Of a stretch of DNA of 43,611 nt, positions 1-43,611 are shown piece by piece (position 1 is the first letter of the stretch; every line of letters starts with the position of its first letter). The stretch is taken from NCBI GenBank assembly GCA_016937975.1, contig JAFGVN010000056.1, positions 1 to 43,611 on the forward strand, given 5' to 3'. This stretch comes from Clostridia bacterium. Lineage in GTDB: Bacteria > Bacillota > Clostridia > Peptostreptococcales > Acidaminobacteraceae. A program made the translations under genes and the position numbers. The notes under the pieces were generated by a model. It searched no databases, had not been told where the DNA came from, and saw nothing but the letters and a program-made list of their open reading frames with translations.

Positions 1-72
1 CATAATGTAACTCCCTTTCCAAAACATACGAACTTATGTTCTTATTATATCTTGAAAAGTTTGCAAACACAA
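1..72 (-). promoter_or_regulatory. Promoter and RBS of a gene leaving the left edge
   Basis: On the minus strand an ATG lies at 3-1, preceded by a GGGAG ribosome binding site at 15-11 with 7 nt spacing. A TATAAT -10 box lies at 49-44 and a weak -35 (TTGTGT) at 72-67 with a 17-nt spacer. An inverted repeat with arms AACATA/TATGTT (23-40) sits near the expected transcription start and could be an operator. The coding region continues outside the window, so its product cannot be named. Confidence 0.55.
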
Positions 73-111
73 GGAAACAGAGTATAATAATTAGTCCTTT
101 TCACGGCTAAT

Positions 112-177
112 AATCAACTCTCTGCGAGACTCACCGCCTTCACTCCATTTAGAGGCGGGAGAATTAGTTGATTTTTT
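112..177. repeat. Long hairpin followed by a T run on the plus strand
   Basis: An outer stem AATCAACT/AGTTGATT (112-119 with 166-173) encloses an inner stem CCGCCT/AGGCGG (134-139 with 153-158). On the plus strand it is followed by six T residues, so it looks like a terminator in that direction, yet no plus-strand gene precedes it. It lies downstream of the minus-strand chemosensory operon and may end that transcript or be a dispersed palindromic element. The look (stem around CGCCTTCACTCC and a short stop-limited reading frame on the plus strand) recalls hairpins at IS200/IS605-type ends, but no transposase is present. Confidence 0.5.
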
Positions 178-186
178 CAGTTAAAG

Positions 187-765
187 TTAATTAAGATTAA
201 ACAATTTCTTGTATTCTTCTACTTCTTCCTTGGACATTTCAACACAATGCATTACCACCTGGAGTTCAATGCCCATTCTCAACATATTGGTAGCCACTTC
301 ACGACGGGCTTCAAGATAACCCATATTCAAACCCTTCATGAACTCCTCTGACCATTCTCGATTCGGTTGTCTGACAGGTTCTTCTTTAGCTTTTTCCTGA
401 GTTCTATCTGGAAACTTCATTTTATAGATTTCACCCATTAACTTCTCTTCTTTTACCGGTTTGGTTAAATAAGATTTTGCCCCAGATTTAATGGCATCCA
501 AAACAATATGTTTCTGTCCCTGTAAAGAACATATGATGATACTTGCAGTGGGATCATCATGCCTTATGGCTTTGACTGCTTGCAATCCATCCATAATAGG
601 CATTGAAATATCCATGACAACTAAATCGGGCTTAAAGATCTTGTATTTCTGAACAGCCTCCAAGCCATTTTCTGCTTCTGCAACCACTTCAAATTTGTTT
701 TTTTCCAACATTTGTTTTATAGTTAATCTCATAAATGTTGTGTCATCTACAACCATCGCTCTCAT
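187..765 (-). CDS. CheY-like response regulator with Rpn-transposase-like C-terminal tail
   Basis: A 192-aa single-domain response regulator. The receiver domain spans about residues 1-118 with the acidic pair D7/D8, phosphoacceptor D52 (VMDISMP), S80 in the Thr/Ser position and K102 (LTKP), so phosphorylation should be intact. After a charged linker, residues about 138-192 form a tail (GLNMGYLEARREVATNMLRM... MSKEEVEEYKKL) whose pattern resembles the C-terminal repeat/helical tail of PD-(D/E)XK Rpn-type transposase proteins (typically IARNML..G...I....GLS.EEI..L). It is the last gene of the MCP-CheW-CheA operon, 3 nt after cheA, so it probably receives phosphate from that CheA. A plain CheY is about 120 aa, so the extra 70 aa is real. 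The tail resemblance was judged by eye. Confidence 0.85.
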   Translation of the reverse strand: MRAMVVDDTTFMRLTIKQMLEKNKFEVVAEAENGLEAVQKYKIFKPDLVVMDISMPIMDGLQAVKAIRHDDPTASIIICSLQGQKHIVLDAIKSGAKSYLTKPVKEEKLMGEIYKMKFPDRTQEKAKEEPVRQPNREWSEEFMKGLNMGYLEARREVATNMLRMGIELQVVMHCVEMSKEEVEEYKKLFNLN

Positions 766-768
766 AAA

Positions 769-2691
769 TCAGCCTTTCTCTTTTAAGAAATAAGATATTT
801 CCAAAACCTGTACCAAACGTTCATCACCTAATGACGAGAGTCCAAGTAAATCATTTCGCCTTCCTAAAATTTTATCTTCACCTACTAAATCGCCTACACT
901 ACTCATGACTAAAGATTTTTTTCCTAGAATTTCATCACATTGCAGTGCTATTTTTTTATCCCCCAGACCTACAACACAAAGGTGCATATAACGAGGCAAA
1001 TCTCTTGGTTTTAAATTATAATACTCACTTAGCTTAAGATAAGGAATATAATTATCTTTCCAACTAAACATGTTTCCATATGCTGAAAGATAGACACTTT
1101 CCTTTAGTTTCATCGGTTCATAACTTAGGACCTCAAGGACCATGGATTCAGGAACACCATATAAACAGTTATCTTGGGCCAAAATAAAACAATCCATAAT
1201 GGATAGTGTTAAAGGTATTTTCAAAAAAAATGTAGTGCCAACACCAATGCTAGTTTCCATTTCAATAGAACCATTAAGTTTTAAAATACTATCTTTTACA
1301 ACATCTAAGCCTACACCTCTACCTGAAACTTCATTCACTATATCCTTTGTAGAAAAACCTGGCTTAAAAATTAAATCCAACCAATCCTGATGAGTCATAT
1401 ATTCAGCTTCTTCAATGGAAATCTGATTTCTTGAAAGAGCCTTTTTCTTTATCGTATTTATGTCTATACCTTTTCCATCATCCTTAATTTCCAAAATTAA
1501 CTGGTTCTGATTTTGTGTAGCATTGATTTCCAGGCATCCTATTGCTGCCTTACCTTTTGTAATTCTTTCTCGTGAATTTTCAAAACCATGATCCACGGCG
1601 TTTCTAATCATATGTTGCAAAGGATCATTTAAAAGCTCAATTAATTTCTTGTCAACGCCAGTATCTCCTCCTGTTAATTTCAACTCAATTTCCTTATCCT
1701 GATTATCAGTCAATTTTTTTAAATATCTTGGTAAAGGTCTGAAAATCATCTCAATTGGAACCATGCGCGTATCAACGGACAACTGTCTCAAAGCAGCAAT
1801 TTGGTCATTAAAATCCTCCTGAACCTTTTGGATATTGTGAAAAACATAATCCTTTTTGAATTCAGCTTTAAGAAGATCCATTTCATAAGCCATTTTTTCT
1901 TGTAAGATAACAAGTCGTTCTGTTAAACTAATGATCCTATCCACCTGTTCAATTGGAACTTTAATGGATTGAATTTTAGTTGGAATCATTTGTACTTCAT
2001 CTTTCTCTTTTGGTTCTTCTTGAGTCCAAAAGATATTTTTGATATCCGTAATCGGTTCAAGACATTTTTTTATCACATCTACGTCAATGGCTGCTTCCAC
2101 TTGCAATTCAAATTTATGGTGAAAATCAAGATCCTCTGAATGCTCATAATCTTGAGGATTTGTTTTTACTATGGTTAGTTGATCCTTAAGAAGATCAATA
2201 ATCATATACGCTTTTACACAAAGCATACTGGCATCGTCTTCGAAATCAAGGGTTAATATGTGCCCTTCAAGGTATGGTTTTTCCTCCTTTTGATTTGCAT
2301 AGACTGGTAAATAGACATCAATTTCTTCAAGAAAAATTCTTAATGCTTCATCAACTTCAAAGGTTGATTCTTTGTATAGGGTTTCATGTATTTTCTTCAA
2401 ATAATCAGTAATGGAAAGCATCATGTCAATCATGATTTCACTAAAGCAGATATTCATCTTTCTTTTAAGATCAAAAATATGTTCCAGTCTGTGGGTTAGT
2501 TCAACCATAGAACTGATATTTAAAGTAGCTGTCGCCCCTTTCAAAGAATGGGCAACTCTAAACATGAGATGCACCTGATCATCAGAAACATCCTTTTGAT
2601 ATAAAGATAAAATCAAATTTTGTAATTGAAGAATTTGTTCTTCTGCTTCATCTACAAACATACGATGATAAGCATCATCTTTATAGAGCAT
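769..2691 (-). CDS. cheA: Chemotaxis histidine kinase CheA
   Basis: Cytoplasmic histidine kinase that passes phosphate to the CheY-like protein next door. Start chosen at the ATG at 2691 (protein begins MLYKDDAYHR, 640 aa) because it follows AAAGGG and sits 1 nt after the cheW stop; a longer frame to 2757 would run into cheW. Domains: HPt/P1 with H48 in AHSLKGA; a P2-like module about 142-215; dimerisation helices about 243-310 (VPIEQVDRIISLTERLVILQ); HATPase about 335-490 with N box (N363, H367 in MIRNAVDHGFE), G1 (DDGKGID, 403-409) and G2 (GRGVGLD, 456-462); CheW-like P5 about 498-640. All the catalytic boxes are present, so it should be active. Confidence 0.95.
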   Translation of the reverse strand: MLYKDDAYHRMFVDEAEEQILQLQNLILSLYQKDVSDDQVHLMFRVAHSLKGATATLNISSMVELTHRLEHIFDLKRKMNICFSEIMIDMMLSITDYLKKIHETLYKESTFEVDEALRIFLEEIDVYLPVYANQKEEKPYLEGHILTLDFEDDASMLCVKAYMIIDLLKDQLTIVKTNPQDYEHSEDLDFHHKFELQVEAAIDVDVIKKCLEPITDIKNIFWTQEEPKEKDEVQMIPTKIQSIKVPIEQVDRIISLTERLVILQEKMAYEMDLLKAEFKKDYVFHNIQKVQEDFNDQIAALRQLSVDTRMVPIEMIFRPLPRYLKKLTDNQDKEIELKLTGGDTGVDKKLIELLNDPLQHMIRNAVDHGFENSRERITKGKAAIGCLEINATQNQNQLILEIKDDGKGIDINTIKKKALSRNQISIEEAEYMTHQDWLDLIFKPGFSTKDIVNEVSGRGVGLDVVKDSILKLNGSIEMETSIGVGTTFFLKIPLTLSIMDCFILAQDNCLYGVPESMVLEVLSYEPMKLKESVYLSAYGNMFSWKDNYIPYLKLSEYYNLKPRDLPRYMHLCVVGLGDKKIALQCDEILGKKSLVMSSVGDLVGEDKILGRRNDLLGLSSLGDERLVQVLEISYFLKEKG

Positions 2692-2692
2692 A

Positions 2693-3121
2693 TTATACCC
2701 TTTCTTTAAATATATCCAAATCCAATAATGGATTAATAAGATCCTCATGCATATCAATGATTTGTTCTACTAGGATTCCAAATTTCTCTTCATTGGATTT
2801 GGCAATAATGATATGTTGACACAGCAGTTTTTCACATTGAACTTGATTACACCAATTGAAATGTACCAAGGCGATCCATTGTCCATTAAAGTAAATTAAA
2901 CCTCTCACATGTGGATTTTCACTAGGGAAATCGTGTATCTGGCTGTCCTTTAGACGTAGCACTGCATCGACTTCCTTAAGTGCAATATCATACATTTTTT
3001 CTCCATTTTTTAATGAAAAGTAACCCTTCTCTAGACTAATTAAAGGGTCCTTTTGTCCATCTTCCAACAATTGAATAACGTTCTTCAAATTAGGATTCAA
3101 AATCTTTTTGCTCCTTTTCAT
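2693..3121 (-). CDS. cheW: CheW-like coupling protein
   Basis: A 142-aa single CheW domain expected to bridge receptor and CheA. Visible family marks are VRGLIYFNGQWIALVHF (the IRGxxxxxGxxxPVIDL strand pair) and FGILVEQIIDM near the C-terminus. It overlaps the receptor gene by 32 nt and ends 1 nt before the cheA start, so translational coupling is likely. The ATG at 3121 has a poor Shine-Dalgarno; a TTG at 3100 preceded by AAAGGAGC would give a protein 7 residues shorter with only an 11-nt overlap and may be the true start. Sequence is divergent from classical CheW but domain length and neighbours agree. Confidence 0.85.
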   Translation of the reverse strand: MKRSKKILNPNLKNVIQLLEDGQKDPLISLEKGYFSLKNGEKMYDIALKEVDAVLRLKDSQIHDFPSENPHVRGLIYFNGQWIALVHFNWCNQVQCEKLLCQHIIIAKSNEEKFGILVEQIIDMHEDLINPLLDLDIFKERV

Positions 3122-5387
3122 CTATGGCATCAATTGTAAATTCAGATACAATGTTAATTAACTTCTCAGCCTGCTTTTCCAATTTTTCTGAAATCATTTC
3201 AACGTTTTCACTCATGACAGATAAATCAAATGTCATGGTATTGATTTCTTTACCATTATTGGTAATATCATTACTCTTTTCCACTTGATATTTAGCAAGT
3301 GCATGAACCTTACTGGCTAAATCATACATCACTTCTATTTTTTCAATCATATCGTTAAAAGTCGCGACTTGTTCTTCTGTACTGGCTGATACTTGCATGG
3401 TTGCATCACTAACATTTTCTGAAGCCAACATAATCATATGGCTTGCATTCAATTCCTCCGTTGCATTTCTCGCAATTTCTTCAACTTGTTGATTGACGAC
3501 AGCTATGGAATCTTCAATATGCTTAAAGGCATTTTCCATTTCGATCATCGCCTTCATACTACCATCTATTCCTTCTGCAGAGGCATTGACTTTGTCCACA
3601 GTACGGTGAATTTGTTCTTGGCTTTTTGCAATGAGTTGATAAACTTCTTGAGTAGATACTTTTGCCTTTTCCGATAATCTTGTTACAGCATTGGCAACAA
3701 CTGCAAAGCCCTTTCCATGTTCTCCCGCTTTGGCAGCTTCTATGGAAGCATTCAGCGCTAAAAAGGTTGTTTGTTCTGTTAAATCATCAATCATACCAAT
3801 GATTTTGCTAATGACATTGGCCGAGTCTGATAATTTATGAACTTCACTTAAAAAATCATCAATCGTCTCTTGGGTTTCTGATAATGCTTTTTTTGTTAAC
3901 CCTAAATGATTTTTACCTTTGTCAACAGCAAAAGAAACTTGTACCCCTTGTTCTGTCGTTTCCAGCACATTGGTATGAATGGATTGAATATTCTTGTCCA
4001 GTTTCTTCAAAGATACAGAAATATCACTGACTGAACCAGCCGTTTGAATGGTATTTTCAGCGACCTCATTGGCTGCTGCACCCATATGTTGCATCGCCTC
4101 GGCAAACTCACCTAGGTTAGTGGTGATGTGCTCTATATGATTGGATACCTCTTGTATGGAATCATCTAAAATGTCTAGATGCTGAAATAAATTTTGAAGT
4201 GCCAAAACTTGTTGTTCGGCATGATCTGATGAAATGCTTACCACATTTTTACTTTCATCAACTGTATGGCCTAAGACCTGTGCTGTTTCTTTTATTTTGT
4301 TGATCAACTGTTTCTGACCTTTAATCATCTGATTAAAATCCATACTCAGTTGTCCAATTTCATCTGTTCGTTTTTCTTGAAGGATCACATTAAAACTTAA
4401 ATCTCCAGATTCAGCTTGTTTCATTTTTTTCTGCAAAACTTCAATGGGTTTAATAAACTCTTTTTTACTGTAATAAACTAAAATAACAATTACAAGAACA
4501 CCCCAGATTGAGATCATTACAGAGATTCTAATAAATATGCTGTAAAAAGACTTTAAATCCTCTTTATAATCATTCTCTGGTACCACAACAATCAAACGCC
4601 AGCCATCAAATGCATTGGTGACATAACTGATTAAATACCTTTCCTCTTCAAATTTATAAGAAAAACTATCTTCAGTTTTGTTGATTGAGGAAGCAAAGGC
4701 ATATATATCAATATTCTCATTGAGCTCTTCCAAATCTGAAGATGCTATTATGATATTTTTCTCAGAAACCAGCAACATGATACTGTTTTCTGTCAATAAA
4801 GCCTCTTGCAAAAAATAAGAGAGTTCTTTCAAAGTAACATCAATGGCTAAAACCCCAATAATTTCGTCTCTACTGTTCTTTTGAGCTTGTGACAAGGTGA
4901 TGATCATTTCGTTGGTCATATAGTCTATATAAGGTTCTGACCAGTTGAGCTCATCTGGATTTGAAATGGCATCCAAGTACCATACACGATTCGTTGGATC
5001 ATAGGACTCATCCACTTCAAAGACCGGGTAATTTAAAAAATGTCCTTCTGTATCACTGTAATAAACACTCAAGACTTCTGGATAACCCTGAAGTGCAGAT
5101 GCCCAGTCTCTTCTAAACTCATCAAATATCAAAGGATCCGAAAAAGCTTTTTCTAAATTATTATTACCATGCCAAATATTAAAGAATAAAGCTAAATTGC
5201 CATTGATTTCTTCTAAATAAAACTCATTATAATCTTCAATCCGAGATTTCAAATTGGCTTCAAGTTGATTCTCTACGAATTGATTAGAGCTATAATACAT
5301 TCTAAATCCCAAGGCAAGCAAAGGAAGAATAATGAGTATGATACAACCTAATATTATTTTCTTATTGATGTTCCATCTTTTTATCAT
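3090..5387 (-). CDS. Methyl-accepting chemotaxis protein with dCache sensor
   Basis: Membrane chemoreceptor feeding the downstream CheW/CheA. Start set at the ATG at 5387 (MIKRWNINKK, 765 aa), 6 nt after GGAGG; another in-frame ATG is directly before it at 5390. TM1 about residues 9-30, extracellular dCache domain about 30-275, TM2 about 282-305, HAMP about 305-365, then a long helical signalling domain with the conserved hairpin tip LTEQTTFLALNASIEAAKAG and FAVVANAVTRLSEK. In the membrane-distal Cache lobe Y129, R134, W136, Y137 (YDPTNRVWY), Y153 and D183 fit the amino-acid-binding dCache_1 motif, so amino acids are plausible ligands. First gene of the chemosensory operon. No C-terminal CheR-tethering pentapeptide is seen. 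Confidence 0.92.
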   Translation of the reverse strand: MIKRWNINKKIILGCIILIILPLLALGFRMYYSSNQFVENQLEANLKSRIEDYNEFYLEEINGNLALFFNIWHGNNNLEKAFSDPLIFDEFRRDWASALQGYPEVLSVYYSDTEGHFLNYPVFEVDESYDPTNRVWYLDAISNPDELNWSEPYIDYMTNEMIITLSQAQKNSRDEIIGVLAIDVTLKELSYFLQEALLTENSIMLLVSEKNIIIASSDLEELNENIDIYAFASSINKTEDSFSYKFEEERYLISYVTNAFDGWRLIVVVPENDYKEDLKSFYSIFIRISVMISIWGVLVIVILVYYSKKEFIKPIEVLQKKMKQAESGDLSFNVILQEKRTDEIGQLSMDFNQMIKGQKQLINKIKETAQVLGHTVDESKNVVSISSDHAEQQVLALQNLFQHLDILDDSIQEVSNHIEHITTNLGEFAEAMQHMGAAANEVAENTIQTAGSVSDISVSLKKLDKNIQSIHTNVLETTEQGVQVSFAVDKGKNHLGLTKKALSETQETIDDFLSEVHKLSDSANVISKIIGMIDDLTEQTTFLALNASIEAAKAGEHGKGFAVVANAVTRLSEKAKVSTQEVYQLIAKSQEQIHRTVDKVNASAEGIDGSMKAMIEMENAFKHIEDSIAVVNQQVEEIARNATEELNASHMIMLASENVSDATMQVSASTEEQVATFNDMIEKIEVMYDLASKVHALAKYQVEKSNDITNNGKEINTMTFDLSVMSENVEMISEKLEKQAEKLINIVSEFTIDAIDEKEQKDFES

Positions 5388-5843
5388 CATAGACCTCCAC
5401 TTTACACCTGAAAACATGCTATATAGATTTTACCCAATTCCTGTAAATGTAAACAAAAGTGGCTACAATACAGCCTGTAACAGTATACAAAAAACATTAT
5501 GTTTTTAAGGTCTTTTGTAGTTTTATCTTGCTTAAAGGACTATTGTCTTTTTAAAATTTAGAATTCTTAGAACAAATGTTGTACAATGGTTTATATACCT
5601 CAAGAAAACTGTAGAATAAATCTAAGTTTTTTACATTTCATGTTTTCCGTTGAGCACAAAGCATCATGCCCTTTATTTGCCAAAGCATTGTCATGATTTC
5701 TATTTTCATTCAGATATAACCATAGAATTTCGCTCCACTTTCCCTATCAATCTTTTCTCTCCTATTAAAAGTTGAGCGTAAATAATGCTTTTCATATCAT
5801 CGACAAAAAAAGATTATCCACCTTGGGATAATCATAGGTTTAA
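5388..5843. other. Intergenic region, no convincing gene
   Basis: About 425 bp that should hold the promoter of the chemosensory operon. A possible minus-strand promoter is TTGTTT, 18 nt, TAAAAT reading into the receptor gene near 5435-5460, but it is weak. A 29-codon frame (MKSIIYAQLLIGEKRL..., about 5708-5797, minus) lacks a ribosome binding site and is not called. The right end holds the terminator of the next gene. Confidence 0.4.
5805..5833 (-). terminator. Rho-independent terminator of the small lipoprotein gene
   Basis: Minus strand reads GATTATCC, a 6-nt loop, GGATAATC, then seven T residues (arms 5812-5819 and 5826-5833). It starts 11 nt past the stop codon of the lipoprotein gene. 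Confidence 0.9.
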
Positions 5844-6251
5844 TTATTCTATTGTTATTTCAAGTTCAGTAATAGGCTGTGGATTTGTTTGCTTATAGAA
5901 ACCCTCCACCTCAACGCGATAATGACCTGATTCATTGGGAATAAAGAGCACAACTCGGTCATAATCTATTTCATTTAAATTTAAAAGGTTTTCAAGGGTA
6001 TTCTCATCTATGTAATTCAGAATTGTTTCACCTGTAAAAAGGATTTCTAAAGCAACATCTGGATGCTCAAGATTATAGACACCCCACATCACATCATGAA
6101 TCTCTTCAAGTTCTTCAGGGACTTCCAATCGAAGTGGAATTAAATCTCCAACATACCAAAGCCGATCACTGACGATTATATCCCCTGATAAATCCGTATG
6201 ATCACAACTAACGAGAAAAAGTAAAATCATCAAGATGCCAATTTTCTTCAT
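5844..6251 (-). CDS. Small predicted lipoprotein, function unknown
   Basis: A 135-aa exported protein. The start at 6251 (MKKIGILMILLFLVSCDH) follows GGAGG and gives a textbook lipoprotein signal with lipobox LVSC and lipid-modified C16; the longer frame to 6296 lacks a Shine-Dalgarno. The mature part is acidic and beta-rich, with VEVEGFYKQTNPQPITELEITIE at the end suggesting an immunoglobulin-like or similar beta domain. It is a single-gene unit with its own terminator, between the chemoreceptor and the TetR gene. No family was recognised. Confidence 0.75.
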   Translation of the reverse strand: MKKIGILMILLFLVSCDHTDLSGDIIVSDRLWYVGDLIPLRLEVPEELEEIHDVMWGVYNLEHPDVALEILFTGETILNYIDENTLENLLNLNEIDYDRVVLFIPNESGHYRVEVEGFYKQTNPQPITELEITIE

Positions 6252-6331
6252 AAGACCTCCTATATGGCAAGTGCATATCCATAGGATACCCTTCACAATT
6301 AGGAATTAACATCGATTTGTTGATTCAAGGT

Positions 6332-6353
6332 AAAAAAAAGGAACCTAAGTTCC
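6332..6353 (-). terminator. Terminator of the flavodoxin-tetR operon
   Basis: Minus strand GGAAC-TTAG-GTTCC hairpin (6340-6353) followed by eight T residues, 41 nt past the tetR-family stop codon. Confidence 0.85.
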
Positions 6354-6394
6354 ATTACTAGTTAGTGGACTTTGATTTAATTCTCTTAAGCAAT

Positions 6395-6961
6395 TTAGTT
6401 TACGCCATAGATCTCATTTAAAATTTCATCAAACAACTTTGGTACATGATAGGACATCCCAATTGGACTATAGACTTGATTTAAATACATTGTTCCTTCA
6501 AAGATCAGTGAAATCTTCAGAAGTACATGGTCTAAATCCAAATCCTGTCTTACCTTACCCTTTTTAATATCCTCTAGAATTTTTCCTTTGATTACGCCAT
6601 TAAACTTATGGGTTGCTTCAATTAATTTACTTTTCAATTCTGGATAAGTTCTTGAACAATAAAGTAAAAACTCATACTGCCCTGTTACCTCTTCAGTATT
6701 CTGACTCACCATAATCTCATACAATATTCCAAAAGTATCCTTCAAGCTAATATTATGGTCCTCTAAAGGCGTAATATACGATTCCATCCCCATTACAATT
6801 AAGTCAAAGCTTGCAAACAATAACTCATCCTTACTTCTAAAATAATGATAAATGGCCCCTTTGGTTAAGTTCAAAGATTTTGCTATATCGATAAGAGACG
6901 TTTGCAATACACCATTATTTAAAAACATATACAAAGCCGTCTCAATAATTTGATCTTTCAT
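6395..6961 (-). CDS. TetR/AcrR-family transcriptional regulator
   Basis: A 188-aa repressor-type protein. The N-terminal helix-turn-helix is clear: SLIDIAKSLNLTKGAIYHYFRSKDELLF, about residues 22-49, with the family-typical GAIYHYFxSKDEL recognition helix. The C-terminal ligand domain is divergent, as usual. The ATG follows GGAAGGTGTAGAC. It lies 69 nt downstream of the flavodoxin-like gene with no terminator between, so both probably form one operon, and the palindrome at the operon promoter (7883-7904) is the probable binding site, giving autorepression. The inducer is unknown. Confidence 0.9.
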   Translation of the reverse strand: MKDQIIETALYMFLNNGVLQTSLIDIAKSLNLTKGAIYHYFRSKDELLFASFDLIVMGMESYITPLEDHNISLKDTFGILYEIMVSQNTEEVTGQYEFLLYCSRTYPELKSKLIEATHKFNGVIKGKILEDIKKGKVRQDLDLDHVLLKISLIFEGTMYLNQVYSPIGMSYHVPKLFDEILNEIYGVN

Positions 6962-7030
6962 GTCTACACCTTCCTCTATGTAACAGGATTATAGCATTAT
7001 TCCTCAAATAAGGCAAAATTTTGAAAGGTG

Positions 7031-7864
7031 CTAATAATTGTTATGGGTCCATGCGCCAAGTTTTTGATCTGCATCTTTTCCAAGAAGTAGTTTAAAGACA
7101 AACTTCATGGTCACATTAAAAAACTTTCCTAGCATTTTGTAGAAAATATTAATTTTTGTGTCGTAATAATAAGATTTGTTGAACCATCCTCTATAAACCC
7201 AATGCTCATATCTTGCAGGTTGAGCACTAGGACTCACTTCTCCTTCTGTCTTGTTAAAAATGAAATACATATAAGAAAGAAATGTTGGTTTCATAGGTTT
7301 TTCAGCTTCAATTTCTTTTAGCATGCTAATTGCTGCTTTTTCAAGTCGTTTATTGCCTTTAGCTTTGGATTTTTCATTCATCACATAAAAGGCATGACCA
7401 ATACCAATCTTATCTATGATGTTACAACCCCACCATCTTATAGCACGATCAGCCATATATTTGGGAGCACCTGTCACACCGTCACCACCTGATGTGGATA
7501 TAATGACAGCTGGAACACCTTCAAATTCAACCATGTGGTCCAAATACATAAAACGATCCAATAGATTCTTAAACAACGCCGAAACCATGGCACCATATCC
7601 CGGTGAAGCGAAAACAAGACCATCAGCACTGTGCATTTTTTCCAAGATCTCACGTGCATCATCTCGATTCAAGCACTGATCGGGACCTTTTAACAAACAC
7701 TGATTGCAACTCAAGCAGTATCCGAAATTTTTTTGTATTAAATGAATATATTCAAACTCCACACTTGGATCCATTTTTCTCATTTGCTCTTCAAATACCT
7801 TTACCATACTCATGGTATTGCCTTTAATTCTTGCACTACCATTGACAACAACAATCTTACTCAT
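7031..7864 (-). CDS. Flavodoxin-like NAD(P)H/FMN oxidoreductase
   Basis: A 277-aa cytoplasmic protein with an N-terminal flavodoxin-like fold: VVVNGSARIKGNTMSMV (FMN phosphate loop, residues 4-20), CLSCNQCLLKGPDQC (cysteines about 52-66, as in iron-sulfur flavoproteins and related multimeric flavodoxins), ADGLVFASPGYGAMVSALFKNLLDRF and the STSGGDG loop. Residues about 190-277 are an extension with repeated aromatic and basic residues and a hydrophobic patch (FFNVTMKFVFKLLLG), possibly membrane associated. Start follows GGAGGG. It leads an operon with a TetR regulator, so a role in reducing a toxic or redox-active compound is likely; the true substrate cannot be told. Confidence 0.85.
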   Translation of the reverse strand: MSKIVVVNGSARIKGNTMSMVKVFEEQMRKMDPSVEFEYIHLIQKNFGYCLSCNQCLLKGPDQCLNRDDAREILEKMHSADGLVFASPGYGAMVSALFKNLLDRFMYLDHMVEFEGVPAVIISTSGGDGVTGAPKYMADRAIRWWGCNIIDKIGIGHAFYVMNEKSKAKGNKRLEKAAISMLKEIEAEKPMKPTFLSYMYFIFNKTEGEVSPSAQPARYEHWVYRGWFNKSYYYDTKINIFYKMLGKFFNVTMKFVFKLLLGKDADQKLGAWTHNNY

Positions 7865-7882
7865 ATTATTCCCTCCAATTCT

Positions 7883-7904
7883 ACATACCTACCAGTAGGT
7901 ATGT
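7883..7904. promoter_or_regulatory. Palindromic operator, probably for the TetR protein
   Basis: Perfect 10-bp arms ACATACCTAC and GTAGGTATGT with a 2-bp spacer, immediately downstream of the -10 box of the flavodoxin promoter and upstream of its ribosome binding site. Position over the transcription start fits repression by the TetR protein encoded in the same operon. Confidence 0.8.
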
Positions 7905-7908
7905 TTTA

Positions 7909-7937
7909 ATAATATACCTTTGTTATTACTCTGTCAA
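7909..7937 (-). promoter_or_regulatory. Consensus promoter of the flavodoxin-tetR operon
   Basis: Minus strand TTGACA (7937-7932), 17-nt spacer, TATTAT (7914-7909). It is a near-perfect housekeeping promoter and lies directly next to the palindromic operator. Confidence 0.88.
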
Positions 7938-7947
7938 GCAATATAAA

Positions 7948-7987
7948 AAGAAAAAACTGCTTAAAAGTTCTTTCTTTTAAGCAGTTT
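7948..7987 (-). terminator. Terminator of the LacI-family gene
   Basis: Minus strand 14-bp perfect stem AAACTGCTTAAAAG / CTTTTAAGCAGTTT (arms 7974-7987 and 7954-7967), 6-nt loop, ending in a T-rich tract. It separates the lacI-type gene from the flavodoxin promoter. Confidence 0.92.
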
Positions 7988-8002
7988 AGATGCAATTCTT
8001 TT

Positions 8003-9043
<1,041 letters not shown>

Positions 9044-9049
9044 TCAATA

Positions 9050-9078
9050 ATCATATCAGTAAAAAAGTCTTTTTTCAA
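9050..9078 (-). promoter_or_regulatory. Promoter of the LacI-family gene
   Basis: Minus strand TTGAAA (9078-9073), 17-nt spacer, TATGAT (9055-9050). Expected transcription starts near 9043, favouring the downstream TTG start codon. Confidence 0.7.
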
Positions 9079-9142
9079 ACCATACTTCAGTGGTAGCCTT
9101 CATGAAAAAGAAGAAATTTGCTCTCTTGAGTTGATACGATTT

Positions 9143-13812
<4,670 letters not shown>

Positions 13813-13831
13813 CAAAGGGGTTGTAATGGAA

Positions 13832-15385
13832 CTATTTTCCTAAGGACTCTGCCAATTTTGTTACAGCTTCTCTTGCTGCCTTATAACCACTCTTGTCCCA
13901 TTCTGCTTTCATGGCTTCGTAAAGTGCTTCATCTGATTTGTCAGATGTATCAGCAATGAAGGCTCTCCAGTCCGATGCAAAACTTATGGTCATATCTTTT
14001 ACCGCTTCAAGCTTTCCAACTTCAACTTGTAGTTCATAATCTATAAAAGGATCTTTCCAATCTCTTCTAGATTCAATGACTTCTAGACCAATTTCTTTAT
14101 ATTCCGGTGCAATATCTGGTGTTTTAAATTGAACATAATCTCTCCATACAGCAAAGTCTCTCGAAGCCGTAATTGGGTATTTTTCTTCAATTTGCATTCT
14201 GCTGCCATCTTCTTTCATTGGCAACAAGCTCACAACATTCTCCCCATCCATTTCATAGTCAACACCTTCGATACCGAAGTTCATTAACATAATGCCTTCT
14301 TCACTGTAAAGGAAATCCAAGAGTTCTAAACATTTTTCCATTTTTTCATCACTCATTGCGCCATTGAAGTAAACTTCTGACCAATAATCATATGGATCGA
14401 TGTATCTGACATATTCATTAATGAGTGGTGGTGTTGCAACTGTAATGATCTCTTTAAATGCTTGTGGTGTTTCAATACCACTTAATTCTCTAAATTCCTT
14501 GTGGGTACCGATTAAATGTTGAGGAATTGCTGAACGCTGCAGCACACCAGCCTTACCTGAACCAAAGATCTCTCTTTGTTCTTGTGAACTATGTAGAGCA
14601 AAGTCAGGATGTAAACCACCTGCTTTATACATGGCTCTCATGAAAGATGCATTTTCAAAGGCATTTTCACCTGCAATTGGTAAATACCACTCCCCATCAT
14701 CACCTTTGTTCCAATAGCCAGACATATCCCCAAAACCTGCCCAAGAGGATCCCACTTGACCATTACCAATTAAACCATAGGTATCATCCAAACCATTACC
14801 ATCTGGATCGTTCTTTGTAAAAGCTACCATGGTCTCAATCCATTCGTCTAAGGTTTCTGGCATGTCTAGTCCTAAATTATCCAACCAATCTTGACGAACA
14901 AGTAATGAATTGTATGCCCATTGAATCTCTGGATCGCCAGTGATTCTTGGTGTGAAGTAAATTTTGCCATCTTCCGGTGTATATATCCTTACGGTTTCTC
15001 GATCAATGGCTTTCGCTACATTTGGATAAGCAGATAAGTCGCTTGGTAAAGCCTTAATCACACCATCTTCAATCCATTGATAATATTCTCCTGAACCAGC
15101 AGTATCTGTACCAAACATATCTGGTAACTGATTACTTGAGGCCCAAAGTGTATACTTCTCACCGTAATCATCCCAAGTCACAGGCATTGGAACGATTTTA
15201 ATGTTTAACTTCTCTTCAATTTGTTTCTGAATGTCATCCAGATGATCGCGATCGATCTCAATCACATCCCATAGTGCCAAAGAGATTTCAACTGGACCAT
15301 CTCCTGTACCTGATTTTTCATCAGCGTTACAAGAAACCATCGACAGTGAAAGCACTAACAAAAGTACTAACCATATTTTTTTCAT
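13832..15385 (-). CDS. ABC transporter solute-binding lipoprotein (carbohydrate, LplA-like)
   Basis: A 517-aa lipoprotein with signal MKKIWLVLLLVLSLSMVSC, lipidated at C19, that captures a sugar outside the cell. The body has features of family 1 extracellular binding proteins: WDVIEIDRDHLDDIQKQIEEKLNI, LPDMFGTDTAG, a long central lobe with WLDNLGLDMPETLDEW and the DPDGNGLDDTYGLIG calcium-like loop typical of the 500-aa LplA/YtcQ group. Preceded by GGAGGGG. It follows two permease genes of the same system and precedes the glycosidases. The ligand is probably a complex oligosaccharide, since this group tends to accompany glycosidases and lacks its own ATPase. Confidence 0.93.
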   Translation of the reverse strand: MKKIWLVLLLVLSLSMVSCNADEKSGTGDGPVEISLALWDVIEIDRDHLDDIQKQIEEKLNIKIVPMPVTWDDYGEKYTLWASSNQLPDMFGTDTAGSGEYYQWIEDGVIKALPSDLSAYPNVAKAIDRETVRIYTPEDGKIYFTPRITGDPEIQWAYNSLLVRQDWLDNLGLDMPETLDEWIETMVAFTKNDPDGNGLDDTYGLIGNGQVGSSWAGFGDMSGYWNKGDDGEWYLPIAGENAFENASFMRAMYKAGGLHPDFALHSSQEQREIFGSGKAGVLQRSAIPQHLIGTHKEFRELSGIETPQAFKEIITVATPPLINEYVRYIDPYDYWSEVYFNGAMSDEKMEKCLELLDFLYSEEGIMLMNFGIEGVDYEMDGENVVSLLPMKEDGSRMQIEEKYPITASRDFAVWRDYVQFKTPDIAPEYKEIGLEVIESRRDWKDPFIDYELQVEVGKLEAVKDMTISFASDWRAFIADTSDKSDEALYEAMKAEWDKSGYKAAREAVTKLAESLGK

Positions 15386-15455
15386 AACAAGTTCCCCTCC
15401 TATTATTTTGTAATTATAAAATGATAAAGCTTTCTTTATCCAACTACCTTTTGAA

Positions 15456-16379
15456 TTACTCTTTCAATGATCCTAAAAGAATACCTTTTGAAAAATGCTT
15501 TTGTAACAACGGATAGATAAACAAAATTGGTAAAGTTGCCACCACGACTGAAGCCATTTGTATACCCAATGGATTTAAAAGCACCTTACTGTTTTTCATG
15601 GCTTGTGCCTTTTCACTACCGATATCCATGGAAGATTCAATCACAACATTTCGTATTAAAAGTTGTAGTGGCATTTTATCACTGTCTTGTATAAAGAGTT
15701 TGGCGGTCCACCAGTCGTTCCATTTATCCACAATGAGAAATAGTGCTATGGTTGCCAAGATAGGTTTTGCAATTGGCAGTACAACTCTGATTAAGACTTG
15801 CCATTCTGTAGCCCCATCCATTCTGGCTGCTTCCAACAAAGAATCTGGAATAGTGTTAAAATAGTTCTTCATGAGAATGACATAGAATACATTCACAATA
15901 GAGGGCAAGATGATTGCCCATAAACTGTTGTTGAGACCAAGATTAGTCACCACCAAATACCAAGGAATTAAACCACCTGAAAAGAACATGGGAATGATAA
16001 AAAACAGCATCACCCATTTTCTACCTGGCATGGACTTTCGAGACAAGGCATATCCAGCAAGAATCGTTGTGCCCATACTCATGACAACACCAACAACCGT
16101 TACAAACAAAGAAACATATATACTAGAAAGCAACTTAGGATCAGAGAAAATAATCTTATAGTTTACAAGACTTAAATCTTTCGGAATGAGTTTCATCGCT
16201 GTTTTTGATGAACTTGCATAATCTGAAAGTGAAAGAATAATCATATTGTAAAATGGAAAGATAATGGTAAAGGCAAAGAGTGCCAATAAAGCTAAAATGA
16301 TGAAATCCGCTATTTTATCTCCTACAGAATAACTGTAAAAAGAAGACCCTGATGTGTTCTTTTTCTTCAATAATTTCAT
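15456..16379 (-). CDS. ABC transporter permease, LplC/CarB-like
   Basis: A 307-aa inner-membrane permease with six predicted membrane helices. The EAA loop for ATPase contact is visible as LLEAARMDGATEWQVLIRVVLPIAKPILA (about 185-213). The C-terminal end YPLLQKHFSKGILLGSLKE is typical of the LplC/YtcP subgroup. Start ATG follows AAAGGAGATC. It lies between the other permease and the binding protein, with short gaps (14 and 70 nt). No ATPase gene lies in the cluster, so a shared MsmX/MsmK-type ATPase from elsewhere is presumed. Confidence 0.93.
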   Translation of the reverse strand: MKLLKKKNTSGSSFYSYSVGDKIADFIILALLALFAFTIIFPFYNMIILSLSDYASSSKTAMKLIPKDLSLVNYKIIFSDPKLLSSIYVSLFVTVVGVVMSMGTTILAGYALSRKSMPGRKWVMLFFIIPMFFSGGLIPWYLVVTNLGLNNSLWAIILPSIVNVFYVILMKNYFNTIPDSLLEAARMDGATEWQVLIRVVLPIAKPILATIALFLIVDKWNDWWTAKLFIQDSDKMPLQLLIRNVVIESSMDIGSEKAQAMKNSKVLLNPLGIQMASVVVATLPILFIYPLLQKHFSKGILLGSLKE

Positions 16380-16393
16380 ATATGATCTCCTTT

Positions 16394-17344
16394 CTATAAA
16401 ACAGACTCTTGTCCCATTTTCTTAACAATATGATTTGCTGTTAAAAGCAAACTGAAGTTCACTACTGATTTTAAAAGACCTGCAGCGGTTACCAATCCAT
16501 AGTTGGCACCTTTACCAAAGGCGTACTTATATAAATAAATATCAAGTATATCTACAATTTTGTAATTTAAATCATTGGTTAACTGAAAAATCTGATCAAA
16601 ACCAGCATTCAAAATTGAACCGACCTGCAGTACCAGCAAAATTGTTGCTGTGCCTTTTATCCCAGGCCAAGTCACATAACGAATGCGCTGCCATCTACTT
16701 GCACCGTCAATCAAGGCTGCTTCGTATTGTGAACTGTCAATCCCTGCTATGGTTGCCAGATAAATAATCGTACCCCAACCTACATTTTTCCATACCGCAG
16801 AAGAAAATATAATCGGCCTAATCCAATCTAAATTGGTTAAAAAACTGACCCGTTCCATACCCATTTGTGCTAAAACTGTGTTGATGGTGCCATCGGTTAA
16901 CAGCATGCCTCTTAGAATACCTGCGACGATAATCCAGGATAGGAAATTGGGAAACGTAAATATCGTTTGAAAGAAACGCTTCACTTTTTCTCTTCTAACC
17001 TCATTCATCATCAAGGCTAAAATTATCGGTGCTGGGAAACTGATCATTAAATGACCAAAACTGATGATCAAAGTGTTTCTTAAAACACGCCAGAAATCAT
17101 TTTGATTAAAAAGTTTAACAAACCATTTGAGGCCTACCCATTCCATATCTAAGAATGAAGTGTTGAATCTGTAATGTTTAAAAGCGAGTAAAACTCCACC
17201 GGATTTTAAGTTAAACATCGGTAAATATGAAAACACCAATAGAAAAAGTACTGCTGGCAAAAGCATGAAATAGAAGCTTTTATTCTTTTTGACAGCGGTT
17301 ATAACTTGTCCCAAGGGTTTTGTCTTTTTATTTCCAGAACGCAT
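16394..17344 (-). CDS. ABC transporter permease, LplB-like
   Basis: A 316-aa inner-membrane permease with six predicted helices (first about 26-48, SFYFMLLPAVLFLLVFSYLPMFNL). The EAA loop is YEAALIDGASRWQRIRYVTWPGIKGT (about 212-237). The YLPMFNLKSGGVLLAFKHY segment after helix 1 is typical of LplB-type partners of LplC. It is the first gene of the glycan operon, preceded by GGGGAGG and by the promoter at 17385-17414. Confidence 0.93.
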   Translation of the reverse strand: MRSGNKKTKPLGQVITAVKKNKSFYFMLLPAVLFLLVFSYLPMFNLKSGGVLLAFKHYRFNTSFLDMEWVGLKWFVKLFNQNDFWRVLRNTLIISFGHLMISFPAPIILALMMNEVRREKVKRFFQTIFTFPNFLSWIIVAGILRGMLLTDGTINTVLAQMGMERVSFLTNLDWIRPIIFSSAVWKNVGWGTIIYLATIAGIDSSQYEAALIDGASRWQRIRYVTWPGIKGTATILLVLQVGSILNAGFDQIFQLTNDLNYKIVDILDIYLYKYAFGKGANYGLVTAAGLLKSVVNFSLLLTANHIVKKMGQESVL

Positions 17345-17384
17345 GATATCCTCCCCTAGATATGTTCTTCATCAATCTAGATTC

Positions 17385-17414
17385 ATCATATCAATAAGCT
17401 AAGGTAAATGTCAA
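17385..17414 (-). promoter_or_regulatory. Promoter of the glycan transport/hydrolysis operon
   Basis: Minus strand TTGACA (17414-17409), 18-nt spacer, TATGAT (17390-17385), leading to the first permease gene. A 41-bp block around it (17378-17418) is 35/41 identical to the promoter block of the trans-sulfuration gene at 25332-25372. Confidence 0.85.
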
Positions 17415-17419
17415 TGAAA

Positions 17420-17440
17420 TTTAGTAAATAATTTACTAAA
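17420..17440. promoter_or_regulatory. Palindromic operator copy 1
   Basis: Core TTAGTAAATAATTTACTAA (17421-17439), arms of 9-10 bp around one central base, extended by an imperfect outer pair CAATGAAA/TTTCATTG (17412-17451). It lies 5 bp upstream of the -35 box. The same core occurs at 17620-17638. The LacI-family protein of this locus is the obvious candidate to bind it. Confidence 0.75.
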
Positions 17441-17571
17441 TTATTTCATTGCTCATTTGTTATTACGGTTATGTCTTGTTAATGAAAATGATATTTGAAA
17501 AACAGATGATGTATTTCCAATACCTTAGAGAGATCATTCTTAGAAATCATTCAAGAATATTTGTTAGCAAT

Positions 17572-17611
17572 AAAAAAAACACCTTGATTGGTTTAACAAT
17601 TCAAAGTGTTT
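17572..17611 (-). terminator. Terminator of the GNAT gene
   Basis: Minus strand AAACACTTTGA / TCAAGGTGTTT stem (11 pairs, one wobble; arms 17601-17611 and 17577-17587) followed by a run of eight T residues starting within the stem end. It lies 77 nt past the acetyltransferase stop. Confidence 0.85.
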
Positions 17612-17618
17612 GCTTATA

Positions 17619-17639
17619 ATTAGTAAATTATTTACTAAT
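17619..17639. promoter_or_regulatory. Palindromic operator copy 2
   Basis: Core TTAGTAAATTATTTACTAA (17620-17638), differing from copy 1 only at the central base. Centre-to-centre distance to copy 1 is 199 bp, about 19 helical turns, which would suit looping by a tetrameric or paired repressor. It lies inside the 3' untranslated part of the GNAT gene. Confidence 0.72.
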
Positions 17640-17688
17640 ATTAATTTGCTGATAATAAACTACCAAAACAGTTCTTTAATTAGACCTT

Positions 17689-18171
17689 TTAACATTGAGA
17701 TGCATTGAAAACATAACGAGGGCCTTCTTCTCCCATAACACCATTCAAACGAAAACCAGCCTTTTCAAGAACACGCTGTGAAGCAATATTATCCGGCTCT
17801 ATTTCCGCCTCGACCCGAGTAACGCCTTCCTGCTGGCTTGCCCATTTCGTCATCTCAATGACTGCCTCTGTCATCAGCCCCAATCCCTCAAAGGCTTTCT
17901 CAATGCCATATCCAATCTCAACAACACCCGATGGTGATAATCCTTTAAAGCATAAGTCACCAACCTTTATGTTGCTACCATCATTCAGTACCATGTCCCA
18001 TACCGTATACCAAATTCTATTTTCAGGATGTTCTAAACTGCCATTTAACATTGATAAGTATGCTTGTTTCAGATCCATGTCTAAGGTATGATTCACCAGT
18101 ATTTTCATTTCATAATCCGACAACGGAAAGATCTTCATACGTTTTGTGTTGAGTATAAATTCTTTTGTCAT
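17689..18171 (-). CDS. GNAT-family N-acetyltransferase (RimJ/RimL-like)
   Basis: A 160-aa acetyltransferase using acetyl-CoA. Start set at ATG 18171 (MTKEFILNTKRMKIFPLS), 8 nt after GGGAG; the frame also opens at a TTG five codons earlier that overlaps this Shine-Dalgarno. The fold marks are GDLCFKGLSPSGVVEIGYGIEKAFEGLGLMTEAV (beta4 and the pyrophosphate loop, here EGLGLMTEA rather than the classic R-x-x-G-x-G/A) and IEPDNIASQRVLEKAGFRLNG (about 130-150). The target is unknown. Single-gene unit with its own terminator; not obviously linked to its neighbours. Confidence 0.85.
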   Translation of the reverse strand: MTKEFILNTKRMKIFPLSDYEMKILVNHTLDMDLKQAYLSMLNGSLEHPENRIWYTVWDMVLNDGSNIKVGDLCFKGLSPSGVVEIGYGIEKAFEGLGLMTEAVIEMTKWASQQEGVTRVEAEIEPDNIASQRVLEKAGFRLNGVMGEEGPRYVFNASQC

Positions 18172-18258
18172 ATTTGTCTCTCCCAATTTCCATTCAAAGT
18201 TGTCACCTCATTTTTAAGTATACCCTATAGCATAAGATACATGAAGCACAAAATATAA

Positions 18259-18282
18259 CACCTTAACATGCATGTTAAGGTG
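18259..18282 (-). terminator. 24-bp perfect palindrome, probable terminator of the ECF operon
   Basis: Perfect palindrome with half-site CACCTTAACATG, 39 nt past the ecfT-type stop codon. On the minus strand it is followed by TTATATTTTG, a moderately T-rich tail. A regulatory site for the GNAT gene promoter is an alternative. Confidence 0.65.
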
Positions 18283-18321
18283 CTCATCAGCGACTCGATT
18301 AGTCATCCAAGTCATGTTATG

Positions 18322-19146
18322 CTAATAAAAGAGCCAAAAATATGTCAGTTGACTTTTTAGATAAATACCTAAGCCAATCAGTCCTGTCATTAAAAGAATT
18401 GAAATACCATCGTTTATGGTCAAAGGTCTTCTATTGTACCATGTTCTCTTTTTTTCATAGCCAAAGCCTCTCAACTGAAGAGCGTTGGATACTACTTCTA
18501 TTCGGTTAAGACTAGAAATCAACAATGGAACTAAAATTGTGACGAAATTTCTAAGTCTTTTTACCAGTGATGCATCCCCCTTCCTGAAGGCCACTCCTCT
18601 AGCTTCCTGAGCGTGCATGATGTTCATCATTTCTTCTTTCACATCAGGGATGTATCTAAAAGCAATACTTACAGCATAGGCAACCTTATAACTCACCCCT
18701 ATACGATTCAAGCTACTTGCAAACCGACTCGGGTGCGTTGTAAAAACAAATAATAGAGTAATCGGTAAAATACTTACATACTTAAAGGATAGGGTCACGG
18801 CATACCATACGGTTTCCAAGGTAATAGCACCACCAAAATAAGAAATCAACTTTGTATAGGATCCACTAAGTTCAGATCCATATTGAGGCGTCACCAAAAG
18901 AAGTATTAAGGAATTAATCAAGCTAAAAGCAACAACAAAATAGGTCAAAGGTTTTATGCTCTTCCAAGGAATTTTGGAAACTTTCAACAGAGAAAAACCT
19001 AGGACAATCATAATGCTAAAAATCCTAATATCCATAAACATGAAAATAAATGCTGTCCAGCCAATTAAAAGCAAAAGCTTTGTTGAACCATCCAATCGAT
19101 GGATGATTGACGGTCTTTCTATGTACAGAGATCCAGATCTACTCAT
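18322..19146 (-). CDS. ecfT: ECF transporter transmembrane component EcfT
   Basis: A 274-aa membrane protein of the CbiQ/EcfT family that couples the ATPases to the substrate-binding S component. About five or six hydrophobic helices are seen; the ATPase-contacting coupling helices carry MHAQEARGVAFRKGDAS and LQLRGFGYEKKRT (the two A-R-G type motifs, about 176-240). The start overlaps the ATPase stop by 8 nt, indicating coupling. Last gene of the ECF operon. Confidence 0.92.
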   Translation of the reverse strand: MSRSGSLYIERPSIIHRLDGSTKLLLLIGWTAFIFMFMDIRIFSIMIVLGFSLLKVSKIPWKSIKPLTYFVVAFSLINSLILLLVTPQYGSELSGSYTKLISYFGGAITLETVWYAVTLSFKYVSILPITLLFVFTTHPSRFASSLNRIGVSYKVAYAVSIAFRYIPDVKEEMMNIMHAQEARGVAFRKGDASLVKRLRNFVTILVPLLISSLNRIEVVSNALQLRGFGYEKKRTWYNRRPLTINDGISILLMTGLIGLGIYLKSQLTYFWLFY

Positions 19147-20833
19147 GATTCAGTCCTCCCATATAGTAATTATACCGACTCAGAAAAGCGGATTCCATCT
19201 CTTCACCAACCAACATGGCTAAATCTGATAAAGAAGTTGCTCTTAAATTGGCTTGTTGCATCAAAGCTTTGTCAGCCATGATTTCTGAGACACCCGCTCT
19301 TCTAAGGACTGAACCTTTTGATAGCACAACTGCACGATCGGCATACTCAAGAGCTAATTGCATATCATGAGTGATAATAACCACACTAACGCCAGATTTT
19401 CTCAACTCATTAACAAAACCCATAAATTCCTTATAATTTCTGTAATCCTGTCCAGCTGTCGGTTCATCAAGAATAATGATTTCTGGCTTCATGACAAGGA
19501 TGGAAGCAATCGTCACTCTTTTCTTTTGTCCATAACTAAGGGCTGATACTGGCCAATTTCGCATTTTATACAAACCACAGACCTTTAGCGCTTCAAAGAC
19601 TCTCTCTTCTACTTCAATTTCCGGCACTTCAGCATTTCTAAGACCAAAGGCTACTTCATCAAAAATCTTCACCTTTGTAATCATATGATTGGGATTTTGC
19701 ATAACATAACCAATACGCCGGCTCCTCTGTTTAATGGTCTGTTCATTCAAACTTTCTCCAGCAAGGATAATGTCCCCCTTATTTTGCTTAATTATGCCTG
19801 AGATTAATTTCAAAAGCGTTGACTTACCTGCACCATTGTTCCCTAAGATAGCCAAAAGCTCACCTTTTTGGATGTCAAAGCTAACATCCTTGATCACCCA
19901 GGGTGCATCCAGATAATATCTAAAATCGAGTCGTTCACATTTAAGTATAGTTTTTCTCTCTACCACTTCTTGTGTCTTGGCATTTTTGAACCATTGGATG
20001 ACGTTCTCTTTATAAACTTTAATGTTTTCAATTTTACTAATAGCATCATGGGGAGAAATCGTTACGCCAATTGCTTTTAAAGCCTCTACATAAAGGGGCT
20101 CTCTCAAACCTGCATTAACTAAAATATCTGTTGGCAATAATTCATCCGGATGCATGTCTGCAACAATGATGCCCTCTTCCATGACAATAACACGATCAAC
20201 ACCTGATAAGAGAACATCTTCTATTCGATGTTCAATTATGATAATTGTAGATCCCTTATCCTTCTTAATGCCATCAATGAGTTCAAGTGCATGTTTTGCA
20301 CTTACAGGATCTAGATTGGCAAGGGGTTCATCAAATAAAAGAATGCCAGTATTCGTTGTTAAAATTCCTGCAAGGGATACCCTTTGCTTTTGGCCACCAC
20401 TTAAATTATGTGGTGTTTCATCTATAAATGCCATCATGTCCACAGATTCAAGTGAAGCCTTGACACCTGTGAACATATCTTTTTGATTGACATTGTGATT
20501 CTCATAAAAAAACGCAACATCTTCACCAACACTAAGACCTACAAATTGTCCATCTTGATCCTGTAGAACAGTACCAATTTCACCTGAAATATCATGAATG
20601 CTAGTCTCATGGTAATTCTTGCCGTTTATGAGCAATTCTCCATCGATCTTCCCATGATAAGAAAATGGAATTAGACCATTGATACAATGGCCTAAAGTCG
20701 ATTTTCCACTACCACTTGGTCCTGCAATGAGAATTTTTTCTCCTTGCTTAATTTCCAAATTAATATTTTTAAGCGTTGGATTCGTTTGTGCCTCGTATTG
20801 AAAAGAAAAATTCTTAAAAACAATATGGCTCAA
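19139..20833 (-). CDS. ECF transporter double ATPase (EcfA-EcfA' fusion)
   Basis: A 564-aa protein with two complete ABC ATPase domains joined head to tail, replacing the usual EcfA1 and EcfA2. Domain 1: Walker A GPSGSGKST (about 39-47), signature LSGGQKQ, Walker B ILLFDEPLANLD. Domain 2: Walker A GNNGAGKST, signature LSYGQKKR, Walker B IIILDEPTAGQD. Both halves therefore look catalytically intact. The start codon is TTG, 10 nt after GAGGAG within the end of the S-component gene, 7 nt beyond its stop. It energises uptake through EcfT for the adjacent S component. Confidence 0.93.
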   Translation of the reverse strand: MSHIVFKNFSFQYEAQTNPTLKNINLEIKQGEKILIAGPSGSGKSTLGHCINGLIPFSYHGKIDGELLINGKNYHETSIHDISGEIGTVLQDQDGQFVGLSVGEDVAFFYENHNVNQKDMFTGVKASLESVDMMAFIDETPHNLSGGQKQRVSLAGILTTNTGILLFDEPLANLDPVSAKHALELIDGIKKDKGSTIIIIEHRIEDVLLSGVDRVIVMEEGIIVADMHPDELLPTDILVNAGLREPLYVEALKAIGVTISPHDAISKIENIKVYKENVIQWFKNAKTQEVVERKTILKCERLDFRYYLDAPWVIKDVSFDIQKGELLAILGNNGAGKSTLLKLISGIIKQNKGDIILAGESLNEQTIKQRSRRIGYVMQNPNHMITKVKIFDEVAFGLRNAEVPEIEVEERVFEALKVCGLYKMRNWPVSALSYGQKKRVTIASILVMKPEIIILDEPTAGQDYRNYKEFMGFVNELRKSGVSVVIITHDMQLALEYADRAVVLSKGSVLRRAGVSEIMADKALMQQANLRATSLSDLAMLVGEEMESAFLSRYNYYMGGLNHE

Positions 20834-20840
20834 TTTCTAC

Positions 20841-21515
20841 TTACTCCTCTTCAACTAAATTTTGTTTTGATTTGTTCATGTTTGCAAGAACAATAACCGC
20901 TGGAATACCAACAACTGCAATTACACCGAAGTTTGAAAAACTTGCAATGATAATTTGAAGCCAAACTTTACCTGCTGGTTCACCATAAAGGAATACATCT
21001 CCTGCATAAGCAACTAAACTAGCTGCAAAAATACTCATAAAAGCGAACAGGTACATTTGAACAATATGCTTTTTCTCTAGTAAACCTTTTAATGGATTAA
21101 ATTTCTTATCTACCTTGACGAAACCAGCAAACAAACCTAGTATAGCAGATAGGAAAACCCAACTCCACCAAACAGATCCCCAAGCCATAGCGTCGTTCAA
21201 TGCATGACCAATGAAACCTACCAGGAAACCCACTACGGGTCCAAACAAAGCACCAAAGATCGTCAATAACGCAATTGCGATTCTAAATGATGTATTTGGT
21301 CCAATAGGAATTGCAATAAAGGAAATAGCTGCATAAAGCGCTGCTCCAATACCTACTGCTACAATTGATCTTGTGCTCAATTCAAAGATGTCTTTTCTGT
21401 ACTTAGCAATAATAACAATAACAACTACAACAAATAAGAGCGATACAAGTGCTTGCCAACTACTGAAACCATAACTACCAAATGAATCTTTTAAATTTTG
21501 AATAATATCAGACAT
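20841..21515 (-). CDS. ECF transporter S component, UPF0397-like
   Basis: A 224-aa membrane protein with about six helices that would bind the imported vitamin or metabolite. After an extra N-terminal helix (22-42) the body matches the look of the UPF0397 group: TRSIVAVGIGAALYAAISFIAIP, FGPVVGFLVGFIGHALNDAMAWGSVWWSWVF and YGEPAGKVWLQ. The substrate of this group is not established to my knowledge; the neighbouring SAM hydrolase suggests a SAM-, adenosine- or methionine-related compound (inference). Preceded by AAAGGGGG. A 112-nt AT-rich gap to the upstream gene may hold an internal promoter (TTGTAT, 18 nt, TATAAT). Confidence 0.87.
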   Translation of the reverse strand: MSDIIQNLKDSFGSYGFSSWQALVSLLFVVVVIVIIAKYRKDIFELSTRSIVAVGIGAALYAAISFIAIPIGPNTSFRIAIALLTIFGALFGPVVGFLVGFIGHALNDAMAWGSVWWSWVFLSAILGLFAGFVKVDKKFNPLKGLLEKKHIVQMYLFAFMSIFAASLVAYAGDVFLYGEPAGKVWLQIIIASFSNFGVIAVVGIPAVIVLANMNKSKQNLVEEE

Positions 21516-21627
21516 AATAGCCCCCTTTTTATATATTACATATATATCACTTATATATTACCTACATTATAAACTTAATATAATCTATAATACAACAATT
21601 TGTATTATTGTTTTAAACATAAACAAT

Positions 21628-22467
21628 TTAAACCTTTTTCATTTCAATAGTCCATTGAATACCAGTTCCAATACTATAGGCCTTTGCAAAATTGCCTTGA
21701 TTTATTGCGACTGCAATTCTGAGAAGAGAATTGACGTAAATGATAGGTTCACTGACATACACATCTGCAAAAGAACGCCCGAAAGTAATCCTATTGTTGT
21801 AAATCATGGTATTACGATCCTTTATAAGGACTTCTATCTTATCACCGTGTTTAAAACCTATTTTCATGAAATCTTCTTGAGTAATATTAGTCCATAAACT
21901 ACCAAAACGAACATCTAAAATATCGATATGACCTAATATACTGTTTTCACCTTTTTCGACTTCACCTATTTCCAGTTCGATGATATCCTCTGGATTTAAT
22001 TCAGGACCAATTTCCTCAAATAGTATTGCACCGGAAGCAAGTTTAGCACCAGTGTATGCATAAACATCTCTGCCATGGAATGTATGAGATTCACCAGAAT
22101 TTTTCCTTCTGTGATACTTTTCATCAATTTCTCTAACCATTTCAATGCCAACATACTTCTTCAAGTGTGTCAAAGTGCCATTATCAGGCGTTACAATGAA
22201 ATGACCTTGTTTTGTCTTGGCAACTACGGATTTTCTTGAAGAACCTACACCAGGATCTACAACCGAAACAAAAGTTGTGTGTTTTGGCCAAAATTCCACG
22301 GCTTGAAATAGTCGATAGGAAGCTTCCCAAAGGTGGAATGGTGTAATGTCATGTGTTAGATGGTGGATGTTAACTGATGCATCTACACCAGCAGAAACAC
22401 CCACCATGGCCGCCACAGCACCATCTGAAGTGCCAAAATCGCTTTGCAATACTAGTAATTTATTCAT
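21628..22467 (-). CDS. SAM hydrolase / SAM hydroxide adenosyltransferase (DUF62)
   Basis: A 279-aa enzyme related to fluorinase and chlorinase. In the hydrolase subgroup water attacks S-adenosylmethionine to give adenosine and methionine, using a conserved Asp-Arg-His set. Here D71 and R78 (VVDPGVGSSR) and H131 (TFHGRD) have the correct spacing, which favours the hydrolase over a halogenase. Also seen: LLVLQSDFGTSDGAVAAM (N-terminal substrate loop) and TPDNGTLTHL. The start overlaps the upstream GNAT stop by 8 nt. Its place inside an ECF transporter operon suggests it processes the imported compound or supplies adenosine/methionine. Confidence 0.9.
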   Translation of the reverse strand: MNKLLVLQSDFGTSDGAVAAMVGVSAGVDASVNIHHLTHDITPFHLWEASYRLFQAVEFWPKHTTFVSVVDPGVGSSRKSVVAKTKQGHFIVTPDNGTLTHLKKYVGIEMVREIDEKYHRRKNSGESHTFHGRDVYAYTGAKLASGAILFEEIGPELNPEDIIELEIGEVEKGENSILGHIDILDVRFGSLWTNITQEDFMKIGFKHGDKIEVLIKDRNTMIYNNRITFGRSFADVYVSEPIIYVNSLLRIAVAINQGNFAKAYSIGTGIQWTIEMKKV

Positions 22468-23263
22468 GAGTCCTCCTTAAAACGCCCCATTCTTCAATGG
22501 GTTCATAACCTTGGTCTATAAAGAAATGTTTTAACTCTGGATTGCCATAGAATAAACACGGTTGCCGATTGGTTGACTCTAGATATTCACTAAGATACCT
22601 TAGTATCTGTGTTCCAAGGCCTTTGTTACGATAAGCAGGGTCAACAAAAATGCCCCCAATCATACCGGCTACTGTATTTTCTGCAGTGGTGTTCCCATGA
22701 GCAATAATTTCACCCTTTTCTTTTATGAAGACATGTATGCCTTCACCTGATTCTATACGTGTAGAAATTTGCTTTTGTCTTTCATAAACATCTTTCGAAT
22801 AAAGATGCTCAAACTCTGGAAAATCTGCATACCGCTTGGCTATTGCCAAAGTATCTTCTTCTGTCGCCTTTGTAATTCTCTTATCCAGTTCAATGATTTC
22901 ATGAGCATTTCGCCTTTTTAAAAACGGCATTTTGAAAACACACTCTGGCATATGATATAAAAACTTAATCTGCTCTACTACCGATGCTTTTCCACTGATG
23001 ACAGATATTTTATAATTGAGTATTATGTCTTTTACATAAGCATAATCCGTCTCCATCTTTCTACTGTAACAAATCAAATTATCATGATATCTCAATAGAA
23101 CTGCGGTCAGTTCCTCTATTATTTCTTCAAACCAAACATCTTGAACACGACTTTCAAATCCAAATCTTTCAATATCACTGATCATAAAAAGATTAGCAAT
23201 AGGCTCCAATAGCAGATATTTCATGATTTTTTCCTGGTCTTGCATTTTGGCTTTATGCCACAT
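22460..23263 (-). CDS. GNAT-family N-acetyltransferase
   Basis: A 267-aa protein with a divergent N-terminal half and a C-terminal GNAT domain (about 130-267): GMIGGIFVDPAYRNKGLGTQILRYLSEYL carries the acetyl-CoA loop (R-N-K-G-L-G) and LFYGNPELKHFFIDQGYEPIEEWGVLRR the closing strands. The N-terminal half (MKYLLLEPIANLFMISDIERFG) resembles the two-domain GNATs in which the first half is a degenerate acetyltransferase. ATG follows AGGAGG. It lies between the GntR regulator and the SAM hydrolase in one operon, so it may acetylate the same small molecule; the substrate is unknown. Confidence 0.85.
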   Translation of the reverse strand: MWHKAKMQDQEKIMKYLLLEPIANLFMISDIERFGFESRVQDVWFEEIIEELTAVLLRYHDNLICYSRKMETDYAYVKDIILNYKISVISGKASVVEQIKFLYHMPECVFKMPFLKRRNAHEIIELDKRITKATEEDTLAIAKRYADFPEFEHLYSKDVYERQKQISTRIESGEGIHVFIKEKGEIIAHGNTTAENTVAGMIGGIFVDPAYRNKGLGTQILRYLSEYLESTNRQPCLFYGNPELKHFFIDQGYEPIEEWGVLRRTHE

Positions 23264-23271
23264 ACTACCTC

Positions 23272-23985
23272 CTACTGTATAACGAAATTCAATTCAAACC
23301 GACTTGGATTCAAATAATATTTAATTCGGGCAATCCCTTGCTGATTTTCATTCCATAAAGTAGACTCCATATAGATAACCAACTCTCCTGCCTTAACATC
23401 CAGATGTTCCTCCACTCTTTCGAAAGCAGGAACCACTTTAAGTTTAGTTTCAGAATACTTAGCATGCTCATACATTTCTTCATTCATAAACGAAAGAATC
23501 GCATCATCATCATTTAAATTAACTGGATAATCTTTAAACATCTTAGTGGGAATCTGAACAAATGTATGAGCTATTTTTTCTCCTTCGGAAAGATAATAGT
23601 TATTGGAAGCCAATACAATATCATGAGCATCAATTTCAAGTCTATCCATGGCGACCTTTGTTGGTGGTGAGAAATTATAATCCATCTCTATATGCTCTAT
23701 TAACTGCAAGCTCCCATTAAGAATTGGATTAAAGATCTTCTTTATCGCTGCTTCAGAAAGGTCATTTCGTGCTGAAACAATACTGCCACGACCTTGTTGC
23801 TTCTGAATCAAACCATCCTCTTTCAATATTGTCAAAGCCTCTCTAACAGTATTCCGACTAACATCATACTCTTGAGAAAGCACGTTTTCACTTGGCAGTA
23901 TAGATCCTTTTTCATAATAATTTGAAACAATTTTTTCATACAGATCATTATAAATAGGAATATAATTCGGTAATTTATTTTTCAT
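23272..23985 (-). CDS. GntR-family (HutC subgroup) regulator of the ECF operon
   Basis: A 237-aa regulator. Start chosen at ATG 23985 (MKNKLPNYIPIYNDLYEKI) after GGGAGGGG. Winged HTH about 5-70 (ILPSENVLSQEYDVSRNTVREALTILKEDGLI), then UTRA ligand domain about 90-237 (ASNNYYLSEGEKIAHTFVQIP). First gene of the GntR-GNAT-SAM hydrolase-ECF operon. The palindrome AACTTGTTCAACAAGTT just after the operon -10 box is a likely autoregulatory operator. The effector is probably the transported compound or its product. Confidence 0.9.
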   Translation of the reverse strand: MKNKLPNYIPIYNDLYEKIVSNYYEKGSILPSENVLSQEYDVSRNTVREALTILKEDGLIQKQQGRGSIVSARNDLSEAAIKKIFNPILNGSLQLIEHIEMDYNFSPPTKVAMDRLEIDAHDIVLASNNYYLSEGEKIAHTFVQIPTKMFKDYPVNLNDDDAILSFMNEEMYEHAKYSETKLKVVPAFERVEEHLDVKAGELVIYMESTLWNENQQGIARIKYYLNPSRFELNFVIQ

Positions 23986-24013
23986 TTCCCCTCCCGTTGA
24001 AGTACAATTAAGC

Positions 24014-24030
24014 AACTTGTTCAACAAGTT
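24014..24030. promoter_or_regulatory. Palindromic operator, probably for the GntR protein
   Basis: AACTTGTT-C-AACAAGTT, perfect 8-bp arms, begins 1 bp downstream of the -10 box and covers the expected transcription start. Its size and position suit a GntR-family repressor acting on its own operon. Confidence 0.75.
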
Positions 24031-24031
24031 A

Positions 24032-24061
24032 ATTATACGTCTAACAAATATAAACTGTCAA
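24032..24061 (-). promoter_or_regulatory. Promoter of the GntR-ECF operon
   Basis: Minus strand TTGACA (24061-24056), 18-nt spacer, TATAAT (24037-24032): full consensus in both boxes. Confidence 0.88.
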
Positions 24062-24117
24062 TAATCCACCTTTGAAAAAAATAAAAAATTTCGAATTTTC
24101 AGTTTACTTTAAACAAC

Positions 24118-24140
24118 AAAAAACCACGGTTTCCCATGGT
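24118..24140 (-). terminator. Terminator of the trans-sulfuration gene
   Basis: Minus strand ACCATGG-GAAA-CCGTGGT hairpin (arms 24134-24140 and 24123-24129, one wobble) with a GNRA tetraloop followed by six T residues, 6 nt past the stop codon. It isolates this gene from the ECF operon. Confidence 0.9.
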
Positions 24141-24145
24141 ATTGA

Positions 24146-25303
24146 TTATATGACTTCCAATGCTTGTCTAATATCTAATATTAAATCTTCAGGATCTTCC
24201 AAACCTACAAATAATCTTATTAAACCTGGATGAATTCCAGAAGCTTCAAGTTTCTCTTGACTTAATTCCTTTGACAAACTAATAATTGGTGCATAGGCCA
24301 GAGATTCAAAGCCACCCCAACTGACCCCTATTGAAAACAATTTCAATTGATCAATGAAATTTCTTGCTCCTTTTGCATCTGTGTTTAAAACAACACTGAA
24401 CAAACCTCCAAAACCTGACATCTGTTTCATTGCAATTGGATTATCCTTTGGATAAAGAATTTCTTTCACCTTTGGAGAGGTTTTCAAAAATTCAATAATT
24501 TGCAATGTTGATTTTTCATGTCTCTCCATACGAATAGGTAAGGTTCTCAAACCTCTTAGAACCAACCACGCTTCAAATGGTGCCATTTTTGCCCCTAAAA
24601 ATTGATGTTCTTCCATGAACAATGCCTTGATAATTTTCTTTGATGAAATGACAGCACCTGAAACAACATCAGAATGGCCACATAAATATTTACTGGCAGA
24701 ATGGACAACTACATCGATACCCATGGACAATGGATTTTGAAAAATAGGTGACGCCCAAGTATTATCTACGATAGTTGCAATATGATGAGCTTTTGCATAA
24801 TTGGCAATTAGTTCAAGGTCCTGACAAGCATAAATGCCACTAGAAGGACTTTCCAAATAAATTAACACTGTATTATCCTTAGTTTTCCTTTTGATCTCTT
24901 CTAAAGCATTACCTTTTACAAAATCAACTGCCACATTAAATTTTTTTCCCAGATATTCTGTTAAGAAGTTTGAAGTTGGTCCATAAACACTGTCTATACA
25001 AATTACATGGTCACCCGTTTTAACAAAGTGTAAAATGGCAGAAGATATTGCTGACATACCTGAAGAAAAAAACTTACAGGCTTCTCCTTTTTCAAGAGCA
25101 GCTACTTTTTCCTCTAACATCTTTACCGTTGGATTATTACCTCTTGTATAGATATAGGCTTCTGACATGTTTGAAAAGGCATCATCAATTTGATCTGCAT
25201 TTGCAAAAGTAAACAGTGAGTTTTGAAAGATAGGTGGCACGACAGCACCATGATAATCTTTTCTATCTTCGCCATAATGAGCAATAATAGTTGATGGTTT
25301 CAT
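24146..25303 (-). CDS. Cys/Met metabolism PLP-dependent enzyme (trans-sulfuration family)
   Basis: A 385-aa fold-type I PLP enzyme of the MetB/MetC/MGL family. Seen: YTRGNNPTVKMLEEKVAALE (52-71), SSGMSAISSA (80-89), VDNTWASP (179-186), and the PLP lysine K205 in SASKYLCGHSDVVSGAV. At the position of the cysteine diagnostic for methionine gamma-lyase (YGCT) it has P109 (YGPT), arguing against a classic MGL; cystathionine gamma-synthase, beta-lyase or a C-S lyase are open. It has its own promoter and terminator but lies next to the SAM hydrolase operon, hinting at sulfur amino acid metabolism. Confidence 0.9.
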   Translation of the reverse strand: MKPSTIIAHYGEDRKDYHGAVVPPIFQNSLFTFANADQIDDAFSNMSEAYIYTRGNNPTVKMLEEKVAALEKGEACKFFSSGMSAISSAILHFVKTGDHVICIDSVYGPTSNFLTEYLGKKFNVAVDFVKGNALEEIKRKTKDNTVLIYLESPSSGIYACQDLELIANYAKAHHIATIVDNTWASPIFQNPLSMGIDVVVHSASKYLCGHSDVVSGAVISSKKIIKALFMEEHQFLGAKMAPFEAWLVLRGLRTLPIRMERHEKSTLQIIEFLKTSPKVKEILYPKDNPIAMKQMSGFGGLFSVVLNTDAKGARNFIDQLKLFSIGVSWGGFESLAYAPIISLSKELSQEKLEASGIHPGLIRLFVGLEDPEDLILDIRQALEVI

Positions 25304-25338
25304 AATTTCCTCCGATATAGGCTTAATCTTATAAACTC

Positions 25339-25368
25339 ATCATAACAAGAAGCTATGGTAAACGTCAA
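25339..25368 (-). promoter_or_regulatory. Promoter of the trans-sulfuration gene
   Basis: Minus strand TTGACG (25368-25363), 18-nt spacer, TATGAT (25344-25339). Block 25332-25372 matches the glycan-operon promoter block 17378-17418 at 35 of 41 positions, including most of the spacer. Confidence 0.82.
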
Positions 25369-25433
25369 TGAAGGTTTTCCAAGTCCTTAGACATATAATT
25401 TTTATACTGATAAGTTTCAATTAAGATCAGATC

Positions 25434-25660
25434 TCAGAATATTTCAACCGATAATCCTTGTTTATGTATTTTAGAAACAATAGCTATCATAATTAAAATG
25501 TGGATTGGTAAATAATAAAGTCTTCCATAGAATTCACAAGTCCGATCTATGTCCAAGAAATATCCAAGTTTAAATCACTTTCCATCATTAAATAAACACA
25601 CATGAAACTGATGATATTGGCAAAAGAAAACATCATGAAAAATATTATTTTCTTGAATTG
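25434..25660 (-). pseudogene. Possible frameshifted small membrane-protein gene
   Basis: In the 414-bp gap between two genes the minus strand reads QFKKIIFFMMFSFANIISFM then CVYLMMESDLNLDISWT-stop (stop at 25547), while an overlapping second frame from about 25573 continues FKLGYFLDIDRTCEFYGRLY then YLPIHILIMIAIVSKIHKQG and stops at 25434. Joined by one shift this gives a protein of about 75 aa with two hydrophobic helices and a basic loop. The ATG at 25636 has no Shine-Dalgarno and lies inside the first hydrophobic run, so the 5' end looks lost too. It may be a decayed gene or coincidence in AT-rich DNA. No family recognised. Confidence 0.35.
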
Positions 25661-25717
25661 TAGGATATCGTTCTAAATTGGGGTAAAATGATAATAAGAA
25701 TGATATCGTGAGGTGAA

Positions 25718-27247
25718 ATGGTGAAAAGAATTAGATGTTTATTGGGAATAATTCTAGTTTTAATCTTATTAGTGGGATGCGAAAACAATCAAACAAAATT
25801 TTCTCATGAAGAAATAGAATCCAAGGAAACAGAAATTGAACAGCTTAAAAGTCAGATTATAACCCTTGAAAATGCATTGGTAAACAAAGAAAGTGAGAAC
25901 AATCAAGTTAAAGGTGATTACACCATCTACAAAGAGCATTATCACTATTTGGAATCCTATGCAGATGCAATTTACGTCATTATCAGAAAAGGCGATCCTA
26001 AACTTGATGATATCTGGACAGATACCTTATGGCAATTGGGACCTAATAAATCTAATCAGATTTTCGAAGGTAAAGGTTTGGACTTTAGAGTCAGTCCAGA
26101 TGAACAATATATTGCCGTATCTACAGATCTAGATCTTAGTCTCCTGGATTCAGAAGGAAATCTCTTGAAACAGTTCTCTCAATCAGAATTGGATTCAACT
26201 AAAAATGTTCATCTGAATTTACTGAAATGGAATGACATCGGTGACGTGTTGTGGCTTGAAAGTCAAGAAACCTATATAACTAAGCATTATATAAGAATCG
26301 ATATGAATTCATTGCACGTTGATGTTTATGAGAACCAGTTTGTTATGGGTGACGATTATGATCTTGACCCCAATACAGGTCAAATCGTTTATAGTGATTA
26401 TCCTGTTTTTTTCGATGAGGAAGCTTTGAAAGCATATCAAGAGAGTCAAGTATCTACAAACCTCTATTATTATGACTTAAACTTGCAGAAGAAAGCCTTT
26501 GTTCGTGCAGCGACGACGACTAGGTTTAGCCCAAAATGGATTAGTAATGATCAGTTTACTTATCATGAAGGTTCAGAAATAAAAACTAGTAAAAAAGAAG
26601 ATATTTTCTTCGAACCTGTTCCAGAAGTGAATCTAAGCGATTTACCAGAAGTATGGCAACGTACTTTTGAACACATCAGTCGTTACGAAGGTCAATTGAC
26701 CAATCAAGAAATAAATGTCATTAACACTCTTTTTCAACCCATGTACGACGTTTCAAATTTGGTTATCGTCAATCCTATTTCTTGCTTCTTCACCTCTGAA
26801 TATGACCAAGTAGAAAATCTGGATTTTGTTGAATTTCTAAGGTATTTCCCCTATGGTCAAGTGCCTGACACCTTGCCAGAATTTAATGAATTGAAAACAT
26901 TGGAGCAATGGCCTTTTACAAATATCAATACATTTATGAATATGCCCGTACCGATTCATAAATATAGTTTCAAGGATCTGAATGAAACCCTTATCCTGTA
27001 TGCCGGAATAGCGTTAGATGAGATTAAGGGCATTTATGATGATGAGGTCTTCTATCTTTCAAGTACGCATGCATTTTATAACTATACCAGCGACTTTGCT
27101 CCTGGATATTTTCAGATTACCAGCGGACAAGTCAAAGATTCTGTCATAACACTTTATGGTACAACGAACGAAATGATAAATCGACAATTGACCCTTGTTC
27201 TAAAAGACAATCAATATGTTATACAATCATTTAAATCATATGAGTGA
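25718..27247 (+). CDS. Coiled-coil lipoprotein, function unknown
   Basis: A 509-aa exported lipoprotein, one of two confident plus-strand genes. Signal MVKRIRCLLGIILVLILLVGC gives a lipobox LVGC with C21. A short coiled coil follows (HEEIESKETEIEQLKSQIITLENALVNKESE, about 30-62), then a beta-rich domain (about 80-300) with propeller-like blades such as DTLWQLGPNKSNQIFEGKGLDFRVSPDEQYIAVST and SPKWISNDQFTYHEGSEIKT, then a C-terminal region about 310-509. ATG follows GAGG. No clear promoter was found. It may sense or bind something at the cell surface; the family was not recognised. Confidence 0.85.
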   Translation: MVKRIRCLLGIILVLILLVGCENNQTKFSHEEIESKETEIEQLKSQIITLENALVNKESENNQVKGDYTIYKEHYHYLESYADAIYVIIRKGDPKLDDIWTDTLWQLGPNKSNQIFEGKGLDFRVSPDEQYIAVSTDLDLSLLDSEGNLLKQFSQSELDSTKNVHLNLLKWNDIGDVLWLESQETYITKHYIRIDMNSLHVDVYENQFVMGDDYDLDPNTGQIVYSDYPVFFDEEALKAYQESQVSTNLYYYDLNLQKKAFVRAATTTRFSPKWISNDQFTYHEGSEIKTSKKEDIFFEPVPEVNLSDLPEVWQRTFEHISRYEGQLTNQEINVINTLFQPMYDVSNLVIVNPISCFFTSEYDQVENLDFVEFLRYFPYGQVPDTLPEFNELKTLEQWPFTNINTFMNMPVPIHKYSFKDLNETLILYAGIALDEIKGIYDDEVFYLSSTHAFYNYTSDFAPGYFQITSGQVKDSVITLYGTTNEMINRQLTLVLKDNQYVIQSFKSYE

Positions 27248-27251
27248 AATT

Positions 27252-27287
27252 GAAACAGGGATTATTCAAGTGAATACTCCCTGTTTC
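27252..27287 (+). terminator. Terminator of the plus-strand lipoprotein gene
   Basis: GAAACAGGGA (27252-27261) pairs with TCCCTGTTTC (27278-27287), with further pairing TATTC/GAATA inside, followed by TTATCTCTATTATATT. It lies 5 nt after the stop and, being A-T flanked on both sides, could also act on the convergent minus-strand operon. Confidence 0.8.
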
Positions 27288-27385
27288 TTATCTCTATTAT
27301 ATTATAAACTTAAACCCATCAACAAAGCGGTTGTTCTCATAGGACTCATTTAGAGTTATAAACATCGAAAATAAGATTAATATTA

Positions 27386-28915
27386 TTATTCCTCTAAAAT
27401 CACACCGCCCCATTCCACAATAGCGTAACCAAAGCGGTTCATTGGTTCTATTACTGGTTCTGTATTGGGCATACTCTCTTTATCAAAGACAAACCATAAT
27501 CTAAATAAGAACTCTGGTTCAGGTGTAATTTGTACAGGCATTGCCAGATCAACAGTTTCTGTCAGCTGAGGATACACGGCGTAATCTTCATCAGGATCAA
27601 GTTTTACATTCCAGTAATCTAAGAAATCATTACGTTCTTTCTCTGTAAAACCATAAGCGATTAAAATGTTTTCCATCTGTTCATTTCGGTGTTCTGCATC
27701 AATAATCCAACCTTCATCGGTTTGATACAACGCTGGCCAAGTCATAGATTCATAGAATAAATAGTCATAGACCTTACCATCTGATGTCATCATAGAACCA
27801 TCAGGATAGGCTGTTACCTGCCATCTGTCCAAATAGTCAGGAATAACAGTTTCAAGCAATCCAGGCATGTCGAAGACAACTGTAACTTCAGTAACTTCAG
27901 TAGGATAAATATAAATATTCGGTTTATATGCGCCTACATTATCACCTGGTTTACGACCCAAACCTTGATTTCTTCTATCCAACCACTGTTGATGTCTCTG
28001 CTGTGCCAGTGCCAGTTGCTCAGGAGTAGGATGAACCCCTGTATACTGATACCACCTTGTGATCCACCCTTCAAAGGTTTCTGTCCAATAATCATTGGTA
28101 TTGTCTATAATTTCATCTGCAACATTGAGTACTCTGTTATTTTTGCTGTTCATATAAGCAGCAAAGGTATCACTGGTCACAAAATCCTTTGAAACCCCAA
28201 CGCCTAATGCAAACAATTCTCCACCCTGTTTAATAACCGGGATTTGTCCCCAAGGGGTTAATAAGAAACCATTGATGGCTACATTGGAACCTAATAGCGT
28301 ATCTCTTAGGAATCGCATAGAGGAGTGATTATGCTTGTATTCCCCTTTCAACAACGCTTCAGTGTCTGTATACATACCGTAAACAGAAAGTGCAGTACCC
28401 GTTAATTTTATACCTTTCAGATTTCTCAGTTTCCCGAACAACCCTTCTGTTAACTTCCTATTGGCTGCTATTTTATCAGCATTGTTGTTTAAGGATCTCA
28501 TGGTTCTATTCCATGCCTTTGAACCTTCTTTTAATTTAGAAAGAGATTTTTCGATGTTGGCTTTCGCTTCAAGTAATCGAGATAATCCTTTTTCAGCTTT
28601 ATTAATACTGGCTTTGATTTTATCCGCTTCTCCTACTAAACGTTCCAAGTAATTTAACCCTTGGCTTACGACAGCACCACCACCCGTTGAAGTAGGACTT
28701 GTAGCAGAATCCACAGCAAGATCCACTACAGCATCGCCTATGGTAGGTGGTTTCTTCGGCTCTTCAAGTAAGGCCAATGTGGCCTGAACTCTACTGATTT
28801 GAAGAGGTCTATACTCTGAATAATCGAAGTAACCAAAAGCCGAATTTGTCATTAAGGTTAAAATCAAAAGGATTGATAGAATGGGTTTTAGTAATTTAAT
28901 TTTCATCCGATTCAC
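27386..28915 (-). CDS. Secreted protein with helical core and C-terminal KPNIYIYP domain
   Basis: A 509-aa protein, exported by an N-terminal signal (residues about 6-30, LLKPILSILLILTLMTNSAFG) without a lipobox. Next come a helical region with coiled-coil character (about 85-170, ERLVGEADKIKASINKAEKGLSRLLEAKANIEKSLSKL), a glycine-rich hydrophobic middle (about 170-260) and a proline/tryptophan-rich stretch (WITRWYQYTGVHPTPEQLALAQ). The C-terminal domain (about 325-509) starts KPNIYIYP and contains DGKVYDYLFYESM and WNVKLDPDEDY; I have the impression of a recurrent domain in secreted Firmicute proteins (KPxIYxYP...YDYLFWE), function unknown. Start overlaps the TPR gene by 20 nt, so translation is coupled. 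Third gene of the operon. Confidence 0.82.
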   Translation of the reverse strand: MNRMKIKLLKPILSILLILTLMTNSAFGYFDYSEYRPLQISRVQATLALLEEPKKPPTIGDAVVDLAVDSATSPTSTGGGAVVSQGLNYLERLVGEADKIKASINKAEKGLSRLLEAKANIEKSLSKLKEGSKAWNRTMRSLNNNADKIAANRKLTEGLFGKLRNLKGIKLTGTALSVYGMYTDTEALLKGEYKHNHSSMRFLRDTLLGSNVAINGFLLTPWGQIPVIKQGGELFALGVGVSKDFVTSDTFAAYMNSKNNRVLNVADEIIDNTNDYWTETFEGWITRWYQYTGVHPTPEQLALAQQRHQQWLDRRNQGLGRKPGDNVGAYKPNIYIYPTEVTEVTVVFDMPGLLETVIPDYLDRWQVTAYPDGSMMTSDGKVYDYLFYESMTWPALYQTDEGWIIDAEHRNEQMENILIAYGFTEKERNDFLDYWNVKLDPDEDYAVYPQLTETVDLAMPVQITPEPEFLFRLWFVFDKESMPNTEPVIEPMNRFGYAIVEWGGVILEE

Positions 28916-29717
28916 CTCCCAAACTTATGTCATTGAGATACCATGCTATATAACTGGAAGTGGTCTCATCCGGTTCTCTTAGTGCTGCTTCTTCAAAGTA
29001 TTCAAGTGCTTCACTCATCCTTTGTTGTTCATAACAGGTTACACCTAGATAATAGGCAGTTTGGTAATCGGAAGGATCTTGTTCATAAGCTCTTAACAAA
29101 TGATATTCTCCTTTTGTAAATTCTTGCCTATCAATATAGGAAACACCTGCCATCTTTTGCATATGGGTCCAATATGGATGATGATAAGCAGCCTCCATAT
29201 AGAGATTTCTCAGATCATTGGCATGATCTTGTGGATTTAATGTTAAGAACACGGTCTCCAACAAAGTATAATACTCTACAGTAAAACGATCACTGTAGTA
29301 ATATGCGGTGTTTCTTGCTGCATCAAAATTACTTTCACCTAAGTAGATCATCGTTTCAAGAAGTACAGTATTATCACTTGTACCATACACTTCTTTTATT
29401 TGCTCCAATTCACTTCTAGCTTTAACCAGTTCATTATCCATAAGAAGTTCCATAACCGAATCGATTTGATCTGAATAATCATTCAAGCCACCTTCTGCTG
29501 TGGTCATGCCTGATAGTGCGCCCACTGAAAACAAACCCAAAAGTAAGAGAGGTTTTAAGATCTTTGTCATCTTTTCAGGCAATTTTATTGGCGTCCTACT
29601 TGAAGTCAAAATCAAATTAAGCAAGCCTAATAAAATTCCTATCATACCCATAAACTTAGAACAACTAAAGAGGAACATGCCTAATGCAAATATAATCATC
29701 ATCACGATTGAAATCAT
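28896..29717 (-). CDS. Membrane-anchored TPR protein
   Basis: A 273-aa protein. Two or three hydrophobic helices at the N-terminus (MISIVMMIIFALGMFLF, GMIGILLGLLNLILT, ILKPLLLLGLFSVGAL) precede a soluble part, about 85-273, made of TPR-like helical pairs; the clearest are GEYHLLRAYEQDPSDYQTAYYLGVTCYEQQRMSEALEYFEEAALREPDE (about 205-255). TPR repeats usually bind other proteins. It starts 1 nt after the stop of the large zinc-ribbon gene, using an AGGAGGTGA in that gene's last codons, and overlaps the secreted-protein gene. The three products probably work together at the membrane. Confidence 0.85.
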   Translation of the reverse strand: MISIVMMIIFALGMFLFSCSKFMGMIGILLGLLNLILTSSRTPIKLPEKMTKILKPLLLLGLFSVGALSGMTTAEGGLNDYSDQIDSVMELLMDNELVKARSELEQIKEVYGTSDNTVLLETMIYLGESNFDAARNTAYYYSDRFTVEYYTLLETVFLTLNPQDHANDLRNLYMEAAYHHPYWTHMQKMAGVSYIDRQEFTKGEYHLLRAYEQDPSDYQTAYYLGVTCYEQQRMSEALEYFEEAALREPDETTSSYIAWYLNDISLGGESDEN

Positions 29718-29718
29718 A

Positions 29719-32211
29719 TCAGTTCACCTCCTCTTGTAACTTGCTAGCCAGACGATTCATAAGAACATTGTTATGATACTGAACACCATAAATGTCCACA
29801 GCATGGTTACTGTACTGCAATCTCCCATTGACTTCCAATGTACAATTATAAGCTAGTTTGTATTTGCCTAATGCATCATAGGCATTGGCAAGTGCAAACC
29901 ATAAAGTTGGTGCCGTATCATCTAGAGCCAGTGAAGCCTGATAATATTTTACCGCTTCTTCAAATTCTCTCTTGTTGAACTGAATGGTACCAGCAAGGTA
30001 TTGTACTTGTGCTGATTTTTCCATTTCACTGAGTAAAGCTTCTGCATGAATCCATGCTTCATCATATTTTTTATCACTAAAGGTATAATATAATGCTTGT
30101 ACATAATGGTTCAAGAGTGCATTATTTTCAAGTATGCCAAATTGTTCTTCATCCAAATTTGGATAAACTTTGTATTTCATCTGAGGTGTCCACTGGGTTT
30201 GATCCCAGACAGTTAGATATTGTACGAATATATATAAGTCAGCATCTGTTAAAAGATAATCTTCTCCTTCAAGGGTTGGCAACAGATCAAGTAAATCACT
30301 GGCATACTCAAGAGATTTTGTAATCTCGCCAATTTTTAGAGCACTGATCATAGCAATGTTTAACGCTGTTTGGTTAGATGGATTTTCAGTGATTGCTGTT
30401 TCTGCCATCTCCAAGGATTTTTCATAATTCTCTAAGGCTTCATAACAATATGCAGCCAGAAGCATGGTATCCCCTTTTGCACCGAGTGCATGTGCTTCTT
30501 CCAAGTAGAGTGCTGCATTTTGATAATCATGCAGACCCATTAATGCATCTGCAATTTCCATATCGACAGCAATGGTTTGAGTATCCTTGTCTTTTTTTAG
30601 TTGACTGACATACAAATCCCTAAAGCGTATTGCAGCTTGTGCTGTTCTTTCATAGTGATAAGCCCCATCAAATAAGAATTGACGTCCGCCTTGGAAAGCT
30701 AAATACTGACCTAGAAGATTGTCCGGATGGGTTTCAGCATACGTTAGAAGTTGATCAATAATCTGAACACTCATACCACCATTTAAACTGATTTGATTTA
30801 CAATTTTATAAGCATCATAGGCTTCGATAAACCCTAAGTATGGCTCAATACGCTTGATGATGTCATCTTCTTTTCCTTCAATGTCTTTTAGTGTGATACC
30901 ACTGTTAATAAGGGTTTGACCTGCGATACAGGCATTTAAAATCTCTTTTCTGATAACTTCCTGTTTTTCAGATAGAGGTTGAGGATGCTCTTCATTATTT
31001 TCTTGATTGTTGTATGCTGCCAACAAGGCATGATACCACCTTGAAGTGTCTTCACTTTCAAAGATGACGGTCTCAAGATCATAAATGTTATAGGTTTTCA
31101 TTGCCAGCAAATATTTAATTTCATCATCATCTGGATGATTATTGTATAACGTTCTCAAATCATTGATGGCTTCTGGTGTATCTCTTAAGAATGAAATCCA
31201 TGCTTTGCTTTTACTGTATGCAGAATCATACATATACATGGCCATTTCAATATCCCCTGCAGCCATATAAAAGGCGCCTTGATTCATGTCATCTTGTATG
31301 GATGCTTCTATGGCATCAGCAGTGGAATACATTATGGTTGAAAACATATCTAAACCAAATAGACCTAAGACAACCACTAGGGCAATCCATTTCATGAAAT
31401 CAGGTTTTGTTTTAACAACAGGTTGCTGATTCATCTCCAAGTTCTTAAGCATACTTTCTACGACACTTATTAAAATATAGCCCTGCAATGCCACTAAAAT
31501 TACCATAGGCGTTAAGGTGGATATAAATGACAATGGTAAATCTATGAGGACACCGCTAAAAATAATGGTAATGAAATCCGGTAAAATAAATATGCCAAAA
31601 CCTAAGAAGATTATGGTCTTCCAGAATAGCTTAGGATACTTAAACAAACTTTTTCTTGGACTGCCATTAATCAGTTGTAGCGTCATAAAGAGTTGTTTAC
31701 TTATACCTAAGAGAGCAATGACAACCACGACAAAATACGCTATGAAATAAACAAAATATATATCATAGAAATATGCCATAGCAAGATCTGAAATCAATTC
31801 TGTTAATCTTAAGCTGCCGATGTAAAAGGCGTACATGATTAAAATACCTACAGCAGTTGTTTTTACATGATTTGAACTTCTATCAGAAGTTTTTAAAGAC
31901 AGATATTTACTGAATAAGCCATATGCCAATAAAATCCCAAGTAGTTCAATTGCCAGCACAGTTGTACTACTTAAAGCTACTTTTGTTTTTAACATCAGTA
32001 AACTTTCAATCAAAGTCGGTACCAAATAAAGAAACATCAAACCAAACCATAAATAGAATTCTGGATTAAACCCTTGTTTACTATCCTTTTTTTCCTTTAC
32101 CTTGGTTTTCTTCTGTTTTTCATTTTGGTTTTGTTCTTGCAAAGCTCCACAGGACTCACAGAACTTGGAGCCTTCTTTCACTTCAGCACCACAATTTGTA
32201 CAAAAACCCAT
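29719..32211 (-). CDS. Zinc-ribbon, multi-TM, TPR protein
   Basis: An 830-aa membrane protein. Residues 3-22 form a zinc ribbon (CTNCGAEVKEGSKFCESCG; C4, C7, C18, C21) followed by a lysine-rich linker. About seven or eight hydrophobic helices lie between 48 and 300 (WFGLMFLYLVPTLIESLLML, LAIELLGILLAYGLF and others). From about 310 to 820 the chain is TPR-like: for example NQGAFYMAAGDIEMAMYMYDSAYSKSK, AALYLEEAHALGAKGDTMLLAAYCYEALENYEKSLEMAETAITENP and AVKYYQASLALDDTAPTLWFALANAYDALGKYKLA. ATG follows GGGGGGAAGG. First gene of a three-gene operon. The order of domains resembles large conserved membrane proteins of Firmicutes without known function. Confidence 0.85.
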   Translation of the reverse strand: MGFCTNCGAEVKEGSKFCESCGALQEQNQNEKQKKTKVKEKKDSKQGFNPEFYLWFGLMFLYLVPTLIESLLMLKTKVALSSTTVLAIELLGILLAYGLFSKYLSLKTSDRSSNHVKTTAVGILIMYAFYIGSLRLTELISDLAMAYFYDIYFVYFIAYFVVVVIALLGISKQLFMTLQLINGSPRKSLFKYPKLFWKTIIFLGFGIFILPDFITIIFSGVLIDLPLSFISTLTPMVILVALQGYILISVVESMLKNLEMNQQPVVKTKPDFMKWIALVVVLGLFGLDMFSTIMYSTADAIEASIQDDMNQGAFYMAAGDIEMAMYMYDSAYSKSKAWISFLRDTPEAINDLRTLYNNHPDDDEIKYLLAMKTYNIYDLETVIFESEDTSRWYHALLAAYNNQENNEEHPQPLSEKQEVIRKEILNACIAGQTLINSGITLKDIEGKEDDIIKRIEPYLGFIEAYDAYKIVNQISLNGGMSVQIIDQLLTYAETHPDNLLGQYLAFQGGRQFLFDGAYHYERTAQAAIRFRDLYVSQLKKDKDTQTIAVDMEIADALMGLHDYQNAALYLEEAHALGAKGDTMLLAAYCYEALENYEKSLEMAETAITENPSNQTALNIAMISALKIGEITKSLEYASDLLDLLPTLEGEDYLLTDADLYIFVQYLTVWDQTQWTPQMKYKVYPNLDEEQFGILENNALLNHYVQALYYTFSDKKYDEAWIHAEALLSEMEKSAQVQYLAGTIQFNKREFEEAVKYYQASLALDDTAPTLWFALANAYDALGKYKLAYNCTLEVNGRLQYSNHAVDIYGVQYHNNVLMNRLASKLQEEVN

Positions 32212-32325
32212 ATACCTTCCCCCCTGTGTTTGGAAACCTTAATTAATCATAAGTTTTGAATATACTTTACATACCCTAATTTATCCGTTTTATCGAAATA
32301 TTTTTTTAATGAATATTCTTCTCTT

Positions 32326-32378
32326 AAAAAAACTTCTGTAGAGATTCTCTATAATGTAACAGACAATTTCCACAGAAG
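32326..32378 (-). terminator. Probable terminator of the 178-aa protein gene
   Basis: Minus strand CTTCTGT ... ACAGAAG (arms 32372-32378 and 32333-32339) with a long internal loop containing a TAGAGAATCTCTA hairpin, followed by seven T residues. The long loop lowers confidence. Confidence 0.55.
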
Positions 32379-32420
32379 GTATTACAAAAACTGATATCCA
32401 ATGACAATCTTATTCTCTAG

Positions 32421-32957
32421 TTAATTTATTAATGTTCTATTCTGTAAAAAAATCTCCAACTCAGTGAAAAAATTTCTCCAATAGTTTGAGAGAATAATGT
32501 TAAAATCAATATTCTCAAGAAATTCCATCACTATTGATTCTGAAGCGATATGAGTTCTTTTATGAAGAAACAGCTGTTCCAGTTTCATGTAATAACTTAA
32601 AAGTTCTTCCTCATGCCATTCAAAACTAATTTCCTTTACCAATTCAAAAGTATATTCCACATCTTTAAAAACTGCTTCACGGTTAATGGAATTGATGTTT
32701 TCTTCTATGGTGTCATTGATATACTGGTATATCATTTCCATGATTTCAGCATCCCATGCCACTTTATACCGTTCATCCACTTGTTCCTCCACATAGCTAA
32801 GACCAAGTGCTACACACCAAACATGCAAATAGATGGACTGCTCCTGATCTAAGCCAGAGGTTGTCAATTTTGAGAGAACCACTTCAAGGAGATTGGCTTT
32901 CTTTTTACTGAAATTAAAATAGTCCAATGCTAATGCATGAAGATAATATATCGTCAT
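32421..32957 (-). CDS. Helical cytoplasmic protein, function unknown
   Basis: A 178-aa protein with start at ATG 32957 (MTIYYLHALALDYFNFSKKK), preceded by GAGAGGTGAAAGG; the frame also extends 10 codons upstream without support. No signal peptide or membrane helix. The sequence is almost all predicted amphipathic helices and rich in Glu, Tyr, Phe and Trp, with four tryptophans (VWCVALG, VAWDAE, EWHEEEL, NYWRNFF). It has its own promoter and terminator and lies between the zinc-ribbon/TPR operon and the DsrE-like gene. No family recognised. Confidence 0.75.
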   Translation of the reverse strand: MTIYYLHALALDYFNFSKKKANLLEVVLSKLTTSGLDQEQSIYLHVWCVALGLSYVEEQVDERYKVAWDAEIMEMIYQYINDTIEENINSINREAVFKDVEYTFELVKEISFEWHEEELLSYYMKLEQLFLHKRTHIASESIVMEFLENIDFNIILSNYWRNFFTELEIFLQNRTLIN

Positions 32958-33021
32958 CCTTTCACCTCTCACAAAAATCAAATCCACACCATGTCTCTAC
33001 CCAACTTTACCTCTTTTTATC

Positions 33022-33051
33022 TTTATACCTTGAATCTATAAAATGAAACAA
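33022..33051 (-). promoter_or_regulatory. Promoter of the 178-aa protein gene
   Basis: Minus strand TTGTTT (33051-33046), 18-nt spacer, TATAAA (33027-33022), 65 nt before the ATG. Confidence 0.65.
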
Positions 33052-33097
33052 ATCTACAAGAAAGAGTGTTCTAACAAGTTCTTTAAAACATAATTTT

Positions 33098-33132
33098 AAA
33101 AAAAAAAAAACCACAGGATTATTCTCCTGTGG
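33098..33132 (-). terminator. Strong terminator of the DGC-DsrE operon
   Basis: Minus strand CCACAGGA-6 nt-TCCTGTGG perfect 8-bp stem (arms 33125-33132 and 33111-33118) followed by 13 T residues. Confidence 0.95.
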
Positions 33133-33159
33133 GAATTTTCTCATAGGTAAAAACTTAAT

Positions 33160-33498
33160 TTAGAAATTTAGAATTTCATAACCTTCTTCGATATAAGCTT
33201 TAATACCAGCATGTCCGTTCATATCTTTAATCAGTGGATAATCCAATTTTTCATTGTAATCCAATACTTTCAATTGTAAGGAACAGGCATAACAAACACC
33301 AGCAAACAAACCCTTTTCTTTCGCTTTAAAGTACAGACCAAATTTTTCTTCTTCAAGAATCTGTGGCAATGTAACAGATTCTCCTTCCAAGATGATTTTT
33401 ACTTCATGACCTGCTTCTTTTAAATCCAATGCATTTAGTAAAACATGAACAAAACACATTTTTTGACCACGCATAACATAGAATAAATATTTCTTCAT
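33160..33498 (-). CDS. DsrE-like small protein
   Basis: A 112-aa cytoplasmic protein with the DsrE/TusD-like alpha/beta look: a first strand YLFYVMRG, helix MCFVHVLLNALDLKEAGHEVKIILEGES, and LFAGVCYACSLQL carrying C69 and C72, then MNGHAGIKAYIEEGYEIL at the end. DsrE-family members move sulfur on a conserved cysteine; two closely spaced cysteines here could serve that or metal binding. GAGGAG precedes the ATG. The gene starts 41 nt after the cyclase gene and shares its terminator, so the two are probably cotranscribed. Confidence 0.85.
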   Translation of the reverse strand: MKKYLFYVMRGQKMCFVHVLLNALDLKEAGHEVKIILEGESVTLPQILEEEKFGLYFKAKEKGLFAGVCYACSLQLKVLDYNEKLDYPLIKDMNGHAGIKAYIEEGYEILNF

Positions 33499-33539
33499 TT
33501 TCTTCTCCTCTTAATATTAATTATAATAATCGAATAGCT

Positions 33540-36467
33540 TTAAGCATCTTTATTGGTCGTCGATGTAATTTGATCTTTTCCCCTTCTCTTGGAAACATAC
33601 ATCATTTCATCTGCTCGTTTTAAATAGCATTGAACGGTACAGCCTTGGGTTGGAATGGCAGAATAAATACCAATACTCAACGAAGCTTTTACCTTCACAA
33701 GTTCATTGCCATTTTGTACAGGTAGTTTTAATGCCTTTTCTTGGATTCGTGCTGCAATGGCTCTTGCTCCTGCTTCATCGGTATCATATAGGACTACAGC
33801 AAACTCATCTCCACCAAAGCGTGCACAAAAATCTGTGCTTCTTATGAGTAGACCTTGAATGGTACTTGCAAGTACCTTCAAGAAGCGATCCCCGAACAAA
33901 TGACCTTCCAAATCATTAATGGCTTTAAAATCATCTACGTCAATCATGATTAAACTGATATGATCCTGACCTCTGCGTGCTAAATTTATATAATTGTCAA
34001 ACATGCTGTCAAAGTAACGTCTGTTGTAAATTCCAGTCAATGCATCTGTTGTAGACAAGGCTTCCAATTCACCAACTGCTTGATTTAACATGTTGTTAAT
34101 TTGTCCGAGTTCCTTATTTTTCTTGGAGAGCAAATGACCTTCTCTAATTTTAACAATGCCATAAACAGATGCAGCAACAATACCAATATACAGCCCATAG
34201 GCTGCCTTGGTTTTAAACCATGGTAGCTTTATGGTAAAAAACAAACTCGCCGTTTCACTGAATATACCGTCTAGGTTCTTAACTTTAACAGAGAATTCAT
34301 ATGAACCAGGTTCAAGGTTGGAATAAGAAGTATAATTTCTATTGCCTGTACTGATCCAATCCTTGTCAAAGGGTTTTAATTGATGATAATACTGCAATGT
34401 AGACTGCTTCATATAATCCAGTGCTTCATAATCAAAACTGATATCATTTTCATTGTAATTGAAAACATAGTTCCGGTGATTTAAAATACGCACATTGGGC
34501 TCAACAGAATGTTGTTTCATCGTTACATTTGTAATGTAAACTGGAGGCATATCCTGAGGTTCCAATTCATGACTCGATGGAATCACATCGACACCATGTT
34601 CACCTGCAAAATACAAACTGCCATCCCCATCCATCATACCAACACCGGTATATTCCAATCCTCCTAATCCATTTTCAACGGTAAGTGTGACAATCCCTCC
34701 TGTTTCAATATCGACAACAGAAAGACCGTTAAGTGTCGCGACCCAGATTTCATTGTTTTTTGATTCCAATAAAGAAACAACCTCGTTGCCAGCCAAACCT
34801 TCCTTCTCTGTAATGGATTCAAAACACTCTGTATGTTCGTCAAATCGTGCCACGCCACCACCTAAAGTACCAATCCAAATATTACCATCATGATCTTCCA
34901 TTAGGGTTCTAATATTGTTGCTGCCTAAGCTGGTGCGATCACCATCTTTTCTTACAAAATTACGTAAAGATAAAGTTTCTTCATTATACTGATACAAGCC
35001 GTTGTTGGTACCTATCCAAACTCTTCTCTTTTGATCACATAAAATATCGTAGATTTGATTGTTTCCAAGACCATCCAACTTACCATCATTTTTTATGTGT
35101 TTGATCAAAGTAAAATCCTCATCGAAGAGATAGGCACCTGTTAAATATGAACCAACCCACAAATGGTGGTTCTTATCGATATATAGCTTATAAACTGTGT
35201 TATTTTCAGGCAATAGATCCAAATGTTTAAAAGCATCCTCAATAGGATCATAATAACCAACACCACTGCCTGATGCAATGAGCAACTTGTTGCCATAATC
35301 CATAAAATCAAGTACTTGATCATGAATCAAACCATGACGGCCCTTGTTCTGAGTTGAATATTTGATCATCGCCCCAGTATTGGGATCAAGGCGATTTATA
35401 CCACTATTGTAGACTGCAATCCACAAGTTGTCTTTCAGGTCTCTATAAACCCGATTCACACGACCTTTACTTAAAGAATCTGGCTTTAATGGATCATGGG
35501 CGTATTTCAAATATGCTCTGGTTTGAGGGTGTACCTTATAGGTACCACCACCATTTGTACCGACCCAAAGGGTGCCAAGATTGTCCTCAAACAAGGTATA
35601 TACAATAGGATTGCCAATATCATCAGGCTTCCCTTCACCTTTAAACCTAATGATTTCATCATCCAGTATGGCAAACAAACCACCACCCCATGTGCCGACC
35701 CATAAAGTCGCATCACTGGTTTTTAACATGGTATAAACTCTATTGTCATCTAGTACTATGTGATTAAGGATCTTAAAGTCCATGTCCAAGGTTACAACGC
35801 CGCCATCCCACATGCCGATTGTAATGAACCCTTGATCCAGCTCCAAAACTTTCATAACGCTTTTAGAGGGTAAAGCCACGTCTGCTTTTATGAACGCATT
35901 TTTAAACGGGTCGAAATACAATAATCCTTCATAGGTACCAACAAGAAGACGATTTTTAGAATCAAGACAGATGCTTCTTACTACGTTGCCTTCAATTTCA
36001 AAGGTCTCTAACTTCTCTGTGTTTTTATCTAGTTTATTCATGCCTTCCATGGTGCCAAACCACATGTTGCCATATTGATCCTGGGATATGGCTACAATCA
36101 CGCTATTGGATAAACCATTTTTTTCAACGGTATAATTTTTAAAGGTTTTGGTATCAATTTCAAATTTTGAAATACCTTGATAAGTCCCTAACCATAATAC
36201 ATTGATTTTCTCATCATAATATAAGCTTTGAATCAAGTTGTTTGATAAATTATTTATATCAAAAGGATCTGTTCTATACACAACAGTGCCTTTTCCATTA
36301 AATTGATAGAGACCGCCTTGTGAAGCCAACCAAAGATAGCCCTCACGGTCTTGTACAATATTCGTAATAGACGAATTATCTATACCTTCATCTTTACCAA
36401 CTTTTTCAAACTTTAAATTTGTGATGCGTTCTGAAAAGGTCATCAGCGTTCCACTTTTTTTATTCAT
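33540..36467 (-). CDS. Propeller (Reg_prop/Y_Y_Y) sensor diguanylate cyclase
   Basis: A 975-aa c-di-GMP synthase. Start set at ATG 36467 (MNKKSGTLMTFSERI) after GGGAG. Residues about 15-630 hold about twelve two-component propeller repeats (typified by DREGYLWLASQGGLYQF, DQYGNMWFGTMEGMNKL, DHDGNIWIGTLGGGVARF). A Y_Y_Y domain (about 640-750) leads into one membrane helix (AAYGLYIGIVAASVYGIVKI, about 755-775), a short coiled coil and a GGDEF domain (about 800-970) with GGDEF intact and an RSTD I-site five residues before it, so it should be active and product-inhibited. Oddly, no N-terminal signal peptide or first membrane helix is seen, so how the sensor would reach the outside is unclear. Followed by the DsrE-like gene. 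Confidence 0.9.
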   Translation of the reverse strand: MNKKSGTLMTFSERITNLKFEKVGKDEGIDNSSITNIVQDREGYLWLASQGGLYQFNGKGTVVYRTDPFDINNLSNNLIQSLYYDEKINVLWLGTYQGISKFEIDTKTFKNYTVEKNGLSNSVIVAISQDQYGNMWFGTMEGMNKLDKNTEKLETFEIEGNVVRSICLDSKNRLLVGTYEGLLYFDPFKNAFIKADVALPSKSVMKVLELDQGFITIGMWDGGVVTLDMDFKILNHIVLDDNRVYTMLKTSDATLWVGTWGGGLFAILDDEIIRFKGEGKPDDIGNPIVYTLFEDNLGTLWVGTNGGGTYKVHPQTRAYLKYAHDPLKPDSLSKGRVNRVYRDLKDNLWIAVYNSGINRLDPNTGAMIKYSTQNKGRHGLIHDQVLDFMDYGNKLLIASGSGVGYYDPIEDAFKHLDLLPENNTVYKLYIDKNHHLWVGSYLTGAYLFDEDFTLIKHIKNDGKLDGLGNNQIYDILCDQKRRVWIGTNNGLYQYNEETLSLRNFVRKDGDRTSLGSNNIRTLMEDHDGNIWIGTLGGGVARFDEHTECFESITEKEGLAGNEVVSLLESKNNEIWVATLNGLSVVDIETGGIVTLTVENGLGGLEYTGVGMMDGDGSLYFAGEHGVDVIPSSHELEPQDMPPVYITNVTMKQHSVEPNVRILNHRNYVFNYNENDISFDYEALDYMKQSTLQYYHQLKPFDKDWISTGNRNYTSYSNLEPGSYEFSVKVKNLDGIFSETASLFFTIKLPWFKTKAAYGLYIGIVAASVYGIVKIREGHLLSKKNKELGQINNMLNQAVGELEALSTTDALTGIYNRRYFDSMFDNYINLARRGQDHISLIMIDVDDFKAINDLEGHLFGDRFLKVLASTIQGLLIRSTDFCARFGGDEFAVVLYDTDEAGARAIAARIQEKALKLPVQNGNELVKVKASLSIGIYSAIPTQGCTVQCYLKRADEMMYVSKRRGKDQITSTTNKDA

Positions 36468-36592
36468 TTTAATTCTCCCAAGAAAGCCATGTATTCTTTG
36501 ATGTTTCAAGAATTCTTCTATATCTCCATTATACAATACAATGAACTTAGCTTATAGGAAACGCAGTAATTTCTTTAAACAAATTATGTTTC

Positions 36593-36625
36593 AAAAAAAA
36601 AGCACCTTTATAAAATAAAGATACT
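36593..36625 (-). terminator. Terminator of the small membrane-protein gene
   Basis: Minus strand AGTATCTTTAT-TTT-ATAAAGGTGCT (11-bp stem with two wobbles; arms 36615-36625 and 36601-36611) followed by nine T residues. It ends the short transcript and separates it from the cyclase gene. Confidence 0.85.
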
Positions 36626-36737
36626 GAAAAATCTGTTGCTTATAGCATCTTAGATCACCATAAGATTTTTTTATTGTAATTTCTTTTTAAATCCAAAATA
36701 GTCCTTAAAACAAACTTTACACGCATCACAAGTTTTC

Positions 36738-36905
36738 TTATTTTTCTTTCATAAAGATTTTATACAATAACAGAATGGACAAAACTGAGACCAAACCACC
36801 TAATGATCTGGAAATCCAAATATTTAAGGACGTCTTTTCAAAGATCTCCAAAGCAAAACTTCCTACACTGGTTGCAATAATAATTAGTATCAATTTTTTA
36901 TACAT
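36738..36905 (-). CDS. Small membrane protein (55 aa), unknown function
   Basis: A short gene with an excellent ribosome binding site (AGGAGG, 5-6 nt before the ATG) and its own downstream terminator. The product begins MYKKLILIIIATSVGSFALE and ends GLVSVLSILLLYKIFMKEK: two hydrophobic helices (about 5-20 and 35-52) separated by a short loop FEKTSLNIWISR, with basic ends suggesting both termini inside. It lies between the propeller cyclase and the divergent EAL phosphodiesterase. Role unknown; it might modulate one of these membrane enzymes or be unrelated (inference). Confidence 0.75.
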   Translation of the reverse strand: MYKKLILIIIATSVGSFALEIFEKTSLNIWISRSLGGLVSVLSILLLYKIFMKEK

Positions 36906-37152
36906 TATTCCTCCTAGAGTTGTGCTTCAATAAAATTTTAGATTTTTACTTTGTAAAAACATGGATATTTTTACAACATTTTAACATTCCCTATGACAAA
37001 TTCACATTAAAAATCTCTTAAATCTGTATAAAATAAAATTGCATATCAAACCTTATAAGATGATTCACAGAGATTAAGAAGTCCAATGATACAAGATGTA
37101 TTTCTGTTTTAATCTTGTTTTAATAGGGTAAAACTCCTTAAAAGGAGGCTAC
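36906..37152. other. Divergent intergenic region with inverted repeat
   Basis: This 247-bp AT-rich gap holds the control signals for the small membrane-protein gene (minus) and the EAL gene (plus). An inverted repeat TTGTAAAAA / TTTTTACAA (36951-36959 and 36968-36976) is the clearest element. AAAGGAGG before 37153 is the ribosome binding site of the EAL gene. No consensus promoter was convincing in either direction. Confidence 0.5.
36951..36976. promoter_or_regulatory. Inverted repeat, possible operator
   Basis: Perfect 9-bp arms TTGTAAAAA and TTTTTACAA with an 8-bp spacer, 46 bp upstream of the small membrane-protein gene and 176 bp upstream of the EAL gene. It has the symmetry of a repressor site; a weak hairpin is the alternative. 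Confidence 0.5.
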
Positions 37153-38994
37153 ATGAAAAACACACTTTCTGTTATGCACATAGACGATTTTCAAAAATAT
37201 GCCAAAAGAAAAACAATTTTATGGCTTATCGGTATTTATGCTTCAAACGTTATATTGGCATTGTTCATTTCAATTTTTTATTTCCTTTTTGAATCCAAGA
37301 CCGATGCTTTTAACAACTTTATGATTTTTTTTAGAACAATTACCTTAGCTTTAACTGGATTTGCATTTTTTGTGACTTATCGCAAGGCTTTAGATAAAGC
37401 AAAATATCTTATTTTTTTAATCTTGTTTATTAATCTTATGATGTATATCTATATGCCTAATAAGGATTTCGTTATTGCTGTATCAACATTTACTGTTACA
37501 GTCATTATTATTGAAGACTTTTTTTCTTCGTTTTTCACAAACACTAAATTTACAATTATTTTTGGGTGTTTGGGAGGCATTTTATTGAATGGTTATGCAT
37601 TCTATTTAGTTCAGTTTGTATCTAGAACCACTAATATAAATTATGAAATTTTGTTCGTTATGAATTATCTGATTGTCTTCATATCCATTTTTAATGTCTC
37701 TTCTTCAGCTGGTAAAAATCGTTTTACAAAATATTTAAGTCAACTTATTTACATGGATATGAAAACAGGATTGCATAATGAAAGAGAATTTGAACATCAA
37801 TTAAAAATTGCTATAAATAACAAAGAGCCCTTTTATATTTTATCCCTTCATTTTTCCAATTTAAGTTTTTTAAACAAACGATTTACTTACAGAATTGTAC
37901 AACATGAATATCTGAACTGTATTCAAGACATAAAGAAAATTATGAGTACTACTGCAGAATCATATAAATTAGAAGGACCTTTGATTGCTTTTATTATCAA
38001 GGAAAATCTACATGATATTGAAGATATTCAAAATAAAATACATCAGATTAATTCCAGTTGTAATAAAAATCTAAAGGATAACAAACAAAACAAACACATG
38101 GCTTTAAACTGGCTAGGTACAAGGTTTCCAGATGACGGACACTCTTCAGAAAAATTGATTAGCAATCTGTATCATTTAAAAGATATTGAGTCATATCCTA
38201 TAGGAGGTATTCAATGGTATGACCAGGATGCTTATTACAAAATGAAACGACAAATCAATTTGGAAAAAGATTTAATTTCAGCCATTGAAAATGAAGGATT
38301 GGAAATCGCTTTGCAGCCACAATTTGATTTAAATAAGAATACATTACATGGTGTCGAGGTATTGGCACGCTGGACTCATAAAGAACACGGCATTGTAAGT
38401 CCTGTAGAATTTATTCCAATAGTTGAACAATTAAATTTGGCTGAGAAATTTACCAATTGTATCCTAGACTTATCCAAAAAAGCTTTATTACATATAGAAG
38501 CAAATCATATCCAAATAGAACAAATCGCAGTAAATATTATTGCTTCCAATATATCTGATGGTTCAATTATCACCATGATAAAGAACTGGCCGAATCTTTT
38601 GGAATTAGAAATTACAGAGAGTACTTTAATGGAATTAAACGAACGAGCAAAAGCAACATTGTCTCTACTCAAAGAAAAAGGTTTTTCAATTGCAATTGAT
38701 GATTTTGGTACAGGCTTTTCAAATTTGGAATACCTACACGCTCTAGATGTTGGCTATTTAAAAGTGGACAAGAAATTCATTGATTCGATGATGACCAGTG
38801 AAAAGGCACTAAAACTTGTAGAAGCCTTGATGTCAATGGCACATACTTTAAATATTAAGGTTATTGCTGAAGGGGTTGAAACCAAGATGCAATATGATAT
38901 TTTAAAAAGCCTTAATTGTGATATTATTCAAGGGTATTATTATGCAAAACCTATGAGTGTTGATGCTTTTATAGAAAGATTTAAACCCATTTAA
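37153..38994 (+). CDS. Membrane EAL phosphodiesterase with degenerate GGDEF
   Basis: A 613-aa c-di-GMP-degrading enzyme. The N-terminus has about six membrane helices (residues 20-190). A GGDEF-like module (about 205-350) has lost its signature: the equivalent position reads KLEGPLIAF, so it should not make c-di-GMP. The EAL domain (about 370-613) keeps the catalytic set: GVEVLARW (EVL in place of EAL), NIIASN, LELEITES, IAIDDFGTGFSNLEYL (the two Asp), LKVDKKFI, VIAEGVET and IQGYYYAKP. Good ribosome binding site AAAGGAGG. Only this gene and the lipoprotein run on the plus strand. The degenerate GGDEF may act as a GTP sensor, as in other EAL proteins. Confidence 0.92.
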   Translation: MKNTLSVMHIDDFQKYAKRKTILWLIGIYASNVILALFISIFYFLFESKTDAFNNFMIFFRTITLALTGFAFFVTYRKALDKAKYLIFLILFINLMMYIYMPNKDFVIAVSTFTVTVIIIEDFFSSFFTNTKFTIIFGCLGGILLNGYAFYLVQFVSRTTNINYEILFVMNYLIVFISIFNVSSSAGKNRFTKYLSQLIYMDMKTGLHNEREFEHQLKIAINNKEPFYILSLHFSNLSFLNKRFTYRIVQHEYLNCIQDIKKIMSTTAESYKLEGPLIAFIIKENLHDIEDIQNKIHQINSSCNKNLKDNKQNKHMALNWLGTRFPDDGHSSEKLISNLYHLKDIESYPIGGIQWYDQDAYYKMKRQINLEKDLISAIENEGLEIALQPQFDLNKNTLHGVEVLARWTHKEHGIVSPVEFIPIVEQLNLAEKFTNCILDLSKKALLHIEANHIQIEQIAVNIIASNISDGSIITMIKNWPNLLELEITESTLMELNERAKATLSLLKEKGFSIAIDDFGTGFSNLEYLHALDVGYLKVDKKFIDSMMTSEKALKLVEALMSMAHTLNIKVIAEGVETKMQYDILKSLNCDIIQGYYYAKPMSVDAFIERFKPI

Positions 38995-39004
38995 TTTTAA
39001 TAGG

Positions 39005-39041
39005 AAAATGAGCTTTATGAATTCATCATAAAGCTCATTTT
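39005..39041. terminator. Bidirectional terminator
   Basis: Perfect 16-bp stem AAAATGAGCTTTATGA / TCATAAAGCTCATTTT with a 5-nt loop, between the converging EAL gene and the GGDEF-HD-GYP gene. A/T-rich flanks on both sides suit termination in both directions. Confidence 0.92.
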
Positions 39042-39053
39042 ATGTTCATTTAT

Positions 39054-40571
39054 TTATTTTTTTATCATATCAGTAAAGGCACTCACAATATCCTGATCAA
39101 ATTGATCAACAGCTGAAGACTCTAATTCAACAAGGGCATTCTCAGATGTTAAAGCCTTTCGGTAGGGACGATCTGAAGTCATTGCATCATATGCATCACA
39201 AATGCTCAACACTTTTGCCTCAAAGGGTATTTCTGACCCCATTAAACCTTTTGGATAGCCATTCCCATTACACCACTCGTGATGATGCAAAATAATTCTG
39301 GCGATATCAGAAAAAACTGAGGAGGTTTTTAAAATCCTAAAACCTATTTCAGAATGTCTTCTTATTTCATCAATTTCTTCTTTGCTTAGTGATGAAGATT
39401 TATCGAGTATACTATAATCAATTGCCACTTTTCCAATATCATGGAGTATGCCTGCTGCACCCATCATTTCTATATGATTTTTATCAAACCCGTAATATTC
39501 ACCCATTCGCTTCATATATTCTGATACTCTTTTGGAATGAAACTCCTCTCTTGGATGTTTTTCATGAAGGGCCGCTAATATGGAATTAACTATTTCTGCA
39601 CTTTTTGAAGATTCTGTAAGTAATTTTGATCGATACATAGATTCTTCAGCATTACTGATAACCTCTTCCACATCTTCTGTAGAGTCATTCATGGTTGCAG
39701 ACCCAAAAGAAATGGAAAATCCAATATCCCTGATAATCAGATTTGAGCAGGAGCTATGAAAACGATTCAGAATTTTTTTACAGTCCTCCTCAGTGGTATT
39801 GGGTAGTAAAACAGCAAATTCATCGCCTCCAATTCTGGCGATTATGTCAGTGCCGCGATCAATATTTAGCATAATCTGGGCTGCTCTTCTTAAAAGATCA
39901 TCACCTGCCTGATGACCAAAGGCATCATTAACAAGTTTTAAACCATTGACATCGCCAATAATTATGGAAAATGGCAACATACGGGGATGATTTATTCGGT
40001 GAATTTCTTCTTCAAAATATCGTCTATTGTATAAGCCCGTTAATTGATCTTTAAAACTTAAGTCTTTAATTTTTTTCATGGCTTGATATTCATTTTCTAA
40101 GTCTAGGCACGCTATTAGAAAATGATTCTTAGTGTTGACAATCGGTTTACCAATAATCTCGAAATGTAGGGCTTGGCCTTTACTTCGAAAGACAATTTTA
40201 CTTCGATTTTCTTTATGACCATAGACTTCTCTCAAGAAGAAATAAAAATCATTTTGGCTTTCAGAATCAATATATTGTGCAATATTTGTTTCATGAACAG
40301 TACCGAACCATTCAGAAGCTTTTTTATTGGCATCAAGAATCAATCCCTTTTCGTTTATAATGAAATAACATACAGGTGAAAAATCAAACAACTCCTGATA
40401 ATTATTTTTTACAATCTCTAGTCGTTCGTTTATGCGCATCAATTCTTGATTTTGAAAATATAATTCTTCATGATAAATAGAAATTTGCTGAATGAGTTCA
40501 GTTTTTGATGCATCATCTAATAAATATAACGTATCATTTAACGTTGATTTTATCTTTTCCCATTTGCTCAT
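39054..40571 (-). CDS. PAS-GGDEF-HD-GYP bifunctional c-di-GMP protein
   Basis: A 505-aa soluble protein. An N-terminal helix (1-55) leads to a PAS domain (about 56-165, FSPVCYFIINEKGLILDANKKASEWFG), then GGDEF (about 172-325) with intact GGDEF and an RGTD I-site five residues before, then HD-GYP (about 330-505) with HSKRV, HDIGK, RRHSEIG, HHHEW, NGNGYPKG and DAYDAMTSDRPYR. Both the cyclase and the phosphodiesterase residues appear intact, so it could make and break c-di-GMP under PAS control. ATG follows AAGGAG and overlaps the CheB-CheR-PAS gene by 38 nt, so the two are translationally coupled. Confidence 0.93.
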   Translation of the reverse strand: MSKWEKIKSTLNDTLYLLDDASKTELIQQISIYHEELYFQNQELMRINERLEIVKNNYQELFDFSPVCYFIINEKGLILDANKKASEWFGTVHETNIAQYIDSESQNDFYFFLREVYGHKENRSKIVFRSKGQALHFEIIGKPIVNTKNHFLIACLDLENEYQAMKKIKDLSFKDQLTGLYNRRYFEEEIHRINHPRMLPFSIIIGDVNGLKLVNDAFGHQAGDDLLRRAAQIMLNIDRGTDIIARIGGDEFAVLLPNTTEEDCKKILNRFHSSCSNLIIRDIGFSISFGSATMNDSTEDVEEVISNAEESMYRSKLLTESSKSAEIVNSILAALHEKHPREEFHSKRVSEYMKRMGEYYGFDKNHIEMMGAAGILHDIGKVAIDYSILDKSSSLSKEEIDEIRRHSEIGFRILKTSSVFSDIARIILHHHEWCNGNGYPKGLMGSEIPFEAKVLSICDAYDAMTSDRPYRKALTSENALVELESSAVDQFDQDIVSAFTDMIKK

Positions 40572-43422
40572 TTTGACTCCTTAAAAAATCTTCCATTTCT
40601 GTCACGTCTATTACAGTACCAATCAATCTTGTAGGTTTATTGTCTTCATAAGCCACAATGGTTCCTCGATCATGATAACTCTTATAGCTCCCATCCTTAC
40701 ACCGAATGCGATAAAATACATTCCATTCCAAAGTTCTGCCTTCAAGGTAATCACGCATATGTTTCATAGTAGGCTCATAGTCCTCCGGATGAATCAACTT
40801 ACAGATTTCATAAACATCATTTGGAAACTCTTCAACTTTATACCCTAACATTGTCGCTTTTAAATCAGAATAATTTACAATGCCTGTTTTTAAATTGTAC
40901 TCCCACCAAGCAATTTTACTGGATTCTAAAGAAGCATGAAGTTTCTTGTTTAAATTGGCATTCATCATCAAAGTTTCTTTTAAATTGCTTATATCAACAA
41001 TTGTTAAAATAATACCATCAATGGAATTATACTCAGTCCTGTAAGGACGTATGCGTACCAGCCAAAAGTAACCATTTTGATCGGTAATCTCTCTCTCAAT
41101 CATCTGAAGATTATCCATAACCGATTCTATATCACTCATCATTTCGGGGTATGATTTCATTAGTGTTAAATGGCTAATCGGGCGACCTAAATCTGATTCC
41201 ATGATATTGGTTACTTGTGACATAACCGGTGTGATTTTTCTTATACATAATTTACTGTCCAAATACAAAGCACCAACCTCTGTATTTTTAAGGAGATTTG
41301 ACAAATCATTTGTCATACTGGTCAGTTCTTCAATTTTTGACTGATATTCACTGTTCACCGTAAAAAGCTCTTCATTGACAGATTGTAGTTCCTCATTGGT
41401 ACTTTGCAATTCTTCATTGGAGGCAATCAGTTCTTCATTGGAAGATTGCAGTTCCTCATTGGAGGTTTCTAACTCCTCAACAGTTGCTTGAAGTCCTTCT
41501 CTTGCCAATTGGAGTTCATTTTCAAGCTCCTTAACTCTCAATTTAACTTCTTCCGTCATATTAATTTCGATCATTTCATTTTTAACACCTGACTTAGCTT
41601 GCTCTAAAAAGGATATGATGAAAAACTCTTGATGATGTACTTCAACTGCAATCCCTCGAATATCAATATAGGATCGATCAATTTGGTGAACATTTTTTAA
41701 TGTAATTTCCTGTTGGTCTATTCTTAATCTTCGAATACAATTATTGATAAACAACGCCATTTCTCTAGACATGTTTGCATTAAAATTATTTGAAAATCTC
41801 CCCGTTTGAGGTTTCATGAACTTACCAACATCCCCGATAATTTGAACAATATTTTCATTCTCATCTATAATAATCGATGGTGGTAATACTTTAGCGAGAG
41901 CAGAGGATAAAACACTTTCAAAGCGCGTTAATTTTCCATTTGTTTTGTACTCTTCATGGTTTCGATCCAATGTGTTGTACAATTCAACTTTCCTTAAGCC
42001 AGGACGTATCATTTGAGGATTAAAGCCAGCATTATACTTAAAAAATTTCCATTTTGTATCAACAACATCAAATCCCTTTTGCATTTCACCAATAGACTCA
42101 CTGCTACCCAACCATAAGTAACCATTAGGAAATAAGGAGTAGTAAAAACTGTTTAAAATATTCTGTTGCTCATAATTCTTTAAATAGATAAATAAGTTCC
42201 GACAAACCAGTAAATCCAATTTTGAAAAAGGTGGATCCTTTAAAATGTTATGTTTCGCAAAAACAACCATTTTCCTAATGTTTTCATTGATCTGGTATCC
42301 ATCCGCTTTTCTGTTAAAATACTTAGATACATATTCTGGCTGAACATCTGACATTAGACTGTCTGGATAATATCCAATCCCAGCAAATTCCAATGCTCTC
42401 ACATCAATATCCGTGGCAAATATTTTTACATCACATAAAATACTGTTTTTTTCAAGATACTCACTTAATGCAATTGCAATGGAATAAACTTCTTCACCCG
42501 TAGAGCAGCCAGCTGACCAAATACGAATACTGCCTTTTGAATAATCAAAGTTTGGAATAACCTTTTTACTTAAGATTTCAAAACCGTCATTGTCCCTAAA
42601 AAAACTCGTGACACCAATTAACATTTCTTTATACAAGATTTCTTTTTCTTGATCTGACTCTCCAAGAAGTTTAACATAGGATTTCAAATCAAAGCATCGG
42701 TTGATTTTAATTCTTCTGTCAATTCTTCTAATGATTGTATTTTCTTTATAAGATGAAAAATCAACGCCACTATAAGATCTTAAAATCAACGTTAATTTGG
42801 TTAAATCATCAATGGCTTCATTCGCTTGTAACTTTTCTGACAATTGTTTATGAATCGAGGGTGAATCAATGAAATTTATAATTTCTTGAGGCATTTTTTC
42901 AGGTGGCAATATGTAGTCCACAATGTTGGTTGCAATACCACTTTTGGGCATGCCATCAAATTTACACGATGACAAAGACTGTACCATGACCATGCCACCA
43001 GCTTCTTTAATGGATCTAATACCTTTTGTACCATCACTTCCTGTACCTGACAAAATTATCCCAATGGCATTTTTCCCTTGGTCTAATGCCAAAGACTTAA
43101 AGAACACATCAATGGGCATATTTAAATGATGATGTTTCAACTGTGGTTCCAAATACAATTTTGAATGGTATATGGATAAATTCATACTTGGCGGTATTAA
43201 ATAAACATGATTTGCTTTTGTTTCCATACCATCTTCAGCCACTTGAATTGGCATATTTGTGTGTCTTGCAAGCAATTCATCCATCATGCTTTTATAATCC
43301 GGTGACAAATGTTGAATGACAATATATACATTGTTTGTGTTTTCAGGCAATTCCTTGAAAAAAGCTTCCAAGGCTTCTAAACCACCAGCAGATGCGCCTA
43401 TTCCGATATAATAAGTTTCCAT
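40534..43422 (-). CDS. CheB-CheR-PAS fusion protein
   Basis: A 962-aa cytoplasmic protein. CheB methylesterase (about 1-185) has S11 (GASAGG), H38 (QHLSPDY) and D130 (GTGSDGT) but no receiver domain. CheR methyltransferase (about 200-480) has [18 protein letters not shown], the SAM loop [14 protein letters not shown], and [11 protein letters not shown]. Then come a linker, a heptad coiled coil (about 630-715, repeated SNEEL/TNEEL units), a PAS-like domain (about 715-830) and a second PAS/PAC (about 835-950). Many family members continue into a histidine kinase; this one stops, and a GGDEF-HD-GYP protein follows instead. ATG follows GGAGGACGA. Confidence 0.95.
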
Positions 43423-43503
43423 TCGTCCTCCATTAAATCATATAATGAATACCCTATATTAGTTTATATAAAACTTTATTTTATTCATTTGTTCTTATAT
43501 TTA

Positions 43504-43533
43504 ATTATATGACAAAATCTATCATTGTAACAA
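43504..43533 (-). promoter_or_regulatory. Promoter of the CheB-CheR-PAS / GGDEF-HD-GYP operon
   Basis: Minus strand TTGTTA (43533-43528), 18-nt spacer, TATAAT (43509-43504), about 80 nt before the ATG. Confidence 0.68.
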
Positions 43534-43540
43534 TCTCAAA

Positions 43541-43586
43541 TAAAATAAAAACCCTAGAGAATTGATGTTAAGCATTCTCCAGGGTT
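43541..43586 (-). terminator. Terminator of a gene beyond the right edge
   Basis: Minus strand AACCCTGGAGAAT / ATTCTCTAGGGTT stem (13 pairs, one wobble; arms 43574-43586 and 43550-43562) followed by TTTATTTTATTT. It implies a minus-strand gene ending just right of or near position 43600, of which too little is visible to call. Confidence 0.85.
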
Positions 43587-43611
43587 AATCTCATACTATG
43601 GCTGTAATAAA

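What the first reader, a model, noticed from the sequence alone, without database searches (positions are those of the whole stretch)
27386..32211. Three-gene zinc-ribbon / TPR / secreted-protein operon of unknown function
An 830-aa protein (zinc ribbon, 7-8 helices, about 500 aa of TPR), a 273-aa TM-TPR protein and a secreted 509-aa protein are fused into one translationally coupled unit (1-nt gap and 20-nt overlap). The design, a cytosolic or membrane TPR scaffold with an exported partner, looks like a dedicated envelope machine and I cannot match it to any described system.
Basis: partly seen in the sequence, partly recalled or inferred. Interest (0 to 1): 0.6.

Follow-up and report, generated by a model that had tools for sequence, protein, structure and literature searches.

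The report
Conserved membrane TPR trio, unnamed domain
Three adjacent genes in a clostridial-type bacterium encode two membrane proteins with large outward-facing helical scaffolds and one exported protein; the same set in the same order recurs in many distant relatives, the searches made found no described system for it, and the exported partner ends in a widespread domain that the family libraries searched do not name.

Summary
P1 (29719-32211), P2 (28896-29717) and P3 (27386-28906/28915), all minus strand, encode: a zinc ribbon, 7 TM helices and a TPR superhelix; 3 TM helices and TPRs; a signal peptide, helices and a conserved ~180-aa C-terminal domain. The trio is co-conserved: of the 80 loci kept from a genome scan with P3, 48 carry P1-P2-P3 in that order, all with Bacillota titles. 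In reverse, the seven genomes where P1 was found in two samples all have P2 and P3 beside it, three of them new to the study. Pairwise distances correlate at r 0.83-0.93. Charge bias puts both TPR parts outside. No Pfam or NCBIfam model was found for the P3 C-domain. That domain is pan-bacterial, lies at the very C-terminus in 114 of 114 distinct proteins and has twelve near-invariant K, Y, W, E and R positions. The zinc ribbon is optional (20 of 43 P1s). Best reading: a membrane TPR platform that holds an exported binding or enzymatic protein at the cell surface. Function is inferred, not shown. 'Conserved envelope machine' is supported; the zinc ribbon is not a defining part.

The parts
29719..32211 (-). 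P1: 830-aa membrane protein: N-terminal zinc ribbon (aa 3-23), 7 TM helices (about 51-294), extracytoplasmic TPR superhelix (about 297-797)
   Evidence: Zn_Ribbon_1 E 7.8e-8; TPR_2 E 1.2e-12; AF2 pLDDT 88.2; positive-inside in 22 of 22 P1s with seven predicted segments
28896..29717 (-). P2: 273-aa membrane protein: 3 TM helices (within 1-71) and TPRs
   Evidence: (TPR_2 E 4.8e-7)
27386..28915 (-). P3: exported protein; likely start ATG at 28906 (506 aa); signal peptide about aa 1-25, helical middle part, conserved C-terminal domain
27386..27925 (-). P3 C-terminal domain (aa 328-506 of the ATG form, 'KPNIYIYP ... VEWGG'); no Pfam or NCBIfam model found; pLDDT block means 93-98 but for the last residue
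32212..32420 (-). 209-nt stretch upstream of P1 without a listed ORF of 100 aa or more, with ggggggaagg before the ATG; place where an operon promoter would be expected, but none was found
   Evidence: the consensus scan lists no minus-strand promoter-like site inside this stretch

Best explanation
A three-gene envelope unit of Bacillota. P1 (7 TM) and P2 (3 TM) sit in the cytoplasmic membrane with their TPR superhelices outside. P3 is exported by its signal peptide, docks on the TPR platform through its helical middle region, and presents its conserved C-terminal domain at the cell surface or wall, where that domain is the working part (ligand binding, or an enzyme: near-invariant K328, Y332, Y334, Y358, W362, E386, E424, W432, R469, R491, E498, W499). 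In about half of the P1s a cytosolic zinc ribbon gives a contact point for cytosolic partners, perhaps the small coiled-coil/zinc-ribbon protein sometimes encoded next door. Shown: genes, order, co-conservation, predicted topology, conserved residues. Inferred: physical complex, docking mode, what the C-domain binds or cuts.
For: Fixed P1-P2-P3 order in 48 of the 80 loci kept from a scan with P3, in the window, and in MT835506.1. P1's own profile hits 3 of 391 class genomes and 5 of 398 phylum genomes, the window's genome in both; all seven have P2 and P3 beside P1. Four of the seven had rows in that profile; G587, G642 and G770 are new. Distance correlation P1-P2 0.93, P1-P3 0.89, P2-P3 0.83 over 42 loci, 0 of 2000 permutations as high. 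More K+R on the predicted inside in 22 of 22 P1s with seven segments and 34 of 46 P2s with three, 7 ties, 5 against. An N-terminal hydrophobic segment in 49 of 50 P3s. C-domain: twelve K/Y/W/E/R positions at 96% or more over 120 copies. A coiled-coil protein of the zinc-ribbon kind within 132 nt of the trio in 7 of 53 loci, three of them near-identical and L117's copy without the ribbon, and one elsewhere in this genome.
Against: No interaction was measured and no complex modelled. Correlated distances would also follow from shared descent alone. The C-domain occurs without the trio in most genomes that have it: 36 of 391 class genomes have it, 3 of 391 have P1. Of the 80 loci, 30 have the C-domain without a trio found beside it (upstream is cut or very short in L119, L121, L132 and for the first copy in L140), and 2 more, L063 and L105, are cut or nearly so upstream. 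The trio is absent from the nearest relatives: 0 of 2 same-genus and 0 of 38 same-family genomes have a full P1 or P3. The searches scored two candidates per genome, so P1 without P3 could have been missed.
Confidence: 0.45

Rival explanations
1. Transmembrane sensor: P3's C-domain or the TPRs sense a wall or outside signal, and P1 passes it through its seven TM helices to the cytosolic zinc ribbon.
For: Zinc ribbon inside and bulk outside, the layout predicted for TcaA (PMC10328498, passage seen); a 7TM histidine kinase and a LuxR-type regulator lie near the trio in L158, and a like-sized pair in L160 (by length and sequence start only).
Against: The zinc ribbon motif is missing in 23 of 43 P1s (one of these is a split frame); two-component genes were noted near the trio in only a few loci; no output domain is known for P1.
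Confidence: 0.2
2. Maturation or anchoring machine for proteins that end in the C-domain: P1-P2 load, fold or attach such proteins, and P3 is the dedicated client.
For: The domain is at the very C-terminus in 114 of 114 distinct proteins, with 31 to 720 residues before it in the 109 with a complete start; LRR and PKD proteins are among them, and by sequence look SLH and BlaR types. A strict C-terminal place is typical of sorting or maturation domains (general knowledge).
Against: Most genomes with the domain have no P1 found, and short lipoprotein-like proteins of little else than the domain exist in Bacteroidota.
Confidence: 0.15
3. P3 is an antagonistic secreted protein (toxin-like) and P1-P2 its assembly or release platform.
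For: The middle part is helical and variable, and 22 of 50 P3s have a further hydrophobic stretch before the C-domain (not the window's); one of 47 members matched a T6SS effector family weakly, E 1.3e-4.
Against: No toxin, effector or defence family reaches its cut-off in the window proteins; no gene family recurs beside the trio in more than 8 of 50 loci; the conserved part is the C-domain, found in other exported proteins too.
Confidence: 0.1
4. Co-inherited operon of separate envelope proteins without a physical complex.
Against: Order is kept across divergent loci (mean identities 21, 23, 30%) while no other neighbour family is in more than 8 of 50 loci.
Confidence: 0.1

Closest known systems
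LbcA-CtpA of Pseudomonas aeruginosa (PMC8764530, abstract and section list seen)
   Same: Envelope TPR spiral that works with an exported partner; the LbcA-CtpA entry 8sxf_C is at rank 37 of the Foldseek hits of P1 (E 4.3e-5, TMq 0.25).
   Different: LbcA is an outer-membrane lipoprotein and CtpA a protease; P1 is a 7TM protein, a second membrane TPR protein exists, and no protease family was found in window P3. The Foldseek similarity is that of TPRs in general.
TcaA of Staphylococcus aureus (PMC10328498, passages seen)
   Same: Predicted intracellular zinc finger, membrane passage, bulk outside; sub-threshold NCBIfam hit of P1 aa 1-45 (17.2 bits of 550).
   Different: [quoted passage not shown] the passages seen name no TPRs and no P2- or P3-like partner.
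MamA and PrsT (PEP-CTERM) TPR families
   Same: TPR repeats; sub-threshold NCBIfam hits of P1 and P2.
   Different: P1 scores far under the cut-offs (35.2 of 200; 32.1 of 312.2).
Other proteins that end in the same C-domain: BspA-type LRR protein on a Ruminococcus albus plasmid, PKD lipoprotein-like proteins of Bacteroidota, LRR proteins of Clostridium
   Same: Same domain at the very C-terminus, with N-terminal export signals by look.
   Different: No P1-P2 found next to those; other N-terminal parts. The plasmid's neighbourhood was not looked at.

Membership tests
LbcA-CtpA type scaffold/protease pair | Exported partner is a carboxyl-terminal processing (S41) protease | tested here: not met
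   No peptidase S41 or PDZ model in window P3 at E 1 or better; among 47 relatives none in the 25 of 30 families shown
LbcA-CtpA type scaffold/protease pair | Scaffold is a lipoprotein made of TPRs | tested here: not met
   P1 has TPRs but seven TM helices and starts with a zinc ribbon
TcaA family (NF053815) | Score over the NCBIfam cut-off | tested here: not met
   17.2 bits against 550
TcaA family (NF053815) | N-terminal zinc ribbon on the cytosolic side | tested here: met
   Zn_Ribbon_1 E 7.8e-8; inside by charge bias in relatives, a prediction
MamA / PEP-CTERM PrsT TPR families | Score over the NCBIfam cut-off | tested here: not met
   P1 35.2 of 200 and 32.1 of 312.2 bits; P2 24 of 200 and 27.7 of 312.2
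A named Pfam or NCBIfam family for the P3 C-domain | A model over its cut-off that covers the domain | tested here: not met
   None in window P3. Over 47 members that share the domain no family matches more than 3 (Pfam) or 2 (NCBIfam). None over its cut-off on the domain in five further proteins; one sub-cut-off DUF7878 hit, 19.2 of 25 bits, in L053
Known fold for the P3 C-domain | Clear structural match in the PDB | tested here: inconclusive
   Whole-protein model: no Foldseek hit at E 0.001 or better; VIA rows mostly cover the helical part, 136-231; the domain was not folded and searched alone
Known anti-phage defence systems | PADLOC model match | tested here: not met
   0 families for P1, P2, P3 at E 0.01

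The most novel reading that the evidence does not exclude
The trio is a new class of envelope machine in Bacillota: a two-protein membrane TPR platform, with optional cytosolic zinc-ribbon input, dedicated to an exported protein whose strictly C-terminal, pan-bacterial and unnamed domain is a new enzyme or cell-surface binding module with a near-invariant Glu/Arg/Trp/Tyr site.
Probability: 0.3. Interest if true: 0.75.

Novelty: new variant of a known kind. Interest (0 to 1): 0.52.

Why it matters
An operon kept together in very divergent anaerobic-type Bacillota, several from rumen or faeces by their record titles, points to a real envelope function that annotation misses, because each part reads as 'zinc ribbon', 'TPR' or nothing. 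The P3 C-domain alone would merit a family model: by record titles it reaches Bacillota, Bacteroidota, Myxococcales, Ignavibacteriales, Cloacimonadota and Candidatus Gottesmanbacteria, always at the C-terminus in what was fetched, with residues that look like a site.

Tried and rejected
Scans of viral contigs with single P3 and P1 found no relative, nor with the alignments A7 and A4. The only 'phage' record with a match to P3 at E 1e-5, MT835506.1, also carries genes that read as a sugar ABC transporter and carboxylase subunits, so a phage origin was rejected. P1 has no match in the plasmid collection; P3's C-domain has one, in R. albus. A megablast of E. coli genomes with the P2-P3 DNA gave none. 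PHROGs gave none for five domain proteins, PADLOC none for P1, P2, P3. Solved-structure searches: P3 profile, best hit FcpA at E 0.0034, in profile positions 4-200, before the C-domain; P1 profile, mostly TPR proteins (best 60 of 273 shown); an L011 domain protein, nothing below E 0.07.

VIA-align rows for P3 (Orai channel Z 8.8, 84 residues) cover only the helical part and, by the tool's own note, may mean no more than a common arrangement; not used. One viral-library match (Terrestrivirus protein A0A3G4ZNZ8, E 1.1e-11, 214 columns, 19% identity, TM 0.33/0.39) suggests that the C-domain reaches giant viruses; the matched part is not printed, so it stays a lead.

A fourth conserved component was looked for among up to six genes on each side: no family is shared by more than 8 of 50 loci, and the commonest is an ABC-type ATPase in scattered positions. 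A DUF4870-like gene follows the trio in L127, L159 and L160 and lies 4.3 kb away in L097, 4 of 53 loci; its Pfam score is under the cut-off. A ~170-aa lipoprotein-like gene is upstream in 5 of 53.

Paper searches, listings only: (3 papers; 2; 1) listed none that by its title describes such a trio or domain, one search listed none; those listed were not opened. Searches served the comparison with LbcA-CtpA and TcaA.

Full report
What is there. P1 has an N-terminal zinc ribbon (Zn_Ribbon_1, E 7.8e-8) and TPRs (TPR_2, E 1.2e-12); P2 has TPRs (TPR_2, E 4.8e-7); P3 has no Pfam family over its cut-off. NCBIfam gives only hits under the cut-offs for all three. P1 ends and P2 starts one base apart. 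P3's listed GTG start overlaps P2 by 20 nt, but an ATG at 28906, six bases after a ggaggtg stretch, fits better and gives an 11-nt overlap. A 209-nt stretch separates P1 from the next listed gene upstream; the consensus scan shows no minus-strand promoter-like site in it.

Structure. The AlphaFold2 model of P1 (37 rows, mean pLDDT 88.2) shows the ribbon region, seven long helices at 51-294 and a regular helical array at 297-797. The model of mature P3 (47 rows, mean 75.8) is poor for about the first 140 residues, fair to good at 141-240, and very good (block means 93-98) for the C-terminal domain from 301 on, the last residue excepted. P1 matches TPR proteins of many kinds in the PDB. P3 has no Foldseek match at E 0.001 or better, but the domain was not searched alone, so a new fold cannot be claimed (note). 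The positive-inside rule puts N-termini inside and TPR parts outside: 22 of 22 P1s for which the simple predictor found seven segments, and 34 of 46 P2s with three segments, 7 ties, 5 against, out of 53 loci; the others were not counted.

Co-conservation. P3 led first to a fecal scaffold deposited as 'Bacteriophage sp.' that holds 815-, 267- and 472-aa genes in the same order among genes that read as bacterial metabolism. Two genomes of the window's class followed (G099; G227). One scan of the genome collection with the P3 alignment gave 143 pattern matches, 120 of them relatives, of which the best 80 were kept. With profiles of P1, P2 and P3, 48 of these 80 have all three genes adjacent in the order P1-P2-P3; with the window and MT835506.1 that makes 50 distinct loci (its 51 rows include L061, the same place as L127). 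Of the other 32 loci, L063 and L105 are cut or nearly so upstream of P3; 30 have the C-domain without a trio found, among them Bacteroidota and Clostridium records (whose printout was cut); of these, upstream is missing or short in L119, L121, L132 and for the first copy in L140. The reverse test started from P1: its profile hits 3 of 391 class genomes and 5 of 398 phylum genomes, the window's genome in both; all seven have P2 and P3 next to P1. Only two candidates per genome were scored in those searches, so P1 without P3 could have been missed. The trio is patchy: 0 of 2 same-genus and 0 of 38 same-family genomes have a full P1 or P3, and two of them have only the C-domain, in lipoprotein-like proteins of 367 and 232 aa.

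Co-evolution. Over 42 of 53 loci (11 partial, frame-split or near-duplicate loci left out) pairwise distances correlate at 0.93 (P1-P2), 0.89 (P1-P3) and 0.83 (P2-P3), with no permutation of 2000 as high; mean identities are 21, 23 and 30%. This shows joint inheritance, not contact.

What varies. The zinc-ribbon motif is in 20 of 43 P1s not cut at the 5' end (one of the 43 is a split frame). A small coiled-coil protein of the zinc-ribbon kind is encoded within 132 nt of the trio in L084, L087, L088 (near-identical), L095, L097, L106 and L117, that is 7 of 53 loci; L117's copy has no ribbon, P1 has its own ribbon in L097, and P1 is cut in L095, so the idea that it stands in for a missing P1 ribbon fits four rows, three of them alike. 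The window's genome has such a protein elsewhere, in a group of zinc-ribbon genes (L162). A cytosolic zinc-ribbon partner is thus a guess with modest support. 22 of 50 P3s have a further hydrophobic stretch before the C-domain.

The C-terminal domain. In the loci fetched by then, 121 ORF sequences carry it. Of 114 distinct C-termini, 49 of them trio P3s, all 114 end within 9 residues of the domain; in the 109 with a complete start the domain begins at residue 32 to 721. Over 120 aligned copies (118 distinct), W362, W432, W499, Y332, P356 and G370 are 100%, and K328, Y334, Y358, E386, E424, R469, R491 and E498 are 96-99%. So many conserved charged and aromatic residues in an exported domain suggest a binding or catalytic site; whether they lie together was not tested. 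No Pfam or NCBIfam model was found for it. It is in 36 of 391 class genomes at E 1e-10, so most genomes with the domain have no P1 found.

Comparison with the known. The nearest working analogue is a TPR scaffold with an exported partner, LbcA-CtpA (PMC8764530, abstract and section list seen), but no protease family was found in P3 and P1 is no lipoprotein. The nearest layout with an inside zinc finger is TcaA (PMC10328498, passages seen). Both membership tests fail on a defining feature. Paper searches of the open library listed no description of the trio or the motif (listings only); most subscription papers are not held there.

Verdict. A real and conserved unit for which I found no description, made of known building blocks plus one unnamed domain. 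The unit is well supported; its function is not. I rate 0.45 for the platform-plus-exported-effector reading and keep sensor, maturation machine, toxin and no-complex readings open.

Noticed in passing
MT835506.1 (L021): Deposited as 'Bacteriophage sp.' but reads as a bacterial chromosome piece (sugar ABC transporter, carboxylase subunits, the trio); probably mislabelled.
   Followed up: partly
L097 (Diplocloster modestus), 2328-15742: The trio sits among at least six genes with zinc-ribbon-like cysteine motifs, one of them joined to a DUF4870-like part; a DUF4870-like gene without ribbon follows the trio in L127, L159 and L160.
   Followed up: partly
L162 (own genome, C128:94000-107000): A group of zinc-ribbon genes with a coiled-coil/zinc-ribbon protein of the family that flanks some trios.
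   Followed up: partly
L054 1381-3546; L055 775-3492: The P3 C-domain also ends a BlaR/M56-like membrane protein and an SLH-like protein (by sequence look, no family search).
   Followed up: no
BFVD A0A3G4ZNZ8: A Terrestrivirus protein resembles the P3 model (Foldseek E 1.1e-11), a hint that the domain exists beyond bacteria.
   Followed up: no
window 33540-36536 and 37153-38994: A regulator-propeller/Y_Y_Y/GGDEF protein and a GGDEF/EAL protein stand upstream of the trio: a possible c-di-GMP pair.
   Followed up: no
window 25718-27247, +: A 509-aa lipoprotein-like protein without a family over its cut-off, convergent to P3.
   Followed up: no
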